This document shows positions 1 through 64,000 of a DNA stretch of 64,000 nucleotides, one piece after another (within the stretch, counting starts at the first letter, position 1; each line of letters opens with the position of its first letter). The translations under genes were made by a program, and so were the position numbers. Below the pieces are notes generated by a model. That model did not search any database and was not told where the DNA came from. It was given only the letters and a program-made list of their open reading frames with translations. The stretch covers positions 1 to 64,000 of the forward strand of contig JAFIGT010000021.1 in NCBI GenBank assembly GCA_017849585.1. Direction: 5' to 3'. Origin of the DNA: Verrucomicrobium sp. (lineage in GTDB: Bacteria > Verrucomicrobiota > Verrucomicrobiia > Methylacidiphilales > UBA1321).

Positions 1-51
1 ATATTAAGATGCTGCTGACTTAACATTGTTCCAAAATCTATTCACCTCTCC

Positions 52-1089
52 TCAATCGCTCGCCTGCAGGCTGCGGACCGTCGGCGCATCGGCCCAGACG
101 CCCTCGACGAGCACGCGGAGCGGCGCCTCGGGCAGACCGCGTTCGCCACGCTGAAGCATCCCGGCGAGCAGATTGACCGCGGCAATGCCGATCTGTGCGG
201 ACTGCTCGTTGATGCCGGCGACGTTGAGCGAGGTTTGCTCGGTGTTGAGAAACGCGATGCTGACCTCCTGCGGGATGCGGCATTTGGCATCACGCAGCCA
301 TTTTAGCGGACCGGAGCCTTGATAGGTGGTGATGATGGCGGTGGGACGATAGCGGCGATACCACTGGAGAAGAGGGGGAGCGGCGTAGACTTTCGGCATG
401 AGCAGAGGGATTTCCCGGCTCTCGGGCAGCAGCTCGCGTTCGGACAGAAAAGCGGAACTCCACAGCCGGTCATTACGCTCGTCCTTGCTGTGTTCGCAGT
501 AGAAACCGATCTTGCGGTGACCCAGCGCGCGCAATTGGCGGAAGCAGGTGACGACGGCGCGAAAGTGGGCGGGAGCGACGAGATGCACTTTCGGCCGCAC
601 CATGGAGTAGCCGAAACTGACGACGGAGAAGTCTTCCCAGTGCAGGCTCAAATGACCGCGATTGTGAGGCTGGGGAGCGAGGAGGAGGCCGCGAATCCCG
701 CGACTGAACAGAATCTGGCTGGCACGCTTCGCAGTCATTTTGGGTTCATGCAGCCAGAACTCTTCGAGTTGATAACCGAGCTCCGCTGCCTGCTGTACCG
801 CGCCGTCGTAGTAGCGATCCGAGGCGAGATTGTGCCAGTCGTTGCGTTTTGGGAAGTTCGTGACCCAGGCGATCGTGCCGCGGAATTTCGGGATCTGATC
901 TTTTTGCCGGTACGCGGCAAAAGCGGACATCATGGGGTCCGGCATGTAGCCGAGTTGGCGTGCGGCTTCCTTCACCCGCGTGCAGGTTTCCGCGCTGATG
1001 CGGGGGTCGTTTTTCAACGCGCGCGCAGCGGTGGTGAAATGAACACGGGCGGCAGCGGCGACATCGCGGACGGTGATGCGTGGGCTCAT
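52..1089 (-). CDS. LacI-family transcriptional regulator
   Basis: 345-residue DNA-binding regulator. Residues 3-55 form the LacI-type helix-turn-helix (begins SPRITVRDVAAAARVHF, then RISAETCTRVKEAARQLGYMP with the hinge region following). The rest resembles the periplasmic-binding-protein-like effector domain, which in this family binds a sugar or sugar derivative. I chose the ATG at 1089 because the HTH begins directly after it. An in-frame ATG at 1113 would add eight residues, but it would place a perfect 14-bp palindrome (1099-1112) inside the gene; that palindrome is better explained as an operator. The gene is divergent from a PEP-CTERM gene followed by a glycoside hydrolase, so it probably controls them or itself. 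The effector is not predictable. Confidence 0.9.
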   Translation of the reverse strand: MSPRITVRDVAAAARVHFTTAARALKNDPRISAETCTRVKEAARQLGYMPDPMMSAFAAYRQKDQIPKFRGTIAWVTNFPKRNDWHNLASDRYYDGAVQQAAELGYQLEEFWLHEPKMTAKRASQILFSRGIRGLLLAPQPHNRGHLSLHWEDFSVVSFGYSMVRPKVHLVAPAHFRAVVTCFRQLRALGHRKIGFYCEHSKDERNDRLWSSAFLSERELLPESREIPLLMPKVYAAPPLLQWYRRYRPTAIITTYQGSGPLKWLRDAKCRIPQEVSIAFLNTEQTSLNVAGINEQSAQIGIAAVNLLAGMLQRGERGLPEAPLRVLVEGVWADAPTVRSLQASD

Positions 1090-1098
1090 AAGATACAG

Positions 1099-1112
1099 TG
1101 CTACTTGTAGCA
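1099..1112. promoter_or_regulatory. Candidate LacI-type operator palindrome
   Basis: TGCTACTTGTAGCA is a perfect inverted repeat with 6-bp arms and a 2-bp centre. It lies 10 bp before the lacI-type start codon, in the 83-bp gap between that gene and the divergent PEP-CTERM gene. LacI-family proteins bind palindromes of this general size, so autoregulation is plausible, but no binding evidence exists. Confidence 0.4.
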
Positions 1113-1172
1113 TCTAGCAGCCCTTTTATTGCCCCGCAATCGAAATAGAGTGATCGCAACCAAAGATCACCC

Positions 1173-2060
1173 ATGAATACCATGACCGATATCCCCTGTT
1201 TCCACCGCCGCATCCGTCAGTTGTTTTCGGTTGCCTTGACCGGAGTGGGTTTGTTCGTCCTCTCCATGGCAGCCAGTTGCGCGCAGACTGTCATCAATCT
1301 TGATTTCAACAGCGGCGACCTGAGCAGTTTCACCCAGTCCTCGGGAGTCTCGCCTGTGGTGCAAGGGACCTCCCTGGCGCAGACGGCCGGAGTGGGCGCG
1401 GGCGGTAGCGGCGGCGTGGCGTTTATCGCTTCGCCAGCGGCCACCGATGTGACTGCGATCTACTCGGCGGCGAGTTTCAATCTGACTTCGGGAACGAATT
1501 ACGCCTTTTCGACGGACTACCACAAAAAAGGAACCACGGGCGTTTTCTCGCAGTTTCAGGTGGCATTCTTTGCTGACAATAATGTGACCACGAGCAGTTC
1601 GAACCGGTACATCGGATTTCGCGTGGTGGGGCAGGGCGTGACCGGCGCAGCAAACACCTATCAACTGCAGTTGAACAACCGCGACAATAGCACGACCGAT
1701 GTCAATCTGGGTTCGACCTTCTCGATTCCCGACGTGAACACCGACTGGTACCGGCTCAGCGGCACGCTGGCTTTGACCGATGCGGCGTCGAAGACGTTCA
1801 GCTACACCATTTCGTTGTGGGATCTCGGTAGTGACGGAACCTCTACTCCCACGCTGATCCAAACGGTGAGCGGTACATTCGTCAACAGTCAGCTCGCGAG
1901 TGATTCCACCCTCTGGTACGGCTTCCGCGACCAGACGGGGACGATCAGCGCGGTGGATAATCTGTCGGTGGTGCCGGAGCCGAAAGCGGTAGTGCTTCTG
2001 ACCCTCTCGGGGTTTGTGCTGATTGTGGGACTGCGCCTGCGCTCGATGTGGTTGAATTAA
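1173..2060 (+). CDS. PEP-CTERM sorting-domain protein
   Basis: 295-residue exported protein. The signal peptide ends near residue 38 (hydrophobic run VALTGVGLFVLSMAASCA). The mature part is Ser/Thr/Gly-rich and probably beta-sandwich; the motif VINLDFNSGDLSSF resembles the start of LamG/concanavalin-like domains in verrucomicrobial PEP-CTERM proteins. The C-terminus has the full tripartite signal: VPEP at about 267-270, a hydrophobic helix (VVLLTLSGFVLIVG), and an Arg-containing tail (LRLRSMWLN). Such proteins are processed by an exosortase and attached to the surface or exopolysaccharide. The stop codon abuts the GTG of the next gene, so the two are probably co-transcribed. The ligand is unknown. 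Confidence 0.85.
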   Translation: MNTMTDIPCFHRRIRQLFSVALTGVGLFVLSMAASCAQTVINLDFNSGDLSSFTQSSGVSPVVQGTSLAQTAGVGAGGSGGVAFIASPAATDVTAIYSAASFNLTSGTNYAFSTDYHKKGTTGVFSQFQVAFFADNNVTTSSSNRYIGFRVVGQGVTGAANTYQLQLNNRDNSTTDVNLGSTFSIPDVNTDWYRLSGTLALTDAASKTFSYTISLWDLGSDGTSTPTLIQTVSGTFVNSQLASDSTLWYGFRDQTGTISAVDNLSVVPEPKAVVLLTLSGFVLIVGLRLRSMWLN

Positions 2061-3671
2061 GTGTGCGGTGACCTAAGTGGAAATGACTTTGTTGTGATCG
2101 GCAAAACACTTTGGTTGTCGGGACTGTTGGCGTCATGGATTGCCAGCCGGGCGGTGGGGGCCGCTCCCTTGGACTCCACGTCAGCGGTACCGGCCAGCGC
2201 TTGGGGAATTCGGGTCGAGGAAGAGACGGTGATCAAGCCGTTTTCGCCCCGGATGTTCGGGTTGAATTTTGACTGGACCGTGACGCAGCGGGTGGTGCTG
2301 AACGACGCGGGCGAGTATCGCGAGGACATCAGCGAGTTGTGCAAAGGGTTTCCGCTGCCGTTGAACCGGATGGCGGGGACGGACTCGCAGGAGTTTCGCT
2401 GGAAATGGGCGATTGGCCCCATGGCAGACCGGTTGCCGCAACAGCTCTACAAATTCTTTCCCGAACGACCGGTGCGGCTTGGTCCGGTGGAGTGGGTGCG
2501 CTGGGTGCGGCAGGAAGATCCGAAGGCGCAATTTGTTTTTGTGGTGAACTTGTTGAAGGATACGCCGCAGGATATCGCGGACCTCGTCTATTTCCTGACC
2601 GGCCGGGTGAATTCCCCGCGTCCCGAGGAAGCCGCGTGGGCGAAACGTCGCGTGCAGTTGGGCTTGCCTGAACCCGTGCCCGTCGCGGTGTGGGAACTCG
2701 GTAACGAGATGGAGTTGAAGATTCCCGAGAAGAGTTACGTCTGGACGGCGGAGCGATATATCGACGTCTCGCGCGCGGCGATCACGGCGATTCGCACAGC
2801 GGACCCGAAGGCCAAGATTGCGTTGCATGGATCGTCCTCCTACGACCCGGGCTGGAATCAGGCGGTGTTGCGGGCCTTGGGTGCGCAGGTAGATTATTTT
2901 TCGCTGCACTTTTATTATCAGGGCGTGGCGTTTGGTTCCACCCAGGGTTTGCAGGGCGAGGGGGGATTCCAAGGGCACACCGTGGAGTTGGTAGAACGCT
3001 GGATTGATCAGGCGCGAGACGAGTGCGCGCGCTTGGTGCCGGAGCGGCTGCTGAAGCTTTTCATTTCCGAGCACGCGCGCTGGCCGGTCACGCCCAAGGT
3101 GCGGGATGAATCGTGGCAGAAGTCGTGGTATCAGACGCACTCGCTGGAGGGATGTTTGTCCACAGCGGATTTTCTGGGGCGCTGGATGAACCGGCCCGAA
3201 GTCGAGATGGCGACGTATCATTGTTTCAGCAGCGGACCGTGGGGACTTTTTTATCGGGATGTGAGCACCGGAAAATTATCCAGCACGGGAATGGCCGAGT
3301 TGTTCCGGATGCTGGGTTCGATCGAGGGAAAGTCCGTCGTGCGGTCGGAGATCGTGGTGCCGAAGACGCCTTCGGAAACGACGGAGATAGAGAGGGCATT
3401 GCACACGGTTTTTGCCGTGCGCGACGAGAAGCAACTGACGCTGGTGATTGTGAATCGCGGCAAAGCGTTTTCGTTGGATTCCGGAATTTCCGTAAAGTAC
3501 ACGTTGCGCTTCGGGAGTCTGCTGACCAGTGTGTCGCTGGACGATCATAACACGGTGGACACGCGGCCCCTGCAGGTGGTGACGCGACCGGCGGAATCGT
3601 TACGCGGTCCGGGTGGCACGGTGGAGGTACCGGGGCGTGCGGTGTTGCTATTGAACTTTGGAGTACGGTGA
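2061..3671 (+). CDS. Clan GH-A glycoside hydrolase (GH51/GH79-like)
   Basis: 536-residue secreted enzyme. A hydrophobic N-terminus (KTLWLSGLLASWIASRAVGA) is followed by a TIM-barrel-like domain. The clan GH-A acid/base motif is visible as VWELGNEME (Glu216) and a nucleophile candidate in LFISEHARWP (Glu337), with a C-terminal beta domain after about residue 430. The pattern resembles alpha-L-arabinofuranosidases or GH79 glucuronidases, but the family cannot be fixed. GTG at 2061 follows the previous stop directly; GTG at 2094, just before the hydrophobic segment and downstream of a GGA, is an equally good start. The 3' end overlaps the convergent araC-type gene by 24 bp. Confidence 0.75.
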   Translation: MCGDLSGNDFVVIGKTLWLSGLLASWIASRAVGAAPLDSTSAVPASAWGIRVEEETVIKPFSPRMFGLNFDWTVTQRVVLNDAGEYREDISELCKGFPLPLNRMAGTDSQEFRWKWAIGPMADRLPQQLYKFFPERPVRLGPVEWVRWVRQEDPKAQFVFVVNLLKDTPQDIADLVYFLTGRVNSPRPEEAAWAKRRVQLGLPEPVPVAVWELGNEMELKIPEKSYVWTAERYIDVSRAAITAIRTADPKAKIALHGSSSYDPGWNQAVLRALGAQVDYFSLHFYYQGVAFGSTQGLQGEGGFQGHTVELVERWIDQARDECARLVPERLLKLFISEHARWPVTPKVRDESWQKSWYQTHSLEGCLSTADFLGRWMNRPEVEMATYHCFSSGPWGLFYRDVSTGKLSSTGMAELFRMLGSIEGKSVVRSEIVVPKTPSETTEIERALHTVFAVRDEKQLTLVIVNRGKAFSLDSGISVKYTLRFGSLLTSVSLDDHNTVDTRPLQVVTRPAESLRGPGGTVEVPGRAVLLLNFGVR

Positions 3672-4457
3672 AATCGGGCCGGGGACGCGCCGCCACGATT
3701 CGGGTGAACAGCCGAACTTGTCCTTGAAGGCGCGGGAGAAGGCGCTAGCACTGCCGAAGCCGCATTGCTCGCTGATGGTCTCGAGTTTCATCCCGGCGTC
3801 AGACATGAGCTGCATGGCTCGCTGAAAACGCATTTGGTCGAGAATGTGTTTGGGTGAGGTATCGAGCACTTCGTGGAAAAGCCGTCGCAAATGCGCGGGA
3901 GAACTGCCCGTGGCGCGGGCGATCTCGGGCAGTCCGGGATTTTCTGCCATGCGTGTGGAGAACCATTGTAGCGCGGCATCGACCCGTTTCTGTGCGGAAT
4001 TCTCCTGTGCTTGTCGAGTGCGGTGGCTGTTGTCCTCGCAGACGAGCAGGCTAAGTTCCATGAGGATGTGTTCGTAGCAAATCATCATGCCGGGTGCCGG
4101 CCGATTCCAGTAGAGTTCGGCGTGGGAGGAGAGACGACGCAGTCGCGCGGCTGTGGTGCGGCTCAAACTGATTTCAAGATGACCTTTCGGCGCGACAATT
4201 CGTTGCACGAGTTCCGGCACGGAAAGAAAATGAAAGACAGCCACTTGCGCCCGTTGGCGTTTGACTCCGGCCCAACCATGTTGATGGTCCGGGGGGAAGA
4301 TCCAAAGACGATACGATTCGGGCGGAAGAGTCTGATCGGGCAGGCAAAGACTGATGCTGCCCTGGAGCACGGCTTGAAATTCCCAGCCGCGGCGGCGGTG
4401 CAGCGGAACCGGCTTTTCTCCGTAGCGACGTTCACCGGTGCCGAGATAGATCAACAT
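3648..4457 (-). CDS. AraC-family transcriptional regulator
   Basis: 269 residues. The N-terminal half looks like a cupin-type sensor domain (HRRRGWEFQAVLQGSISL, then a PPDHQHGWAG segment). The C-terminal third holds two helix-turn-helix motifs: PGLPEIARATGSSPAHLRRLF, and the conserved second motif ISEQCGFGSASAFSRAFKDKFGCSP. The family usually activates sugar-utilisation genes in response to a small sugar. The gene converges on the GH51/GH79-like gene and diverges from the small-secreted-protein/GH-A pair at 4672-7816, which makes that pair its most likely target. The effector is unknown. Confidence 0.88.
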   Translation of the reverse strand: MLIYLGTGERRYGEKPVPLHRRRGWEFQAVLQGSISLCLPDQTLPPESYRLWIFPPDHQHGWAGVKRQRAQVAVFHFLSVPELVQRIVAPKGHLEISLSRTTAARLRRLSSHAELYWNRPAPGMMICYEHILMELSLLVCEDNSHRTRQAQENSAQKRVDAALQWFSTRMAENPGLPEIARATGSSPAHLRRLFHEVLDTSPKHILDQMRFQRAMQLMSDAGMKLETISEQCGFGSASAFSRAFKDKFGCSPESWRRVPGPISPYSKVQ

Positions 4458-4560
4458 GACTTCACTCTTTCCTGGAGAGCGAAAATGTCAAGCGAGGGAC
4501 AGACTAACGAGGATGCAAAGAGCCTCTTTTGAGTTCGATTTTATAAGAGCGTATTGGAAT

Positions 4561-4580
4561 TCTGTTTATGATATGCGAAT
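4561..4580 (+). promoter_or_regulatory. Shared 20-bp operator-like element, site 1
   Basis: TCTGTTTATGATATGCGAAT matches the element found at five other promoters in the window (consensus about TTCGTTTATTATAATCGAAC). It ends 12 bp upstream of a likely -35 box at 4593. An upstream position suits activation better than simple blockage, unlike the downstream positions at the other sites. Confidence 0.5.
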
Positions 4581-4592
4581 AGGACTTCGAGG

Positions 4593-4622
4593 TTGACTTC
4601 TCTCATTTGTAGGTCATATATT
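4593..4622 (+). promoter_or_regulatory. Predicted sigma-70-type promoter
   Basis: TTGACT, an 18-bp spacer and TATATT lie 50 bp before the start codon at 4672. It would drive the small secreted protein and the GH-A enzyme that follows 16 bp later. Confidence 0.5.
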
Positions 4623-4671
4623 GTGATGTTTCGGCCTTCCTCATGAAAATTGTAAGACCGCTTTAACGAAT

Positions 4672-5397
4672 ATGATTAATATGAATAAACGCATATTTTG
4701 GCTCCTTTTCGGGAGTTTTATTTCGCTTTCCCTCGTCCAAGCCGAAACGGTGATCAAGGATTCCTTTGGTGGTACGGGACAGCGTGCCTCGGGCGAAAAG
4801 CTGAACAAGACGGCCACGGAATCGCGCAATGCGATTTGGGATAGTACCCCCACGGTTATTCTGGGAGAGGACGGCGGTAAGGGTTGTGTGGTGGTGTCAG
4901 ACAATACGGGTTTCTTAGCCAAGTTGAAAATTCCGGCCAACAACAAGGTCATCCGCATTGAAGCTGATGCGCATCCGATGCCGTCCGGAGATGCGGATAG
5001 GATAGGTTTTGTCATGATCGGCATGGGCAAACCGGTAGGCTTCAATATTAACTGGTTGTCGGGAATTTATCTCTCGCTGGATGTTAAGGGGCGCGCGGCT
5101 GTTTATTACCATCCGGAGCTGAATGATGGCGTGGATCCGAACAAGGGGCTAGGGGTGAAAGGGATAAAGAGCGCCATGATCAAATCGTTCAAAGCGGACG
5201 GGATGAACAAGATGGCGCTCGAATACGATGTCAGCAGCGGTACGGTGAGCGCCTGGGTGAACGATGAGGAAGTGGTCAATCGTTTCGCGCTTGAAAAAAC
5301 GGGCTTTACCCCGGTGCTGGAATCGTTGGGTTTCTCCGGATGGGCCCTACAATCCAATACTCCATTATTAACGGATTTTACGGTCACGCTGAAGTAA
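4672..5397 (+). CDS. Small secreted protein, paralogue of the 23416 gene
   Basis: 241 residues with a signal peptide (KRIFWLLFGSFISLSLVQA, cleavage before ETVIKD). The mature protein shares with the protein at 23416-24132 the opening AETVIKDxFG, the segment LNKTATES, a central Gly-rich part, and an end segment TDFTVT; overall similarity is clear by eye. I recognise no named family. The alternating beta pattern with VSAWVND near the C-terminus suggests a concanavalin/LamG-like fold, but that is inference. In both loci the gene directly precedes a GH-A/CBM9-like enzyme, so it may bind the same polysaccharide. A second ATG three codons in (4681) is possible. No PEP-CTERM tail is present. Confidence 0.75.
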   Translation: MINMNKRIFWLLFGSFISLSLVQAETVIKDSFGGTGQRASGEKLNKTATESRNAIWDSTPTVILGEDGGKGCVVVSDNTGFLAKLKIPANNKVIRIEADAHPMPSGDADRIGFVMIGMGKPVGFNINWLSGIYLSLDVKGRAAVYYHPELNDGVDPNKGLGVKGIKSAMIKSFKADGMNKMALEYDVSSGTVSAWVNDEEVVNRFALEKTGFTPVLESLGFSGWALQSNTPLLTDFTVTLK

Positions 5398-5413
5398 TCC
5401 ACGAGCCTCCGCC

Positions 5414-7816
5414 ATGTCGCACTCTCCACTGTCGACGATGGGACGGTTGCTTATTCTGATCGCCTTCTGTTTGGGGGCGGTATTATCGGATTCGACGCTG
5501 GCAGTGGAGGGGGACGTCACCTTGTTGCCGGATCGCTATGCCGCGTGGTGGAGTCTCGGCGAGACGGTTTCCTTCAAACCAATTCTGGTGGAAGTTCCCG
5601 CGTCGATGACTGTTTTCACCGCGACGGTGTTCGATTCCAGCGGCAAGGAAGTGCGCCGTGACAAGCTGGCGCGGCAACCGTTTCTGGATGAAGGCTGGTC
5701 TTGGAAACCAGAGCAACCGGGTTTCTACGAAGTGGAATTCGCCGGAGCGGCGACGGAAGCGGAGTCGGCCACGGTGCTGCCGAGTCATTTCACGGTTAAG
5801 CTGAAGGATGGCAAGATCGGGGAGTTCGCGCACGACCGGTACCAGTTTGTCATCGCGGCGCGTCAGCCGAAGCCAGACTTTGCGCGGGCGCAATTTGGTT
5901 TTTCGTGCGGGCTGAGTCCGAAGGTGCTCAAGCTGGTGAAATTGATCGGCTTTGATTTCGCGTTCATTCAGGCGATCCCGTGGGGCGCGCAATTCACGAA
6001 TGAGAAAATGGCGGTGGAGCCGAAGAAGGGGGAGTTTCACTGGGAACATTTCGATCCGATTGTCGAGGCCTTGAGGAAAGACGGGTTCTCCATGGCGGCG
6101 CAATTTCTTTCCACGCCATTGTGGGCATCGCCCTGCCCCGAGAAGTTTGACAAGATCAACATCGGCACTCGCGAGGCGCTGATGTACGCGCCGAAGGACA
6201 TGGACGACTTCTCGAATTTCGTGCGCGAAGCGGTAAAGCGGTACAAGGATCGCATCAAGGTCTGGGAGATCTGGAACGAGCCGAATATTCCAGGACAGAG
6301 CATCTTTTGGTATGACACCGCGGAGAATTATACGCGGCTGCTGAAAGCGGGTTACAAGGCGGTGAAGGAAGTGCAGCCCGAGGCCGAGGTGTGGCTTGGG
6401 GGATTGGGACCGCGCACGTCGTATTTTGAATTCTATAACCAGATACAGAAGCTCGGCGCATCGGATTCGTTCGATATTCTTTCGCTACATGGCACGTGGA
6501 ATTCTCCGGAATATTTCTATGCGATCGATGATGTCTACAAAGCGCCTCACCGGCCCGCGATCATGTCCGAGTGGCACGCGATTTTGCACAACATCAGTGA
6601 GACCGGGCCGCATCCCTCCGAGCGCGAGTTATCCAAACGGATGATGCTCGACCAGCTTTACCAGTTTAAGCGCGGCGTGGTGCGTTCCATTTTCTTTACG
6701 CTCACCAACGGCAACGCTGAGGTTGAGACGACAGACTTCTTCAAGAAGGCTCATCAGTTCAGCCAGACCTACGGCATTTTCCGCTCGAAACCGCGCATTG
6801 AGCCGCGATTGGCCGCCGCGATCTATCAATTCTTCCTCGCTCAGGTGGGCAATCGCGTGACCGGTTACATCAATGAGTACGATCTTGGCTCCGGAGCGGC
6901 GGGGGTGCTCATTGACACCGCCATCGGCAAGCAACTGGTGATCTGGTTGGAGAAACCGACCACGGTGAAGGCCTTGTTTCCGAAAGGTCTGGGTTCCTCC
7001 GCGCAGCTTCATGATTGGGAGGGAAGAACGGTTCCGACGACGGGCGAGACGCCACTGAGTCCGGATCACTTCTACTATCTGAGTGGAGCCCCGGACGCGC
7101 TCTGGCCGTCGTTGACGAAAGCGGAAGTGCTGACCTCGCCGCGCAATAACCGGGCGAACATGGCGGCGAATCTCATCGCGGGCGTGGTGAATCTCGGCAC
7201 GGTTTTTGACTCCGCTGCGGGCAGTGACATTCGTCAGAAGCTGGTTTGGAACGATGCCAATTGGAACGTGCAGACTTTAGCGCCGGGCGCGGTCAAAGCG
7301 CCTGATTTCAATTCCACTTTCGTGATCGGTTCCACCGAGCAGGGGATCGATTTGGTGGTCGATGTGACCGATGCCAAGCATGTGCAGAACGAAACGTCTC
7401 CCGCCTTCGGCAAGGGCGACAGTATCCAGTTCTCCTTCGATTGCGACGGTTCGGGCCGGACCGTGGGCAGTACTGACTTCATTGCGGCACTCACGCCCAG
7501 CGGACCGGTTTTGTGGAAGTCGGCAGCGGCTCAGGTTGGGGGCGATTTGCCTGCCAAGTGGACACCCGCCGACGCGCCGGTAGCGAATGGGGAGTTTGCG
7601 ATACGCCGCGAGAACGGTCACACGATTTATCGTATTCGCCTGCCGTGGAGCGAGCTTTATCCCCTGATCTACAAACCCGAGAGGCAATTGCGGTTTGCGC
7701 TCGTGGTGAATAACAATAATGGCACCGAGCGGGAAAGCTGCCGGGAATGGGCTGGAGGAATCGAAGGGCAACGGAATCCCGCGTTCTACGGAGTGCTGCG
7801 AGCGTCGAGTCGCTAA
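5414..7816 (+). CDS. Secreted clan GH-A glycoside hydrolase with CBM9-like C-terminus (paralogue 1)
   Basis: 800-residue exported enzyme. Signal peptide to about residue 30; an N-terminal beta domain (about 35-150, with GFYEVEFAG); a TIM-barrel catalytic domain (about 160-500) carrying VWEIWNEP (acid/base Glu289) and IMSEWHAI (nucleophile candidate Glu386), as in GH39-like enzymes; then a linker domain; and a C-terminal domain (about 590-800) of CBM9-like type, with LPWSELYPL and FALVVNNNNG. Two close paralogues lie at 24281 and 26660. The small secreted protein starts the same transcript. The substrate is unknown; beta-xyloside, beta-glucuronide or alpha-L-linked sugars are all possible for this clan. 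Confidence 0.82.
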   Translation: MSHSPLSTMGRLLILIAFCLGAVLSDSTLAVEGDVTLLPDRYAAWWSLGETVSFKPILVEVPASMTVFTATVFDSSGKEVRRDKLARQPFLDEGWSWKPEQPGFYEVEFAGAATEAESATVLPSHFTVKLKDGKIGEFAHDRYQFVIAARQPKPDFARAQFGFSCGLSPKVLKLVKLIGFDFAFIQAIPWGAQFTNEKMAVEPKKGEFHWEHFDPIVEALRKDGFSMAAQFLSTPLWASPCPEKFDKINIGTREALMYAPKDMDDFSNFVREAVKRYKDRIKVWEIWNEPNIPGQSIFWYDTAENYTRLLKAGYKAVKEVQPEAEVWLGGLGPRTSYFEFYNQIQKLGASDSFDILSLHGTWNSPEYFYAIDDVYKAPHRPAIMSEWHAILHNISETGPHPSERELSKRMMLDQLYQFKRGVVRSIFFTLTNGNAEVETTDFFKKAHQFSQTYGIFRSKPRIEPRLAAAIYQFFLAQVGNRVTGYINEYDLGSGAAGVLIDTAIGKQLVIWLEKPTTVKALFPKGLGSSAQLHDWEGRTVPTTGETPLSPDHFYYLSGAPDALWPSLTKAEVLTSPRNNRANMAANLIAGVVNLGTVFDSAAGSDIRQKLVWNDANWNVQTLAPGAVKAPDFNSTFVIGSTEQGIDLVVDVTDAKHVQNETSPAFGKGDSIQFSFDCDGSGRTVGSTDFIAALTPSGPVLWKSAAAQVGGDLPAKWTPADAPVANGEFAIRRENGHTIYRIRLPWSELYPLIYKPERQLRFALVVNNNNGTERESCREWAGGIEGQRNPAFYGVLRASSR

Positions 7817-7875
7817 TCCCGTCCGCTGGCGCGATAGTGCTGGTTTCTGGCGCAAATTTAAAGGTATTCTTCCGA

Positions 7876-7908
7876 CGTATTCTCCATGCTTGAGAGATAC
7901 GATTTTTT
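7876..7908 (+). terminator. Hairpin with T-run just upstream of the GH106 gene
   Basis: CGTATTCTC and GAGAGATACG pair with one bulge across a 7-base loop and are followed by ATTTTTTGG. The structure ends 7 bp before the start of the next gene, so it could end the 5414-7816 transcript or act as an attenuator for the rhamnosidase-like gene. Confidence 0.5.
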
Positions 7909-7914
7909 GGGGCC

Positions 7915-10900
7915 ATGATTGGAAAATTTATGATTTACCGTTTGCTCGGTGTACTTTGTCTCGGTGGGTTCGTGGGGCTGTCATCGATTTCGGCGCAGGA
8001 CAAGCTTGTCACGGAATTTGCCGCGCCACCGGATGCGTCACGGCCGCATACGTGGTGGCATTGGATGAATGGCAACATCTCGAAGGAGGGCATTACTGCC
8101 GATCTCGAGGCGATGAAGCGGGTGGGAATTCGGGGTGTGACGCTCTTCAATGTAGACCAGCAATGTCCTGCGGGTTCGGTGACTTTTCTGAGCGAGCCGT
8201 GGTGGAACATGACGCTTTTTGCGGTGCAGGAAGCAAACCGGCTCGGGTTGACGATGGGCACGGCGAATTGCCCCGGTTGGTCGAGCAGTGGCGGACCGTG
8301 GATCACTCCCGAGCACGGGATGAAGATTGTCGTGACGAGCGAAGTGGTGGCTCGCGGGGGTGGTTTGATTTCCCTCACGCTGCCGCAACCGCCAACCACG
8401 TTGAATTTCTATCGCGACATCGCCGTGGTGGCATTTCCCACGCCTTCGGCCGAGACGGTGAAGATGAGCGAGGCCGCGCCCAAGATCAGCGCGAGCATTC
8501 CCGACTTCAAGTGGGAGGCTCTTTCCGACGGCGACTATAAAACCCGCAGCACGCTACCGATCCCGGCGAAGGATAAGCCGCAATACATTCAGTGGGAATT
8601 CGAGCAACCATACATGGTCCGTTCGCTGACACTGCTTCCGGCGAACGAAACCGACGAGTGTGGCGGTGAGATTCAAAGCTCTGAGGACGGCGTTCGTTTT
8701 AACACGGTTGGTACGTTTTCCGTTGGGCGCTATCTTCAACCGGGCGTGCCCGGAATGCTCGCCTGGCATCGGTATGCGGTGAAAGAATCGACGGCGAGAT
8801 TTTTCCGACTGGTCTTTACCAAGTCGGGGCTACGCTGGCCGACGCTATCTCTGGCGGAAGTGAATCTCTCACCACGACTCATGATCAATGATCTGGCAGG
8901 CAAGGCGTTCTTTGAACGGGTGGATCAACTTCAGCCGATGTGGTCCGACATTCCGGCGGACCAGGTGATCGATCCGCAGCAGATCATCGATCTCACCGAC
9001 CGGATGAATGCACAGGGAAAGTTGAACTGGGAATCGCCCTCCGGGGATTGGACAATTTTGCGTGTCGGCTATACCACGATTGCTCGCAATAATCATCCAG
9101 CGCCTGCGGGTGGCTCCGGTCTGGAGATCGATAAGCTCAGTCGCGAGGCAGCGAAAGTCCATTGGGCGGCGTTCATGGAAAAGATGGCGCAGAAGCTCGG
9201 TCCGCTCTGGGGGCAGACGGTCAATGAGGTGCTCATCGACAGCTATGAAGTCGGTTCGCAAAACTGGACGCCGAAAATGCGGGCGGAATTCAGCAAGCGG
9301 CGCGGTTATGATCTGGTGACGTGGCTGCCGACCTTGACCGGACGCGTGGTGGCGGGAGCGGATCAGACGGATCGCTTTCTCTGGGACTTCCGTCGGACCG
9401 TGGCTGATTTGATGGCGGAAAATTACTACGATTATTTCGGCGAGATGGCGCGGAAATCGGGAGTCAAGCTAGCGAGTGAACCGTACGGCAACGGCCCCTT
9501 TGAGGATCTACGGGCCGGGCGCGGCGCGGATATCATCATGGGTGAATTCTGGGCACCCGATATGTCGGCAATCAAACCGAACCTGCGCATGATCGCGTCG
9601 GTGGCGCACACGTACGGGAAGCAAATCGCGGGGGCCGAGGCGTTGACCTCGCGTTCCAAGTGGACGGATCATCCTCGGTATTTGAAGCCGTGCGCCGATA
9701 CTGCCTTTGCCAATGGAATCAATTATTTCGAGTTGCACCGGTTCGTGCATCAGCCGTTGAATCGCCTACCGGGATTGTCGCTTGGGCCATTCGGTTCACA
9801 CATGGAGCGGACGAACACGTGGTGGGAGCAGAGCGGCGGCTGGATTGATTATCTCGCGCGATGCCAACACATGCTGCGGCAGGGATTATTCGTGGCCGAT
9901 ATTCTGTATTTCGCGGGCGAGGGGACGTCGCCGAATGCGCCCAAGTACATGTGGAATCTGCCGCTGTCAGACGGGTACAACTTCGACTTCGTGAATGCGG
10001 ATGTGGTGTTGAATCGCCTGAAGGTCAAGGACGGTCGCCTCGTGCTGCCGGATGGCATGAGCTATCGCGTCTTGGTGTTGCCGCCGGGCAAGACGATGAC
10101 TCCGGTCTTGCTGCGCAAGCTGGATGAGTTGGCCACAGCGGGCGCGATCATTGTGGGCCCAAAACCGGAACAGTCTCCGAGCTTGGTTGGTTATCCGGGA
10201 AGCGATGAAGTGGTGAACCAATTGGCTGGAGCATTGTGGGGTGCGGGCAAGATTCGTGAGGTAAAATCGTTGCAGGAAGTGTTTTTGAGCCTGCAATTGC
10301 CGCCGGATTTCGAGGTGAAAGAGAAGGGAGCTCGACTGACGTGGACGCATCGAGCGGTGGGCGGGCGCGATATTTATTTTCTGGCAAACGGCAAGGATGA
10401 AACGCTCCAGACCGAGGTGACGTTCCGCGTGTTCGGAAAAGTGCCGGAACTCTGGGATGCCGAGACTGGAAAGATAATTCCGGTCGCCGCCTATGAGGAA
10501 ATCGCCGGGCGAATTCGCGTGCCGTTGCGGTTCGATCCATTCGGTTCGCTCTTTGTGGTTTTTCGTCCAGCTCCGGCGACGGAACATCCGGCGGCGCTCA
10601 GTCGCGTCGAGGGTGTTTCTAATCCGGCCTCCAGTTTTCCCGACGCGCAATTGGGCATGACCGATGGCAAGGTGCATCTTGAGGCATGGGTGCCGGGACG
10701 TTACGAGGTTCGATTCACGGAGGGCAGGACTGCCAAGACCGAAGTGTCGGCGATGCCAGCACCGCTGGATTTGACCGGACCGTGGGAGTTGACTTTCCCG
10801 CCGAAACTGGGTGCGTCGGAAAAAGTGACTCTGGAGAAGCTGATCTCATGGAGTGATCATCCGGATTCCGGAGTGAAATATTTTTCCGGCACCGCGACGT

Positions 10901-11337
10901 ATCATAAGACGTTCGACGTGCCGCCAGCGATGTTGGGTGCGGGGAAGAAAGTGTACCTGGATCTGGGGCGCGTGGAAGTGCTGGCCGGGGTCAAAGTGAA
11001 TGGAAAAGATCTGGGCGTGTTGTGGAAGCGGCCGTATACGGTTGAGATTAGTAGCGCAGTGAAACCCGGGAAAAACGATTTGGAAATCACCGCGACGAAT
11101 CTTTGGCCCAACCGAATGATCGGTGACGAACAGTTGCCGGACGATTCGCCGCGCGAGAAGGAATGGTTGAAGCAATGGCCCGCATGGGTGACGGATGGGA
11201 AGCCGAGTCCAACCGGACGTTTTACATTTACCTCATGGCGATTTTACAAGAAGGACGACGCCCTGCTGCCTTCCGGAGTGCTTGGGCCGGTGATGATCCG
11301 CACATCAGTCCTGCGCCCGGTTTCACCAGCTCCATAA
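7915..11337 (+). CDS. GH106-type alpha-L-rhamnosidase-like glycoside hydrolase
   Basis: 1140-residue secreted protein. Signal peptide ends near SSISAQ (residue 28). The hallmark SRPHTWWHWMNGNIS (about 42-56) and the following EGITADLEAMKRVGIRGVTLF are typical of GH106, where characterised members remove alpha-L-rhamnose from plant glycans such as rhamnogalacturonan. A TIM-barrel region runs to about residue 700 (VLIDSYEVGSQNWTP, ASEPYGNGPFEDLRAG). The C-terminus (about 950-1110) is a GH2-type sugar-binding beta domain (GTATYHKTFDVP, YLDLGRVEVLAGVKVNGKDLG). ATG at 7930 is an alternative start. The gene ends at a strong hairpin facing the convergent hydrolase. Family assignment rests on motif recall, not a search. 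Confidence 0.82.
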   Translation: MIGKFMIYRLLGVLCLGGFVGLSSISAQDKLVTEFAAPPDASRPHTWWHWMNGNISKEGITADLEAMKRVGIRGVTLFNVDQQCPAGSVTFLSEPWWNMTLFAVQEANRLGLTMGTANCPGWSSSGGPWITPEHGMKIVVTSEVVARGGGLISLTLPQPPTTLNFYRDIAVVAFPTPSAETVKMSEAAPKISASIPDFKWEALSDGDYKTRSTLPIPAKDKPQYIQWEFEQPYMVRSLTLLPANETDECGGEIQSSEDGVRFNTVGTFSVGRYLQPGVPGMLAWHRYAVKESTARFFRLVFTKSGLRWPTLSLAEVNLSPRLMINDLAGKAFFERVDQLQPMWSDIPADQVIDPQQIIDLTDRMNAQGKLNWESPSGDWTILRVGYTTIARNNHPAPAGGSGLEIDKLSREAAKVHWAAFMEKMAQKLGPLWGQTVNEVLIDSYEVGSQNWTPKMRAEFSKRRGYDLVTWLPTLTGRVVAGADQTDRFLWDFRRTVADLMAENYYDYFGEMARKSGVKLASEPYGNGPFEDLRAGRGADIIMGEFWAPDMSAIKPNLRMIASVAHTYGKQIAGAEALTSRSKWTDHPRYLKPCADTAFANGINYFELHRFVHQPLNRLPGLSLGPFGSHMERTNTWWEQSGGWIDYLARCQHMLRQGLFVADILYFAGEGTSPNAPKYMWNLPLSDGYNFDFVNADVVLNRLKVKDGRLVLPDGMSYRVLVLPPGKTMTPVLLRKLDELATAGAIIVGPKPEQSPSLVGYPGSDEVVNQLAGALWGAGKIREVKSLQEVFLSLQLPPDFEVKEKGARLTWTHRAVGGRDIYFLANGKDETLQTEVTFRVFGKVPELWDAETGKIIPVAAYEEIAGRIRVPLRFDPFGSLFVVFRPAPATEHPAALSRVEGVSNPASSFPDAQLGMTDGKVHLEAWVPGRYEVRFTEGRTAKTEVSAMPAPLDLTGPWELTFPPKLGASEKVTLEKLISWSDHPDSGVKYFSGTATYHKTFDVPPAMLGAGKKVYLDLGRVEVLAGVKVNGKDLGVLWKRPYTVEISSAVKPGKNDLEITATNLWPNRMIGDEQLPDDSPREKEWLKQWPAWVTDGKPSPTGRFTFTSWRFYKKDDALLPSGVLGPVMIRTSVLRPVSPAP

Positions 11338-11360
11338 TTTTCTAGGATATCCTGCTAGAA

Positions 11361-11401
11361 AAAATCCCCTCTCATCGCAATCGTGGAAGAGAGGGGGATT
11401 T
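11361..11401. terminator. Bidirectional terminator between convergent hydrolase genes
   Basis: AAATCCCCTCTC (11362-11373) pairs with GAGAGGGGGATTT (11389-11401), leaving one extra G. A-rich sequence on one side and T-rich on the other let it work in both directions, for the genes ending at 11337 (+) and 11431 (-). Confidence 0.75.
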
Positions 11402-11430
11402 GATTGGGCGATATTAGGATAATGGCATTC

Positions 11431-14211
11431 CTAGGGCGGGCAGAGGAAAGTCACCGTTTGCGCCGGGAACGTGAGAGGCACTCCCGAGTTGAGGGTTGCA
11501 GTATAGGTTTCGAGGGGTGTGGGCAGACTGTTGGCATCCACCGTGCGATCGTTTTGTCCGTAGAGGTAACGCGCGGCACTGAAGTTGGTGGCGTTGGGCA
11601 CTTGCAGCGCAAAGGTCGCAGGGGTGCTGCCGGTGTTAATGACCATGAAGGACCATTTTGTGACACCTCCCGAGGGGTAGCTTGCGGCAAGGATCTTCAC
11701 GGTGGAGACAGGGGCGTCGATCTGGGTGAAGGTGGCCCCGGCCGGGAATGAGCGGCTGAGCAGCGCCCAGGTGTAGAACCATGGGCGAGTGACGAAACCC
11801 GTCGCTTTCGAACTCCACATGCCGAAGGTGGATGTGGCATATTCGTTATCGTCGAGCGCCCAAGCCAGAACGGAGTGCGATCCGGCGTTGATGGACTGGT
11901 AGGCGTAGTAGGCCATGTTGTAGCCGAATTCCCAGTCATTGACGAATGGGTTGTTGAGCGAACCGGTGGTTTGGCCGTTGTTTGGATTGGTGCCCCAGAA
12001 ACCCGCTTCGGCCACCATCAAGGGCTTGGTGGTCGTGGGATCGGATTGGCGTACCTGGTTCCATGCGGTCTTGAAGTAGGTTCTAATGTCCGGGGAGGTG
12101 AGCAGGGCACTGACGCTGGTTGAGGGATTGAGCGGCGCGTAGTAGTGCAGGTCGTATCCGCCAAACAACGTGGAGTTCGATAGACACAACGGGAGATTGG
12201 TGATGGAGCCGGACTGATCGGGGCCGCTCATGGAGACGGCGTTGAGCAGGCCGCGACTTTCGAGTTCAGCGTAGACGTTGGCATAGCCTTGCAGCCATGT
12301 GACTAGGTTGGGCGTGTAGGTGGGGATGTAATTCTCCGGTTCGTTTTGGAAGATGAAATACTTGATGCAGCTGTAGCCTTTCGTGTTGATCAAGTAGTCC
12401 ATGTATGTGCCGATGATCGTGGCGTAGATTGCGTCGTCGCAACGGTTCACATCCGGCGTGGTGATCCACGAGCATTTGGCGGCCCATTCTGTCAGAACGA
12501 CGGTGATGTTGTTGGCCTGGCAATAGTCGAGCACGCCGTAGAGAGAGGACATGCTGGCGGTGCTCCAGTTGTAGGAACCGCTGCCGAGGTAGCAATAGGC
12601 GGCCTGCATACTGATGCGAACGATGGGCATTTTCATCCAGTTGACACGGCTTTGCATCAGCGCCAGATCGGTGGCATTGATGCCGATGTTGGGATAGCTA
12701 TAGGTGTCCCACTCGGCCCCGAAGCCAAGGAAGCGGTTATCGAGCAGGGAGGTCGAAGAGGGTTGAACAACGCTAAGCGGTTCGATGGAAACGTTGTCGA
12801 TGGCGAAGCTGTTGGCGGCGCCACCTCCGTAGTAGTAGAGCAGCGCGAGCGGTTGACCGTTGTTGGCTTCGGCAAAGTAGGAGAGGTTACTCTTGGTGAT
12901 GAGTTTGGCTCCCACTTTTCCAATGGACAGTGCGTAAGTATTGGAGGCGCTGTTGTAGGCAATGATCAGATTGTAGGGATTGAGCGTGGAGAAGGTATTG
13001 GAGGCGCTGACGTACGTGGATGCGTCGACCGCGTCGGTGATGAGTGTTTGCCAGGCGCCGCCGTTCTGTACTTGCAGCGTGAATTTTCCGGAGGTGCTGC
13101 CTTGGATGAATCGGGTGGTGATGAAGGAATGTCGTGTACTAAAGTTATTGCCGGGGCCCATTTGGAGAATGGAAAACTGCATGGGGGCGGTGGCGGAGCT
13201 GGCGTTGATGGCGATCACCTGACTTACGACATAGCTGCTGGGATTATTGGCGTAGATACCCTGCCAGTAAGGTTGGGCGTTATTGATGATGCCGGAGTAG
13301 CTGGAACCGGAGACCAGTCCCGGCGCCTGTATGATGGTATTGGGCGAACCACCCCAACTGGAAGCGGTGCCGGTGGGAGGAGTGCCTGCCACACCGGTCC
13401 AGGTTTCAAAGTTTCCGTTTGCGAGAATGGGTGTATCGGCGGTGATCTTGACATTATCCAAGGCGAAATTTCCTCCGGAACTCGCGGTGGACATGCACTG
13501 GGCCATGACGCGAATGGCGGTGCCTTGGGTCGGACCGCTGGCGGCGGGATGAATGCCTTCGTTCGCAGTGGTGAGGACTTGACCGATAAAGATGCCGTTG
13601 ACGTAAGCCCGTATCGTGGGGGTGAGTGTGCTGACGGTGTAATCGATTTGCAGGGTGAAGTTATGCGTGCCAGTCAGATTCGCCTGTGCCGTGGAGAACG
13701 AGGTGTTGGTGACCACCGTGGAGGCGCTGTTACTGGTGATGATCGACACGTTGTTGCTCGATAAACCGGGGAAGATGCGCAAAGCGACGTAATTGCAATG
13801 AGTGATGTAGGCAGACGTCGTGGAGTCAAACAATCCGATGCGATAATCCGGAGCATTACTCGTCACCGTGATGTCGCAACTGAGTTGCAGGATCTTCGCC
13901 CCCGTGGCCTTGAAATTGCAGGCGGGAACACTGTGAAAAACAATCGGTACGGAATAGGTGCCAAAGGGGGCGACGTCCGTAAAGCGCAACGCGGTGCTGT
14001 TGGAATTGACCGCGAAAGTGTCTCCCGTTCCCACGGCTTGATTGACCTGATTATTGCCATAGTACCAATTAGTGGGGGAGCCGGATTGCCCTGTAAAATC
14101 GTCGCTAAAAAGAGTCGTGAGCGCGTTGACGGTGTGGAGACCGGTCAGAAACAAACTGAGAAACATCAGGATGAAGCAACAGAAACGACGAAGCCGCTGG
14201 GTGGTTTTCAT
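11431..14211 (-). CDS. Large secreted clan GH-A glycoside hydrolase with LamG-like modules
   Basis: 926 residues. Signal peptide to about 30 (LTGLHTVNA). Residues about 31-250 form a beta module nearly shared with the protein at 14278-17091 (for example TNTSFSTAQANLTGTH, ANEGIHP, AIRVMAQC). Residues about 260-480 form a second beta module, opening GNFETW and similar in style to the PEP-CTERM protein at 17798. The catalytic domain follows (about 490-850): FIFQNEPENY gives the acid/base Glu624 and LMVAEAGFWG the nucleophile candidate Glu735. A C-terminal beta domain ends the protein; no PEP-CTERM is present. Substrate and exact family are unknown. It lies downstream of its partner on the same strand with a 66-bp gap. 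Confidence 0.75.
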   Translation of the reverse strand: MKTTQRLRRFCCFILMFLSLFLTGLHTVNALTTLFSDDFTGQSGSPTNWYYGNNQVNQAVGTGDTFAVNSNSTALRFTDVAPFGTYSVPIVFHSVPACNFKATGAKILQLSCDITVTSNAPDYRIGLFDSTTSAYITHCNYVALRIFPGLSSNNVSIITSNSASTVVTNTSFSTAQANLTGTHNFTLQIDYTVSTLTPTIRAYVNGIFIGQVLTTANEGIHPAASGPTQGTAIRVMAQCMSTASSGGNFALDNVKITADTPILANGNFETWTGVAGTPPTGTASSWGGSPNTIIQAPGLVSGSSYSGIINNAQPYWQGIYANNPSSYVVSQVIAINASSATAPMQFSILQMGPGNNFSTRHSFITTRFIQGSTSGKFTLQVQNGGAWQTLITDAVDASTYVSASNTFSTLNPYNLIIAYNSASNTYALSIGKVGAKLITKSNLSYFAEANNGQPLALLYYYGGGAANSFAIDNVSIEPLSVVQPSSTSLLDNRFLGFGAEWDTYSYPNIGINATDLALMQSRVNWMKMPIVRISMQAAYCYLGSGSYNWSTASMSSLYGVLDYCQANNITVVLTEWAAKCSWITTPDVNRCDDAIYATIIGTYMDYLINTKGYSCIKYFIFQNEPENYIPTYTPNLVTWLQGYANVYAELESRGLLNAVSMSGPDQSGSITNLPLCLSNSTLFGGYDLHYYAPLNPSTSVSALLTSPDIRTYFKTAWNQVRQSDPTTTKPLMVAEAGFWGTNPNNGQTTGSLNNPFVNDWEFGYNMAYYAYQSINAGSHSVLAWALDDNEYATSTFGMWSSKATGFVTRPWFYTWALLSRSFPAGATFTQIDAPVSTVKILAASYPSGGVTKWSFMVINTGSTPATFALQVPNATNFSAARYLYGQNDRTVDANSLPTPLETYTATLNSGVPLTFPAQTVTFLCPP

Positions 14212-14277
14212 AGGTAGGGTTTCCGGATGGGTTGGTTTGGTGCTAAAAAGTGGAATGACCTCAAGGCATTCATCCGG

Positions 14278-17091
14278 CTAGCGGGTGAATTCAATCGCAG
14301 TCATCGAATGCGCGGGGAAGATATGTTGAGCGCTGGTGCCTCCGCTGAGAGGGAGATTGGCGTTGCTGACGACTTCGCTGACGCCGGTGGTGCTGGCCAG
14401 GTTCGGTCCATTCACTTCCCAGCGGCGGGCGGAGATTCCGGTGAAACCATTGAAGTTGACGGTCATCGGAATATGGAGATTGCTCTTGTTAAAAACGATC
14501 ATGTAGACGGTATGTCCATCGGTGGAGACGCTCGCTGCAGAGGTAATTAAATTGTACGCTGGAAAAATAGGCTGCTTGTAGATGTCGAGCTTCGCGTTGC
14601 GGATTTCGAGCTGACCGGAGATGGTCTTGGATCCTGCCGGCATGGAGAGCAGGGTGGCGATGCCCGTTGTATCAGGCAGCCCATTCATTTCGCCCTGATA
14701 CGTGGTCCAAGTCGGTGTGCTGACCGAGCCCACGACCGCACTGACCATGCTACTGGTCCAGTCGCGGGAATCTTCCAGGAGCAGATCAAGCAAAAGGGAA
14801 TCACTGGAGGTCTGGGTGAAGCGGCCTTCGTAGGAGAGCGCATACGTGCAGGGGGCGCCGTTGGCCGAGGTGGGAGCATTGACTGTCGCGAGGCAGGGAT
14901 AATTGTTGCCGGTAAAATTGGTGAGGTTGACCTGGAGAATGCTGCCCGCCGAGGAGCCCGTGGTCATGCTGGCGGTAACGGTGGGAATGGTGCTCTTGTT
15001 GAGATTGGGCAGGTTGTTATTGATCAGCGGCGTGAGGTCGGTGGTGGTGAGAAAAGTTTCGGGCTGATAGGTATCGCCTTGGGCGGGATAGGTGCGGCGT
15101 TCGCCGCCGAAATCGGATCGAGGGCCGGAGACACTGACGTTCATTAAATTCGCGCCAAAATGTTGACCCCAGAGTTTGAAGAGCGGGTAGATGGCTTTTT
15201 CGGTGATCGGCTCAACGGCGGGACGCGCACTCACTTGCATGGAACCCCAGTAGCCGTTGATCAACTGCCAGTAGTTCGCCGTGATGATGCCGTTTTCCGG
15301 ATTGAGAAAGATCCGCATCATGTCGGCGCATTCCAGCGCGGTGCCGAAACTGAATCGATAAGGAGGCACTCCGGCGTCACTGTTGGCAAAGCTCGCATTG
15401 TACTCCGTGACGGCGAGAGGCAGGTCACGGCCAGTCGTTTCCGTGATCATGTCATGGTACTCCTGCAGGTGAGCGGCGATCTGTTCGCCGACGGCCATGC
15501 AGGCCTGCATGAGATTGCTTTCAGAAAAAGGAGCCTTGTCGCCTGAGGCGTAGCGGGGAGCGTAAATGTGGAGCACGGCGAAGTCGGCGGCGGAACCGGC
15601 GAGTTGCAGAACGGTGGTGTTCCATTGGCAATAGACGTCCTGCGCACCGCCCGGCCACATGACGAGCCCAGCCTGAATGGTGGGATCGACCGCGCGCATG
15701 GCCCAGATGCTTTTCGTGGCATAGTCGGCGTATTGCGCGGCGGTATAAACCCGCTGGGCGCTGCCAGTGAGGTGGTTGCCGTGCATCGATTCATTCCCGA
15801 GTTCGAAATATTTCACGCCATAGGGCGCGGGGTGGCCATTGGCGGAACGTTGCAGCGCCCACGGATGGGCGGCGGTCGCGGGAGCATTCAGGTATTCGAC
15901 GAGGTCAGCGAGATTCTGCGGCATCTGATCCGCCGGCAGGGCGAAGTCGCTCAAGGTGATGATCGGCTCCGCCCCAAGCTGTGCACAGAGCTTGAGGAAT
16001 TCGTCGAGCCCGAAGGCCCAATTCGTGCTGCCACGGGAGGCGATTGGCCCGACGGATTGTTTCCAATTGTACGTATGAGCTTCGCAGCCGCCGGGGTATC
16101 GGAGCGATTTGACGCCGTAATCATTGATGAGCCGCGACAAAATCGCCGGAGACGTCGTGGCCGTGGTGGGATCCCAGACGCCGCCGCCGGTCTTGATGCC
16201 GTCGGGGGAGGCGTCTGGCGAGGTGCCGTTGTAGGCGGCTTCCAGATTATGGCCGAAGATGAGGCGATTCACCGAGGTGCTCCCTTGCAATTGCCCGAGG
16301 AGAATCGTACCAGGCGAGAAGGAGGTTACCGTGACATTATCGATGGTGAAATTGCCGCCGGACGATCCACCGGAATTGCACTGAGCCATGACGCGGATGG
16401 CCGTTGCTTGGGTGGAGCCAGTCGGGTTTGGGTGAATGCCTTCATTCGCGGTGATGGTCACCTGTCCCAAAAACGTCCCATTCGAATAGGCTCGAATCGT
16501 CGGTGTGAGCGTGCTGGCCGAGTAATCGATCTGCAACGCGAAAGTATGAGTGCCGGTGAGGTTGGCTTGCGCAGTCGAGAACGATGTATTGGTGATCACC
16601 GTCGACACGCTGTTGCTCGTAATAATCGCCACGTTGTTGGAGGTCTGGCCGGGGAAGATTCGTAGCGCCACGTAATTCGTGTGGGTGTAATAAGTCGCAT
16701 TGGAATTGTCGCAGAGCCCGATCCGGTAATCCGGCGTGTTGTTGTTAATCGTGATGTCGGCGTTGAGCTGAATGATCTTATCGCCTGTGGCACGAAAATT
16801 CAGCGGCGGTGTGGTGTGGAAGATAATTGGTGCGGCATACGTCCCGAAGGGGGACACATCGACTAGGGTGAGGGCCGAACTGCTCGTATTCACCGCGAAG
16901 GTGTCGCCTGTACCGACAGGCTGCGAAACGGAATTACTCCCGTAGATCCAATTGACCGGCGTACTGGAAGTGCCGGTGAAGCTATCGGTAAACAACGTTG
17001 TGAGGGCATGAACCGATGGAGTCAATGCAGCGATGCACGCAACGGTGATGAAGAAGCGCAAAGGCTTCCGCAAACAGTGGAGGATTTGCAT
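14278..17091 (-). CDS. Large secreted GH51-like hydrolase with LamG-like N-terminal module
   Basis: 937 residues. Signal peptide to about 29 (ACIAALTPSVHA), then the same about 220-residue N-terminal module as the next gene downstream. The catalytic barrel starts near residue 270 (RLIFGHNLEAAYNG, a GH51-type opening), with KYFELGNESM (acid/base Glu434) and LAVTEYNASF (nucleophile candidate Glu563). A C-terminal beta region follows, ending HIFPAHSMTAIEF, as in alpha-L-arabinofuranosidases. Likely activity is on arabinofuranosyl or related alpha-L side chains. Its promoter region carries a TTGACA box (17240-17245) and a shared 20-bp operator-like site (17164-17183). The start is preceded by CACCTAAAAATC, almost the same as before the divergent gene at 17798. 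Confidence 0.8.
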   Translation of the reverse strand: MQILHCLRKPLRFFITVACIAALTPSVHALTTLFTDSFTGTSSTPVNWIYGSNSVSQPVGTGDTFAVNTSSSALTLVDVSPFGTYAAPIIFHTTPPLNFRATGDKIIQLNADITINNNTPDYRIGLCDNSNATYYTHTNYVALRIFPGQTSNNVAIITSNSVSTVITNTSFSTAQANLTGTHTFALQIDYSASTLTPTIRAYSNGTFLGQVTITANEGIHPNPTGSTQATAIRVMAQCNSGGSSGGNFTIDNVTVTSFSPGTILLGQLQGSTSVNRLIFGHNLEAAYNGTSPDASPDGIKTGGGVWDPTTATTSPAILSRLINDYGVKSLRYPGGCEAHTYNWKQSVGPIASRGSTNWAFGLDEFLKLCAQLGAEPIITLSDFALPADQMPQNLADLVEYLNAPATAAHPWALQRSANGHPAPYGVKYFELGNESMHGNHLTGSAQRVYTAAQYADYATKSIWAMRAVDPTIQAGLVMWPGGAQDVYCQWNTTVLQLAGSAADFAVLHIYAPRYASGDKAPFSESNLMQACMAVGEQIAAHLQEYHDMITETTGRDLPLAVTEYNASFANSDAGVPPYRFSFGTALECADMMRIFLNPENGIITANYWQLINGYWGSMQVSARPAVEPITEKAIYPLFKLWGQHFGANLMNVSVSGPRSDFGGERRTYPAQGDTYQPETFLTTTDLTPLINNNLPNLNKSTIPTVTASMTTGSSAGSILQVNLTNFTGNNYPCLATVNAPTSANGAPCTYALSYEGRFTQTSSDSLLLDLLLEDSRDWTSSMVSAVVGSVSTPTWTTYQGEMNGLPDTTGIATLLSMPAGSKTISGQLEIRNAKLDIYKQPIFPAYNLITSAASVSTDGHTVYMIVFNKSNLHIPMTVNFNGFTGISARRWEVNGPNLASTTGVSEVVSNANLPLSGGTSAQHIFPAHSMTAIEFTR

Positions 17092-17163
17092 GATTTTTAG
17101 GTGGATGAGGGTTGACCGAGGTTTCTGTCTGACAGAACAAAGAGGTTGGGGAGGGGGATCTAT

Positions 17164-17183
17164 TATGTTTATTATAATAGAAC
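17164..17183 (+). promoter_or_regulatory. Shared 20-bp operator-like element, site 2
   Basis: TATGTTTATTATAATAGAAC. It lies between the predicted promoter at 17217-17245 (minus) and the start codon of the GH51-like gene, in the 5' leader, where a bound repressor could block transcription. Confidence 0.55.
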
Positions 17184-17216
17184 GGTTATTTTTACTTTTA
17201 ACCTTCCGAAAGTATT

Positions 17217-17245
17217 TATTTAGGTTAACGCCAAAAAATTGTCAA
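17217..17245 (-). promoter_or_regulatory. Predicted promoter of the GH51-like gene
   Basis: On the minus strand TTGACA, 17 bp and TAAATA. The 13-base context ATCTTTGACAATT is repeated exactly at 23238-23250, in the promoter of the 23416 gene, which supports a common promoter type. Confidence 0.45.
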
Positions 17246-17702
17246 AGATAATTTCGTTACATAAGATCTAAGTTGCTCAGAATTAATAGAAAAAGAATAA
17301 GGGAGTGTGGCAATTCAGGGAGCAAATGTGATAAGTAGGCTCAGGATGATCGAGGCAATATCGTTCTCTATAATTAAACTCTAATTTAAAATACCATGTT
17401 TAAAGTGTGTCGTTATTTAAGTAATCAACTGTTTTGATTGGGGTCCTCGTTTGTGTCGTATAGGGTGTTTCGAGCCCAGGTCTGGCGGGCTTCGAATATC
17501 GTAGGGGATTGTCAATGGTACCGCCTGCTGCGTTCTTCTCTCGTTAAGGCATTAATGATTGCATTGGGAATTTTACCGAAATGGCGCTGCCGGCGTCAAA
17601 ATGCGCTTGTTTCAGTGGGATAGTGTTAACTATGGATAAACGATAATTTAGAATCGATGGCGTAAAATACAGCCTTAATGCGTTATTTTGACTGCAATTT
17701 CG

Positions 17703-17731
17703 TTGACATTTTGAGTAATGTGAGCGATACT
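17703..17731 (+). promoter_or_regulatory. Predicted promoter of the 17798 PEP-CTERM gene
   Basis: TTGACA, exactly 17 bp, then GATACT. The predicted start of transcription (about 17738) touches operator-like site 3, the classic layout for repression. Confidence 0.55.
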
Positions 17732-17738
17732 TTCAATT

Positions 17739-17758
17739 GTTCTCTATTATTAAACGAT
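17739..17758 (-). promoter_or_regulatory. Shared 20-bp operator-like element, site 3
   Basis: Reverse complement ATCGTTTAATAATAGAGAAC. It sits at the predicted transcription start of the PEP-CTERM gene, 40 bp before its ATG. Confidence 0.55.
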
Positions 17759-17797
17759 AGATAGCCACCGGCGAAAACCAATCATTACCTAAAAATT

Positions 17798-18649
17798 ATG
17801 GCAACGACATCGAAAACTTACCTCGCACTTGCTCTTATTGGCGTCTTGGCCTTAGGAGCGGATGCTCAAGCGCAAACTGTTAACGGCGGTTTTGAAAATT
17901 GGGGCGCCTTAACTGGTACGGGGGTGCCGCCGGCAGGCACGCCGACGGGTTGGTCGGTGACCACGGCGTCCGTTGGTGTGACGCAAATTGCGGGCTTGAC
18001 GGCTGGATCTACTTACGCCGCCTTGGTGGTGCCGGGAACGTCGGCTACGAGCAGCGGTAGCTTGACTCAGGTCTATTCAACGACGGCGACCCAGCTCACG
18101 TCCTACAAGCTTTCCTTTGATTTGGAGGTATCGAGCGCAGCTGCAACTAACCGACTTGCTCAACTTTACTTGAGTCAGGCTTCGAACGTTGGAAATCCCT
18201 TGATCAATATGGCGATCATTTCCACGGGGGCCAACACGGCGAGCGTTAATTTTTATAACGGATCGGCGTGGGTGTCCGTTGGCACGGGTATTACGACGGC
18301 GGGAGGTTTCAATACGAGCACAAATGCTTTTTCCAATCCGAGTGTCTATTCCTTTTCGCTGACGGTAAATAACTTTACGAGTTCGGGAGTCAGCTATGAT
18401 CTCTCTTATGGTGTTGCGGGCGGCACCATGACGACCTATGCGAACTTATCTTATACGTGGGGTACTCCTAATGCCACGGGCGGCCTTTCCTCAGCTTCCT
18501 TCATTGGGCCGTGGGGTGGATCCACGCCTCTCACTCCTTACGCGGTGGATAATTATGTCTACGAGGCGATTCCCGAGCCGACAGCGATGGCACTGATGGC
18601 GGGCGGATTGCTCCTGCTGTGCGGTCGTCAGATGCGTCGCAAATATTGA
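17798..18649 (+). CDS. PEP-CTERM sorting-domain protein
   Basis: 283-residue exported protein. The signal peptide ends near residue 26 (GADAQAQ). The mature part opens with VNGGFENWG, a motif of carbohydrate-binding-like beta-sandwich domains, and resembles the second module of the hydrolase at 11431-14211. The C-terminus carries IPEPTAMALMAGG, a hydrophobic stretch and the basic tail RQMRRKY: a complete exosortase-processed signal. It probably sits at the surface and may hold polysaccharide. It is divergent from the GH51-like gene and both have the same operator-like element, so they should respond to the same signal. A hairpin follows the stop. Confidence 0.87.
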   Translation: MATTSKTYLALALIGVLALGADAQAQTVNGGFENWGALTGTGVPPAGTPTGWSVTTASVGVTQIAGLTAGSTYAALVVPGTSATSSGSLTQVYSTTATQLTSYKLSFDLEVSSAAATNRLAQLYLSQASNVGNPLINMAIISTGANTASVNFYNGSAWVSVGTGITTAGGFNTSTNAFSNPSVYSFSLTVNNFTSSGVSYDLSYGVAGGTMTTYANLSYTWGTPNATGGLSSASFIGPWGGSTPLTPYAVDNYVYEAIPEPTAMALMAGGLLLLCGRQMRRKY

Positions 18650-18657
18650 TTTTTCTT

Positions 18658-18687
18658 TCCCGCGCCCTTGTCTGAGAGGGGGCGGGA
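18658..18687 (+). terminator. Hairpin after the PEP-CTERM gene
   Basis: TCCCGCGCCCT pairs with AGGGGGCGGGA with one mismatch and an 8-base loop. No T-run follows, so it may only partly terminate before the prepilin gene. Confidence 0.45.
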
Positions 18688-18726
18688 GTGACTTCGCAAT
18701 TGGAATTTCGGAGCGAGATAACGCGC

Positions 18727-19443
18727 ATGATGAATCTTTCCAAGGCGTTCCTGTACTTGCGGTGTCACGCAGCTTCACGCTGTTTCACCTTGATCGAAAT
18801 GCTGGTGGTGGTGGCCATCATCGCGGTGCTGGCCGCGCTGGGGCTGCCTCAGATGAATCAGGCATTCAAGAAATCGCAGCAGGCCAAGAGTGTCAATAAT
18901 CTGCGGGCGCTCGGCGTGGGGCTGGCGAGTTATCTGGCGGAGAATGACAATCAGCTTCCGCATCAGTCCTCCGGCGACTTCAAGAGCAATTACTGGTCGC
19001 AGACAATATTGCCTTACCTGCCCAAGGCGCATTATGGAGGGTGGAAGGATGTGCGTGGAAACGCGATCTATCAAAGCGATGTCCTGATGGATCCGCTTTT
19101 GAAGGATTGGCATCATCAGTCGCTGGGGGATTACGCCTGTAACAATGCGCTTTTCATTAATCCCGGCACTGATCCAGCTAATCCCAAGGGGAGAAAGTCG
19201 ATGAATGCCGTGGGTCGGCCAACGTCGATTGTGACCATTTTAGCGGCGGGAATGATCTTTAACGGCAAGGAAGCGGGTTCGTGGTATCTCGATTCGAACT
19301 TCTACGTCTACGGCAGCGCTTCGCAATTCCCCAGTGACCGGGGAATGAACGGAGTGATCTGCCTATTCGCGGATGGTCACACGGAGTCGATTCCGCGTAA
19401 GGAATTTGACAAGAATAAGGCGCAGCTTCTTTTGCCGGATTAA
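18727..19443 (+). CDS. Type IV prepilin-like / pseudopilin G-like protein
   Basis: 238 residues from the ATG at 18727. The prepilin signature RCFTLIEMLVVVAIIAVLAA gives a membrane helix with the conserved Glu5, followed by a long coil (KSQQAKSVNNLRALGVGLASYLAEND) and a globular part with a C-terminal NGVICLFADGHTESI segment. This is the style of the many GspG/DUF1559-like proteins of Planctomycetes and Verrucomicrobia. The residue before the cleavage site is Cys rather than the usual Gly. An upstream GTG (18688) opens the frame, but it lies on the preceding hairpin, and GGAGCGAG before 18727 fits a ribosome site. Function is probably structural or export-related. Confidence 0.78.
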   Translation: MMNLSKAFLYLRCHAASRCFTLIEMLVVVAIIAVLAALGLPQMNQAFKKSQQAKSVNNLRALGVGLASYLAENDNQLPHQSSGDFKSNYWSQTILPYLPKAHYGGWKDVRGNAIYQSDVLMDPLLKDWHHQSLGDYACNNALFINPGTDPANPKGRKSMNAVGRPTSIVTILAAGMIFNGKEAGSWYLDSNFYVYGSASQFPSDRGMNGVICLFADGHTESIPRKEFDKNKAQLLLPD

Positions 19444-19462
19444 TTCGAATGCTGGCGCGAGC

Positions 19463-20359
19463 TTACGTTTGTTCCGGTGAGACGCTGCCCTCGTTTGACG
19501 CGGTGGAAGGGGCAAGAGTAGTTCTCTCTGTCGCGGAGGAATCCTCTGGAGTTTCGAGGACTGCCTTTCGGGGACGGGATACTTTGCGTGGAGTGCGTTC
19601 CTGATGGGAAGCTTTCCACTGTTCTTCGATTTGAGTGGCAGCGCGGCGCAATTCATCCAACGTGATCGCAAAGTCTTCATGGTCCATGCGCACAGTCGGC
19701 GCACTGGCACCGATGCCCGCCACGATGGTGCCCCATGGATCGTAGATTGGTACGGCGACGGCGCTGATGCCTTCGCAGAATTCATCACGCGTTTGCGCGT
19801 AACCCTTTTCACGCACGGTCTGTACTTCCTGCCGCAGCCGTTCTGCCGTTGTGATGGTATGCGGCGTGAAGCTTTGAAAATGAACTTCGTGCAGGTAGAT
19901 GGAAAACTCTGTCTCAGTCATCGAGGTCAGCAAAATCTTGCCTACAGCGGTACAGTAAGCGTGCTGGCTCATGTCTTCGGATTCCTGAACACGCAACGCC
20001 TGACGACTGGGCACATACTTCAAATTGAGAACACGGCCATGATCCATCGAGGCGAGCATGACGCTTTCGTTCAGTTTGCGGGCGACGTCATCCACGATGG
20101 CGGAGGCCGACAGGGAGAGCGAGCGAATGTAGGAGGGGTGCCGCCCGAGCAGGAGCAGGCGAATGCCGGGGTAAAAGACCTTGCTGTCCGGGTCTTGTCG
20201 CAGATAACCGCGTTTGCAAAAAGTCTGGGCGATGTTGTGGACGCTTGCCACATTCAATTTCAATTGGGCTGCCAGCGCGCGCGTGCCAATGCCGTCGCGG
20301 TGTTGGAAGATGGCTTCCAGCACGGTCAGGCTCTTATCCAAACTCAGAACTTTAGGCAT
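19463..20359 (-). CDS. IclR-family transcriptional regulator (paralogue 1)
   Basis: 298 residues. N-terminal winged helix (about 1-65: VLSLDKSLTVLEAIFQHRDGIGTRALAAQL, HNIAQTFCKRGYL) and an IclR effector domain (about 75-250) with ASMDHGRVLNLKYVPSRQALRV, YCTAVGKILLTS and YAQTRDEFCEGISAVAVPI. The last about 45 residues are Ser/Thr/Pro/Arg-rich and probably disordered. It is closely related throughout to the regulator at 22348-23166. A 20-bp dyad (20381-20400) lies 21 bp upstream of its start, between it and the divergent SGNH esterase gene, so self-regulation with control of the esterase is likely. Confidence 0.92.
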   Translation of the reverse strand: MPKVLSLDKSLTVLEAIFQHRDGIGTRALAAQLKLNVASVHNIAQTFCKRGYLRQDPDSKVFYPGIRLLLLGRHPSYIRSLSLSASAIVDDVARKLNESVMLASMDHGRVLNLKYVPSRQALRVQESEDMSQHAYCTAVGKILLTSMTETEFSIYLHEVHFQSFTPHTITTAERLRQEVQTVREKGYAQTRDEFCEGISAVAVPIYDPWGTIVAGIGASAPTVRMDHEDFAITLDELRRAATQIEEQWKASHQERTPRKVSRPRKAVLETPEDSSATERTTLAPSTASNEGSVSPEQT

Positions 20360-20380
20360 GGTAATAGTGATAGCAAATTT

Positions 20381-20400
20381 GTTCGTATTTAATAAACGAA
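20381..20400 (-). promoter_or_regulatory. Shared 20-bp operator-like element, site 4
   Basis: Reverse complement TTCGTTTATTAAATACGAAC; the dyad TTCGT...ACGAA is clear. It lies in the 64-bp gap between the divergent iclR paralogue 1 and SGNH esterase genes. Confidence 0.65.
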
Positions 20401-20423
20401 TATTTGCCTAGTGATATAAATAT

Positions 20424-21548
20424 ATGATTAATAAAGAATTGCAACTGTTATTGCGGAGTGTTTTCCGTGGCGTAATCGGAGCGCTCGTTCTATTCAGTCT
20501 TGGGCAGGCTCAAGACGCTTCCAAGCGGGTGGCTGCCGATGATCCGCAAATCGGTTACTCCGATTATGTGCGGATGGAGCTGGTGCCATCACCGGCGGAT
20601 GCTGCGGTGAAGATGGCGCGCTTCGATCGCATTCTTGAAATGGGCGGCAAGGGGTATCGTTGGGATAATCCCGGAGCGCGGATTCGTTTCCGTACCGATG
20701 CGACCAGCGTGAAGGCGTTGCTTTATTATAACGAGTTTCATATCTCCGCCAGCGCGCGCAACAGCATCGGTGTGTATCGCATTGATGGTGCGGACAAGCC
20801 AGAATGGACTTTTCGCACGAAGGCCACGGCAATAAAGCGCGAACCCGAGATGGTGACGGTGACGCTCGCCTCCGGTGCAACGGGTTTCCACGATTACGAA
20901 TTAATTCTGCCGTATGGCGATTCGGTGGATTTTCAGGGGGTAGAGGTCAATCCCGAGGCGAAATTCGAGGCGGCGCCGATGCGAACTTCCAAGCGCTACT
21001 TGGCTTACGGCGATTCCATCACGCACGGTTTTACTGCGAGCGCCGTGGATAAGAGCTATGCTTTTCTCGTGGCGCAAAAGAACGGTTGGCAGATCGTTAA
21101 TCTCGGACTCGGCGGTCGATCCTCGACGCCCTCGGATGCCAAGGTCGTGGCTTCGCTCAAGGCGGATGTGATCTCAGTTTTCATGGGGGCCAATGATTGG
21201 CAGGGCGGCGTTCCGCTGGAGCGTTACCGTTCGAACATGATGGCCTTTTTCGATGGCATCCGCGCCGAGCAACCGACGGTGCCGATTTATTACATCACCT
21301 CATTATGGGTGGCACCTTCTTGGAATCCGAAGGCGCAGATCGCAGAGCTTGAAGCTTACCGGCAAGTGGCCCGGGAGATTGTCGCGGCGCGCAAAGATCC
21401 GAATCTTTTCATCGTCGAAGGACCGGAAATGATCGACCATGACATCGCTCTTTTCGATTCCACACCGGTGCATCCCAATGACAAAGGCTTTGCCCAAATG
21501 GGCGAGCGGCTCGCAGCGAAAATGGCCGCAGCGAAGGGATCCCGTTAG
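20424..21548 (+). CDS. Secreted SGNH/GDSL carbohydrate esterase
   Basis: 374 residues. Signal peptide to about residue 30 (LVLFSLGQAQ). An N-terminal jelly-roll-like domain (about 40-185) precedes an SGNH hydrolase domain. Block I is YGDSITHG (nucleophile Ser198), then GLGGRS, MGANDWQ (Asn257) and DSTPVHPND (His350, probably Asp345). This layout resembles CE2-type acetyl esterases that remove acetyl groups from xylan and other hemicelluloses. It is divergent from an iclR gene with a shared operator and ends 4 bp into the convergent alpha/beta-hydrolase gene. The exact ester substrate is unknown. Confidence 0.82.
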   Translation: MINKELQLLLRSVFRGVIGALVLFSLGQAQDASKRVAADDPQIGYSDYVRMELVPSPADAAVKMARFDRILEMGGKGYRWDNPGARIRFRTDATSVKALLYYNEFHISASARNSIGVYRIDGADKPEWTFRTKATAIKREPEMVTVTLASGATGFHDYELILPYGDSVDFQGVEVNPEAKFEAAPMRTSKRYLAYGDSITHGFTASAVDKSYAFLVAQKNGWQIVNLGLGGRSSTPSDAKVVASLKADVISVFMGANDWQGGVPLERYRSNMMAFFDGIRAEQPTVPIYYITSLWVAPSWNPKAQIAELEAYRQVAREIVAARKDPNLFIVEGPEMIDHDIALFDSTPVHPNDKGFAQMGERLAAKMAAAKGSR

Positions 21549-22351
21549 GGCTTGTCCAGACGCATCGCCACGATGGCTTCTGTAAGGGCTGCTTGTGCGG
21601 GTGGGGTCAAGACACGGTCCGGCGCATTATTGTCGATCCAGAGGCCATGTACGGTGTCGGGACCATCAAAGTCGTGGCATCTGACAGGCCGTTGGTGTTC
21701 TTGATAAACCCGACTCAATGCTTCGGAATGGCGGGGCGGTACGAGAAGATCGTTGCGGCTATGTACGAGCCAGAGTGGTGGGCTCTTCGCGTCGACGAGG
21801 GAAAGCGGCGAGGCGGCGTACAGGGTTTGCGCATCCGGTGGCGTGGTCGTGCCAAAAAACGTGGCGAAGAACGGCGGGGTAAAAAGATAGCTGTCGCAGC
21901 ACGGCGTATTGACCTCAAGCCATGTTGGCGGAGCGACAGCGAGAATGCCTGCCACCTGGCCAGGAGGGCGGGAAAGTGCCGTCATCAGGGCCAAGTGTCC
22001 ACCGGCGGAGGCGCCGACGACAAATAGGGATTGAGCGCGCAATCCGTACCTGGCGAGAAAGTCCGGGTTGCGGAGAAAATCAAAAGCGCTCACGCAATCT
22101 TCCAAGCAGGCGGGCCACGGCGCTTCAACGATGCGGCGGTAATTGACGGTGAAGGCCGCGATGTCATGCTGCGTCAGCAGGCGACAGATCGGCGCGAGTG
22201 TCGATTTGTCGGAGGTCATCCACCCGCCACCGTGGATGACAAGCGCCACGGGAGCGCCATCACGCTTGGGAGGAAGGTAAAGGTCTCCTACAAGGCGCTC
22301 GTGACGGGCCGTTGCGAATGGAATATCGGAGTGAACTTCGAGAGTAGTCAT
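21545..22351 (-). CDS. Alpha/beta-hydrolase-fold esterase/lipase
   Basis: 268 residues, no signal peptide, so probably cytoplasmic. Oxyanion motif VIHGGGW (about 38-44), nucleophile elbow GASAGG (Ser115), HSRNDLLVP (Asp201) and DTVHGL (His235) give a complete hormone-sensitive-lipase/BD-FAE-like triad. ATG at 22351 overlaps the stop of the iclR gene (ATGA), showing translational coupling; the longer frame upstream runs inside that gene and is unlikely to be used. It may remove ester groups from imported oligosaccharides. A regulator and its effector-processing enzyme in one operon is a common layout. Confidence 0.82.
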   Translation of the reverse strand: MTTLEVHSDIPFATARHERLVGDLYLPPKRDGAPVALVIHGGGWMTSDKSTLAPICRLLTQHDIAAFTVNYRRIVEAPWPACLEDCVSAFDFLRNPDFLARYGLRAQSLFVVGASAGGHLALMTALSRPPGQVAGILAVAPPTWLEVNTPCCDSYLFTPPFFATFFGTTTPPDAQTLYAASPLSLVDAKSPPLWLVHSRNDLLVPPRHSEALSRVYQEHQRPVRCHDFDGPDTVHGLWIDNNAPDRVLTPPAQAALTEAIVAMRLDKP

Positions 22352-23166
22352 TTGGCGCGAACGGGGGAGGCGTTTTTTGTTTTGGGGGGAGTCTTTTTGC
22401 GGGGCAGCTGGTTTTCTTGCCATTGCTGTTCGATGTCGGCGGCGGCCTTCTGGAGCGGGCGCAGGATGTCCTCGATTTGCGAGGCGCGCTGCAAGCGCAC
22501 CGTGGGAGCGCTTGCGCCAATGGCGGCAACGACCGTTTTCCAAGGATCGCGCACGGGAATGGCGACCGCGCTCAGCCCCTCGCTGAATTCGTCGCGGGTC
22601 TGGGCGTAACCCTGAAGTTGTACTTTTTTCAATTCATCTTTGAGCCGCTGCGGATCGCAGAAGGTGCGTGGCGTGAAACGCTGCAGCGGCGTTTTCAAGA
22701 GATAGGCGTCGAGCTCGTGCTCGTTCATGGACGCGAGCAAAACCTTGCCGACGGCGGTTGCGTAGGAATGGTCGCTCATATCTTCGGATTCATGTACGCG
22801 CAAGGCTTGGCGGCTCGGCGTGTATTTGAGATTGATCACACGACCATGATCCATCGAGGCAAGTAGCACGCTTTCATTCAACGTTCGGGCCACGTCATCA
22901 ATGATGGCAGCGGCGGACAGGGTGAGGGACCGGATGTAGGACGGGTGCCGCCCCAGCAACATGAGGCGAATACCGGGGTGGAATGCTTTGGTCTGCGGAT
23001 CTTGCCGCAAATAGCCACGGACGCAAAAGGTGCGGGCGATGTTATGGGCGGTGGCCACATTCAAATCCAACTGAAGCGCCAGCGCCCGGGTACCGATGCC
23101 ATCTTTGCAGGCAAAGACAGACTCCAAGACCGAAAGGCTTTTATCGAGGGTGAGTACACGCGGCAT
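22348..23166 (-). CDS. IclR-family transcriptional regulator (paralogue 2)
   Basis: 272 residues from ATG 23166 (MPRVLTLDKSLSVLESVF). Winged helix about 1-65, effector domain about 75-255, with the same landmark segments as paralogue 1: GIGTRALALQL, HPSYIRSL, ESVLLASMDHGRVINLKY and YAQTRDEFSEGLSAVAIPV. The tail is short and basic (PRKKTPPKTKNASPVRAK). The frame stays open 72 codons further upstream, but that stretch is AT-rich and contains an operator-like site, so I exclude it. It forms an operon with the esterase and is divergent from the 23416 gene, with two operator-like elements in the gap. Confidence 0.92.
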   Translation of the reverse strand: MPRVLTLDKSLSVLESVFACKDGIGTRALALQLDLNVATAHNIARTFCVRGYLRQDPQTKAFHPGIRLMLLGRHPSYIRSLTLSAAAIIDDVARTLNESVLLASMDHGRVINLKYTPSRQALRVHESEDMSDHSYATAVGKVLLASMNEHELDAYLLKTPLQRFTPRTFCDPQRLKDELKKVQLQGYAQTRDEFSEGLSAVAIPVRDPWKTVVAAIGASAPTVRLQRASQIEDILRPLQKAAADIEQQWQENQLPRKKTPPKTKNASPVRAK

Positions 23167-23183
23167 AAAATCCGTCAATTCTG

Positions 23184-23203
23184 TTTGTTTATTATGAACG
23201 AAA
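23184..23203 (+). promoter_or_regulatory. Shared 20-bp operator-like element, site 5
   Basis: TTTGTTTATTATGAACGAAA, the best dyad of the set (TTTGTT...AACGAAA). It lies 17 bp upstream of the iclR paralogue 2 start codon, as expected for autorepression. Confidence 0.65.
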
Positions 23204-23241
23204 TTATTGCCACAACGATGTCCAATACGCAAAAAAAATCT

Positions 23242-23270
23242 TTGACAATTAATTTCCTCACTTCTAAAGA
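23242..23270 (+). promoter_or_regulatory. Predicted promoter of the 23416 operon
   Basis: TTGACA, 17 bp, TAAAGA. The -35 context ATCTTTGACAATT is identical to that of the GH51-like gene promoter (minus strand, 17239-17251). The -10 match is weak. Confidence 0.4.
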
Positions 23271-23312
23271 GAGAAATCTTGATTTCATTTGTGCAGCGAA
23301 AGATCAAATAAT

Positions 23313-23332
23313 GTTTGATTATAATAAACGAA
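23313..23332 (-). promoter_or_regulatory. Shared 20-bp operator-like element, site 6
   Basis: Reverse complement TTCGTTTATTATAATCAAAC. It lies about 35 bp downstream of the predicted transcription start and 84 bp before the ATG at 23416. Confidence 0.6.
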
Positions 23333-23415
23333 GTGTTAAAGTGCGAATGATGTAATTGATTTTTTGAGAGCGCATCACGCAATCAAAGTAACAACCCCTA
23401 AGCATTTGGAGGAAA

Positions 23416-24132
23416 ATGAAAACACAATGTGAAAAAATGACGCGAGTCCTGCTCGTGCTTCTCGCCGGAATGGCAATGGCGGGTGCGACTCAAGCGGAAA
23501 CGGTAATCAAGGACCAATTTGGATTGAAGGAACGTGTGGCGGGGTTGCCGCTGAACAAAACCGCGACGGAGTCGGGCGATGCGACTTGGCAGGCTACGGC
23601 GAACGTGCTTCTAGCGGGTGAGGGAGATGCGGGTTATGTGGCGATTTCGGATGGGATGCCATTTATGGCGCGTGTTGCCGTTCCTTCCACGGCGAAGATC
23701 ATCACGGTTGAAGTCAAGTTGCGCGCCGTTCCGAGCAAGGTCACTGGCAACTGGATGGCAATCGGGATTGGTAATCCCAAGCTGGGTTCGCCGCCTTGGG
23801 GTAATGGCGTATTTGTGACGGTCGATACAGCGGGTAATTATGGTTGCATGGGCGATCCTGATCCGAACGACTTTGTTTCGAAGTCGGTGGTGAGCATCAA
23901 GCGCGGCAAGATGCCGGAATTCAATCCGGATGGACTGAACCGGGTCAAGCTGGAATTCGACAAGGCGGATAATTCCGTGAGCGTATGGATCAACGGATCG
24001 CCGGTCATGGAAAAGGTTAGTATCGGGGGCAAAAACTTTACCGTGGAACCGGCTTTTGCGGGCTTCAGCGGTTTCGGCCAGGAGCCGAAGGCGAAGACGG
24101 TGACCGATTTCACTGTGACCTATTCGCAGTGA
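23416..24132 (+). CDS. Small secreted protein, paralogue of the 4672 gene
   Basis: 238 residues. Signal peptide (VLLVLLAGMAMAGATQA) cut before ETVIKD. Conserved landmarks with the 4672 product are AETVIKDxFG, LNKTATES, the Gly-rich middle (IGIGNPKLGSPPWGNG), VSVWINGSP and TDFTVT. No known family is recognised; a concanavalin-like lectin fold is plausible. A strong GGAGGAAA ribosome site lies just before the ATG. It stands first in front of two GH-A/CBM9-like enzymes, separated from them by a hairpin (24143-24170) that may set a higher level for this product. Confidence 0.77.
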   Translation: MKTQCEKMTRVLLVLLAGMAMAGATQAETVIKDQFGLKERVAGLPLNKTATESGDATWQATANVLLAGEGDAGYVAISDGMPFMARVAVPSTAKIITVEVKLRAVPSKVTGNWMAIGIGNPKLGSPPWGNGVFVTVDTAGNYGCMGDPDPNDFVSKSVVSIKRGKMPEFNPDGLNRVKLEFDKADNSVSVWINGSPVMEKVSIGGKNFTVEPAFAGFSGFGQEPKAKTVTDFTVTYSQ

Positions 24133-24142
24133 GCTGATCGGG

Positions 24143-24170
24143 ACGCGAGAATCTCGCGTGCGGTCATTTT
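24143..24170 (+). terminator. Hairpin between the small secreted protein and the GH-A pair
   Basis: ACGCGAG-AAT-CTCGCGT (24143-24159) is a perfect 7-bp stem followed by GCGGTCATTTT. The T-run is short, so partial termination (attenuation) is as likely as full termination. Confidence 0.5.
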
Positions 24171-24280
24171 GATGAGGCGTCGCGCCGGGTTTTCACTTGG
24201 TGCGGCGCGTGATGGACGGGTGGTTTTCATTCTTCTTCCAACTGGATCAACGATCAGTAGTGGTTTCGACCGGTATACCT

Positions 24281-26641
24281 ATGAAAAAATGGATCAGTTT
24301 TGGTATTTGGGCAGGGCTGTTAATTCTGGCAGGGCAAGCCGCCGAGACGGGAACAATCGGTTATGTTGAGCCGGCGAAGACGGTAGGTTGGTGGAAGGTG
24401 GGAGACACCGTGAAGTTCAAATTGGGCGGAGGAAAGTTGCCAGAGGGTACTACTCAGGTCGAAGGTATCCTGACGAATGTAGAAGGGGATGAGATCACCC
24501 GGGTGAAGTCGGCCCGTGAGGAATTTGAAAATAACGGTTGGCAGTGGAAACCGACAACACCCGGTTATTATGAAGTTGAATTTGCCGCTCTGGCTGGTGA
24601 GAAGGGGGGCAAGACAACGTTGGTTCATCCCTATAACGTGCGCCGCCGCGATAGCGCGGGCAACGTGGTGACCAAGACGTTTACGCGCGAACGGCAGGGT
24701 TTTGTCGTCATGCCAACTCCTCTCGAAGCCAAGCCACCGACGGGCCAATACGGTTTCGATTATGAAAATAATCCTGAGGCGGTGCTGCTTTCCAAATTGA
24801 TGGGTTTTGATTTCGCGCGGGTGTTGGTGAACTGGGGTGATGCTGATCCGAAGCGGGCTCTCGAACCAGCCAAGGGCCAGTACAATTGGGATCGTCTGGA
24901 CCCGCATGTGGATCTCCTCTCGAAAGCGGGCTTGCAAATCATGGGGCAGATTTCCTTCACTCCAATCTGGGCGTCTCCATTCCCCGAAAAACGCAACGTG
25001 AATATTTGCGTGGTTGAAGCCACCGCCTATGCGCCGGTTAATATCGATGACTACGCACAGTTCGCCGAGGTGGTGGTGAATCGGTACAAGGACCGCATCA
25101 GTCATTGGGAAATCTGGAACGAGCCGAGCATTCCCGGCGGCAGTTGCTACTGGTCGGATACGACGGAGAATTACGCCAAGATTCTCGAAGCCGGTTACAA
25201 GGCGATCAAGCGCGCACAACCCGATGCGGTCGTTTCGCTCGGCGGTCTGGGCCCGCGCAAGCCGTATCATTCCTTTTACAATCGTCTACTGAAGATGGGC
25301 ATGGACAAGTACTGGGATGTGCTTTCTCTGCACGGAGCATGGAATTCGCCGGAAGATTACCGTGAGATTGATGCTCGTTACAAGCTGGCGCCCAAGCCGG
25401 CCATGTCGACGGAATGGCATGCGATTTTGCAGGGGAATATGCAGTCCGATCCGATTCTGGCGGAGACGGCACTTTCCTTCAAAATGATGAAGGATCTGTT
25501 TTACCAACATAAGGTGGGTGTGACGCGTGTGCTTGCTTTTGAGATGATCAATCTCACCGAAAAGGAAGCGCTGCCTTATGCGATCGAGAACAAATGGTTC
25601 ACACATGCGTCGGGATTTTTTCGGCATCATCCCCAGATTGAACCCCGGCAACCGGCGATGGTTTTGGCCCATTACATTGAAGTGGTTGGACGCAAGGCGA
25701 CCTATGTGAAAGAGTTCAAACTCTCCGACGAAACAACGGCGCTGCAATTCGATACGGCGCGCGGTCCGCTCATTATTTTCTGGGCTGAAACTGGCACCAT
25801 TCCGGCCAAGTCCATCAAGCCATTTCTACAGGCTGATTCACAGGTGCGTGACTGGGAAGGGCGGACAATGAAGGCTGGCGCTGAACTGGAAGCCAGGAAG
25901 ATCTATTACGTGCTGTCACCCAGTGCGGAGGCGCTGAGCAAGGCGGCTGTGGCGGATAAGCTCGTCTACATTCGCAAGGCGAACCGGTCGGCTCAGTCGC
26001 TGGTAAAGGCGTCGTATGTGAACGGCAAACTGTTTGCTGCGCCGGGTGGAGCTTTGACCGTTCCGGAAAACGCGTGGATTACGACGGACTGGAAGCTTGG
26101 AAAAATTCAGCAAGGTGCTCATGAAGAATCGTTCTCGGTGCGTGCCGCGGTGGGAGCCACCGAAGACGGTCTCGATGTCGTCGTGGAAGTGAAGGACAAA
26201 GCTCACGTTCAGAAAGAACCGCAACCGGCTTGGTGGGGCGGCGACAGCCTGCAGCTCGCCTTTGATTGCGAGGGTTCGGGTTTTGCTGGTGGCAATACGG
26301 AGTTTGTCTGTGCGCTGACTGACAGTGGTTCGGTAGTGTGGAAACTGACGGCGGCTGATCCTCGTGGCGATATTCCTGGCAAGTGGTCGCCGGCGAATGG
26401 ACCGGCGAAGTTTGCCGAGGCGAAAATCACGCATGAGGGAGACGTCACGTTGTATCAGCTGCGCTTCCCATGGGCAGAGTTGTATCCGATGGCGTATGAT
26501 GCGACCAAACCCATTCGGGTGTCTTTCGCGGTGAATAACAACAACGGAGCGGGTCGCGCGGAATACCTGGAATGGGGTAATGGTATCGTGAAGGACAAGG
26601 ATCCTGCCACGTACGGTCAATTGAACTTCATCGGAAAATAG
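24281..26641 (+). CDS. Secreted clan GH-A glycoside hydrolase with CBM9-like C-terminus (paralogue 2)
   Basis: 786 residues from the ATG at 24281, chosen because it starts a normal signal peptide (MKKWISFGIWAGLLILAGQA); the upstream extension does not look coding. Order: N-terminal beta domain (about 25-140, GYYEVEFAAL), GH39-like barrel (about 155-490) with HWEIWNEP (Glu281) and MSTEWHAI (Glu378), a linker domain, then the CBM9-like region (about 580-786; KAHVQKEPQPAWWGGD, FPWAELYP, FAVNNNNGAGR). It is closest to the next gene, 18 bp downstream, and more distant from the 5414 product. Substrate unknown; the operon is probably under IclR control. Confidence 0.83.
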   Translation: MKKWISFGIWAGLLILAGQAAETGTIGYVEPAKTVGWWKVGDTVKFKLGGGKLPEGTTQVEGILTNVEGDEITRVKSAREEFENNGWQWKPTTPGYYEVEFAALAGEKGGKTTLVHPYNVRRRDSAGNVVTKTFTRERQGFVVMPTPLEAKPPTGQYGFDYENNPEAVLLSKLMGFDFARVLVNWGDADPKRALEPAKGQYNWDRLDPHVDLLSKAGLQIMGQISFTPIWASPFPEKRNVNICVVEATAYAPVNIDDYAQFAEVVVNRYKDRISHWEIWNEPSIPGGSCYWSDTTENYAKILEAGYKAIKRAQPDAVVSLGGLGPRKPYHSFYNRLLKMGMDKYWDVLSLHGAWNSPEDYREIDARYKLAPKPAMSTEWHAILQGNMQSDPILAETALSFKMMKDLFYQHKVGVTRVLAFEMINLTEKEALPYAIENKWFTHASGFFRHHPQIEPRQPAMVLAHYIEVVGRKATYVKEFKLSDETTALQFDTARGPLIIFWAETGTIPAKSIKPFLQADSQVRDWEGRTMKAGAELEARKIYYVLSPSAEALSKAAVADKLVYIRKANRSAQSLVKASYVNGKLFAAPGGALTVPENAWITTDWKLGKIQQGAHEESFSVRAAVGATEDGLDVVVEVKDKAHVQKEPQPAWWGGDSLQLAFDCEGSGFAGGNTEFVCALTDSGSVVWKLTAADPRGDIPGKWSPANGPAKFAEAKITHEGDVTLYQLRFPWAELYPMAYDATKPIRVSFAVNNNNGAGRAEYLEWGNGIVKDKDPATYGQLNFIGK

Positions 26642-26659
26642 CCTCTATTTCTACCTCAT

Positions 26660-29056
26660 ATGATGAAAAAGACTCTTCTCATGGGCGGTCTGATCCTTTG
26701 TCTGCTTCAGAATGGAGCCGGAGCGGCAGAGCCCGCCGCCCCGGCTGCGGTGAAGCCTTATTATCTGCAGGCGGACACGCTCGGTTCTTGGTGGAAGTTG
26801 GGACAAACGGTAACTTATCGTAGCGGCGGCGGACCGATACCGGAAGATCTCGTGTCGGTTGTGGGAGCGATCACCAATGCGAACGACGATGCCGTGGCGC
26901 AGGTGATTGTGAAGCGCGAAGAGATGGAGACCAAAGGCTGGACGTGGTCTCCTAAGGAACCGGGCTTTTACGAGGTGGAATTTAGCTATCGCAATACCGC
27001 GGGTGAGAAGAAGGAACTGCCTCGCTATTTCGAAGTGAAGGCTCCGGGCGCGACGGAAAAGAAAATCTTCAAGCGTGAGCGTCAGGGTTTCGCGGTGCTG
27101 CCCGTCGGGTCGACGCCTCCGGCGAAAGCGGTGGGACAATTCGGTTTGGCCAACGATCATCCGACGCCGGAAGACATGCAGCTTGCGAAGTTCGTGGGCT
27201 TTGATCTGGTGCGCCTGACTGTGCCGTGGGGAGCGATGTTTACCAACTTAAAAGCGGCCATCGAGCCCGTGAAGGGCGAGTATCATTGGGAGCATCTCGA
27301 CAAATGTGTCGATCTCTACACGCAGGCTGGTTTTGTCATCAATGCGCAGTTTCTTTATACGCCAGTCTGGGCGTCGCCGTTCCCGGAGAAAGTGGACAAG
27401 ATCAATATCTGCGTGCGCGAGGCCAATGCCTATGCGCCCAAAGACATGAATGACTTCACGAACTTTGTCGCACTGACGGTGAATCGCTATAAAGATCGCA
27501 TTCGTCTGTGGGAGATCTGGAACGAGCCGAGCATTCCCGGCGGCAGTGTCTTCTGGTCGGATACGACGGAGAATTTCGTCGCGATGCTGAAGGCTGGTTC
27601 CCTGACGGTGAAAAAGAATCAACCCGAAGCGCAAGTGTGGATTGGAGGACTTGGGCCGCGTGCTCCCTATCATGCTTTCTACAACAAGGTGCTGCAGCAG
27701 GGCGGCGGCGACTACTTCGATGTGCTCTCACTGCACGGCAGCTATAACGTGCCGGCGGAGAAATTCCGCGCCATCGAGAAGTCGAATGGCGTCGCGCCGA
27801 AGCCTGCGATTCAGGGTGAATGGCATGCGATTCTGCAGGGGAATAATCAAAGCTCGCCGGTGCTTTCGGAGCAGGCGCTCTCGATGAAGATGATGAAGGA
27901 TCTGCTCTTCCAACTGAAGCATGGCGTGGGTCGCATCATCATGTTCGAACTGAAAAATCTCGTGGAAAAAGAAGTGCTCGGCTATGCGAGCCAGAACAAA
28001 TGGTTCGTTCACAGCTCCGGACTATTCCGACGTCAACCCTACGTCGAACCACGCCAACCGGCCGTTGTGCTGGCGAATTTCCTCGATACGGTGAATCGCA
28101 AGGCCACGTTTACTAAGGAACTAAAACTTGCGGACAACATCATTGCTCTGGCCCTGCAGACCAACAATGGTCCAGTGGTGGCTTTTTGGGGAGAGAAGGT
28201 TGCACCCTCAGTCAGCCTCGTGAAGCCTCTGGCAACGCCCGCGTCTGTCCTCAAGGATTGGGAAGGCAAGCCGATTGCCATGGATGGGAAGACACGCTTG
28301 GTTGAGAATCGCGTGTACTACCTCACGGCGGTCAATGCCGATGTGATCGCGAGAACGCCCGAGCAGGATCTGCTCATCTCGCCACGCGCGCAATCGCGCT
28401 CGGCCGCGAATGTGCCGAAGGGTACTTATGCGCGCGGTCCTCTCTTTACCTCGGTCGAGACTCCTGCCACGTTGCCGGAGTCGGGCTGGTTGAAGAATGA
28501 CTGGGCGTTGACCAAGCTGAACGCAGTGGCCCACGATGAGTCATTCTCGGTGCGTGCGGCCGTCGGCGCGAGCGATGCTGGATTGGATCTTGTTGTCGAA
28601 GTCAAAGACAAGACGCACGTGCAGAAGGAACCGCAACCGGCCTGGTGGAATGGTGACAGTTTACAACTGGCCATCGATTGTGAGGGTAGCGGCTTCTTTG
28701 GCGGTAACACCGAGTTCGTCTCTGCGTTGACAGAAAGCGGGCCGCAAATCTGGAAGCTGGTGGCTGCGGATCCGCGCGGTGATATTCCGCAAAAATGGTC
28801 GGCAGCGAATGGTCCGGCGAAATTTGTGGAGCAAAAGATTACGCGCGAGGGAGAAACGACGCGTTATCAAATTCGCATTCCTTGGTCGGAACTCTATCCG
28901 TTGGCCAACGATCCCACGAAGCCGCTACGAATCTCCTTCGCTGTGAATAATAACAACGGCTCGGGACGGGCAGAATATCTCGATTGGGGCGGAGGCATCA
29001 CGAAGGACAAAGATCCCGCCTTGTACGGTATCCTGCAGGCCTTTCCCGCGAAATAA
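26660..29056 (+). CDS. Secreted clan GH-A glycoside hydrolase with CBM9-like C-terminus (paralogue 3)
   Basis: 798 residues (ATG at 26660 or 26663). Signal peptide LLMGGLILCLLQNGAGAAE. It has the same domain order as paralogues 1 and 2: beta domain with GFYEVEFSY, barrel with LWEIWNEP (acid/base Glu289) and IQGEWHAIL (nucleophile candidate Glu387), and a CBM9-like C-terminus with KTHVQKEPQPAWWNGD and IPWSELYPL. The 18-bp gap and high similarity to the gene before it point to tandem duplication. A 14-bp perfect hairpin ends the operon. Whether the pair differs in substrate cannot be told from sequence. Confidence 0.83.
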   Translation: MMKKTLLMGGLILCLLQNGAGAAEPAAPAAVKPYYLQADTLGSWWKLGQTVTYRSGGGPIPEDLVSVVGAITNANDDAVAQVIVKREEMETKGWTWSPKEPGFYEVEFSYRNTAGEKKELPRYFEVKAPGATEKKIFKRERQGFAVLPVGSTPPAKAVGQFGLANDHPTPEDMQLAKFVGFDLVRLTVPWGAMFTNLKAAIEPVKGEYHWEHLDKCVDLYTQAGFVINAQFLYTPVWASPFPEKVDKINICVREANAYAPKDMNDFTNFVALTVNRYKDRIRLWEIWNEPSIPGGSVFWSDTTENFVAMLKAGSLTVKKNQPEAQVWIGGLGPRAPYHAFYNKVLQQGGGDYFDVLSLHGSYNVPAEKFRAIEKSNGVAPKPAIQGEWHAILQGNNQSSPVLSEQALSMKMMKDLLFQLKHGVGRIIMFELKNLVEKEVLGYASQNKWFVHSSGLFRRQPYVEPRQPAVVLANFLDTVNRKATFTKELKLADNIIALALQTNNGPVVAFWGEKVAPSVSLVKPLATPASVLKDWEGKPIAMDGKTRLVENRVYYLTAVNADVIARTPEQDLLISPRAQSRSAANVPKGTYARGPLFTSVETPATLPESGWLKNDWALTKLNAVAHDESFSVRAAVGASDAGLDLVVEVKDKTHVQKEPQPAWWNGDSLQLAIDCEGSGFFGGNTEFVSALTESGPQIWKLVAADPRGDIPQKWSAANGPAKFVEQKITREGETTRYQIRIPWSELYPLANDPTKPLRISFAVNNNNGSGRAEYLDWGGGITKDKDPALYGILQAFPAK

Positions 29057-29072
29057 ATCAGGAGAGTCACTT

Positions 29073-29104
29073 CGCCGTCTCATCGAACCATCGATGAGAC
29101 GGCG
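29073..29104. terminator. Bidirectional terminator hairpin
   Basis: CGCCGTCTCATCGA (29073-29086), loop ACCA, TCGATGAGACGGCG (29091-29104): a perfect 14-bp stem between convergent genes. There is no long T-run on either side, but the stem is very stable. Confidence 0.7.
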
Positions 29105-29111
29105 GACGTGT

Positions 29112-31511
29112 TTACCAGAAGATCTGGACGGACCCGGAAAGGTCGCGGAGTTCGAGGACAGTACCTGCGAAGTCGGTGCGCACGGTGGGCGACAAGACGG
29201 CGGAATCGCTTTCGCGCAGGAATGTAGTGGTGCGTTCGAATCCGGTTTCGGGCCGGAACCGCAACGTGGCATGGTCCAATCCGGTCACTTGCACTTTGCG
29301 TTTGAGCAGGGGCGCGCGCGGTTCGCGATCCTGGCACGTTAGCAGACCTTTTTCCTGCTCCACGAATACGCGACATTCCAGATTGGCCGCCTTGCCGAGG
29401 TGATAGGAGGTGATGCCCTTTTCGATCATGGTTTCCGTGGGCATGAAGACCGGAGCGCCTTCCGGCATGCGTAGCTTCACACCCACGGTCATGTCGGGAC
29501 TGTAAGCGGAGAGATAAAGCGCATTGGCATGACGACGGAAATTGAGCCGCGGATTGAGCTGCTGCGGCGAGGGCTTCGCGAAATCAATGGTGTAGCCGAA
29601 TTTCTGGAGCACCTCGCGCATGAGATTCTCAGGATAATAGAATTCCTTAGCATCGAGCATGAAGACATCAAAGCCGCTCGGGGCAACCACAAAGGAGTTC
29701 GTGCCTCGCAGCCAAATGATTTGACCGCCCTTCCATTCCGGGCGCGCGACGCAGACGGCGGCGGTGCGTTGTTCGGCACCTTGCACATAGGTGGCCAACG
29801 TAGAAACTGAATCCGCCTCGATGGTTTGTAGGTCGAGCGCCCCGCCGGAGAGAAGGGCATTGTGCCGGACCTTGGAGCGTTGTCCGTTGATCTCGATTTC
29901 CAAATCACCTTCCATTGCGGGAGCGGATTTTTGCGAGAGAAGTTTACGCAAGGCCGGATCGGTGACCGGTCCATAGAGCAGCACTTGACCACCTGCCGCT
30001 ACCAGCGTCTCGAGTTCTCGAAGGACTTTCGGATTGGCGGCCGCAGCAGTTGGAACAACGATAACGCTTTTCGTATAGTTGGCGCCTTGTTGGCGCGAAC
30101 TCAGGAAGTTGCCCGTACTGACGACGGTGTTGAGGGGGAAACCCAGATTGATGGCGTCGCGCATGAACAAGTCACCGAAAAAGACTTCCTCATAGCGTTG
30201 TTGGTTGAAGGCCAGATCATGATACTCGTCGAACGGATAGAGCCACACGAGCGGTCCGGCTTCATCCGGAGTCGTGGCATAGCAGGAGAGCAATTCCGGG
30301 ATGACTTCGCCTGGAACTTGGGGCGGCATTTCGCCATAGGAATTATCGACGGTGAGAATGGAGAGATTCTCCGGACTGCACGCCTTGCCATGCGCGTTGA
30401 GTCGCGTCATCGCGAGAGGTAGGTAGAGATCGTGCGCCTTGCGTTGATATTGATGATACCACGGACTGAAGGCCCACCAAGGATCATGGATATAGTAGCG
30501 GAAAAGATAGCTTTTGCCGGAGGGAACTTCCGCCACGCGGGACATCCAGCCGGCCATCTCCAGGCCGAAGTCACCGGTGATGGCGGCCCAGGGGGAGTTT
30601 GGAGGAATTTCGAGGTCGGAGATCTGCGAGTAAATGTCGCGGAGCGGCACGGCATCGGTGGCGATGTCAATGCCCGTGGTGGAGTTCGAACCGCGCGTGC
30701 GCAACGGAATATCCGAGCATTCGCTACGGAACTCCCGCCAGAATTCCATGATGCCCTGTCGCACCTCGTTGCCGCGATCGGCGGAGAATTTTTTTTTGTC
30801 GAAGGTGGAGCCGATAATGCCCCACGTGTCCTTGCCGAAACCCAATCCATTCGAAAGCCAGAGAAAGTCGAACCCCAGATCCTGGAAGTAGCAGGTCACT
30901 TGCCGACCGAGGAACGCACCGAAGGGCGTACCCTCGGGAATGCCGGACGGATATCCAGCATAGCTGCGCGTATCTTGATGGAGGTGTTCGGCGCAGTAGA
31001 TGAAGGTTTTGCCGCAACCGGCGCCAGCGCTGGGATTGCCCGTGCAAATTTCCGGGTGACGTTCGTATTTAAACGTGGACTTGGCGAATTCCGGACCCGG
31101 ATCGAAAATGGCACCCACGCGGAGGGGCTTGCTGTAGATTTCACGCGCGGAAGTTTTCAGTGTATCGATCAAGCGTTTCAAATCGCGGTAGCGATACTCA
31201 GGCGGATTTTCGCGATAGAAGAAGGGCTTGCTGGCGATCGAGTCATCCTTCGCGTCGGAGTGGGGATTGGCCGAACCGATGAAGCGGGACCATTCGAATG
31301 TGGCCTCCATGTCCCGGTTGTAATCCAGAATTTCGGAACCGTCCGAGACCCACAACAGCACATCGACGGTTTCCCCATGGACGATCAACGGCAGCCATTG
31401 CCGGAAGAGCGTGTCGCAGACGGCTTTCAGACCTTCTGGAGTCTGGTCATGAAAGGGTTTGAGGGTGACTTCGAGACAGATATTGCGAAGAGTGTTCATG
31501 GGTATGGGCAT
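29112..31511 (-). CDS. Large conserved-looking protein of unknown function, possible glycoside hydrolase
   Basis: 799 residues with no signal peptide (MPIPMNTLRNICLEVTLKPF), so probably cytoplasmic; ATG at 31499 is an equally good start. I do not recognise the family. Residues about 1-480 are rich in Trp/Tyr/Asp/Glu segments typical of a sugar-processing barrel (VDVLLWVSDGSEILDYNRD, GFDFLWLSNGLGFGKDTWG, ITGDFGLEMAGWMSR, VWLYPFDEYHDLAF). Residues about 520-590 look like the Rossmann-like trimerisation domain of beta-galactosidases (KSVIVVPTAAAANPKVLREL, AAGGQVLLYGPVTD). The rest is beta-rich. The araC-type gene 70 bp upstream on the same strand probably controls it. It might process oligosaccharides made by the secreted enzymes; this is inference. 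Confidence 0.6.
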   Translation of the reverse strand: MPIPMNTLRNICLEVTLKPFHDQTPEGLKAVCDTLFRQWLPLIVHGETVDVLLWVSDGSEILDYNRDMEATFEWSRFIGSANPHSDAKDDSIASKPFFYRENPPEYRYRDLKRLIDTLKTSAREIYSKPLRVGAIFDPGPEFAKSTFKYERHPEICTGNPSAGAGCGKTFIYCAEHLHQDTRSYAGYPSGIPEGTPFGAFLGRQVTCYFQDLGFDFLWLSNGLGFGKDTWGIIGSTFDKKKFSADRGNEVRQGIMEFWREFRSECSDIPLRTRGSNSTTGIDIATDAVPLRDIYSQISDLEIPPNSPWAAITGDFGLEMAGWMSRVAEVPSGKSYLFRYYIHDPWWAFSPWYHQYQRKAHDLYLPLAMTRLNAHGKACSPENLSILTVDNSYGEMPPQVPGEVIPELLSCYATTPDEAGPLVWLYPFDEYHDLAFNQQRYEEVFFGDLFMRDAINLGFPLNTVVSTGNFLSSRQQGANYTKSVIVVPTAAAANPKVLRELETLVAAGGQVLLYGPVTDPALRKLLSQKSAPAMEGDLEIEINGQRSKVRHNALLSGGALDLQTIEADSVSTLATYVQGAEQRTAAVCVARPEWKGGQIIWLRGTNSFVVAPSGFDVFMLDAKEFYYPENLMREVLQKFGYTIDFAKPSPQQLNPRLNFRRHANALYLSAYSPDMTVGVKLRMPEGAPVFMPTETMIEKGITSYHLGKAANLECRVFVEQEKGLLTCQDREPRAPLLKRKVQVTGLDHATLRFRPETGFERTTTFLRESDSAVLSPTVRTDFAGTVLELRDLSGSVQIFW

Positions 31512-31580
31512 GATCGTATACCGGGTGGGCTGCCATGTCTTGGCTCCTGCGTCTCTGTTTGTTTTACCGCCTAATGAAGA

Positions 31581-32447
31581 TCAATGAAGTCCAAACTTTT
31601 CCCGGAAATCACCCGGGTTAAATCGAGTGGCTTTCTTAAATGCGCGGTAGAAATAAGAGAGGTCGTTGAAACCGCATGCAAAGCAGATTTCGGAGATAGT
31701 GCGGGTCGGTTCCGAGAGCAATTTGTCGCGGGCCACCTGCAGGCGGCGGGTGAGCAAATGTTGTCGGATGCTCTGGCCGCGCGTGCGCTGATAGAGGCGG
31801 CAGAGATGACTTTGGGTGACGCCGATCTCGCGCGCGAGGGCTGAGTAGTCTAATTCCCGGCCATAGTTTTCCTCGATGAGCGTATCGATGTAGGTGACGA
31901 TGCCGGCGTTACGGTTGGCCTTGAGCTTGCGGGCGCCGAGACGGATGATCAGCGCGAGAAGCTTGAGAAGCTCCATCTTGATCACCATCTGGTAATTGAA
32001 GCGGGCTTGTTTGAATTCCGATTCCAGGTGAGGAAAGATGGCGGCGATCTCACGATTGGAATCCAGAATGTAGAGCTGCTCCCGCTGGCGGCGCAACGTG
32101 TCATTCAAATGCGGCGCGAAAATCGAGAAGAAGGAGAAGTCGTTGTTCATCTCCCGCAGGCCGAAATCGAGCATCCTAGGCAGGAACAGGACATTGTAGA
32201 CGGTGACTGACTGCCCCGGTTTCAGGATGTAGGTCGTCTCATCCTCGGGATGAACCAGATAGAGCGTTCCCGGTGACACCGGATAGAGCGCGCCATTGAT
32301 GAGCATCTGGCATTTGCCTGAAACAATGTAGGTGATCTTCCAGAATTCCCGGCGGTGGGTGCGCTTGGAAATGCGCGATGTGTGTCGCACACGAAAGATA
32401 TTGAATGGAAAATCCGAGCTGAAACTGCGTGGTCGGCGAATCAACAT
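31581..32447 (-). CDS. AraC-family transcriptional regulator
   Basis: 288 residues from ATG 32447. The N-terminal cupin-like sensor (about 20-130) has HRREFWKITYIVSGKCQMLI, with GTLYLVHPEDETTY. The C-terminal double HTH has LDYSALAREIGVTQSHLCRLY and ISEICFACGFNDLSYFYRAFK. The frame is open to an ATG at 32495, but the first residues would then overlap the transcription-terminator hairpin of the upstream gene (32491-32515), so the shorter form is preferred. It is followed on the same strand by the 799-residue unknown protein, its likely target. The family normally activates in response to a sugar or its derivative. Confidence 0.86.
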   Translation of the reverse strand: MLIRRPRSFSSDFPFNIFRVRHTSRISKRTHRREFWKITYIVSGKCQMLINGALYPVSPGTLYLVHPEDETTYILKPGQSVTVYNVLFLPRMLDFGLREMNNDFSFFSIFAPHLNDTLRRQREQLYILDSNREIAAIFPHLESEFKQARFNYQMVIKMELLKLLALIIRLGARKLKANRNAGIVTYIDTLIEENYGRELDYSALAREIGVTQSHLCRLYQRTRGQSIRQHLLTRRLQVARDKLLSEPTRTISEICFACGFNDLSYFYRAFKKATRFNPGDFREKFGLH

Positions 32448-32490
32448 TCGAAGGGCATAGTAACAGCTGGAGGGCAGTGATCCAGTCCAG

Positions 32491-32515
32491 AACAAGGGAC
32501 CCGAAGGTCCCTGTT
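32491..32515 (-). terminator. UUCG-capped terminator of the Verru_Chthon operon
   Basis: In minus-strand RNA sense, AACAGGGACC, loop UUCG, GGUCCCUUGUU. The stem with the very stable UUCG tetraloop begins three bases after the stop codon of the 1223-residue gene. Confidence 0.7.
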
Positions 32516-32517
32516 AG

Positions 32518-35500
32518 CTACGGCGCGAACTGCGTATCCGACACCACCCGCCATTTGTAAAGCGTCTCCAACGTGGTGGTAGTTGCGGGTAGGGCGTAGT
32601 CCGGAATCGGCACGGCCGCGTTGTTCGGATCGATATAGCGCTCGAGCGTGGTGGCGCCGCGATATTCACCGCTGATCGTGCCGCGATCTTCATTCCACTG
32701 GGTCGGATCGCTATTGGAATTCTTGATCGATTGCGCGGTGAAATAGACCGTGTAGACGTTCGACTTCGTGGTCACGCGGGGATAGATGTTGGCATAGGGC
32801 CGCTCCCGCGTGTTGTCTCCCACCATGGCAAAGTCGGCTCCATACCAATCGGTCCGGGCCGCGCTATCAGAGGTCCAGTTTTTATTGCTAGGGACGAGGT
32901 AGATGTCGCAGATTTCCGAGGCTGATTTGAAAATGTCGTAGCCGTCAAATTTGGCTTTAAATTGGCGCAACGTACCATTGGCCTCATCGAGATTGAGCGG
33001 AAGACGAGCATTAGTATTTTGCACTACGGTTTTGTATCCAGCCGCAGCGCTTAGAGGAACGGCCGCGACTTTTTCACTCGCCAGTACCGAGCGCAAAGCA
33101 GTGCTGCGGGTGATGTAGGTGAAGGGCAGAATCTGGTAATTCAGATTGACCTTGCCTGCGGTGGAAAAGGGTTCGCTGATGGCGTACGGCTCGGCCACGG
33201 GCATCCAGAACAGATCGAGCATGAGATGATCCGGCGGATTTACCGCACCGGGGTGACCACTCGGGCCGGGGCGGAAGAGCAGGGTCTGCCATGGCTTGGT
33301 CCGCTTGACGCCAGTAGGGATCGAGCCGAGTATCCCCGCCGAGGGTACTTGCCGATTGGCAGAGAAGAAAGTTAAGTTTGCCATTCGTGTTTCAAACTGG
33401 CCGCTGTCGAAATAAGGGATGCCACCTGCGGGTCGGTAAAAATTTCCTTCATCGGCTTTATTGACGTACGGGCCATCCGGTTGATGGCCTACCCCGTTGT
33501 CCCAATCGCCGACAGGACCTCCGGGAATCATGACGCCATTGGTAACGGTGGGAGAAACGAGTTGTGGCTTGGCCGGACTACTGGTCGCGAAGTTAGTGAT
33601 CGAATCGGCGGAATTAGCGACCAACTTTCCATAGGGGGTGGCGAAGGTCATGGGGGTTCCAGATCCGATACGCAGACTGTAGGCCGCGCGGGTGACCCCT
33701 GTTGCCAAGTCGCTGTTTTTTGGATGAGGCGCAAAAGCGATTGAAGGTATATCCGAAACGGCGAGAAGGCGCGGATCTGCAAAGGCTCCGTTTAGTACCT
33801 GACTGATCAGCGTGTCATTGGTGGCATTAATGGAGTTTGAGTTCCACGTATTATTGAAGGAACAGCTTCCACGATCTACGGGAATTGAATCGGCCCACGA
33901 GCCTTTGAGAGGAATAAGCGCAGAAGTTCCAAATCGTCGTAAAACGGGATCAGTTGCGACCAACGGCACCTGCATCTTTTGTTTGGGAAAAGGTATATGA
34001 TAAGTTTGAATCAGATTTCCCGCAGCAGCGGCATTTCCGTTGTATAGCTCAATTGTCAAACTGGGTATACCTTGCAATTCAAGCTCCATGGTGCCGCCTG
34101 TGGGGAATTCGAGGATCTTGCTATAGAAGGGGAAATTCGTAACCGGATCTGGATTTACATTTTGCAAGGTGCGGTTCGACATCATGATCCGGAAGTCAAT
34201 AATGCCACCTCCAGGTCCAACGGAGGCATAACTGGAATAGGCACCTTTGGCTGCGGAAACAAAGATGGTTGCCGACGAGGTCATTTCCATTGGAATGGAA
34301 TTCAAAGTGAATTTGTCCAAGCCGCTTACCTTGATAGTGAAACCAGGATCCATGGCGGTATAGCCCATGGAGGGGGTGAAAAAGCTTAAGAGAAAGAAGC
34401 CTTGTACCGCCGTCGTATTGTCAGGCGGCATCTGTCCTCCGCTGGGTGCGCTGGAAGTATAGGTAGGCAGTTGAATGGATTCGACCGCAATACCGGATGT
34501 GGAGGTGGTGCTTGGAGGGACGGCCGGGACGGCGCCCTTACCCATGCCAATAAAAAGCATGGTGGCTTCCGTGATTCGAGGGAAGCGGCCTTGCCCTTGG
34601 GTGCCCCAGTCTGAGCGGATCGAGGGTGAGACTTGCCCACGTCCCGCAAAAGCTCCGGAGTTGGTACTGGCAAATGTCTTGATCGCGTAAGGCGCTGTAA
34701 CCGTTGCATCGCGCAGATTGATCGTGCGGATGTAGTCAAAGATATCGGTAAGGATCTGGCGTTGATCAGCACCATACTTGGTGCTGAAGTTGCTGGTAAA
34801 GCCGGGAACATTGGTCGTGGTGAGCGTATCGAGGTAGTCGAGAAGTTGCCGATTGCGACCAATATTGATATCCGTCGTAGAGCTCGTGTTATCGCTGCGC
34901 GTGAAATAGTATCTGTTGCCGCCTGCGGTGGAACAGAACGCAATCAGCTTGTCGACAAGGCTCCGATGGCTCGCATCGTTGATATCATGGATCGGCCAGA
35001 TCGCGACGCGTGGTTTACCGTAGAGATTGACTTCCGGGGCGCGACTGTGGGTGGTGAGGAAAAAGCGGGCGCTCTCCAGTTGCTGACGGGTGAGGCTGCT
35101 CGTATTACGAGTACTGTCAAATGCCAACTCGCCAACGGAGGTGTAGAGTCTTTCGGTTTTCTTCTGGATATAATTGGCGTTGGGATTGACTCCAGCTGCG
35201 GGGCTGACAGGCACGGGAACGGTTGCTTCGTCGGAACCTCCCTTGTCATAGCGGGGAGTCAACTTGAAGAGATTTGCGGAACTGAGGGTAGGAAAAACTT
35301 TTTTGAGCGTGGTCATGGCCGGATGCCCCGGATAACGCTGATATTCTCCTGCGGTCGGTTGATAGAGGGCTAAACCTGATCCGGCTTGGTCACGTTCATC
35401 GGCGTAATTAAATCGTGGTGTGTCCCAGAAGGTGCCGTGGGAAGCAGTGTTGATGTTGACTTTGCAGGTTTCGTCATCTGTCCAGAAGGCGATGCGTCCG

Positions 35501-36189
35501 ACAATCGGATTGGTCTGGCTGGCACCGGTCACGGTAACGACCTTGCCGCTGCCGCTGGGCGTGACGATTTCCCCGTTTTGCAAGACGTAGAGCCAGCGCA
35601 CTGGCATGGGGGCGGGCTGGTATTTGGGAAGAGCGATGTTGCTTTGAGCGCCGGGAGGGGCCGTCAGGGAGAAGCCTTCGATGGTGGAGATGAGATTGGG
35701 ATTTGTGGGGTCGCGAGGATCAAGGATCGGGAAAGAGAAGACAGCCGCGCCGGAGGAATTGGTCGTGGTGACAGGATAATTTAAATCGCACCAAATGGCG
35801 GGGGAACTACTCCACGTGGCTGGGGGGACGTCACCGGCCAAGTCAGTCGCCTTGGTCGTGGTCATCGATGCGGCGGAATAGAGGCGATAGGCGAGTTCCA
35901 GCGCGCCTCCATTACCGAAGCGGCGAATGACTCCCGGTTGCGAGGCCCAAGCATGGGTGGAGCCTTGAGTCGTGGCGTGATTGATCTGGGCCTGAACGAG
36001 GTTGACGGCGGTGTCGGCTAATTGCCGGGTCGAGGCGACGGTACGATAGTTGGAGGAAGTAATGCGTTCGCTGCCGGCCCTCATGACGAATCCCACCACC
36101 AGGGTGGTCACCAGTACAATGATGCCGAGAACAATCACGAGCGCCATGCCGCGTTGTTCGTGATGCCGCTTCAAAAATGGAGATGTCAT
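32518..36189 (-). CDS. Verru_Chthon cassette protein A (giant GspK/PilX-like)
   Basis: 1223 residues. It begins with an uncleaved- or prepilin-type N-terminus, EQRGMALVIVLGIIVLVTTLVVGF, which has Met-Ala rather than Phe and no Glu5, as in GspK/PilX. A large body follows, with DDETCKVNINTASHG (about residues 240-255), recalling the NINTA motif of GspK, and Ser/Thr/Pro-rich beta segments, ending in a short region (ETLYKWRVVSD). Family A of the Verru_Chthon set is known from Verrucomicrobia but uncharacterised. Its ATG overlaps the stop of protein D (ATGA). GspK is usually about 300-350 residues, so the body is greatly enlarged. Likely location is the cell envelope at the tip of a pseudopilus. 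Confidence 0.85.
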   Translation of the reverse strand: MTSPFLKRHHEQRGMALVIVLGIIVLVTTLVVGFVMRAGSERITSSNYRTVASTRQLADTAVNLVQAQINHATTQGSTHAWASQPGVIRRFGNGGALELAYRLYSAASMTTTKATDLAGDVPPATWSSSPAIWCDLNYPVTTTNSSGAAVFSFPILDPRDPTNPNLISTIEGFSLTAPPGAQSNIALPKYQPAPMPVRWLYVLQNGEIVTPSGSGKVVTVTGASQTNPIVGRIAFWTDDETCKVNINTASHGTFWDTPRFNYADERDQAGSGLALYQPTAGEYQRYPGHPAMTTLKKVFPTLSSANLFKLTPRYDKGGSDEATVPVPVSPAAGVNPNANYIQKKTERLYTSVGELAFDSTRNTSSLTRQQLESARFFLTTHSRAPEVNLYGKPRVAIWPIHDINDASHRSLVDKLIAFCSTAGGNRYYFTRSDNTSSTTDINIGRNRQLLDYLDTLTTTNVPGFTSNFSTKYGADQRQILTDIFDYIRTINLRDATVTAPYAIKTFASTNSGAFAGRGQVSPSIRSDWGTQGQGRFPRITEATMLFIGMGKGAVPAVPPSTTSTSGIAVESIQLPTYTSSAPSGGQMPPDNTTAVQGFFLLSFFTPSMGYTAMDPGFTIKVSGLDKFTLNSIPMEMTSSATIFVSAAKGAYSSYASVGPGGGIIDFRIMMSNRTLQNVNPDPVTNFPFYSKILEFPTGGTMELELQGIPSLTIELYNGNAAAAGNLIQTYHIPFPKQKMQVPLVATDPVLRRFGTSALIPLKGSWADSIPVDRGSCSFNNTWNSNSINATNDTLISQVLNGAFADPRLLAVSDIPSIAFAPHPKNSDLATGVTRAAYSLRIGSGTPMTFATPYGKLVANSADSITNFATSSPAKPQLVSPTVTNGVMIPGGPVGDWDNGVGHQPDGPYVNKADEGNFYRPAGGIPYFDSGQFETRMANLTFFSANRQVPSAGILGSIPTGVKRTKPWQTLLFRPGPSGHPGAVNPPDHLMLDLFWMPVAEPYAISEPFSTAGKVNLNYQILPFTYITRSTALRSVLASEKVAAVPLSAAAGYKTVVQNTNARLPLNLDEANGTLRQFKAKFDGYDIFKSASEICDIYLVPSNKNWTSDSAARTDWYGADFAMVGDNTRERPYANIYPRVTTKSNVYTVYFTAQSIKNSNSDPTQWNEDRGTISGEYRGATTLERYIDPNNAAVPIPDYALPATTTTLETLYKWRVVSDTQFAP

Positions 36190-36812
36190 GGCCGGTAAAT
36201 CTGGGCGCTGCCTGTATCGGGGTTCAGCTGAACGGTGGCGTAGTTATTGGGCAATGTCGTGGCGGTGGCGGAACGGTAATTGAGCACTGTAAAGAAAAGA
36301 TTGGCGCGTTCGGTAGTGTTGCTGGCGACCGGTTGGACGACTCCGTTCGGGCGAATGCGAAGGGTGGCGTAGGAGGCGTTGGCCAGCAGGGAGCCTGCTG
36401 TGGCGCTCATGGTCGCGGTGGGTAATTTGGAGAGAAAGGGTGAGTAGGCGTTATTTTCCGAAAGGGTGATATTTTTGGGAAAGGTCACGAGTCGATTGAT
36501 CGGAGCCAGTGTTCCCGTGGTGGTGTCTGGAGCCCAGAGTTGCACCGCGCTATAGCGTTGAGTGGATTGGACTGGTAGTTTGATCAGGCGAATTTCCACA
36601 GTGCGATTGCGCACGGAGGCCGCCTGTCGTGCCATGGCAAATTGATCCGCCAATAATTGGCCGGTCTGTGTAATGTTGTTATTTTCCAGTAATGAATTGG
36701 TGCCAGGAACAGCCGCCGCCATCAGGATGGTCATGAGGGCGATGACCACAAGCAATTCGGTGAGAGAGAATCCCCGTGTTCGGGGCAAAGGCATAGGAGA
36801 ATGCGAGTTCAT
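36186..36812 (-). CDS. Verru_Chthon cassette protein D (GspH/FimT-like pseudopilin)
   Basis: 208 residues. Prepilin site RG|FSLTELLVVIALMTILMAAAVP with Glu5, then LLADQFAMARQAASVRNRTVEIRLI, which is the signature of FimT/GspH minor pseudopilins (helix, then the surface-exposed N-R-T strand). The remainder is a beta domain ending SGSAQIYRP-type. It overlaps protein C by 4 bp upstream and protein A by 4 bp downstream, so all are translated together. Function is unknown; by analogy it is a minor subunit of a type II secretion- or pilus-like structure. Confidence 0.85.
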   Translation of the reverse strand: MNSHSPMPLPRTRGFSLTELLVVIALMTILMAAAVPGTNSLLENNNITQTGQLLADQFAMARQAASVRNRTVEIRLIKLPVQSTQRYSAVQLWAPDTTTGTLAPINRLVTFPKNITLSENNAYSPFLSKLPTATMSATAGSLLANASYATLRIRPNGVVQPVASNTTERANLFFTVLNYRSATATTLPNNYATVQLNPDTGSAQIYRP

Positions 36813-37759
36813 GGTGTGCTACTCCATTTGGATTCACGCAGTGTCACCGGGCAGGTCATAATGCGACAGGTGATCTTGGCCGCGGTCAGCGTATTTTGCA
36901 GAGCCGTCAGATCGCTCTGAAATTTACTGACGTCGATGAACTTGCCCGCGAGGGCGTTTTCAATGACGCTGGGAGGTTGGGAACCATTGGCCAGCCGGAT
37001 GGCAGAACTTTCATCAATCACCACGAGGGTGATCTGCACCATCGGCGGAAGTTGGGCGTATTGAATGCCTCCGCCTGTGCGGGAGTCGTAGCGATAGTTG
37101 GCGGTGAGTTGATTTCCTAAGCCGCTGGGATCGTCCTGATAAAAAGTGCGGGGCCATGCGATGAGTGCGATGACATTTTCGGCGATCGGCCATGCTAGGC
37201 TGTCGAGGCTTTGGGTCCAAGTGGCGTTGTTGTTTGTAAAGACCGTCAGATCTTCCGTCGGTTGCAGCGCCTGCATCAGGCGGTAACGCCAGCGATCTTG
37301 AGTGATGTGTGCGGGTCGATAATCCTTGTCGTTATCGAATTTCACGTAGTAGCCGCAGGCGTTGAGCAATCCGCGCGTTTGTTGATAAGTGGTGCTGCTG
37401 GAAAAAGCTTCGGGTGCCTGAAAATAGATGGAGTGACTTCCACCCGGTGCGTTCACGAGGAAGTGCAAATCCGACTTGCGGGTGTATCGGGTTGGCGCGT
37501 TATCGTCATCATAACCCCAGTAGGTATTGAGCGTTGCCTGGGCCAGTGTTTGGGTGATGATGTCGAATCCGCTGCGTCCTGCTTGGAAGGCGTCAATTTG
37601 GGCCGAGCCTCGCGTGACGGTCTTGGTTGCTTGCCCGGTGATACTTGCCACGATGGCCAGCATTAAGGCCAGCACTGCCATGCTGACCATCATTTCCACC
37701 AGAGTGAAGGCGCGGGTGGAGGGACCAGCTAAACTACCCTTGGCATGAACGGTGGTCAT
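36809..37759 (-). CDS. Verru_Chthon cassette protein C (GspJ/PilW-like pseudopilin)
   Basis: 316 residues. The N-terminus RA|FTLVEMMVSMAVLALMLAIVA is a prepilin signal with Ala in place of Gly at the cleavage position. GspJ/PilW-like features are the long helix continuing into TKTVTRGSAQIDAFQAGRSGFD and a large beta domain (HFLVNAPGGSHSIYFQAPEA). The last residues (CRIMTCPVTLRESKW) carry two Cys. The start codon lies 8 bp after the stop of protein B. Assignment as C is by size, order and N-terminal style. Confidence 0.82.
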   Translation of the reverse strand: MTTVHAKGSLAGPSTRAFTLVEMMVSMAVLALMLAIVASITGQATKTVTRGSAQIDAFQAGRSGFDIITQTLAQATLNTYWGYDDDNAPTRYTRKSDLHFLVNAPGGSHSIYFQAPEAFSSSTTYQQTRGLLNACGYYVKFDNDKDYRPAHITQDRWRYRLMQALQPTEDLTVFTNNNATWTQSLDSLAWPIAENVIALIAWPRTFYQDDPSGLGNQLTANYRYDSRTGGGIQYAQLPPMVQITLVVIDESSAIRLANGSQPPSVIENALAGKFIDVSKFQSDLTALQNTLTAAKITCRIMTCPVTLRESKWSSTP

Positions 37760-37767
37760 AGCAACGG

Positions 37768-38220
37768 TTATTGTCCTGCGGTTAAAAGAGTGAAGACCTT
37801 GCTTTTCTGGGCGGCGGTTGGGGCAGTTGCGGGATACTTCAGGGTGACCTTGACCAGTTTGGCGCTGGTATTAAAGGAAGTAGCGGCACCAGCGATGCTT
37901 GGATCCGTGACGGAGAAGGTCGCGATAAAGTACGCATCGGTAGAGGAGGCTGAGGCCACACGGATCCCTTGCGGGGTATAGTACTTGGGTTGACTTGCGA
38001 AAGTGGGGAGAGATGTCAGAGAGATTTGTTGCAGATCCGAGCGAATCTGGCGGGCAATACCAGCTTCGCCTGTTTGTACCATGGCCTGTTGGACGGTGCT
38101 AAGGCCGACTGGAAGCAATCCGAGTACACCCAACATGGCGAATGAAATTAATCCAAGGGCCATGGTTACTTCTACCATGCTGAAGCCACGATTCTGGCAG
38201 CAAGTGAGGGGCTTTTTCAT
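37768..38220 (-). CDS. Verru_Chthon cassette protein B (GspI/PilV-like pseudopilin)
   Basis: 150 residues, first gene of the cassette. Prepilin site NRG|FSMVEVTMALGLISFAMLGVLGLLPVG, with Glu5 and the long hydrophobic helix, matching PilV/GspI. Then QQAMVQTGEAGIARQIRSDLQQ and a short beta domain. Processing by a prepilin peptidase and membrane insertion are expected; no peptidase is in this window. Two weak matches to the 20-bp operator-like element lie upstream (38387-38406 and 38478-38497) but are not convincing alone. Confidence 0.84.
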   Translation of the reverse strand: MKKPLTCCQNRGFSMVEVTMALGLISFAMLGVLGLLPVGLSTVQQAMVQTGEAGIARQIRSDLQQISLTSLPTFASQPKYYTPQGIRVASASSTDAYFIATFSVTDPSIAGAATSFNTSAKLVKVTLKYPATAPTAAQKSKVFTLLTAGQ

Positions 38221-38785
38221 CGTATTTCAACGTTTTGAATTCGGAGCAAGGAGTAGGACAAAGTTGCCTGCTAAATACGGATTGCTTTATTTGATCTTCA
38301 AGCTTTCGGCTTATTACAAAGTAAATACTGATTGCAGAATCAATATCGCCTTAAGATGCGACAATTGCAAGAAAATAATAAGTGGTGTTTGTGATAAATG
38401 AACGATCGGATTTGATTTTAAAGGTTATTTTCCCTTAAGCATCTGCTTTTAATTCGAAATAATTCATTTTTACTAAAATCGTTTACTATAAATAAATATA
38501 ATGAGAGGGCTCCTTCACCAGTTAAAGGATCGAGATTGGTGCGGAGTTTAGGGTGATCGTTCGATTCCATTTTATAAAATGGCAATAGGATGCCTATGGC
38601 TCTATCGCTCTCAAATGGAAAGGGCGTTTTGGGTGATATCGGCGGCGAAAGGGGGAAGTTGAGCATCTGCCGGATTGAGGTGTGGCTTCCGATGAATTGG
38701 AAGCGGGGGCAACGAGTAGACTGCGTTGGCTGACGACGCATCCCGGCATCGTGTTGGGGGATGAGTCTCTCGAACTCTTACTCTG
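38221..38785. other. 565-bp intergenic region before the Verru_Chthon operon
   Basis: AT-rich near the operon, more GC-rich near the PATR gene. It should hold the cassette promoter. Two partial matches to the shared 20-bp element are at 38387-38406 (reverse complement ATCGTTCATTTATCACAAAC) and 38478-38497 (ATCGTTTACTATAAATAAAT), each 14 of 20. No gene is supported here. Confidence 0.45.
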
Positions 38786-41700
38786 CTAGGCGTGACGACG
38801 CTTGAAGATGCGGTGGCGCAAGCGCCAGAGGATCCAGAGGGTGATAAGGAGTCCGCCGATGATTGTGGAGGGTTCGGGCACAATCGGTACAACGCGACCA
38901 TCGGCCAGAATCATGGCGTAGTAGAGGCCGGGTGAGTATCCGACGGGGTTGAGGAATCGAATTTGGCCAACTTCGCCGGGGGTGAGGCCGCTCGAGTTGG
39001 TGCCAAAGTAGAGGTAATCGTTGTCGGCACCGGGGTCATAGTTGGTGATCGTGAGTATGTTCGATCCCCAATTGATGGCGGAGCTGTCGGCGAAGTAAAT
39101 GGCGCTGCCCAACGCTGCGGCCATGTCGATGGTGGAATTTCCGTTGAGCGTGAGGGTGCCGACGGTGTCGCTGTGTCCGTTGATGGCAAAGGTGGTGCCA
39201 GTGGACATGGAGACGTTGGTCGTGTTGCTCAGGACGTTGCTGGCGCCGAGCATCAGGGTGCCCTGGGTGATGTTGGTGTCGCCGGTATAGGTGTTGGTGC
39301 CGCTGAGGACCATGGTGCCGGTGCCGGTCTTGGTGACGCCGCCGGTACCGGAAATGGATCCGGCGTAAGTGGTGGAGGTGTTGTTGCCGCCAGTGGTGAG
39401 GATGGTGGAGCCGTTGAGGACGACGTTGCCACCCGCAGCGCCGCCTCCGCTGAGTGAGCCGATGGTTTCGCTGGAGCTGAGAACCAGACGGGCTCCGCTG
39501 ACATTGGCGAGGATGACGTCGCTGCTGTTGCCGATGGCGTTTCCGTTGCTGGCGATGAGGGTGCCGCCATTGATGGTGGTGGTGCCGGAGTAGGTATTGT
39601 TTCCGGTGAGAATGACGGTGCCGGTACCTTCCTTGGTGAAGTCGCCGCTGCCGATCATGTTGCCGGTTAAGGTGACGGTGTTGCTTCCGGCGGTATTAAT
39701 CGCGCCACCGCCCGAATCGAGAGTGACTGTGCCGGAGAGGGAGAAGGTTCCATTGGCAACCAGTGTGCCGCTGCTGAAGGTGAGGGCGTTACCGGTGGCT
39801 CCGAGATTGCGGCTGCCGCTGACGGCGACATCGCCGCCATTGATGTAGGTGCCGCCCGCATACGAATTCGTGGCGGAGAGGGTGAGGGTACCAGTGCCGG
39901 TCTTGACGAGGGTGGTGCCAGCGCCGTCGATGGTGCCACTGATGCGGGTATTGCCGGTGCCGTCGACGTAGAGGTCGTTGCTGTTGGTGGTGAAATTACC
40001 GGTGAGGTGAAGGGTGCCGGCTCCATTCTGTGTGATCGCCAGCGAGTTGGAGAGAACGATGGCGGAGGCAATCGTATTGCTGGAGGTGGAGGACATGGCA
40101 ATGGTGGCGCTACCAGTGCCGGAGACGTCGAAGCGAAGGGTATTTGCTGTGATCGTATAGTTTTCACCGCTGTAGGTGCTGTTGAAAATGATGTGACCGA
40201 CGGTACGGTTATTGGAAAGGGTAACGGTCTTGGAAGAGGAGGTAGTGGCGGGTGTTCCGGCCGCATCTCGGGCACCAAAGACGACCACTTGATCGGCTCC
40301 ATTGGGATAGACGGTGGCGTCGCTGCCATCGGCATTGTTCCAGCGGTTGCCTTGAGTATTCCAGGTATTGGTGCCGGAATCCCAGTATTTGGCGGAAGCG
40401 ATGATGCCGGGAACGATCTCACCCGTGGCGGCGATTTGGTAGGCACCGGTGCCGTAACCGTCGAAGTTGATGGTGGCGAGAATGGCGCTGCTGACGGTCG
40501 TTGAACTGACTAGTTGTGAGCCGGAGCCTCCAGTGAGGCTGCCGGTCCAGTTGGCGATGGTGAGGACATTGCTCGTCGTGCTGGTGGACGTCATGCTGGC
40601 GAAGGTGAAGACGGAGTCGGCATCAAGTCCGCCCATGTCGATCGTGGAACTGGAGGCGAGGGTGAAGGCTCCGGCGGTGCCATTGTGTCCATTTGTGGCG
40701 AGGGTACCGCCATTGAGGATAACGGAGGTGCTGCTGGAGATGACGTTGTCGGAGTCGAGAGCGAGGGTCCCCGCGCCGCTCTTGGTAATACTGGAGGAGC
40801 CGGTGATACTGCCGCCGTAGGTAGTGGTTGTACCGGTGGCAGTGTTAATGCTGCCGCCGGTGCCGCTGACGACAATGCCACGGTTGGAGTCGAGGGTGGT
40901 CGTGCCAGAGATGGCGAGCGTGCCGCCGTCGTTGAGGGTGATGTTATTGGAAGTGGGAGAGCCGGGCGCGGCACCGAGGTTTTGATCGCCAGTAATGGCG
41001 AGGGTGGCACCGTTGACCGTGGTGTTGCCGGTATAAGTGTTGTTACCGCTGAGAGTCATGCGACCGGAGCCGCTGACGGTCAGGTTGCCGGTGCCGGCTA
41101 CGATACCGCCATAAGTGATGGCCGCGGAAGTGGTGGTCAGGGTGACGGTGCCGCCGCCGGAATTGAGGGTGATGCCGCGGTCGGAGTCGAGGGTAAAGGC
41201 GTTGGCGGTTTGGAGAGTGCCACCGTCGAAGGTGAGTTTGTCGGTGATGGGGGAGGAGGGGGCCGCGCCGAGGCTGGTATCGGAGGAGACCACGAGTGTG
41301 CCGCCGTTGATGTGGGTGGCGCCAGTATAGGTATTGCTGTTGGAGAGGACGAGCGTTCCGGCGCCGACCTTGGTCAGATTGGCGGTGCCGTTGACCACGC
41401 CGGTTGCGGAGAGGGTGGTGCCGGTGGCTGCGCCGATGGTCGAATTGGTGGCCATGGTGATGATGCCACTGATCGTGTTATTGCCGCCGGTGTTGTTGAT
41501 GACACCGTTGCCGCCTGCGCCGGAGCCATTGATGGTGAAGGATTCGCCGACGGTCAGTGCGCTGGATGCGGTACCGATCTGGACCGTGGCACCGTCATTG
41601 ACGGTTGTGCGCACTGAGGTGCTGGCGGTGCCGAGGGCGTTGTTGTTTTGCACCGCGAGGATGCCGGAGTTGACAGAGACCGCGCCGTTGAAGCTATTGC

Positions 41701-44700
41701 TGCCGGAAAGGACGAGGGTGCCGGGACCATCCTTGCTCATGCCGCTGGTGCCGGAGAGAACCCCGCTCATGGTGAGGGTGCCGCTGGTGACGTTGATGCC
41801 GGGTTCAAGCGACATGGAGACGGCGCCCGTGATGATGTTGCTGCCGCTGCTCTGGATGACACCGCTGTTGGTGGATCCGTAGTTGACGCCCACGCCTGCA
41901 ATGGTGAGGGCTTCGTTGGTGACGGTGATGTTGTTGGAGAGGGCCAGTGAGGCTCCATTGGCCACTGTGGTGCCGCTGGTGACCGAGCCGAGGGCGGTAT
42001 TGCTCGTGATGGCGAGGACTCCACCGCTGACGGTCGTGGCACCGCCATAGGTATTCGCACCGGAGAGGGTGGTGGTGCCAGTGCCGGTCTTGACGAGCCC
42101 GGAGGTGGTGCCGGAAACGATACCAGAGATGATGGTGTTGCCGACGCCGCTAATCGTGAGTGTATTGTTATTGCCGTTGATGTTTCCGCTGAGCGTGAGG
42201 TTGGTGGCATTGCCGATGGTGGCGCCGCCGGCGAGAGTGATGTTGCCGAGCCAAGTGTTGTTGCCAGCTTCGTTATTGAGCGCTCCAGCGCCACCGATGC
42301 CCGAGCCGCTGAGGGTCAGTGTCTTGGTATTGGCGGCAGTGATGCTTGTAGCGTTGCTGAGGGTGAGCATGGCACCGTTGGCGACGTTGACGGTTCCGGT
42401 GCCGAGAGCATTCGAAGCCGCCATGATCAGTTCACCGGCGCTAACGGTGGTGGTGCCGCCGTAGTTGCTGCTGTTGTTGGTCAACACCATGGTGCCGGTG
42501 CCGGTCTTGATCAGTCCGCCAGTGGAACCGGTAATAAGGCCGTCAAAACTGGTAGAGGCATTGGTGCCGCCGGTGGTGAGAACGAAGGAGTTGAGGTTGA
42601 CGGTTCCTCCGGTAGTTCCGCCACCGGTGAGGGAACCGATGGTTTCGCTGCTGCTGAGGGCGAGAGTGGCTCCGGAGACATTGGCGATGGTGACGGCGCT
42701 GGTATCGCCAATGGCGTTGGTACTGCTGGCGACGAGCTTGCCGGCATTGATGTTGGTGGCGCCGGAGTAGGTGTTGTTTCCGCCGAGAATCAAGGTGCCG
42801 GCGCCAGTCTTGGAAAGAGTTCCGGTGCCAATATAATTACCGCTGGAAGTGAGCGTTGTCCCGGTGGCGGTGTTAATGGTGCCGCCACCTGCGTTGAGGA
42901 CGATGTTGCCGGAGAGAGAGAAACTGGCGTTAGTGGCAAGGGTACCGTTACTGAAACTGATGGTGTGGCCGGTGGCACCAAGATTTCTATCCGCCGTGAC
43001 GGCGACCGTGCCGCCGTTGATGTTGTTGCCGCCAGAATAGGAACTGGTGCCGGAAAGGGTAAGCGTGCCAGTGCCAGTCTTGGTGAGGGAGGACGTGCTG
43101 GTGCTGATGTTGCCGCTGATGACGGTGTTTCCAGATCCGTCGACGGTGATGTTCTTGTTATTGGTGGTGATGGGGCCGGAGAGGGTGAGAAGGCCGGTGC
43201 CGTTCTGGCTGACGACGAGGGAGGAGGAAAGTGCGAGCGGTACGGCAATGAGATTGCTCGCTGTGGAGGTCATATTGATGTAAGCGCTGTTGGTGCTGGA
43301 GGCGCTGAAGATCAGTGTGCCGCTGCCGGTGAGGGTGTAATTTTCGGTGGCCTGCGTGCTGTTGAACACCGCGTAGCCGAGTGTTTGGTTGGCGCTCAGG
43401 GTGACGGTCTTGGGTGTCGTCGTGGCGCTATTGGTGCCCGCGGAACTGATCTTGCCGAAGACGGCCAGAGCGTCGGTGGCGTTGGGCGTGCCGGTCACGG
43501 AAGTTCCGGCTCCATTGTTCCAGGCATTGGCGGTGGCCCAGTTGGTTTGACTGTTATTCCAGTAGTAACCATTGGCCACGACGGAGGGGACGACTTCGCC
43601 AGTAGCCAAGCGGGTGGCACCCACCGCGTACCCTTCGAACTGAATTTGGCTGAGGAGGGCGCTGTTGGTGTTGGTGAGGAAGAGCTGGCTACCGCTGCCG
43701 CCCGCGAGACTGCCAGTCCAGTTGTCGATGAAGAGGATCGAGCTGGTGCTGGTGGGCGTGTTGGCGCTGGTAAGGGTGAACTGGCTGGTGAGCCCACCGA
43801 AATCGATCGTGGAACTGCTCGAGAGAGTGAAGGTGCCGACGGTGTCGGTGAAGCCATTCACGGCGAGCGTGCCACCGTTCAGAATGAGGGAAGAGCTATT
43901 GGCGAGGACGTTATTGTTGCCGAGGGCGATGGTGCCGTTATTAATGGTGGTGGCGCCCGTATAGGTATTGTTGCCGGAAAGGACTAGAGTGCCGGTGCCG
44001 GTCTTGGTCACGCCCCCGGTGCCAGAGATGACGCCGCCGAAAGTAGTGGAGGTATTGGTGCCGCCGGTGGTGAGGGTGTTGCCGTTGAGATTCACCGCGC
44101 CGCCCGTCGTGCCGCCACCGGAGAGGGCGCCGATGGTTTCACTGGCGCTGAGGACTAGGGTGGCGCCTGCGACGTTGGCGATGTTGACGCTGCCGGTGTT
44201 GCTGATGCTGGCCCCGGTATTGATAATGAGTGTACCCGCGTTGATATTCGTGTCGCCGGTATAGCTGTTCGTGCTGGTGAGCAGCAGGGTGCCGTCGCCT
44301 GTTTTCGTCAGGTTGCCGGTCCCGGCCACTGCGCCGTTGTAGGTGGTGGTGGTTCCGGAGCTGATCTGAATCGTGCCACTCATCGTATCGAGCAGGATGC
44401 CGCGATTGGAGTTGAGCACGGTGTTGGCCGTGACGGCGAGCGTGCCGCCGTTGAAGGTGAGATATCCGGGAGTCGCCGCGCCTGGGGCGGTGCCGAGGCC
44501 GGAGTCGGCGCTGATTTGCAGGATGCCACCGGAAATGGTGGTGGCCCCTGCGTAGGTGTTTACTCCGGAGAAGATGATCGTTCCGTCACCGGTCTTGTCG
44601 ATTCCGCTCAGGGTGTTGCCGGAAATCACTCCGGTGATGTTGAGCGTGGACCCCGCATCGGCGGCCATGCGAACGGGAGCCGCCACGGTGCTGGAGTTGG

Positions 44701-46426
44701 TCAGGGCGACGGTACCGGCAAAGGTATTGGTTCCAGCGATGTTATGCAGTTGACCCTGGCCGCCATCACCGATGCCGGTGGAGACGGTGAGCGCTTCGTT
44801 GGCAATGGTGCCGGAATTGCTAAAGCCGAGCGTGCCGCCAGATTTGACAACGGTGCCGCTGCTGGTGCTGCCGAGGGCCTGCGAATTGGCTGCTATCAAC
44901 GCACCGGCAGAGACAGTAGTGAGTCCGGTGTAGGTATTGCTGCCCGCGAGGATCAGCTTGCCGCCCGCGCCGTTTTCGAAGACGCCGCCAGTGCCGCTCA
45001 TGGTGCTGGTGACAACGGTTGTGCCGTTACCCTGGTTGTAAAAATTGTGCGACCCCATGGCGATGGTGGTCGTGGTGGTGCCGATGGCTCCGCCCAACGT
45101 CAAGGTTTGCCCGGCGTAATTGTAAACCGTGAGGTCAGTATTCATCACGATCGGTACATTGATTTGGTGACTGGTATTGCCTGTCGGGCTGTTGAGCAAA
45201 GCGATGGTCGCCGATTGCGTGCTCGTACCCGTGTCGAATATCAGGGTGGCTCCGGAGCCGGAGTTCAAGGCGTAGCTGTAAGTGCCGCCAAAATAGGCAC
45301 CGCTGATGGTGCGGGTGCCGATGAGGGAGATGTTCTGGTTGCTGGTGACGTAGCTGTCGTTGAAGATGACGTTGGCGCGGTCGCTGGGGGTGTAGTCAAC
45401 GTACCAGTTGGTGGGGGTGCTATTGTTCCAAATCGAATTGCCGCTCGAATTGTCCCAGATGTTGGAGTCGGCGGAGGCTGTGACGGAGACCGTCAGATTG
45501 TTCACCTCATAAATTTCATGCGCATCACCAGTGGCACCGCTGAAGCCCATGCGCAATTCCTCGGGCCGAGTGCCATTGATGTTGGTAGAAACCATGGTCT
45601 GCCAGAGACCGTTTTCACCGAATTGCATTTCAATGATGACTTGTGTGCCGGTGACGACTCCATTGCCGTCGAGAATCGGATTCAGGGTGATGCGGACATT
45701 GCGATACTGCGTGCTTTGGTCGGGACGCGTGGTCAGGCTCGCAAAGTCGAGATCGTAGGGCGTCGTGGTGCCCGCGAGGTAATCGTAGTTGTTGTAACCG
45801 CTCGACGGACCGCCACGGATGGCTACCGCTTCAGGTGTGGCACCCGGACCGCCCGTGCGTCCCTCGGTCGGGTTGGAGTAGTTGCCGTACACGTCGAAGC
45901 CGACGCCGATGTAACCGTCTGACAAACCGGCAATGTTGGTCTTGGGCGCATAGGCGAGAGAGCCACCATAGGCACCGGCATTAAAGGTACTGCTGGCATC
46001 CCAGAGGAAGAAGCCGATGCCGTCACCCGCGCCAGCGCCGGTCTGGTTGTACATCGCCATGCTGAACGAAATCTGGATGCCGCTCGCACCAGCTGCGGGA
46101 ATGGGACTATCGAACCAGACAGCGTTGGCCTGATTTTGGGTCGAACTCGATAAGCGCAACCAGCCTTGTCCGACGCTATCGATTCCCTGTGCGGCAGTGA
46201 GAAAGGCGGGGTCGCCCTGACCGCTGGAGCCCTGCACAAAGTTCCAGCCTTGCGCCGATGTGCCGGTGAAATCTTCGGTATAGGTGAATTGCGCCTGGAC
46301 TGGGGCAGGTGCGAAGCATTGGATGGCTAGCAAGCCGGCGCTCGCCATCGAAAGCAGACGACGACTCGCGGCCGCAGCAAAAGTGGTGCGCTGGCGAATT
46401 CCAAAGGTCTGTAAACGATCGTGCAT
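38786..46426 (-). CDS. Giant lectin-domain / PATR-repeat / PEP-CTERM surface protein
   Basis: 2546 residues. Signal peptide to about 46 (ending PAPVQAQ). Residues about 47-320 form a legume-lectin-like domain (YTEDFTGTSAQGWNF, GDGIGFFLWDAS, GVGFDVYGNYSN). About fifteen autotransporter-associated (PATR) repeats follow, of type TKTGTGTLVLSGNNTYTGAT with INGGTL. PATR normally sits in autotransporter passengers, but here there is no beta-barrel; the protein ends VPEPSTIIGGLLITLWILW plus a basic tail (RLRHRIFKRRHA), an exosortase signal. A cap domain ending in GEVVP or a variant occurs three times, only the last followed by PEP-CTERM. A long fibrous surface adhesin or glycan-binding protein is likely. 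Confidence 0.87.
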   Translation of the reverse strand: MHDRLQTFGIRQRTTFAAAASRRLLSMASAGLLAIQCFAPAPVQAQFTYTEDFTGTSAQGWNFVQGSSGQGDPAFLTAAQGIDSVGQGWLRLSSSTQNQANAVWFDSPIPAAGASGIQISFSMAMYNQTGAGAGDGIGFFLWDASSTFNAGAYGGSLAYAPKTNIAGLSDGYIGVGFDVYGNYSNPTEGRTGGPGATPEAVAIRGGPSSGYNNYDYLAGTTTPYDLDFASLTTRPDQSTQYRNVRITLNPILDGNGVVTGTQVIIEMQFGENGLWQTMVSTNINGTRPEELRMGFSGATGDAHEIYEVNNLTVSVTASADSNIWDNSSGNSIWNNSTPTNWYVDYTPSDRANVIFNDSYVTSNQNISLIGTRTISGAYFGGTYSYALNSGSGATLIFDTGTSTQSATIALLNSPTGNTSHQINVPIVMNTDLTVYNYAGQTLTLGGAIGTTTTTIAMGSHNFYNQGNGTTVVTSTMSGTGGVFENGAGGKLILAGSNTYTGLTTVSAGALIAANSQALGSTSSGTVVKSGGTLGFSNSGTIANEALTVSTGIGDGGQGQLHNIAGTNTFAGTVALTNSSTVAAPVRMAADAGSTLNITGVISGNTLSGIDKTGDGTIIFSGVNTYAGATTISGGILQISADSGLGTAPGAATPGYLTFNGGTLAVTANTVLNSNRGILLDTMSGTIQISSGTTTTYNGAVAGTGNLTKTGDGTLLLTSTNSYTGDTNINAGTLIINTGASISNTGSVNIANVAGATLVLSASETIGALSGGGTTGGAVNLNGNTLTTGGTNTSTTFGGVISGTGGVTKTGTGTLVLSGNNTYTGATTINNGTIALGNNNVLANSSSLILNGGTLAVNGFTDTVGTFTLSSSSTIDFGGLTSQFTLTSANTPTSTSSILFIDNWTGSLAGGSGSQLFLTNTNSALLSQIQFEGYAVGATRLATGEVVPSVVANGYYWNNSQTNWATANAWNNGAGTSVTGTPNATDALAVFGKISSAGTNSATTTPKTVTLSANQTLGYAVFNSTQATENYTLTGSGTLIFSASSTNSAYINMTSTASNLIAVPLALSSSLVVSQNGTGLLTLSGPITTNNKNITVDGSGNTVISGNISTSTSSLTKTGTGTLTLSGTSSYSGGNNINGGTVAVTADRNLGATGHTISFSNGTLATNASFSLSGNIVLNAGGGTINTATGTTLTSSGNYIGTGTLSKTGAGTLILGGNNTYSGATNINAGKLVASSTNAIGDTSAVTIANVSGATLALSSSETIGSLTGGGTTGGTVNLNSFVLTTGGTNASTSFDGLITGSTGGLIKTGTGTMVLTNNSSNYGGTTTVSAGELIMAASNALGTGTVNVANGAMLTLSNATSITAANTKTLTLSGSGIGGAGALNNEAGNNTWLGNITLAGGATIGNATNLTLSGNINGNNNTLTISGVGNTIISGIVSGTTSGLVKTGTGTTTLSGANTYGGATTVSGGVLAITSNTALGSVTSGTTVANGASLALSNNITVTNEALTIAGVGVNYGSTNSGVIQSSGSNIITGAVSMSLEPGINVTSGTLTMSGVLSGTSGMSKDGPGTLVLSGSNSFNGAVSVNSGILAVQNNNALGTASTSVRTTVNDGATVQIGTASSALTVGESFTINGSGAGGNGVINNTGGNNTISGIITMATNSTIGAATGTTLSATGVVNGTANLTKVGAGTLVLSNSNTYTGATHINGGTLVVSSDTSLGAAPSSPITDKLTFDGGTLQTANAFTLDSDRGITLNSGGGTVTLTTTSAAITYGGIVAGTGNLTVSGSGRMTLSGNNTYTGNTTVNGATLAITGDQNLGAAPGSPTSNNITLNDGGTLAISGTTTLDSNRGIVVSGTGGSINTATGTTTTYGGSITGSSSITKSGAGTLALDSDNVISSSTSVILNGGTLATNGHNGTAGAFTLASSSTIDMGGLDADSVFTFASMTSTSTTSNVLTIANWTGSLTGGSGSQLVSSTTVSSAILATINFDGYGTGAYQIAATGEIVPGIIASAKYWDSGTNTWNTQGNRWNNADGSDATVYPNGADQVVVFGARDAAGTPATTSSSKTVTLSNNRTVGHIIFNSTYSGENYTITANTLRFDVSGTGSATIAMSSTSSNTIASAIVLSNSLAITQNGAGTLHLTGNFTTNSNDLYVDGTGNTRISGTIDGAGTTLVKTGTGTLTLSATNSYAGGTYINGGDVAVSGSRNLGATGNALTFSSGTLVANGTFSLSGTVTLDSGGGAINTAGSNTVTLTGNMIGSGDFTKEGTGTVILTGNNTYSGTTTINGGTLIASNGNAIGNSSDVILANVSGARLVLSSSETIGSLSGGGAAGGNVVLNGSTILTTGGNNTSTTYAGSISGTGGVTKTGTGTMVLSGTNTYTGDTNITQGTLMLGASNVLSNTTNVSMSTGTTFAINGHSDTVGTLTLNGNSTIDMAAALGSAIYFADSSAINWGSNILTITNYDPGADNDYLYFGTNSSGLTPGEVGQIRFLNPVGYSPGLYYAMILADGRVVPIVPEPSTIIGGLLITLWILWRLRHRIFKRRHA
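39250..44960 (-). repeat. PATR repeat array with three repeat-plus-cap blocks
   Basis: About fifteen degenerate 25-35-residue core motifs lie between residues about 490 and 2390, spaced 40-130 residues apart. Caps with a STIDxGG start, a SGSQL-type middle and a GEVVP or GEIVP end lie at about 43570-43830 and 40390-40650, and the terminal cap at about 38880-39130. The stretches after caps 1 and 2 (YYWNNSQTNWA and KYWDSGTNTWN) are also similar to each other, so a block of about 1000 residues is repeated. Confidence 0.65.
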
Positions 46427-46938
46427 GAGGCGAGTCGAAATCTTCAGTTTTTTGGGGAACGGGCTCGATTATTTAGCCTCTCGGCATCTTTAACCCCAAT
46501 CAACTACCTAAAAACTGCTCTTTTCCCTCTGCAGAGTCAAGCTATAGGCGAGGGTAAAAGATCATTTTAAGTAAGTATTAATTTGTCTATTATTAGGAAG
46601 GTAGTTTTATGAATTTTTATTTTGATTATGCTAGGCGGCTGGATTACTCAGTCTTTATTTTGAATAAATAAGCAGCATAAGTGCCATATTTTAAATGGAC
46701 TACATAAAACACGGCTTTCTGTACTTTAACTCATTGAAATTGCGCGGTGTCTGTAATAATTAATTTTTTTAATAATACTTGTATTAATTAGTTGGGCTTC
46801 TTAAATGGCGAAAAATCGAAGTCAGGCAAATTTGGGGGATTTTTGCTGCATCTCATTTTCGGCAAAAAAGTTAAGCATCTCTTTTGAAAGGAAGCGTTCC
46901 TGTTGCTTTTTTTTCAGGCAATCGGTAGCGTGCGCGGC
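46427..46938. other. 512-bp AT-rich divergent intergenic region
   Basis: It separates the giant PATR gene from the MFS gene. Long A/T runs and a 14-bp palindrome (46773-46786) are present. I find no supported gene or RNA; an ORF from 46805 looks random. Confidence 0.5.
46773..46786. promoter_or_regulatory. Palindrome resembling the lacI-adjacent one
   Basis: TAATACTTGTATTA has perfect 6-bp arms about a TT centre; its core TACTTGTA is identical to that of the palindrome at 1099-1112. It lies 153 bp upstream of the MFS start. A shared LacI-type operator is possible, but AT-rich background makes chance likely. Confidence 0.2.
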
Positions 46939-48192
46939 ATGTCAACGCATTCGGGCTCTCCATGGAAACGGCTGGCGGCGAATTCGAACGTAGCTCTGGC
47001 CATTCTCACGGGCCTGAATTTGTTGCATTATCTTGATCGCTCGGTGTTGTCGTCGGTGGTAGTGCCGATGAAGGCGGAGTTGGGATTGAGCGATGGTGAA
47101 TTGGGGCGACTGTGGACGGCCTTCATGCTGGGTTATTTTGTAACCTCGCCGCTCTTCGGCTATTTCGGCGATCGCTATCCGCGTCGGTGGCTGATTTTTG
47201 CAGGCATTTTTTTCTGGAGCCTCGGTACGGTGCTCACTGGTGTCGCCTCTCTTTTTGCGTTTATGCTGGCGATGCGGGTGCTGGTCGGGTTGGGTGAAGC
47301 GAGCTACGCGACGCTGAGTCCGGGCTGGATCGCGGACCTTTATGAGCCGGCGCGGCGCAATAACGCGCTGACCATTTTCTACACGGCCATTCCAGTGGGC
47401 TCGGCACTGGGCTATATTCTCGGCGGTGTGGTATCGGAACACTTTGGCTGGCGTGAGGCGTTCTATTTTGCCGGGGCACCGGGATTGCTGCTCGCCTTCA
47501 TTCTCCTGTGGATGCACGAACCGGCCCGGGGCGAGGCGGATGCACGGGCAGGGATTGAGGCGGCACAGGAAAAGCCGAAGTTGCGCGATGTGTGGAAGCT
47601 TTCGCGGCTTGGACACTACCATCTCGTGGTCTGGGGTTATACGGCCTATACATTCGCGCTTGGCGCGTTTGGATTTTGGGGGCCGGCTTTCTTGAATCGT
47701 TTTCATCAGGTGCCGAATGAAAAAGCTTCCCTCTTTTTTGGCGGGGTGTTGGTGGTGACGGGTTTGGTCGGCACGCTTGTGGGTGGGTTTGCGGCAACGG
47801 CATGGCAGCGGCGCTCGCCCTCGGGTTACGCGTGGTTGTCGAGTTTGTCCGTGCTGGCGGCGGTGCCGGTTTCGGTGCTGGCGTTTCTTTCGCCGAATAC
47901 GACGATCTCCATGATCTGTCTGGCGCTCGCTATGTTCCTGGCGTTTCTCTCGACGGGACCGGTGAATACTTTATTACTGGAATCGGTGCCGGTGAATCTA
48001 CGGGCCAGCGCGGTGGCGGTCTCCATCTTTGCCACACATCTCTTTGGGGATTTCTGGTCGACGGAAATTGTCGGCCTGCTCTCCGATTCGTGGCAAAGCC
48101 TGCGCGCAGCGGTGATGATTCTTCCGGGAGCGCTTTTCGTCGCGGCGGTGTTGTGGATGGTATTGGCTAAAGACATGCATCGGCGCGCGTGA
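46939..48192 (+). CDS. MFS transporter, Spinster-like
   Basis: 417 residues from ATG 46939, about 12 membrane helices. MFS signatures: NLLHYLDRSVLSSVVVPM in helix 1; GYFGDRYPRRWLIFAG (loop 2-3, Gly-x-x-x-Asp-Arg-x-x-Arg-Arg type); GEASYATLSPGWIADLYEPARR after helix 4, typical of the Spinster family. Bacterial relatives are mostly of unknown substrate, from hexuronates to lipids. It is the only obvious transporter in the window, so import of released sugars is possible but unproven. The upstream TTG/GTG starts of the same frame lack hydrophobic or conserved sequence and are excluded. It converges on the hemerythrin gene 13 bp away. Confidence 0.85.
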   Translation: MSTHSGSPWKRLAANSNVALAILTGLNLLHYLDRSVLSSVVVPMKAELGLSDGELGRLWTAFMLGYFVTSPLFGYFGDRYPRRWLIFAGIFFWSLGTVLTGVASLFAFMLAMRVLVGLGEASYATLSPGWIADLYEPARRNNALTIFYTAIPVGSALGYILGGVVSEHFGWREAFYFAGAPGLLLAFILLWMHEPARGEADARAGIEAAQEKPKLRDVWKLSRLGHYHLVVWGYTAYTFALGAFGFWGPAFLNRFHQVPNEKASLFFGGVLVVTGLVGTLVGGFAATAWQRRSPSGYAWLSSLSVLAAVPVSVLAFLSPNTTISMICLALAMFLAFLSTGPVNTLLLESVPVNLRASAVAVSIFATHLFGDFWSTEIVGLLSDSWQSLRAAVMILPGALFVAAVLWMVLAKDMHRRA

Positions 48193-48205
48193 CGCTGCCG
48201 GGACA

Positions 48206-49147
48206 TCAAGCGCGCATCAGCCCGCTGCCATGGCATAATGAAGGCGTGGTGCGGGTTTCATTGAGACAGCGGTCGACGCCGCAGATGTGGCCGACGAGCC
48301 ATTTGCTGAGAATATTTTTGAGATCCATGACCAGGCTCAGCTTGGCTCCCTCCTTCTCGTATTTGTGGCGCCATTGGACGTAGGTCGCGATGAGGGCCGC
48401 GTGCGCCTTTTTATTTTTTTCGAGGGCCGGACACTGACGCTCGGCCATGATGCGTTCTTCCGCGCTGAAATGAATCTGAACATATTCTCCAAGAAAATTG
48501 AGCATCCGATCCACCTCATCACGGGCTTTGCCTTCGCGCGCGGCGGTCTCGAGCTGGTTTACCATGTCGATCAGCTGGCGGTGTTGCTGATCCACCGTCT
48601 CGACTCCAGTCGCCATGGTGGCAGCTTCGTAGAGGAGGGGGTTTTCGGCAGGATGCCGTGAGGGACCCGCCGTGGTGGTTGCCCCGATATGACGGTGGAT
48701 CGAATGGATGTCGTGATTGGCCGAAGCGGCGTGGCAGAGTGCTTCGGCGATATCTTGCTGATGAATGATGATGCCTTGGATATTGCTTTCGATGCGGTGG
48801 CCGACCGCAATGGCCGATTCGCTGATCTCAATAGAATTTTTGATCACAGCACTCGTCTGCTCCGAGGCTTGGTGACACCGTTCGGCGATGGATTTGATTT
48901 CGTTCGCGACGACCATAAAAGTCGCACCGCGTTCTCCCGCATGAGCCGCTTCGACGCCGGCATTGATGGCCAATATTTTAGTACGCAATCCAATTTCGCC
49001 GAGTTCGCGGCTGATACCCGAGATCGAGTGGCTCGCTTCGATGAGTTTTCGGATGGCTTCCGCCATGGCTTTTCCGGAGACTTCGATCTCCTCAATCGCC
49101 TTGTTCATTTCGTCGTTCGCTTGCAGTCCATCTTGTAAGCTTTTCAT
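48206..49147 (-). CDS. Soluble chemoreceptor-type protein fused to bacteriohemerythrin
   Basis: 313 residues, no membrane helix. Residues 1-145 are a short methyl-accepting-protein signalling coiled coil with a hairpin tip, RTKILAINAGVEAAHAGERG, then VVANEI. Residues about 175-300 are bacteriohemerythrin: VDQQHRQL (His189), HFSAEE (His226, Glu230), KKAHA (His249) and GHICGVDRC (His287, Asp292). The ligand expected four residues before His249 is Asn245, so one of the usual seven di-iron ligands is missing. It should sense oxygen or a related gas and signal to CheA/CheW. A 10-bp inverted repeat (49181-49237) lies upstream. Confidence 0.85.
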   Translation of the reverse strand: MKSLQDGLQANDEMNKAIEEIEVSGKAMAEAIRKLIEASHSISGISRELGEIGLRTKILAINAGVEAAHAGERGATFMVVANEIKSIAERCHQASEQTSAVIKNSIEISESAIAVGHRIESNIQGIIIHQQDIAEALCHAASANHDIHSIHRHIGATTTAGPSRHPAENPLLYEAATMATGVETVDQQHRQLIDMVNQLETAAREGKARDEVDRMLNFLGEYVQIHFSAEERIMAERQCPALEKNKKAHAALIATYVQWRHKYEKEGAKLSLVMDLKNILSKWLVGHICGVDRCLNETRTTPSLCHGSGLMRA

Positions 49148-49180
49148 CTACATCCTTGGTTTGACTTTTCTTCATTCGGA

Positions 49181-49237
49181 ATTCAGACAAATGAATTTAG
49201 GTTTTATTTAAGTTGGTAAGACATTTATTGTCTGAAT
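49181..49237. promoter_or_regulatory. 10-bp inverted repeat upstream of the hemerythrin-chemoreceptor gene
   Basis: ATTCAGACAA (49181-49190) and TTGTCTGAAT (49228-49237), perfect arms 37 bp apart, 34 bp before the start codon. It may be a pair of operator half-sites. The rest of the 290-bp gap to the divergent response regulator shows nothing else. Confidence 0.35.
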
Positions 49238-49437
49238 GGCGTCGGCGAGCTTTGCTTTTCTTTGATATACGAGGAGAAATTAGGCACTCGTTTCGATATC
49301 GCTAACTTTAGGCAAGAGAAAACTGGGAGTGATGCGAATAAATGATTAGCTTGGATCGATAAAATGCATTGAAGCTATAAGGATCTTTACTTAAGCTTGT
49401 GGAGTCGTAACACGAGTGTTCCGGGTGTGTTTCTAAA

Positions 49438-50136
49438 ATGAAAATCTTGTTGGCTGAAGATGATCGGAAGTTTTCAAAGCACTTAAGCCGTGGTTTGGAG
49501 ACGGAGGGATTTCTGGTGGATCAAGCCTTTGACGGCGAGGAAGCCCGTGGCTTGGTCGAAAAAAATCAATACGACGTTCTCGCCGTAGACGTGAACCTGC
49601 CGTTGCTCAACGGCTTTTCGCTCGTCTCGCAGCTTCGCGAATCAGGCATCAATACGCCCGTGATTTTTGTAACGGGCTCTGGTGATGTCACCGATGTTGT
49701 GCATGGCTTGGATGTGGGGGGGGATGATTATATCGTCAAGCCGTTCCGCTTCGAAGAACTCGTGGCTCGTCTGCGCGCCATCATGCGCCGGCAGCGACCG
49801 CAGGAGCCGCGGCAATTGCGCGTGGCTGATCTGGAGCTGGATTTGCTGACGCGTCAGGCGCGCCGCGCCGGGCGTCTGATTGAGCTCACGAATCGCGAGT
49901 TCGCCATTCTGGAGCATTTGATGTCGGCTTCCCCCAAGCCGGTTGCGAAGGAAATTCTGACGCGCCATGTCTGGAACCAGAGTTTTGCAGCAGAAACCAA
50001 TGTGCTCAACGTGCACATCAAGAATCTGCGCCGCAAGCTGGAGCCGGATGATTTGCCGCAACTGCTCCACACCGTGCGCAACGTCGGCTTCTGCCTCCAC
50101 GGCGGAGACGGCCCCAGCGATCCGATCGAGAGTTAA
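49438..50136 (+). CDS. OmpR/PhoB-family response regulator (orphan)
   Basis: 232 residues. Receiver domain 1-115: acidic pair EDD (7-9), phospho-acceptor Asp51 in DVLAVDVNLP, conserved VTGSGD and Lys101 in YIVKPF. Winged-helix DNA-binding domain 128-225: ELTNREFAILEHLM, then TNVLNVHIKNLRRKL and TVRNVGF. No histidine kinase is next to it, so the partner is elsewhere. A weak hairpin (50154-50178) follows the gene. It is divergent from the hemerythrin-chemoreceptor gene, and control of that gene is possible. Confidence 0.92.
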   Translation: MKILLAEDDRKFSKHLSRGLETEGFLVDQAFDGEEARGLVEKNQYDVLAVDVNLPLLNGFSLVSQLRESGINTPVIFVTGSGDVTDVVHGLDVGGDDYIVKPFRFEELVARLRAIMRRQRPQEPRQLRVADLELDLLTRQARRAGRLIELTNREFAILEHLMSASPKPVAKEILTRHVWNQSFAAETNVLNVHIKNLRRKLEPDDLPQLLHTVRNVGFCLHGGDGPSDPIES

Positions 50137-50153
50137 AGCCGTTTAAAGAATTG

Positions 50154-50178
50154 TGCACACAGCGAGGGTGTGTGTGCA
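50154..50178. terminator. Weak hairpin between convergent genes
   Basis: TGCACACA and TGTGTGCA pair over an about 9-base loop; no T-run follows. It lies between the response regulator and the ADP-ribosylglycohydrolase gene ends. Confidence 0.3.
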
Positions 50179-50198
50179 GATACTCTAAATGGAGTCGC

Positions 50199-51593
50199 TT
50201 ACTGCCGGCTTGCCACCCGCTTCGCAATATCCAACGCACGCCGTGCACATTCCGAGATGGCAATCGGGTGGTAATCGATCAGTTCGGAATTCAGCGTGTC
50301 GTTCAGACGCGCGGTCCAATGCTCCGGGGCTTGTCTCGCTCCAGTAATGGCCCCCACAATGGAGCCGACGGTCGCTCCGTTGCAGTCGGTATCCCATCCG
50401 CCCATCACTGCCAGCGTAATGCCCTTGGCGAAATCTCCGCCCGAGAGCAGAAGCGCGGCCACGCACAAGGCGGCATTATTATTGGTGTGCACTGGGTGAT
50501 AGTGTCCGAGCAAATCGTAGATCGCGGAGATGATGGATTCGAATTGCACGGGGTCGCAGTGATATCGATCGCAGATGGCGATGACCTGACGCATTTCTGC
50601 ATGTAGTCGTGACGTGGCCGGAATTTCAGCCAGGCCAGCCTCAATGATTTCGCGCACGTTGCTCGTAGCGAACGCAGCCGCGATCATCGCGGCACAAAAC
50701 ATCGCACCGTAAATACCGCTCTTCACATGGGTCATTCTTGCGTCGCGCCAAGCTAGATCCGCGGCGAGTTCCGGATTTCCCGGAGCCGCGTAGCCGTAAG
50801 AGTCGACGCGAATTTGTGCGCCGATCCATTCGCGATAGGGATTGAAATGGGTGGCGACCCAGTTCCAGTCCACCTCTTGCTTCAGATTGTCGATGTTGTG
50901 AAAACGATAGCGCATGACGAGGTTGCGATACGCCTGGGTTTCGGCGGTGCAGAGCTGCGCATAGCAGAGCTGTCCAATCCATGCCCGGGCCACCTCCCAC
51001 GTTGAAAACTGGTGCCCATGTTGGAGGAGAATGCGTTGGCCGAGGACGGTATAGCGAATGTCGTCATCGGTTTGCATGTAGGCGATTTCATCGCGTGTCG
51101 AGGGGCGGCAGATGCTCGGCCCTGTCTTGTCTTCGGCGGGCGAATGCGCTGGAACATAATCACGGATCGGCCATTCCTCGGGTGAAATTGCGGTGAGGTA
51201 CGCCTGCGTCATTTGATATGAATGCAGCCCATTGCGGCCATACATGAAATTCTCCAAGGGTTTGCCCAAGGCGCAGCCGACGCAGCGCCCCAGCCAGGCG
51301 CCGTACATTTTGTCTCCGAGGGAATGATCCCTCCAATCAACGGTGAATCTTGGACGTTTCCCTTGGCGCAGTTGACGAATGGATTCCAGGTCACTCGGTT
51401 CTTGGAACGGAAAATCCGGACGCATGGGAAGGGCTAGGAATTTTTCGTGCAACATTTCGAACTGGTGGAGATCGGGATTGGCGGTTTCGATTTCCTTACG
51501 GAGGGTTTCGAGTGCGATCAGGTCTTTGCCCTCTTCACGGGATTGGGCGAGTTCGGCTTCAATTAAGTAGGCAGTCTTTTCGTAACCGGGCAT
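50199..51593 (-). CDS. ADP-ribosylglycohydrolase-family protein
   Basis: 464 residues. Residues about 1-90 are a helical extension not typical of the family. The ARH-type all-alpha domain then starts with LGDKMYGAWLGRCVGCALGKPLE; the metal-binding acidic residues follow in MQTDDDIRYTVLG and in the C-terminal GGWDTDCNGATVGSIVGA. The family removes ADP-ribose from proteins or acts on related nucleotides, using two Mg ions. The last 50 residues carry NDTLNSELIDYHPI. It is cytoplasmic, with no obvious partner; the chemoreceptor gene 120 bp upstream is on the same strand. Family assignment is firm, substrate unknown. Confidence 0.85.
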   Translation of the reverse strand: MPGYEKTAYLIEAELAQSREEGKDLIALETLRKEIETANPDLHQFEMLHEKFLALPMRPDFPFQEPSDLESIRQLRQGKRPRFTVDWRDHSLGDKMYGAWLGRCVGCALGKPLENFMYGRNGLHSYQMTQAYLTAISPEEWPIRDYVPAHSPAEDKTGPSICRPSTRDEIAYMQTDDDIRYTVLGQRILLQHGHQFSTWEVARAWIGQLCYAQLCTAETQAYRNLVMRYRFHNIDNLKQEVDWNWVATHFNPYREWIGAQIRVDSYGYAAPGNPELAADLAWRDARMTHVKSGIYGAMFCAAMIAAAFATSNVREIIEAGLAEIPATSRLHAEMRQVIAICDRYHCDPVQFESIISAIYDLLGHYHPVHTNNNAALCVAALLLSGGDFAKGITLAVMGGWDTDCNGATVGSIVGAITGARQAPEHWTARLNDTLNSELIDYHPIAISECARRALDIAKRVASRQ

Positions 51594-51713
51594 GGGTGTT
51601 CTTTCGTGTAATGAGGATGACGCCAGAACACTAATGCCGATATTGCGGTGTTTCTAACGATTTTCGGCTAAAAACCGCGCAAAAACGACCATCACGCAGA
51701 TCGCTGCTAACGA

Positions 51714-53363
51714 TTAACCGGCTTCAATTTCGTCAGTCGTGGAGCGCGGTTTGACAATTTCAGTATGGGACCGGGGCGGAGTTGGGGTGGAGATGGGATC
51801 GTTGATGCCGGGGGTAGAATTACCTGGCTCGTCCTGGGCGACAATGGTTTGACCATTCACGAGCGACAGGAGTTCATTGACGGAAATTTTAAGAGTCTGG
51901 GATTGGGCATGTAATTCCACGGTGGCACTGGCGCATTCTTCAGCGCAGGCGGCATTCGATTGGGTCACCTTGTCAATCTGGGTCATGGCAATATTGATTT
52001 GATCCACGCCCTGGCTTTGCTCGCGAGAGGCTTGGGCGATTTCGGCAACGAGGGTGTCCACTTGATGGGCTTTCTGGACAATCTCGCGCAAGCTCGCGGC
52101 GGCTTCTTTACTGAGGCGGGCGCCTTGTTCGCTGCGGGTGGTGGAGTTCTGAATCATCTCAGAGGTCTCTTTGGCGGCGAGGGCACTGCGTTGGGCGAGG
52201 TTGCGCACTTCATCAGCCACGACGGCGAAACCTAATCCGGCTTCTCCTGCGCGTGCGGCTTCGACGGCGGCATTGAGTGCGAGCAGATTGGTTTGAAAAG
52301 CGATTTCATCGATTGTCTTGATGATCTTGGAAACATTTTGTCCGGAGGCCTGAATGGCTTCCATGGCTTGGAGCATTTTCTCCATTTGGTTGGAGCCGTT
52401 ATCGGCGGCCTGACGGGTTTGCGAGGCAATCTCTTTGGCGGTTTGCGCGTTTTCGGCATTGCGTTTGGTCATGCTCGACATTTGTTCCAGCGAGGCGCTG
52501 GTCTCTTCGAGAGAGGCGGCCTGTTGACTGGCGCCTTCGGCGAGACGAGTGCTGGAGTTGGCAATATCGGAGGCGGAGAGGGCGGTTTGGTGGCTGGCCT
52601 CCCCGATCTGATCAACGGCATGAGTGAGGGGGGCGACAATGGCGTGGCGGTTGAACCAGGTGAAGCCGCCTCCGATGAGAAGAACCAGCGGAATCATCCA
52701 TGCTACGGTTCGCAGAAAACTGTCGGTGACCACGTCATCGATCGGTTTCAAACTCGATTTTAGGACGAAGGCTCCATGCATTTCTCCGACGCGCCAATCT
52801 TCCATCGGGAATCCAACAAAATCCTTGCCGTCGCCTGTGGGACTGTTCTTCGGGTCGCCATGGCAGGCGAGGCAGTCGGCGGTGAGTCGGATGGGGCGTG
52901 CGTAGATGATCTGATTTCGGGCCGTGTCGACGAGAAAATATTCATCCGCTTTTGTGTTTTCTAAATACTCCAGGATCTTGGCTTCTTCGGCGGTGGGTTC
53001 ATTTTTGGCATTACGGGCCTGGCGTTTGGGAACGCGAAAATTGAAGTCCTGTTTCTCGGCCACTGTCTTGATTGAGTTCCATGCCGCCACGACTGGAATC
53101 GTGTTATAAAGGGCGGTGGAACGAAGGTCGCGGGCCTGCCTGGCTTCCGCCAACAGCTTGGCATCATTGAAGACCTTTTGCTGGTTGAGCGTACTGATCG
53201 ACTCGCGAACATTCTCGGCCTGCAACAGGGCGCTGCGCATGGTATTTCGAGTGAGGATGATGCCTTGCTGGCGAATGACATTGCGTTGGATCACAAGTCC
53301 TGTGACGGTGGCGAGGCAGACAGCACCGATGGACGCAACAATGATTTTGGTTCCCAGTTTCAT
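51714..53363 (-). CDS. Methyl-accepting chemotaxis protein with haem c-type sensor domain
   Basis: 549 residues. Membrane anchor about 7-26, periplasmic domain 30-215, second helix about 218-236, then a cytoplasmic signalling region. The sensor resembles the Tll0287-like/DUF3365 fold and carries [11 protein letters not shown] (Cys164, Cys167, His168), a haem c attachment motif; redox or gas sensing is likely. The signalling tip is canonical: [20 protein letters not shown]. No CheR-binding pentapeptide is at the C-terminus. Only a short stretch after helix 2 separates it from the coiled coil, so a classical HAMP is reduced or absent. It faces away from the flagellar operon. Confidence 0.9.
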
Positions 53364-53728
53364 AGTGTGTAGAGAGGATCGAGCGTTGGTGTGGGACGGC
53401 GCCAGTGGTGCTATCGGTAGGCTTCGCTAAGGAAATGAGGTAAATAACACGAAATAGCTCTAATGTTCCCCATTGGGTTTCTCTCTGTCAAGAGTCTATA
53501 TGTCTGATGCTGAGGAGTAAGTTTGAGGCGTGTTCCGGCAATTGTTGCCCGGTGAGCTGGGAGGAAATTTCCAGTCGTGCCGAGTTCGAAAGGGAAAGAA
53601 TTACCGTTTTTATCGGGAAGAAAAAACGCCATGCCAAATACTTTGAAGCTCGATGTCGCTTGCAAACAATAGGTTGTGTGAGTTGAGTGAAAAATGAGTC
53701 CGGGCTAGGCACCTGATTTGCGCTAGAG
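53364..53728. other. 365-bp gap between the chemoreceptor and the flagellar operon
   Basis: Carries a sigma-54-like promoter near its right end (53708-53721). Small reading frames on the minus strand in this gap look random. I see no RNA gene. Confidence 0.5.
53708..53721 (+). promoter_or_regulatory. Candidate sigma-54 promoter of the flagellar operon
   Basis: GGCAC, five bases, TTGC: the nine core bases of the -24/-12 element at the exact spacing (GG to GC of 12 bases). A start would fall near 53733, inside the first reading frame, so translation would begin at a later codon such as ATG 53780. Confidence 0.4.
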
Positions 53729-54025
53729 ATGGCGATGAGTTCACTATCCTCTGCTGTGGGTTTCGTACCGAAGACTGTAATGCTGGCTGGATTGGCGGGC
53801 ATTCTGACTGGATTGGTCATCAGCTCCCTAAACCAAGATAGTTTAGGATGGTCGTTGTTACGGACGTCGGCGCTGGGCGTCTTTTTCGCTCTCGCCGCCC
53901 GGCATTTACTCTACCAGTCATTGCGTGCCTGGTTGGAGACGAAGATGGAGCTCGTCACCAAGAAAGCGGAAGACGCGGCCAAAGGGCAGGCAGCCAAGGC
54001 CGGAGTTCCCGCACAAACTAAGTAA
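53729..54025 (+). CDS. Small membrane protein at the head of the flagellar operon
   Basis: 98 residues from ATG 53729, or 81 from ATG 53780, which would fit the sigma-54-like promoter better. Two predicted membrane helices (VMLAGLAGILTGLVISS and LGVFFALAARHLLYQS) are followed by a hydrophilic Lys/Ala-rich tail (KKAEDAAKGQAAKAG). I recognise no family. It lies 13 bp before fliA on the same strand, so it is probably co-transcribed; an accessory role in motor assembly is only suggested by position. Confidence 0.6.
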   Translation: MAMSSLSSAVGFVPKTVMLAGLAGILTGLVISSLNQDSLGWSLLRTSALGVFFALAARHLLYQSLRAWLETKMELVTKKAEDAAKGQAAKAGVPAQTK

Positions 54026-54038
54026 CCAGGAGTAGACC

Positions 54039-54824
54039 ATGACACCCCAGATTGAATTGGACTCAAAACGGGAATCGGTAGAGGCGTTGGAAATTCGGAG
54101 CCGGGGCGCGGCCTCGGACCGGGAGCAGGCGATCGAATCGATGCTTCCATTGGTGAAGCACATTGTGGCGAGGCTGGCGATTTATCTGCCCCCGCACATT
54201 TCACGCGATGATCTCGCCAGTGCTGGTATCGTAGGCTTGATCGATGCGGTGGATCGCTATTCCGATGACAAGGGGTGCAGCCTCAAGACGTACTGCTCGA
54301 TCCGCATTCGCGGAGCTATTTTGGATGAATTACGTCGCCTCGATTGGGTGCCTCGCTCGGTGCATCGCGATGCGCGGCGGTTGGCCGAGACGCAGGAGCT
54401 TCTGGCCCAACAATTGGGTCGTGAACCCGATGATCACGAGATTCGGGAGAAGATGGGGCTTGAAAGCGAGGAATGGGAGGAATTGCTGGAGCGTGTCAAA
54501 CCGCTCTCGTACTTCTCGCTTCAGGAGGCAGCCAGTCAGGGTGATGATGTGAACCCGCTCCTGCATGAGGAGATTCTCGCCGATCCACGTGCCAGTGATG
54601 CAGTGACCTCACTTTTGCAAGAGGAAGACAAGTCGATCCTGCGGGTTCAGTTGCAGGAGCTTCCGCCGCAGCAGTTGCAGGTGTTGACCCTCTACTATAT
54701 GGAGGATCTGCGGCTGAAGGAAATCGCGGAAATCCTGAATCTGACGGAATCGCGGGTTTCACAGATTCACACTCTCGCCATCAACCGGCTTCGCGCAGCC
54801 TTCATGCGCAAACGCCGCCAGTAA
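54039..54824 (+). CDS. fliA: Flagellar sigma factor FliA (sigma-28)
   Basis: 261 residues. Region 2 (about 35-110): LVKHIVARLAIYLPPHISRDDLASAG, then GLIDAVDRYSDDKG, SLKTYCSIRIRGAILDELRRLDWVPR, the FliA/WhiG signature. Region 3 (about 115-165): ETQELLAQQLGREPDDHEI. Region 4 (about 205-255): LPPQQLQVLTLYYMEDLRLKEIAEILNLTESRVSQIH. It directs RNA polymerase to late flagellar and chemotaxis genes. It is followed 12 bp later by motA. No anti-sigma FlgM gene is in the visible part. Confidence 0.94.
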   Translation: MTPQIELDSKRESVEALEIRSRGAASDREQAIESMLPLVKHIVARLAIYLPPHISRDDLASAGIVGLIDAVDRYSDDKGCSLKTYCSIRIRGAILDELRRLDWVPRSVHRDARRLAETQELLAQQLGREPDDHEIREKMGLESEEWEELLERVKPLSYFSLQEAASQGDDVNPLLHEEILADPRASDAVTSLLQEEDKSILRVQLQELPPQQLQVLTLYYMEDLRLKEIAEILNLTESRVSQIHTLAINRLRAAFMRKRRQ

Positions 54825-54836
54825 AGGTGACCGACT

Positions 54837-55700
54837 ATGTTGGTCATCATTGGCTGGCTCATCGTTACAGGCGCGGTAATCGGCGGCTTCATGTATTCCG
54901 GAGGCCGTCCGATGGCCCTGTTTGTCATCGGAGAGTACGCGATCATTTTGGGCGTGGCGCTGGGCTACATGGTGGCCGCAAGTCCGATGCATGTGCTCAA
55001 GCTGGCGCTCAGCAAAGTGCTGACCGCGTTCAAGGGCTCTCCTTACAGCAAGGACATGTATCTCGATGTCATCAAGCCGCTCTATGAGCTGTTCATGGTG
55101 GCACGTGAACAGGGAGTGGTGGGCATTGAAGAGCATGTGGCGAATCCACACGAGAGCTTGATCTTCAAAAAATATCCCAAGTTCCTCGCGGATCATCATG
55201 CCGTGGCTTTTATGCAGGATGCCCTGCGACCGATCATTGATGGTCGCGTGAAGGGCGATCAACTCAAGGCTACGCTTGACGAGGACCTGGATCGGATCTA
55301 CGCGCACAATGCCCACCCGGTCGCCGTGATGACGAAGATCGGCGACGCCTTGCCAGGCATCGGTATCGTCGCGGCCGTGTTGGGCATCGTGATCACGATG
55401 AGCAGCATCGGCGGATCAAAAGAGGAGATCGGCCATCACGTGGCGAGTGCATTGGTGGGCACCTTCCTCGGCATTTTGGTCAGCTACGGGTACATGCAAC
55501 CGTTGATTACGAATATCGAGTTTATCAATGACGATGAGCTGAATTATTACCAGGTGATGAGCAACGTGATCGTTTCCTACGCTGCCGGAGCTCCGCCCAT
55601 GATGGCGGCAGAATCCGGACGGCGGGCGATCCCCGGAGACAGGCAACCAACCAGTGAGGAATTGGAGGCTTTGCTGAAGTCAGTAACCCCGCACCGGTAA
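54837..55700 (+). CDS. motA: Flagellar motor stator protein MotA
   Basis: 287 residues with four membrane helices (two at about 3-50, two at about 165-225). Conserved pieces: GEYAIILGVALGYMVAASP, LFMVAREQGVVGIEEHVANP (cytoplasmic domain) and GIVAAVLGIVITM, with ALVGTFLGILVSYG. It forms the proton (or sodium) channel with MotB and provides torque to the rotor. It is followed 12 bp later by motB. The size is normal for the family. Confidence 0.95.
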   Translation: MLVIIGWLIVTGAVIGGFMYSGGRPMALFVIGEYAIILGVALGYMVAASPMHVLKLALSKVLTAFKGSPYSKDMYLDVIKPLYELFMVAREQGVVGIEEHVANPHESLIFKKYPKFLADHHAVAFMQDALRPIIDGRVKGDQLKATLDEDLDRIYAHNAHPVAVMTKIGDALPGIGIVAAVLGIVITMSSIGGSKEEIGHHVASALVGTFLGILVSYGYMQPLITNIEFINDDELNYYQVMSNVIVSYAAGAPPMMAAESGRRAIPGDRQPTSEELEALLKSVTPHR

Positions 55701-55712
55701 AACCAAGGAAGA

Positions 55713-56492
55713 ATGGGAAAACGCGGACATGGCGGGCATCATGGCGGAGCGTGGAAAGTGGCATATGCCGACTTTGTCACGTCCATGATGGCGCTTTTTC
55801 TCGTGCTGTGGCTGGTCAGCAGCGATCAAGAAACGCGCGAGGCAGTGGAAGCTTATTTCCGTGGGGAAAAAGTTGGCGCAGCCATGAAGCGGCCGGGAGC
55901 GATTCACGAGTCAGATAGCAAGGCGTTCAAGCCGAAGCCGGATGACCGCGCGAGCAAAAATCTGGCCGTGCTGGAAAAATTCAACCGATCGATGGAGCGA
56001 CTGCGCGATCAACTCAATAACAGCAGCGAAGCGGGAGAGGATTTGATCCGCTTTGAATTTCTCGCTGATGGAGTGCGCATTGTGGCCATCGATCGTTCCC
56101 GCAAACCGTTTTTTCTCCCCGGCACGCCGGACTTCACCGACTTCGGTCTTTTCGTGATGAACACGATTGCGTGGGAGGTGGAACGACATCCGTACATGGT
56201 GGAGGTGGAAGGCCATACTCAAAAAGGGGCGGATGGTGTCGTGAATGAAAATCATAGTGTATCGGATGTGGCGTGGGATTTGTCCACACGCCGCGCCATG
56301 GCGGCGCGAAAGGCATTGCAAGGGGGCGGCGTCGATGATACTCAGTTCTGGCGCGTTGCCGGTTATGCGGACCGCCAGCCGATCAACCAGGAAAAACCTG
56401 AGGCGGAAGAGAACCGGCGGATTAGCGTGGTTATCCGACCGAAGTTGGATGATCAGATCGATGAATTAAAAGCCACCTTTGCCAATCCATGA
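55713..56492 (+). CDS. motB: Flagellar motor stator protein MotB
   Basis: 259 residues. The single membrane helix contains the essential ion-binding aspartate: VAYADFVTSMMALFLVLWLV (Asp20). A plug/linker region (about 45-120) and an OmpA-like peptidoglycan-binding domain (about 130-250) with VEVEGHTQKGADG, WDLSTRRAMAARKAL and VAGYADRQPINQEKPEAEENRRI follow. It anchors the stator to the cell wall. Its stop overlaps the start of the next small gene (ATGA). Confidence 0.95.
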   Translation: MGKRGHGGHHGGAWKVAYADFVTSMMALFLVLWLVSSDQETREAVEAYFRGEKVGAAMKRPGAIHESDSKAFKPKPDDRASKNLAVLEKFNRSMERLRDQLNNSSEAGEDLIRFEFLADGVRIVAIDRSRKPFFLPGTPDFTDFGLFVMNTIAWEVERHPYMVEVEGHTQKGADGVVNENHSVSDVAWDLSTRRAMAARKALQGGGVDDTQFWRVAGYADRQPINQEKPEAEENRRISVVIRPKLDDQIDELKATFANP

Positions 56493-56755
56493 AACCGAAT
56501 CCCGGAGCCCCAGTTCGCATTCAGAAAGCGGGAGTGCCCAATCTCGCTTGCGAGCATGGCGAGGCGTCGATGGAGGCAAAGGGGGCGAGTAAGCCCATAT
56601 CGGTTGCTTCAGCGGCTAAATCGGTGGCCGAACCCAAAGTGGAAGTTCGTGAAGTTGAGTCCGGGATTTTTGAGATTACCGTTACCTGCCGTTGTGGGGA
56701 GCGTGCGGTTGTTCGGTGCGAGAGTCTTGGGGTGGAATCGGGAAAAAAATCCTGA
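56489..56755 (+). CDS. Small Cys-containing protein, possibly frame-broken
   Basis: 88 residues as read. No family recognised. Cys at LACEHG and a cluster VTCRCGERAVVRC could bind a metal. ATGA overlap with motB shows co-translation. The frame ends SGKKS just after a run of seven A (56744-56750). In the -1 frame the same codons continue for 46 residues (ILIAKPVKEPVDVVKS..., stop at 56886) with coding-like third positions, so the true product may be about 133 residues. A sequencing undercall, a real frameshift or -1 recoding on A-AAA-AAA are all possible. Confidence 0.6.
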   Translation: MKPNPGAPVRIQKAGVPNLACEHGEASMEAKGASKPISVASAAKSVAEPKVEVREVESGIFEITVTCRCGERAVVRCESLGVESGKKS

Positions 56756-56943
56756 TTGCCAAGCCGGTGAAGGAGCCGGTCGATGTCGTGAAGAGTATTT
56801 TTTTCCAGTTGGAAAAAATCAAATCGGAAGGAATCTCCATTCAGTCTGTCCCGGAGATCTTGTTTTTCCTTCGACTACCAGAGTAGAACGGATTTTTTGC
56901 CGGGTTGCGAAGTGCTGGCATGGGCTTTGCGAAAGAAAGGCTG

Positions 56944-57717
56944 ATGAATGTTGGCCTTTATCAATCGGTAGGTGGGCTCAAGGCATATTGGGAGCAGCAA
57001 CATACCATTGCGGCCAACCTTTCCCGTGCGACTATTCCGGGGAATCGCCAGAGTGTGACGGCATTCATGGCGGCCGATGCGGCGGGCGGCCCGGCTACGG
57101 GGACTCCGGCCAAAGTCGGAGTGGCAGAAAGCAATCGCGTGGTGGTGGCTCCGCCGGTAACCACGCAAACCATGACCGATTTTTCGCAGGGCCAGCTTGA
57201 GCCGACGGGCGATCCGCTTCATCTCGCGATTGAGGGTAGCGGTTTATTTACGATCCGCGAAAAGAACGGCACGGTGAGCTACACGCGCAATGGATCGTTC
57301 CGTTGGAATACCGATGGACGCATCACGACTGAGGATGGCGCCGAGTTGCTGGGTGAGGGTAAAAAGCCGATTTCTATTTCCACCACAAAGGGACTGCGTA
57401 TTGACGAGGCCGGTTCGGTTTTTGTCGATGATCTTGCCTCGGGAAAGATTACGCTGACGCGCTTTAAGAATCCCGCGATGGAATTGAGCGAGGCTGGAAA
57501 CGGGCGATTTACCAAGAACGAAGGTGTGAAGGAGTTGACGGACTCAAGCCCGATTCCAGACACGATCCGTTCAGGTTATTTGGAAAGCAGTAACGGGAAT
57601 TCGATCACTCACATGGTTAGCATGATTGATGTGATGCGAGCCTACGAGGCGAATCAGAAGATGTTGATGGCTGTGGACGATGCCACCGGCAAGCTCATTA
57701 AGGCGACAGGAGTCTAG
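56944..57717 (+). CDS. flgF: Flagellar proximal rod protein FlgF
   Basis: 257 residues from ATG 56944, preceded by AAAGAAAGG; the frame is open further upstream, but MNVGLYQSVGGLKAYW is the natural N-terminus. The usual rod motif at the start (NNLANxxTxGF type) is altered to AANLSRATIPGNRQS. The middle matches FlgF/FlgG (LEPTGDPLHLAIEGSGLFTIR, SYTRNGSFRWNTDGRI) and the C-terminus has GYLESSNGNSITHMVSMIDVMRAYEANQKM. It builds the rod between the membrane and the outer rings. flgG follows after 5 bp. Confidence 0.9.
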   Translation: MNVGLYQSVGGLKAYWEQQHTIAANLSRATIPGNRQSVTAFMAADAAGGPATGTPAKVGVAESNRVVVAPPVTTQTMTDFSQGQLEPTGDPLHLAIEGSGLFTIREKNGTVSYTRNGSFRWNTDGRITTEDGAELLGEGKKPISISTTKGLRIDEAGSVFVDDLASGKITLTRFKNPAMELSEAGNGRFTKNEGVKELTDSSPIPDTIRSGYLESSNGNSITHMVSMIDVMRAYEANQKMLMAVDDATGKLIKATGV

Positions 57718-57722
57718 TTCAT

Positions 57723-58508
57723 ATGATACGCGCACTATGGTCATCCGCCAGCGGTATGCAGGCACAGCAGACGAATATCGATGTCATTTCCAATAACCTC
57801 GCGAACGTCAACACCACTGGCTACAAACGCTCCTCCGCGCAATTCGAGGATTTGATGTATCAGACGGAAATCGCCCCAGGCAACAAGCTTGGCGACGGTT
57901 CCACTGTACCGACCGGCATTCAGATCGGGTACGGTTCGCGCACAGTGGCGACGAGCAAATCGTTCGACCAGGGTGATCTCCAGCAGACAGGCGGCACACT
58001 CGATGTGGCAATTCAGGGGCGAGGGTTCTTTCGCATTGAGTTGCCGGATGGAACAATCGCCTACACGCGCGACGGTTCGTTCAAGATGAACCAGAGCGGC
58101 CAGATCGTGACGAATCGTGGCTACAAGGTCTCAGGTACGGATACGATCGATCCGCAGGCGACGGACGTTAGCATCGCGCGAGACGGTTCCATGTCGGTCG
58201 TGGTCAACGGGGCGACGCAGAATTTGTCGCCGGTGACTTTGACCGATTTTCCGAATCCGGCAGGTCTGCGCAATATCGGCGATAATCTCTATTTGGAAAC
58301 GGATGCTTCCGGAACACCGCAGAGTGGGTTGACTCCTGGTGTGAATGGAGAGGGGACGCTGGCGCAGGGCTATCTGGAAAGTTCCAACGTCCAGATTGTG
58401 ACCGAAATGGTGAAGATGATCCAAGCCCAGCGTGCCTACGAAATCAATTCGAAGTCGATTCAGACTTCGGACGAAATGCTCGGCATTGCCAATAACCTCA
58501 AGCGGTAA
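57723..58508 (+). CDS. flgG: Flagellar distal rod protein FlgG
   Basis: 261 residues, the standard size. N-terminus MIRALWSSASGMQAQQ, then the rod signature DVISNNLANVNTTGYKR, LQQTGGTLDVAIQGRGFF, AYTRDGSFKMNQSG, and a C-terminus with GYLESSNVQIVTEMVKMIQAQRAYEINSKSI. It forms the distal rod beneath the hook. All motifs are intact, in contrast to flgF. flgA follows 7 bp later. Confidence 0.97.
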   Translation: MIRALWSSASGMQAQQTNIDVISNNLANVNTTGYKRSSAQFEDLMYQTEIAPGNKLGDGSTVPTGIQIGYGSRTVATSKSFDQGDLQQTGGTLDVAIQGRGFFRIELPDGTIAYTRDGSFKMNQSGQIVTNRGYKVSGTDTIDPQATDVSIARDGSMSVVVNGATQNLSPVTLTDFPNPAGLRNIGDNLYLETDASGTPQSGLTPGVNGEGTLAQGYLESSNVQIVTEMVKMIQAQRAYEINSKSIQTSDEMLGIANNLKR

Positions 58509-58515
58509 CCTTGTT

Positions 58516-59511
58516 ATGTTTATACTCTGGTTTCAGTCGTACCTGCGCAAACGTCCGTATGGCGGCACGTTCTTCATTCAGTTCCTTCCAGCGTTGGCTG
58601 TGCTGTGCCTGCTTTCTCCTGTCACGGCGGCAGTCGTTGAGCTCAAGGAGAATGTGGCGATTTCTGGTGGCGCGGTTTTACTTGGAGACATTGCGACGGT
58701 GACTGGTGCGGCTCCGGCCGATTTGGCCGCTCTGCCGTTGGGCGCGTCTCCGCTGGCTGGCACGGCTACACGTTGGACCCGCGATGCGGTTGCGCAGGTG
58801 ATTTTGGCGAAGTACCCGCAGGAAAAGATTACCTGGCAGGGGGGCGTCCTCTGGTGCCGTGTGGAGCGACCGGGACGCTCCTTGCAAGGCGAGGAAGTGC
58901 AGGCTCGACTCGAAGAGGAATTGACGAAGATCACTCGTGGCGCAGGCGAAGCGCGGGTAAAGGAAATCAATAGTTGGAGCGACCTGGTTGTTCCGCAAGG
59001 ACCGTTGGAGTTCAGCTTTGAATTTGCTTCCACCACGTTGAGGAGTGCATGGGCTGGGGCGAACATGAAGATCACCATCAACGGCGAACCGGTGCTTGCG
59101 CGGTCGGTGCGTTTCCGCTGGTCGTGGATGCGTCCGGGCTGGCAGGCGAAGACGAATCTTGCAGCGGGGCAACCGCTCGATCTGAAGGATTTTGAAGCGG
59201 TGACAGTCGATGTATTGACGCAACCGACTCCCATATATATCGGGGAGGAATTGCCCCAAGATTCCTGTCTGACACGCGGCTGCGTGGCGGGGCGGTTGTT
59301 GACTGCTGGAGATATGAAGCCTCAGACGCTCGTGAAGCGTGGCAGCCCGGTGACATTGCGGTACACGAAGGGTGGGCTGACGATCCAGTTGCAGGCACTC
59401 GCACTGCAGGATGGGGCGCGTGGGCAGATCATTGCCGTGCAAAACGCGACGACCCGCAAGAAGTTAATGGCCCGTGTGACCGATGAAATGACACTCGATT
59501 ATGTGCAATAA
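58516..59511 (+). CDS. flgA: P-ring assembly chaperone FlgA
   Basis: 331 residues from ATG 58516, which begins a signal-anchor (FIQFLPALAVLCLLSPVTAA). The C-terminal half is the SAF-type FlgA domain: AKTNLAAGQPLDLKDFE, CVAGRLLTAGDMKPQTLVKRGSPVTLRY and ALQDGARGQIIAVQN, then KKLMARVTDEMTLDYVQ. It is a periplasmic chaperone for the FlgI ring. Its end overlaps the flgH start by 11 bp. The N-terminal half is less conserved. Confidence 0.9.
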   Translation: MFILWFQSYLRKRPYGGTFFIQFLPALAVLCLLSPVTAAVVELKENVAISGGAVLLGDIATVTGAAPADLAALPLGASPLAGTATRWTRDAVAQVILAKYPQEKITWQGGVLWCRVERPGRSLQGEEVQARLEEELTKITRGAGEARVKEINSWSDLVVPQGPLEFSFEFASTTLRSAWAGANMKITINGEPVLARSVRFRWSWMRPGWQAKTNLAAGQPLDLKDFEAVTVDVLTQPTPIYIGEELPQDSCLTRGCVAGRLLTAGDMKPQTLVKRGSPVTLRYTKGGLTIQLQALALQDGARGQIIAVQNATTRKKLMARVTDEMTLDYVQ

Positions 59512-60139
59512 AATTCTTCTTGTTGTGATTCTCTTGGTACTGCCGCAGATGCCTGTCCAGGCACAGACCGGTTCACTCTGGCCTGCCTCCGGTTCGGCGG
59601 GAGCCTCGACGACTTTGTATAGCGATCGCACGGCTGCGAGCGTGGGCGATTTGATCACGATCGTGGTTAACCTCTCCGCGTCGGCGAGCAAGAATCAGTC
59701 GACGGATACCTCGAAGACCGCGAGCGTGAACGACACGATCACGGCACTCGGCTATCCTTTCACGGACGGCACACCCGATTGGTATCGCTACCGCAACCAA
59801 GCTCCGCAAGTCACATGGAATGCTGCGGAAAGCTGGAAGGGGGGCGGCAAGATGAGCAATACGGAAGGGTACACCACGACGATTCAGGCGCGGATTGTCG
59901 ACGCGCTGCCCAATGGCGTTCTGAGAGTGGAAGCGCGTCGCCGCTACAACATGGGCAAGGAAAAGAGCGACTTGGTTTTGACAGGATTGGTGCGGCGTGA
60001 GGATCTCACTCCAGCGAACTCGGTTTCGTCCTCGCAAGTGGCGGATCTGCAGTTGACGCAGGAGGGCAGGGGACCGCTGACCCGCAATTCGAGCAAAGGT
60101 TGGCTGACGACATTTTATGAATTCATCAATCCATTTTAA
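59501..60139 (+). CDS. flgH: Flagellar L-ring protein FlgH (no lipobox)
   Basis: 212 residues. Signal peptide CNKILLVVILLVLPQMPVQA ending at a normal signal-peptidase-I type site (QAQ), with no lipobox Cys at the cleavage point; FlgH is a lipoprotein in most bacteria. The core is typical: SLWPASG, LYSDRTAASVGDLITIVVNLSASASKNQ, GGGKMSNTEGYTTTIQARIVDALPNGVLRVEARR and LVLTGLVRREDLTPANSVSSSQVADLQL. It forms the outer-membrane L-ring. It overlaps flgA by 11 bp and flgI by 23 bp. Confidence 0.93.
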   Translation: MCNKILLVVILLVLPQMPVQAQTGSLWPASGSAGASTTLYSDRTAASVGDLITIVVNLSASASKNQSTDTSKTASVNDTITALGYPFTDGTPDWYRYRNQAPQVTWNAAESWKGGGKMSNTEGYTTTIQARIVDALPNGVLRVEARRRYNMGKEKSDLVLTGLVRREDLTPANSVSSSQVADLQLTQEGRGPLTRNSSKGWLTTFYEFINPF

Positions 60140-61508
60140 ACTCACGCTGGTGCTGGCACTCCTGCTCCTCGGCGCGATGAGCGGCTGGTCGCAATCGCGG
60201 GTGAAGGACGTGGCAAGCGTGCAAGGGGCCCGCGACAATCAACTGGTCGGCTACGGCCTCGTGGTTGGTCTGAATGGGGAGGGCGACTCGGACAGCACGC
60301 TGATTCACCAGACGGTGGCCAATCTCGTGAAGAAGTTCGGCATCACAGTCGCGGCGAATTCGCTGAAATCGAAGAACGCGGCGACAGTAATGGTTATCGC
60401 GAAGATTCCGCCCTTTGCCCGCAATGGTGACAAGGTCGACGTTACGGTTTCCTCCGTCGCGGATGCCAAATCGATTCAGGGTGGCACGCTTTTGCAAACG
60501 CCTCTGGTGGCACCTGACGGCACGGTATACGCCGTGGCGCAGGGCCCGGTGTTTGTTGGAGGCGTCTATGCTGGAGTTGGTGGTCCCGGTGGCGCGACGT
60601 TGACCAAGAATATTCCCACTTCCGGGGGCATACCCGGCGGGGCGTTGGTGGAAAAAGAGATCCCGACCAATCTCTTTGCAAATGGTGTCCTGGAGGTGGT
60701 GTTGCGCGAACAGGATTTCACCTCTGCGGTGCGCATGGCGAATGCGATCAACGAGCAGATCGGCCCGATGGCCCAGGCCATCAGCGGCAGCACGATTCAG
60801 ATTTTCGTTCCGAAAGAAGCCCAGATCGAATCCCGTCTGATGGAGTTTATCGCGCGGGTGGAGAATGTGACCTTCCGGCCCGACTCACCGGCGCGCATCG
60901 TCATCAATGAGCGTACCGGAACCATCGTGGCTACCTCGCGCATCAAGATAGATCGTGTGGCCGTGGCGCACGGCAACCTCACTGTTTCCATTGTCCGGAC
61001 TCAGAATGTTTCCCAACCCAATCCGTTTACCGGAAACGTCACGGGTGATCTTGTGGCTGGTTCCGGTGGAGCCGGCGGCTCGGGTGGAACGGCTGCGGCG
61101 GGGGTTCCCGGTGCTGCGGATACACCGCTTACGGTAGGCGGCAACGTGGTGTATGAGAACGGACAGGGCGAACAAATTCAGGTTCCGGCGGGAACGACGC
61201 CTCCGGCTGGCTACACGGTGAAGATGGTTCCCGGTACAAGCCAGAAGGGTGTGGCTGCGAACGGTGCGGAAGGAGGTCGGGGTGGCAACGTCAATGTCGA
61301 AAACGGCGTGCGCACGGTTGTGACGGACCAAGCGACCACGAAGGTGGAAGAGGAAAAAAAGAATCTCGTGGTTTTCGACGATCTGCCGACGGTCGAGGAC
61401 GTCGCAACCGCGTTGAATTCGCTCGGGGTGACTCCGCGCGATATGATGTCGATTTTCCAAACCATGAAACAGGCCGGAGCACTCCAGGCCGAATTGGTAA
61501 TGCAATGA
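60117..61508 (+). CDS. flgI: Flagellar P-ring protein FlgI with Gly-rich insertion
   Basis: 463 residues, against about 365 in most bacteria. Signal peptide TLVLALLLLGAMSGWSQ. Family core is unmistakable: VKDVASVQGARDNQLVGYGLVVGLNGEGD, GGTLLQTPL, GIPGGALVEKEIP, VAVAHGNLTV and ALNSLGVTPRDMMSIFQTMKQAGALQAEL. Between VSQPNPF (304) and VRTVVTDQATTKV (398) there is an about 90-residue insertion, largely Gly/Ala/Val with VAGSGGAGGSGGTAAAG and a Val/Pro-rich part. The insertion is where other FlgI proteins have only a short loop near the C-terminal domain. It overlaps flgH and the next gene (4 bp). Confidence 0.94.
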   Translation: MNSSIHFKLTLVLALLLLGAMSGWSQSRVKDVASVQGARDNQLVGYGLVVGLNGEGDSDSTLIHQTVANLVKKFGITVAANSLKSKNAATVMVIAKIPPFARNGDKVDVTVSSVADAKSIQGGTLLQTPLVAPDGTVYAVAQGPVFVGGVYAGVGGPGGATLTKNIPTSGGIPGGALVEKEIPTNLFANGVLEVVLREQDFTSAVRMANAINEQIGPMAQAISGSTIQIFVPKEAQIESRLMEFIARVENVTFRPDSPARIVINERTGTIVATSRIKIDRVAVAHGNLTVSIVRTQNVSQPNPFTGNVTGDLVAGSGGAGGSGGTAAAGVPGAADTPLTVGGNVVYENGQGEQIQVPAGTTPPAGYTVKMVPGTSQKGVAANGAEGGRGGNVNVENGVRTVVTDQATTKVEEEKKNLVVFDDLPTVEDVATALNSLGVTPRDMMSIFQTMKQAGALQAELVMQ

Positions 61509-61837
61509 ATCCGGTCTCTTTTGATACAACGAAAATACCGCCCACTGTAGCGGGAGCTGAACGTCTCAGCGCTGCGGAACGCCAGCGGTTGTGGGGCGCT
61601 TCGCGCGAACTGGAAGCACTGTTTAATGGCTACCTATTGGGCGATATCGGTGAGAAACTTCCCGGTACTGAGGAGTCCACAAGCGGAAAGATTTATGCCG
61701 GTTTATTCAAGGACGCCCTCTCGCGGAATCTGGCGGATGGCCAGCACAATGGCATTGCCCGGCAACTCTACCAAAGCATGACCAGACAGGCAGTTTCTGC
61801 CCAGCCGACGAAACCGCTTAACGATACGACGACTTGA
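61505..61837 (+). CDS. FlgJ N-terminal-type rod-binding protein
   Basis: 110 residues. It resembles the rod-binding domain of FlgJ: LWGASRELEALFNGYLLGDIGEKLP, GLFKDALSRNLADGQHNGIARQLYQSM (the usual pattern is FExxFxxxxLKxMRxA and MLxxxxAxxLAxxGxxGIAxxLxxQL). The C-terminal peptidoglycan-hydrolase domain of enterobacterial FlgJ is absent, as in many other phyla, so a separate lytic enzyme is needed. It overlaps flgI by 4 bp (ATGA). Confidence 0.82.
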   Translation: MNPVSFDTTKIPPTVAGAERLSAAERQRLWGASRELEALFNGYLLGDIGEKLPGTEESTSGKIYAGLFKDALSRNLADGQHNGIARQLYQSMTRQAVSAQPTKPLNDTTT

Positions 61838-61846
61838 TTCACATTT

Positions 61847-62283
61847 ATGAACATTCTTCCCACCAGCCCGCGAGAGCTCATTACCAAGCTTGAAGAGATT
61901 GTGGACTCGCTCATTGACGGTGAGCGTGAGAACAAAAAGCCATTTTGGAACGGGAGACAACACACCTGCCCGTGATTTGCGGACGCATCGATCAGCGGAC
62001 GTTGGAGTTAGGTCGCATTCAACTCGCGCTCTCTCCATTCTGGCCGAAGCCGGACCCCCAGCCGGATCTGGTTGATCCCGGACGACGTACATTCGAAAAG
62101 CTAAAGAATTTGCAGCAATTGACGATACAGAATCACTTACTCCTTGAACATCATTTGAATTTTTTACAGGAGATTCACCGAGAGGTTCTGGGAGTCGACC
62201 GGAAGCCTTTTCTTTATAACGATAATGGTCTCGTCTCCGGAGAATGGATGGAGTCGGGTTGCCTGCTAAACGCCAAAGTTTAA
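61847..62283 (+). pseudogene. FlgN-like export chaperone, interrupted by a frame break
   Basis: ATG 61847 begins MNILPTSPRELITKLEEIVDSLIDGER, then this frame stops at about 61975. The -1 frame opens after a TGA at 61927 and continues EQKAILERETTHLPVICGRIDQRTL, ELGRIQLALSP..., to the stop at 62283. Joined, the two give about 145 residues of helical, Glu/Leu/Arg-rich sequence, the size and position (between rod-binding protein and flgK) of the FlgN chaperone. One base is missing near 61927-61938 (AACAAAAAGC). It may be a sequencing error, a real mutation or recoding. FlgN identity is by position and style only. Confidence 0.6.
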
Positions 62284-62309
62284 TCGTCTAACTACCAAAA
62301 GAGAATGCT

Positions 62310-63818
62310 ATGTCATCCGGAGGATTAGGACTGAACGCGGCGCTGGCCATGGGGGCCAAATCGCTGAGCAATCAACGCATTGGCGTCGAGGTGACGGGCC
62401 GTAATATTGCCAACGTCAACACGGCAGGCGCATCGCGCCAACGGGTTGACCTCGATGCCGACATCTCAATTGGTTACACCTATGGACAGCAGGGGACGGG
62501 TTCCTACGTCGCGGGCATCCAGGCCTTGCGTAGCAAGGTGATTGACGCCTCTGTCGTGCGCGAAGGTTCGCTTACGGGCTACTACGACACGATGGAGGAC
62601 CAGACGGCTCTGGCGCAGAGCGCATTGGGGGAAACGTTGTCGGGCACTGCGACTTCAGGGGTGACTTCCACTAGTGGCATTCAACTGGCGATGAATGAAT
62701 TTTTTGACTCCTGGCAGGCCTTGTCCACTGCGCCGACCAGCCAGGCTAACCGACAGCAGGTACTGGCCAAAGCGCAGACCTTGGCGACGGATTTAAATAC
62801 AGCCAGCCAGCGGTTACAGGAGCAGCGCGATGATGTCGCCACTGATGCCGAGGCTGTGACCAGTTCGATCAACCAATTGTCTGATACTATTGCCAACCTG
62901 AATCTCCAGATCGTGCGTTCGGAAGCGAATGGCGGTACCGCCAATGACCTGCGCGATCAACGCCAGTCGGCTCTGGAGGCACTAGGGCAACTCGTCAATA
63001 TCAATGTCGACGACACGACCAATGCCAACGGCATGCTCATCGTCACGCTGGCTTCCACATCGTCGCCCACGCTGGTGACGCTCGTCAATGGAGCTGCGTC
63101 TGGTTCCACCGCGACGACGCAGAGTCTGGGCACCAATTACGCCTCCACTACGAATCCGCCGTTGACCATTACCTATACGGGGGGAAGCCCGGTAACGACT
63201 AGCACCATTGCCAATAGCGTGGCACTGACGTTGACGGGTGAACTCGGTGGCGATATCCAGATTGCCAACGTGGTCATCGGTTCGGAGTCCAACGCCACCG
63301 GCGGCGGTGCGGGCATGCTCGGTGAACTGGATGATCTTGCGGCGGACCTCGTTTCTGCGATCAATACCCAGCATGCGCTCGGGTATGACAACGAAACACC
63401 TCCACAGACCGGTATCGTTTTCTTTACAGCCGCCAATACCCGTGCGTCCAACATCTCTGTAGCCTCGGGCATTGTCTCGGATATTAACACCATCGCGGCC
63501 AGCAATAACACCGGCAAACTTGACGGTAGTAATGCCACCGCCCTGGCGAATTTGCGTAACGATCCGTCTATTTTGCCAGCCTATCAAGCCATTGTGGCCG
63601 ATATCGGACAGCAGGTGCAGCAGGCGGATCAGCAGGCCGCATCACAAGCAATCGTGACCAAGGCGGTCAAGGCCCAGCAGGACAGCGTCTCCGGCATCTC
63701 TCTCGACGAAGAAACCACCAATTTGCAGATGTACCAGAGGGCATACGAAGCTTCGGCCCGGTTCATCTCCGTCATCGACGAGATGCTAAACCGGGTGATA
63801 AACGGAATGGGAGCATGA
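62310..63818 (+). CDS. flgK: Flagellar hook-associated protein FlgK
   Basis: 502 residues. N-terminal signature: LNAALAMGAKSLSNQRIGVEVTGRNIANVNTAGASRQRVDL; hook-protein-type helix region with FFDSWQALSTAPTSQANRQQVL and INQLSDTIANLNLQIVRSEANGGTANDLRDQRQSALEALGQLVNI. C-terminus: SISLDEETTNLQMYQRAYEASARFISVIDEMLNRVINGMGA. The middle (about 260-440) is a less conserved surface domain. It forms the hook-filament junction. One base separates its stop from the flgL start codon. Confidence 0.95.
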   Translation: MSSGGLGLNAALAMGAKSLSNQRIGVEVTGRNIANVNTAGASRQRVDLDADISIGYTYGQQGTGSYVAGIQALRSKVIDASVVREGSLTGYYDTMEDQTALAQSALGETLSGTATSGVTSTSGIQLAMNEFFDSWQALSTAPTSQANRQQVLAKAQTLATDLNTASQRLQEQRDDVATDAEAVTSSINQLSDTIANLNLQIVRSEANGGTANDLRDQRQSALEALGQLVNINVDDTTNANGMLIVTLASTSSPTLVTLVNGAASGSTATTQSLGTNYASTTNPPLTITYTGGSPVTTSTIANSVALTLTGELGGDIQIANVVIGSESNATGGGAGMLGELDDLAADLVSAINTQHALGYDNETPPQTGIVFFTAANTRASNISVASGIVSDINTIAASNNTGKLDGSNATALANLRNDPSILPAYQAIVADIGQQVQQADQQAASQAIVTKAVKAQQDSVSGISLDEETTNLQMYQRAYEASARFISVIDEMLNRVINGMGA

Positions 63819-63819
63819 G

Positions 63820-64000
63820 ATGAGAGTCACCAGTAATTCATTTCCGTCCACACTGACGGCACAGTTGCAGGATCTGCAGCAGAAACAAATCAAGTACCAA
63901 CAGCAATCAGCCACTGGTCTGCGCATTACCCAGTCATCCGACGATCCACTCGATTTCCAACGTGCCCAGGTTCGCCAGACGCAGTTATCGGCCAATCAAT
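63820..64000 (+). CDS. flgL: Flagellar hook-associated protein FlgL, partial
   Basis: The window ends inside the gene. The first about 60 residues (MRVTSNSFPSTLTAQLQDLQ, QKQIKYQQQSATGLRITQSSDDP, then QRAQVRQTQL) match the FlgL/flagellin-type N-terminal helix with the GLRITQSSDDP motif. It is positioned one base after flgK, the normal order. Size and downstream domain cannot be judged. Confidence 0.88.
   Translation, partial: MRVTSNSFPSTLTAQLQDLQQKQIKYQQQSATGLRITQSSDDPLDFQRAQVRQTQLSANQ

Follow-up and report, generated by a model that had tools for sequence, protein, structure and literature searches.

Described enzymes with a comparable architecture

GH42 enzymes (PDB 4oif, 5xb7) and the GH164 beta-mannosidase (7omi, 6t5o) are built from a TIM barrel, a Rossmann (trimerisation) domain and a beta domain, in that order, and the same domain order is found in alpha-L-fucosidase isoenzyme 2 (6tvk), which we take to be a GH151 enzyme carrying the GHL6 domain (PF14871). 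Enzymes of GH-A, GH29, GH18 and GH13 place a catalytic acid or nucleophile after barrel strand 4. In GH42 and the rest of clan GH-A a glutamate acid/base follows strand 4 and a glutamate nucleophile lies at strand 7; in the GH151/GH29 type an aspartate nucleophile follows strand 4. Cwp19 (5oq3) and PgaB (6au1) act on peptidoglycan and poly-GlcNAc. A verrucomicrobial enzyme, Op5Man5 of Opitutaceae TAV5 (7bob), is reported to be a GH5 exo-beta-1,4-mannosidase (PMC8233224).

The protein described here shares the domain order of GH42, GH164 and 6tvk. It comes from a Verrucomicrobium sp. genome and is encoded on the minus strand at positions 29112-31511 of the 64,000-nucleotide stretch of contig JAFIGT010000021.1 that was analysed (the window). 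Our preferred reading, to which we give a probability of about 0.6, is that it represents an uncatalogued family of glycoside hydrolases that trims rhamnose-type oligosaccharides in an exo-acting manner and feeds an isomerase. At the level of sequence the family is uncatalogued in the sense of being new to the libraries searched, Pfam, NCBIfam and the PDB; a CAZy family without a representative in these may still cover it. That so conserved and widespread a family is absent from these resources means that carbohydrate-use genes of gut, rumen, soil and marine bacteria are being read incompletely, and because the family is closely tied to an isomerase that is just as uncharacterised, its function can be tested directly.

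Coding evidence and distribution of the family

The original prediction of a 799-residue protein was borne out. A scan of genome contigs confirmed 129 stretches encoding a relative of this enzyme-like protein (the best 80 were kept, with 36-54% identity in the best segment), and 60 columns are invariant across 58 aligned family sequences, so that the open reading frame is not a chance one; the ORF call, the relatives and the alignment agree, and the ORF is real. Its exact start codon is uncertain, since within 31481-31620 a ribosome-site-like AGGAG stands ahead of an ATG whose frame differs from that of the ATG start given in the window's ORF listing, and several close relatives in the 58-row alignment begin near residue 5-7 of the 799-residue protein.

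The 58 aligned sequences span about eleven phyla by record title, many of them from metagenome assemblies, including Verrucomicrobiota, Lentisphaerota, Bacteroidota, Bacillota, Spirochaetota, Planctomycetota, Armatimonadota, Acidobacteriota and Chloroflexota; one labelled Campylobacterota (L052) may be a binning error, as it nests among Bacteroidota. Within the window's phylum, 44 of the 288 sampled genomes carry the family (at most three candidates per genome were scored), and the window's own genome holds a second copy, 42% identical, on contig C30. The window copy is closer to sequences from Lentisphaerota and Omnitrophota (identity up to 49%), and its branch is fairly long (1.11) in a tree that was built by a quick method and rooted for drawing only. 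A plasmid collection yielded one partial, unannotated match (26%) in Nonomuraea.

The protein had been said to belong to no recognisable family, and profile searches agreed, with no family found in Pfam or NCBIfam and no match by sequence in the PDB. A PDB search with the single protein gave no rows, and a profile of the 58 relatives gave two rows only (E ~0.5). Scanning the 58 members individually against Pfam produced few and weak matches, and the names that surfaced (KH_DEAH11, DUF4350, ABC_transp_aux and others) were dropped, the best E among the 58 members being 0.0035. PF22369, the GLMA second domain of the GH35/GlmA type, was matched by 7/58 members at E <=0.1 (best 0.009). The 799-residue protein itself showed no match to PF17132 (GH106); GH106 occurs as a neighbour only. 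Literature searches by text returned no paper that, judged by its search listing, points to the family.

The original prediction also placed the protein inside the cell for want of a signal peptide. By a simple hydrophobicity rule the window copy indeed has no leader peptide, but 22 of the 58 members do have an N-terminal hydrophobic leader (15 of these from Bacteroidota), so that a cytoplasmic location is valid for the window copy and not for the whole family. The rule is crude, in that L084 passes it without a leader-like appearance and L020 narrowly misses it.

Predicted fold and domain arrangement

The AlphaFold2 model built from the 58-row alignment (pLDDT 92.9, pTM 0.94) shows a barrel from residue 8 to roughly residue 412, followed by a Rossmann domain and then a beta domain. 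As mapped on the minus strand, the glycosidase-type TIM barrel covers residues 1-456 (30144-31511), based on two models, fold searches and conservation. A Rossmann/GATase-like domain that resembles GH42 domain B and contains a beta insertion covers approximately residues 457-645 (29577-30143), based on the secondary structure of the model, hhalign and a sub-threshold match to the GH42 trimerisation domain (PF08532; 11.5 bits at residues 482-512 against a cut-off of 25.8). The C-terminal beta domain covers approximately residues 646-799 (29115-29576), as judged from model secondary structure.

The galactosidase-like Rossmann domain that had been proposed was recovered by profile comparison: residues 451-601 align with the corresponding region of GH42 proteins (hhalign, 70% probability, P 4e-5; reference set of 15 proteins), and the domain also aligns with GHL6 proteins (72%, P 3.3e-5; 19 proteins). 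The barrel taken alone gave nothing credible against either GH42 (3.5%) or GHL6 (0.6%). The family has the barrel, the GATase-like trimerisation domain and the beta domain of GH42, as seen in the predicted model, the fold rows and hhalign, with no detectable sequence relation between its barrel and that of GH42.

Structural searches with the whole model placed GH42 (4oif, E 1.6e-17) and GH164 (7omi, E 1.7e-14, TM 0.44) in the first Foldseek rows, with an exo-beta-glucosaminidase at rank 33; identity to GH42 and GH164 was only 9-14% over the structural alignments. VIA, which re-ranks only Foldseek's own matches, put Cwp19 at the top (Z 17.6, rmsd 4.6, 299 aligned), followed by a beta-1,2-glucosyltransferase (7vky; Z 15.1, rmsd 5.8, 546 aligned, spanning residues 4-715), PgaB (Z 14.9, rmsd 4.8, 305 aligned) and alpha-L-fucosidase isoenzyme 2 (Z 14.8, rmsd 6.4, 536 aligned), with GH42 lower (Z 14.3, rmsd 6.2, 540 aligned). 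Op5Man5, which also joins its barrel to a GH42-type trimer, scored Z 13.5 (rmsd 4.6, 464 aligned). When the barrel was modelled alone (pLDDT 87.5), Cwp19 again came first by VIA (Z 17.2, rmsd 4.6, 300 aligned), PgaB reached Z 14.6, GH164 reached Z 12.8 (rmsd 5.4, 322 aligned), and the best 50 VIA rows were glycosidases or relatives of glycosidases; the best Foldseek E was modest (2.7e-5), and the oxidoreductase barrels OPR3 and OYE6 were among the first 50 Foldseek rows. No PDB sequence match links the family to GH164, Cwp19, PgaB or the described GH5 enzyme Op5Man5. A predicted fold match does not by itself demonstrate the function of the 799-residue protein. The model has a glycosidase-type barrel, and no match to a family described in Pfam, NCBIfam or the PDB sequences emerged, so neither of the outcomes named beforehand as refuting the suggestion of an intracellular carbohydrate enzyme from a possibly new family occurred, and the suggestion is supported. 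We would regard the protein as a carbohydrate-active enzyme and most probably as a glycoside hydrolase of exo-acting type, whose barrel and GH42-type Rossmann domain give it the build of GH42, GH164 and GH151 enzymes.

Candidate active-site residues and alternative chemistries

The conserved acidic residues that the original prediction proposed to look for were located at or near strand ends in the model. Residues invariant in the barrel of all 58 sequences are E14, E60, D137, E141, S220-N221-G222, R273, N276, N305, H342, D343 and D389, and all of these apart from the S-N-G motif lie at or near the C-terminal ends of predicted barrel strands. Strand 4 (216-219) runs into S220-N221-G222 in 58/58 sequences, with no carboxylate there, and the strand at 335-340 is followed by H342-D343 in 58/58; the strand numbering is that of a predicted model in which strand 6 is weak. 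Since the usual acid after strand 4 is missing, the active site must differ from those of GH42, GH164 and GH151, which sets the family apart from ordinary GH42, GH-A and GH29/151 enzymes. GH42 or GH-A membership was rejected on the barrel comparison and the absent strand-4 acid. The GH151/GH29 type was rejected in the same way, its strand-4 aspartate being replaced by S/N in the family, the barrel failing to align and PF14871 being matched by none of the 58 members in the matches listed at E up to 0.1. As a guess from the model, D137/E141 together with D343 would be the candidate catalytic pair; should the catalytic residues really be this unusual, they would form a new arrangement for glycosidase chemistry.

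The strand-4 gap also leaves room for a carbohydrate enzyme that uses the same barrel without hydrolysis, as a phosphorylase, transglycosidase, lyase or epimerase. The beta-1,2-glucosyltransferase in the VIA list covers most of the chain, and the invariant R273, N276, N305 and H342 could suit other chemistry; hydrolases nevertheless make up most of the listed structural neighbours and are frequent among the neighbouring genes, and we consider a non-hydrolysing enzyme rather unlikely, though the best placed of the alternatives. Still less probable is a very divergent beta-galactosidase-type member of GH42 or clan GH-A using the usual two-glutamate mechanism, which would account for the best Foldseek rows and for the Rossmann alignment but not for a barrel that does not align with GH42, an invariant S-N-G where the strand-4 glutamate should be, an H-D pair after the strand at 335-340, or the absence of PF02449 (GH42) from the matches listed, at E up to 0.1, for the 58 members.

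The partner isomerase

The commonest neighbour cluster of the family is an AraA/FucI-like isomerase (cluster identities were taken from one member of each), with homologues in 42 of the 76 loci that could be used and directly adjacent in 27; some Sphingobacterium loci in these counts are near-duplicates, two of the isomerases counted are distant (L012, L073), and four of the 80 loci (L016, L019, L076, L077) were dropped as the simple gene caller had chosen an antisense ORF. On the family tree the loci with an isomerase are dispersed and come from nine phyla. In the window's phylum, a strict isomerase (at least 680 bits with model A3, at most five candidates per genome scored) occurs in 47/288 genomes, namely in 39/44 genomes with the family versus 8/244 without it (odds ratio 230; Fisher p 1e-34, with related genomes treated as independent), and is missing from 5/44. 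It lies within about 1 kb of the family gene in 19/44 genomes, gaps being based on an assumed isomerase length where the isomerase is upstream. So tight a tie to a metabolic isomerase fits an enzyme better than a non-catalytic protein that binds sugar or acts as a scaffold. The missing strand-4 acid might favour this last reading, which is very improbable given that 60 columns are invariant over about eleven phyla, with many polar residues close to the barrel mouth among them.

Both partner isomerases scanned against Pfam match PF11762 and PF02952 above the cut-offs, and three scanned against NCBIfam fall far below the equivalog cut-offs of L-arabinose isomerase AraA (33-64 against 622 bits) and sulfoquinovose isomerase SftI (23-53 against 700), so by sequence score the partner is a separate isomerase group. 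In an alignment of 32 partner sequences, the residues aligned with E306, E333, H350 and H450 of E. coli AraA, which we take to form its metal site, are kept, two being invariant and the histidines present in at least 90%.

Ten Bacteroidota loci have the order isomerase, SusC-like, SusD-like, family gene, with an MFS gene first in nine of them; L047 and L063 have a small extra ORF within this run, L036 has a GH106 gene preceding the family gene, and L032, L035 and L051 show the shorter order MFS, isomerase, family. In many Bacteroidota the family protein would carry an export leader, and it can sit behind a SusC/SusD-like pair. This order together with the leaders suggests a route in which the substrate is taken up across the outer membrane and cleaved in the periplasm, the product is imported by the MFS protein and isomerisation takes place in the cytoplasm. 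One aligned isomerase of the 32 has a leader by the simple rule (L007), and those of L182, L184 and L192 appear exported by eye, which is unexpected for a sugar isomerase; these exported-looking isomerases are a poor fit to a simple cytoplasmic second step. Among the 25 listed of 100 Pfam families from 96 neighbours there was no sugar kinase or sugar-phosphate aldolase, and loci of isomerase relatives in rhizobia, Sinorhizobium and Pantoea contain ABC transporters and no named sugar.

Under the preferred reading, a terminal sugar would be removed from imported oligosaccharides of a rhamnose-bearing glycan, the window copy acting in the cytoplasm, and the released aldose would be converted to a ketose by the AraA/FucI-like isomerase, which is next door in many genomes and here is found on C30. 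Predicted fold, conservation and genetic linkage are what the analysis shows, and hydrolysis, the direction of the pathway, the sugar and the regulation are inferred from them. More tentatively, and at somewhat under even odds, this may be a new GH family with its carboxylates arranged around strands 1-3, 7 and 8 and not 4. Together with the isomerase it would then make up an undescribed pathway of two steps for a deoxy- or methylated sugar found in rhamnose-bearing glycans, passed between bacteria of many phyla. The family probably marks an undescribed step in plant or algal sugar breakdown.

A probable link to rhamnose-bearing glycans

GH106 genes occur in 15/76 family loci, and in 37/44 family genomes versus 91/244 others. 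As GH106 is common in the phylum (128/288 genomes) and lies 18 kb off in the window, the family is tied less strongly to rhamnose than to the isomerase. A GH78-type rhamnosidase domain adjoins the family gene in L070, and in one genome with a strict isomerase and no family gene (G292, locus L183) the next gene is a GH106. On a plasmid of Deinococcus QL22 (L202), a distant isomerase relative annotated as 'hypothetical protein' comes directly after rhamnose isomerase, mutarotase and transporter genes, and in G193 the match to a second isomerase group begins 11 bases after that to rhamnose isomerase (RhaA). Members of this second group (about 455-480 bits with model A3) were also seen less than 1 kb from GH106 matches in G179, G196, G130 and G292.

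RhaA itself is present in 45 of the 47 genomes with the strict isomerase, being missing only in G000 and G247, and the idea that the partner is a general stand-in for L-rhamnose isomerase was rejected on this ground. A relative of rhamnose is therefore likelier than rhamnose itself, and plain L-rhamnose is unlikely to be the sugar in general. The window's own genome is an exception to the pattern, with no RhaA match at E 1e-10.

The AraC regulator and the surrounding genes

The pairing with an AraC regulator that had been noted holds: an AraC-family protein (31581-32495, minus strand; HTH_18 2.3e-21, AraC_binding 9.5e-11) is encoded 69 bases upstream of the 799-residue gene on the same strand. 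In a comparison of 81 loci (the C30 locus of the same genome and the best 80 of the 129 relatives), its homologues were found in five; the best among family neighbours are in L011, L009, L010, L008 and L083, and those of L009, L010 and L011 lie immediately upstream of the gene for the family protein. The AraC protein probably switches the gene on when a sugar of the glycan is present.

Several other genes of the window recur in the same 81 loci. An IclR-family regulator (22348-23382, minus) has homologues in eight and is 71% identical to the IclR protein beside the second family copy of the genome (L002); a GH106 alpha-L-rhamnosidase (7915-11337, plus; PF17132, 2.4e-220) has homologues in ten, a GDSL hydrolase (20424-21548, plus) in three, with 52% identity in L078, and a BD-FAE type esterase (21545-22543, minus) in two (L013, L014). 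Three GH42/GH10/GH39-like proteins on the plus strand, namely one with weak family matches (24197-26641), its paralogue convergent with the 799-residue gene (26660-29056) and a third just over the cut-off for GH10 and GH42 (5414-7816), have homologues in L078 only. This Spirochaetes locus brings together two GH42/GH10/GH39-like genes, a GH106-cluster gene, the family gene and a GDSL gene, and L011 has AraC, family and GH106 genes together. The 799-residue gene is thus part of a partly recurring kit and not a lone gene. The isomerase is missing beside the window copy and would have to come from C30, where the only strict isomerase of the genome lies beside the other copy.

An MFS transporter (46903-48192, plus) has homologues in three of the 81 loci, being 25-31% identical to isomerase-adjacent MFS proteins in L043, L032 and L051. 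Genes for proteins of 926, 937 and 238 residues in the window have no homologue in the 81 loci; the 926-residue protein (11431-14211, minus), with no Pfam match, adjoins the GH106 gene, and the 937-residue protein (14278-17091, minus) has a partial arabinofuranosidase-type match only (ASD1_dom, 1.5e-8). Farther along the minus strand, a run of genes (32518-38220) includes some N-termini that by eye resemble type IV pilins or secretion pseudopilins, and a 2546-residue protein (38786-46426) carries 14 PATR (autotransporter passenger) repeats.

Follow-up and report, generated by a model that had tools for sequence, protein, structure and literature searches.

Several described systems resemble parts of the locus presented here. 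In Myxococcus, three minor-pilin/PilY1 clusters serve a single machine (PMC7541494), while GlyGly-CTERM and MYXO-CTERM surface proteins traverse the outer membrane via the type II secretion system (T2SS; PMC11980579). Within the Verrucomicrobiota, 67 pseudopilin homologues in one genome have been attributed to gene transfer and duplication, and in Verruconatronum multiplied PulG-like pseudopilins are found in polysaccharide-degradation clusters, one of them raised on alginate (PMC13274419). How the T2SS chooses its substrates is still unsettled, as is the route of PEP-CTERM proteins across the outer membrane.

The window, the whole stretch of 64,000 nucleotides of Verrucomicrobium sp. DNA analysed here, contains a four-gene cassette whose products belong to the same orthologous families (TIGR02600, 02598, 02599 and 02596) as the Verru_Chthon cassette proteins A to D, families which carry no assigned function. 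On balance it is somewhat probable that the four proteins make up a pseudopilus tip homologous to GspH-I-J-K (D corresponding to H, B to I, C to J and A to K), which shares a T2SS platform and has a cassette-specific client. The initial annotation had proposed such an I/J/H/K-like tip with a giant K subunit, an idea backed by how A and C are predicted to fold, by the profile matches of B and D and by the gene order of some paralogues; the role of the cassette in export is what we infer.

Architecture of the cassette

All four genes are located on the minus strand. The leading gene B (37768..38220, 150 aa) encodes a GspI/PilV-like minor pseudopilin according to TIGR02598 and Glu5, C (36809..37759, 316 aa) a GspJ/PilW-like minor pseudopilin according to TIGR02599 and its predicted fold, D (36186..36812, 208 aa) a GspH/FimT-like minor pseudopilin according to TIGR02596, TIGR01708 and Glu5, and A (32518..36189, 1223 aa) a giant GspK-like subunit according to TIGR02600, its predicted fold and the absence of Glu5. 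From the coordinates, B and C are 8 bp apart and C/D and D/A overlap by 4 bp each, so that the open reading frames, strand, positions and spacing are as first annotated. The arrangement of adjacent coupled A, B, C and D genes is kept in most of 80 loci.

Against NCBIfam, A matches TIGR02600 over its full length (E 2e-274), D matches TIGR02596 (E 1.8e-30) and B TIGR02598 (E 4.8e-15), all over the cut-off, while C matches TIGR02599 with E 5.2e-71 at 239.8 bits, slightly under the curated cut-off of 256.5. The cassette proteins score under every curated cut-off for GspH, GspI, GspJ and GspK. Among homologues with a readable motif, glutamate occupies mature position 5 in 66/66 B, 63/63 C and 66/66 D proteins versus just 1/69 A proteins, which bears out the annotated presence of Glu5 in B, C and D and its absence from A.

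The minor subunits B, C and D

The identities of B and D rest on profiles, and predicted folds cover A and C. In profile-profile comparison the best match of B is GspI of Verrucomicrobiota (97.1% over 62 columns) and that of C is GspJ (97%), while residues 13-98 of D match the GspH model TIGR01708 with E 2.5e-10 at 40.6 bits versus a curated cut-off of 80. The AlphaFold model of C (pLDDT 91.4) superimposes on XcpW (5vtm_W, Z 11.4) and GspJ (3ci0_J, Z 10.6), with the next unrelated structure at 4.5, and Foldseek retrieves EpsJ (E 8e-4). At the sequence level, pilin kinship of the cassette proteins is confined to the N-termini, and upon removal of the N-terminal helix the profiles lose almost all signal. 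Searches of the PDB with the B, C and D profiles gave at best N-terminal pilin helices and were therefore not used.

A predicted GspK core with a large insertion

The predicted model of A (residues 25-1223, pLDDT 84.4) matches GspK (3ci0_K) with Z 10.6 at 3.5 A over 253/280 residues, and the second-ranked match, an unrelated structure, reaches Z 3.8. Whether the folds are unlike pseudopilins was the test suggested by the initial annotation; run on A and C, it returned pseudopilin-like folds for both (GspK and GspJ). In profile-profile comparison A matches K (94%) and not J (2%) or I (40%). Foldseek with the A model found no GspK (best E 0.38, all matches unrelated), and a PDB sequence search with two profiles of A found no pilin relatives. 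With 23.9 bits versus the equivalog cut-off of 130 of the GspK model NF037980, the match involving only the N-terminal ~80 residues, A is not filed as a GspK equivalog. Genuine GspKs of Verrucomicrobiota are mostly under this cut-off as well.

The motifs 'DE..K-x-N-x-N' and 'GK-x-N-x-N' are common to A and GspK, the first lying at residues 242-249 of A ('CKVNINTA') and the second at residues 1012-1017. Their spacing is 128 residues in a Verrucomicrobiota GspK versus about 818 in A. Together with the fold match to GspK, the H-I-J-K order of short paralogous cassettes leads to the assignment that, in the predicted model, A is a GspK core with roughly 690 additional residues between the two GspK N-x-N motifs. 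As far as a structural model goes, A reads as a version of GspK, the outermost subunit of the T2SS tip, enlarged about fourfold. Kinship with GspK, annotated from the NINTA segment, is upheld by the fold; NINTA alone is insufficient as proof, as the sequence match to GspK is limited to the N-terminal ~80 residues.

Variability is concentrated within the insertion. Residues about 525-875 (33565..34617, minus strand), modelled partly as a beta-sandwich, have a mean column entropy of 2.4-2.9 versus 1.1-1.9 in the core blocks on either side, where the two motifs are found (63 homologues). Compared with known folds, the insertion gives weak Ig/C2-like matches (Z 3-3.8).

Many cassettes and one secretion system

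The host genome contains ten dispersed cassettes with no motor genes beside them, and a single complete T2SS operon on contig C7 in the order E-F-G-H-I-J-K-L-M-D with its own GspHIJK; this is the count of cassettes versus T2SS genes that the initial annotation had asked for. T2SS core genes were not found in the ten cassette neighbourhoods, the canonical GspK being on C7, and no type IV pilus core genes were recognised beside the cassettes by inspection. A match to PF03934 on contig C12 was rejected as GspK, the open reading frame not being a prepilin protein. Shorter paralogous cassettes, which fall under the Verru_Chthon cut-offs and have A proteins of 850-1250 aa, are ordered D-B-C-A, equivalent to gspH-I-J-K, while the window cassette is B-first. 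The related genome G078, assembled in one contig, has 7 full-length and 11 partial C matches and two GspF-type platform proteins only. The T2SS is very common across Verrucomicrobiota, so that its co-occurrence with cassettes is little informative. About ten tip sets but one T2SS suggest that the tips are possibly exchangeable adapters for various surface or secreted proteins, and it is in this sense that we infer exchangeable T2SS tips.

Neighbouring genes and a candidate client

On the same strand, 565 bp upstream of the cassette, a PATR repeat protein of 2546 aa is encoded (38786..46426, minus strand; PF12951 E 4.7e-89; TIGR02601). It possesses a signal peptide and a C-terminus with PEP, transmembrane and basic segments (...VPEPSTIIGGLLITLWILWRLRHRIFKRRHA), and no autotransporter barrel or Pfam family besides PF12951 was found. 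The PEP-CTERM models TIGR02595 and PF07589 do not match at E 0.1 and 1, respectively, the likeness being the PEP-TM-basic pattern only. Signals for a promoter or terminator between this gene and the cassette are at chance level. Downstream of A by 22 bp, an AraC-type regulator (31581..32495, minus strand; PF12833 2.3e-21, PF02311 9.5e-11) is on the same strand and probably in the same operon.

Across cassettes, 12/52 are immediately preceded by a same-strand PATR/PEP-CTERM-like gene, versus 40/624 (6%) in the background (p=2.4e-4); for B-first cassettes, the type in the window, the excess does not reach significance (4/30, p=0.14). Plain Pfam PATR counts are only 9 in adjacent versus 4 in distant genes, of 95. 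Exosortase is present in 8/8 cassette genomes tested. TIGR02597, considered as another possible client, had no match in the host genome in a search run without a positive control. The suggestion that the PATR giant is the client thus gains from the general upstream over-representation and loses from the fact that most cassettes, B-first ones especially, adjoin other genes; for the window cassette it is plausible.

Alternative readings and proposed working of the tip

The cassette could be the tip of a type IVa pilus (FimU-PilV-PilW-PilX-like), with A a giant PilX-type adhesin that primes and caps the pilus, doing the work of both PilX and PilY1, and no secretion involved. B also matches PilV (4.4e-4), and C fits the Thermus pilin TTHA1219 (Z 11.0) as well as XcpW, a tie that does not discriminate between the T2SS form and the type IV pilus form. 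Glu5 is absent from PilX too, the host genome also has a type IV pilus platform (PilB/PilT/PilC-like genes, and PilMN-like genes together with secretins, on contigs C7 and C43), and several Myxococcus minor-pilin clusters act on one pilus machine (PMC7541494). Nevertheless, A spans almost the whole GspK chain, and the gene order and motifs of the cassettes agree with gspHIJK, making a pilus tip rather unlikely. PilX, by comparison, is much shorter. Giants with an A-like N-terminus in G232, a genome in which no GspK match was found, could also speak for a pilus, but were rejected as cassettes in a T2SS-less genome: being solitary, without B, C and D, sharing only the N-terminus with A, lacking the two N-x-N motifs and ending in FGRxF...RWL, they form a separate family.

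Alternatively, A itself may be the payload, its variable insertion being a carbohydrate-binding or adhesive head that a short pseudopilus holds at the surface; the cassettes would then serve polysaccharide-degradation loci as substrate-specific organs of attachment, without client export. The hypervariable insertion with its beta-sandwich and neighbourhoods with many glycoside hydrolases, LacI/AraC regulators and sugar transporters are in line with such a head; its fold matches, however, stay under Z 4, no ligand-binding family is recognised in it and the excess of PATR/PEP-CTERM-like genes upstream is suggestive of a partner, so this reading is possible but doubtful. That redundant minor pseudopilins have simply been multiplied by duplication with little specific function would agree with the high copy number and with the 67 homologues of a different pseudopilin in one verrucomicrobial genome (PMC13274419), but is very improbable given intact open reading frames, a tight gene order kept across most of the 80 loci and a conserved A core with localised variability.

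According to the preferred reading of a GspHIJK-like tip, all four proteins would be cut by prepilin peptidase and co-assemble in the inner membrane in GspHIJK fashion, to prime and cap a pseudopilus powered by a shared platform encoded elsewhere, the one T2SS of C7 being the likeliest. At the very tip, the oversized head of A would select, push out or display a cassette-specific client, which may be a PATR/PEP-CTERM-like surface protein encoded next to the cassette or enzymes that degrade polysaccharides, such that one machine in the organism would have many exchangeable tips. The wider proposal that one T2SS with at least ten exchangeable GspHIJK tips and client-specific GspK heads is the outer-membrane route of giant PEP-CTERM/PATR proteins in Verrucomicrobiota is speculative and, at present, unlikely. 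Many tip sets with variable K-type heads on a conserved core amount to a natural experiment on whether the tip decides which protein is secreted or displayed, and the Verru_Chthon cassette proteins, formerly families by name alone, gain a named structural role.

Comparison with known systems

With the T2SS tip GspH-I-J-K (XcpUVWX) the cassette has in common four prepilin-type subunits, a K subunit without Glu5, shared motifs, the folds of A and C and, in some cassettes, the H-I-J-K gene order; it differs in the size of A (1223 aa versus about 300-400 for GspK), in the many copies per genome and in the lack of an adjoining T2SS core gene. Clusters 1-3 of Myxococcus likewise provide one machine with interchangeable tip sets, each including a large partner, but there a type IV pilus has three sets and the partner is PilY1, a protein of its own; here the enlargement is in the K-type subunit itself and the sets number ten or more (PMC7541494). 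GlyGly-CTERM and MYXO-CTERM proteins are C-terminally sorted surface proteins, as the candidate client may be; they need the T2SS, while for PEP-CTERM-like proteins T2SS use is putative, with exosortase as the presumed sorting enzyme (PMC11980579). Finally, the multiplied pseudopilins of Verruconatronum are single PulG-like proteins, in contrast to the four-gene tips with a giant GspK described here (PMC13274419).

Cassette proteins as probable type II-like minor pseudopilins

The four reading frames of the initial annotation are borne out, all on the minus strand, as NCBIfam Verru_Chthon cassette proteins B (37768-38220, 150 aa), C (36809-37759, 316 aa, narrowly under the curated cut-off), D (36186-36812, 208 aa) and A (32518-36189, 1223 aa). 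B and C are 8 bp apart, and C/D and D/A each overlap by 4 bp; on the same strand, an AraC-type regulator begins 22 bp past A and a PATR protein of 2546 aa ends 565 bp upstream of B. As no open-access paper within the search scope uses the name Verru_Chthon, no earlier functional assignment was found within that scope.

Among homologues from 80 loci, glutamate occupies mature position 5 in every B, C and D sequence (66/66, 63/63 and 66/66, respectively) but in only 1/69 sequences of A. A resembles GspK at the sequence level over the N-terminal ~80 residues only (2.6e-5). In profile-profile comparison with type II secretion system (T2SS) pseudopilins of the same phylum, A scores 94% against K, B 97% against I and C 97% against J, as opposed to a weak 40% for A against I and 2%, no match, for A against J; as these alignments span the N-terminal helix and the directly adjoining stretch, with the signal nearly gone once the first 45 residues are cut off, sequence alone leaves the claim of pilin kinship undecided.

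The earlier structural reading, a GspI-J-H-K-like pseudopilus tip with a giant K-type subunit, was right in substance, and the predicted models of A and C provide fold evidence for it. The C model (59 homologues, pLDDT 91.4) aligns with XcpW/GspJ (Z 11.4), the Thermus pilin TTHA1219 (Z 11.0), EpsJ (10.8) and GspJ (10.6), the next, unrelated match having Z 4.5. The model of A residues 25-1223 (63 homologues, pLDDT 84.4, pTM 0.88) aligns with enterotoxigenic E. coli GspK (3ci0_K) at Z 10.6 and 3.5 A over 253/280 residues, which stretch over model residues 19 to 1199, followed by an unrelated match of Z 3.8. Foldseek on its own did not detect the match of A to GspK, probably owing to the long insertions that interrupt the GspK core.

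GspK carries two motifs, 'DE..K/R-x-N/D-x-N' near residue 100 and 'GK/R-x-N/D-x-N' near residue 200-230; one or both are recognisable in many Verrucomicrobiota GspKs, and A possesses both (DDETCKVNINTA and GKVNLNY). Their spacing is 128 residues in the single GspK in which the pattern found both, compared with a median of 818 (752-1003) in 62 A sequences and about 545-610 in short cassette A's, where two values are distorted by the pattern; this gap indicates that the main enlargement of A, about 690 residues, lies between the motifs. Column entropy is minimal near both motifs (1.1-1.25 bits) and maximal at residues about 525-875 (2.4-2.9 bits), a conserved core and variable head as would be expected from a recognition or display device. 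A is thus a homologue of GspK from which a similar mode of action is expected; it is not filed as a GspK equivalog, because it scores below that family's cut-off and differs in genomic context.

Cassette copies, variants and secretion machines

The genome holding the window (4.79 Mb, 96% complete) encodes ten cassettes, four of a long and six of a shorter type. Its single complete T2SS operon, whose genes run E-F-G-H-I-J-K-L-M-D and include a canonical HIJK set, is on contig C7 (27-46 kb; L054, L055, L068); these numbers give the cassette to T2SS count called for by the initial annotation. D is present in nine of the ten, being missing at 97-102 kb of contig C2, and the order D-B-C-A of the shorter type equals H-I-J-K of the T2SS under the proposed assignments. 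None of the ten adjoins T2SS core genes. The C7 operon itself adjoins PilB/PilT/PilC-like genes. Secretin and PilMN-like genes (C43), a Tad locus (C25) and a pilus-like locus (C3) represent separate machines, assigned by sequence and size, with profile support for some only. The same genome has 94 N_methyl matches, with dozens of scattered prepilin-like proteins of ~210-280 aa besides the cassettes.

In the relative G078, on one contig, the C family has 7 full-length matches and 11 partial ones, the latter possibly including ordinary GspJ-like proteins, compared with only two GspF-type proteins; G218 has 17 full-length C matches versus six GspF-type proteins. A scores above the family cut-off in 8/289 genomes of the phylum, all 8 with GspK and GspD matches, and is absent from six same-order genomes without GspD or GspK; this co-occurrence is weak evidence, since the T2SS is widespread in the phylum.

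Variant arrangements include a tandem pair of A genes sharing one B-C-D set (L172:9739-18232) and, in marine Verrucomicrobiales (L182, L185, L186, L189), an A gene ~4.5 kb from its C gene on the opposite strand, and thus a split operon. The Betaproteobacteria label of one contig that holds a cassette of verrucomicrobial type (L211, CAJCIA010000108.1) probably reflects a mislabelled metagenome bin. Solitary giants of 1059-1400 aa form a family of their own (L217:4610-18143, L222:5434-9180, L223:6865-10365, L224:5189-8368). Their N-terminal prepilin helix resembles that of A/GspK, FGR[KRN]F...RWL is conserved at their C-terminus, and no B, C or D lies next to them; the L217 genome, G232, carries three copies side by side, and no GspK match was found in it.

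Neighbours and candidate clients

Across 84 loci (80 fetched, the window and three from its own genome), the same-strand gene directly upstream is PATR- and/or PEP-CTERM-like in 12/52 cases versus 40/624 background genes (p=2.4e-4), p-values here being optimistic because the loci are related and the PEP-CTERM test is pattern-based. The enrichment stems from A-first cassettes (8/22, p=7e-5); in B-first cassettes, the order of the window, 4/30 is not significant. In the Pfam tally of adjacent versus distant genes PATR counts 9 versus 4 and LacI 6 versus at most 1, with glycoside hydrolases and sugar transporters likewise represented, and cassette neighbours in the own genome comprise GH36, an alginate-lyase/LamG protein, a GH42-like protein, CBM9, rhamnose mutarotase and AraC/LacI regulators. 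Given these mixed neighbours, the PATR giant, put forward initially as a candidate client, is a reasonable one at this locus, but not a universal one.

The window itself holds several glycosidases, and two tandem paralogous glycosidase-like proteins of ~800 aa with weak GH42/GH10/GH39 matches lie near the cassette on the other strand (24197-29056). A small chemoreceptor-like protein at 48206-49147 fuses an MCP signalling domain to a hemerythrin domain.

Proposed mechanism and comparison with known systems

Most likely, all four cassette proteins would be trimmed by prepilin peptidase. B-C-A may then build a ternary tip like GspI-J-K, which D would connect to the major pseudopilin, and the enlarged head of A would meet the client at the end of a pseudopilus pushed by a shared platform. 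The minor pseudopilins of P. aeruginosa assemble into such a tip, to which a critical part in recognising substrates has been ascribed (PMC6211770). Exosortase is present in 8/8 cassette genomes tested and, because GlyGly-CTERM and MYXO-CTERM proteins depend on the T2SS for arrival at the surface (PMC11980579), a PEP-CTERM-like client would by analogy be natural for the cassette tip. Several tips on one machine have a precedent in the pili of Myxococcus (PMC7541494), which the cassettes would resemble in such a multi-tip, one-machine arrangement.
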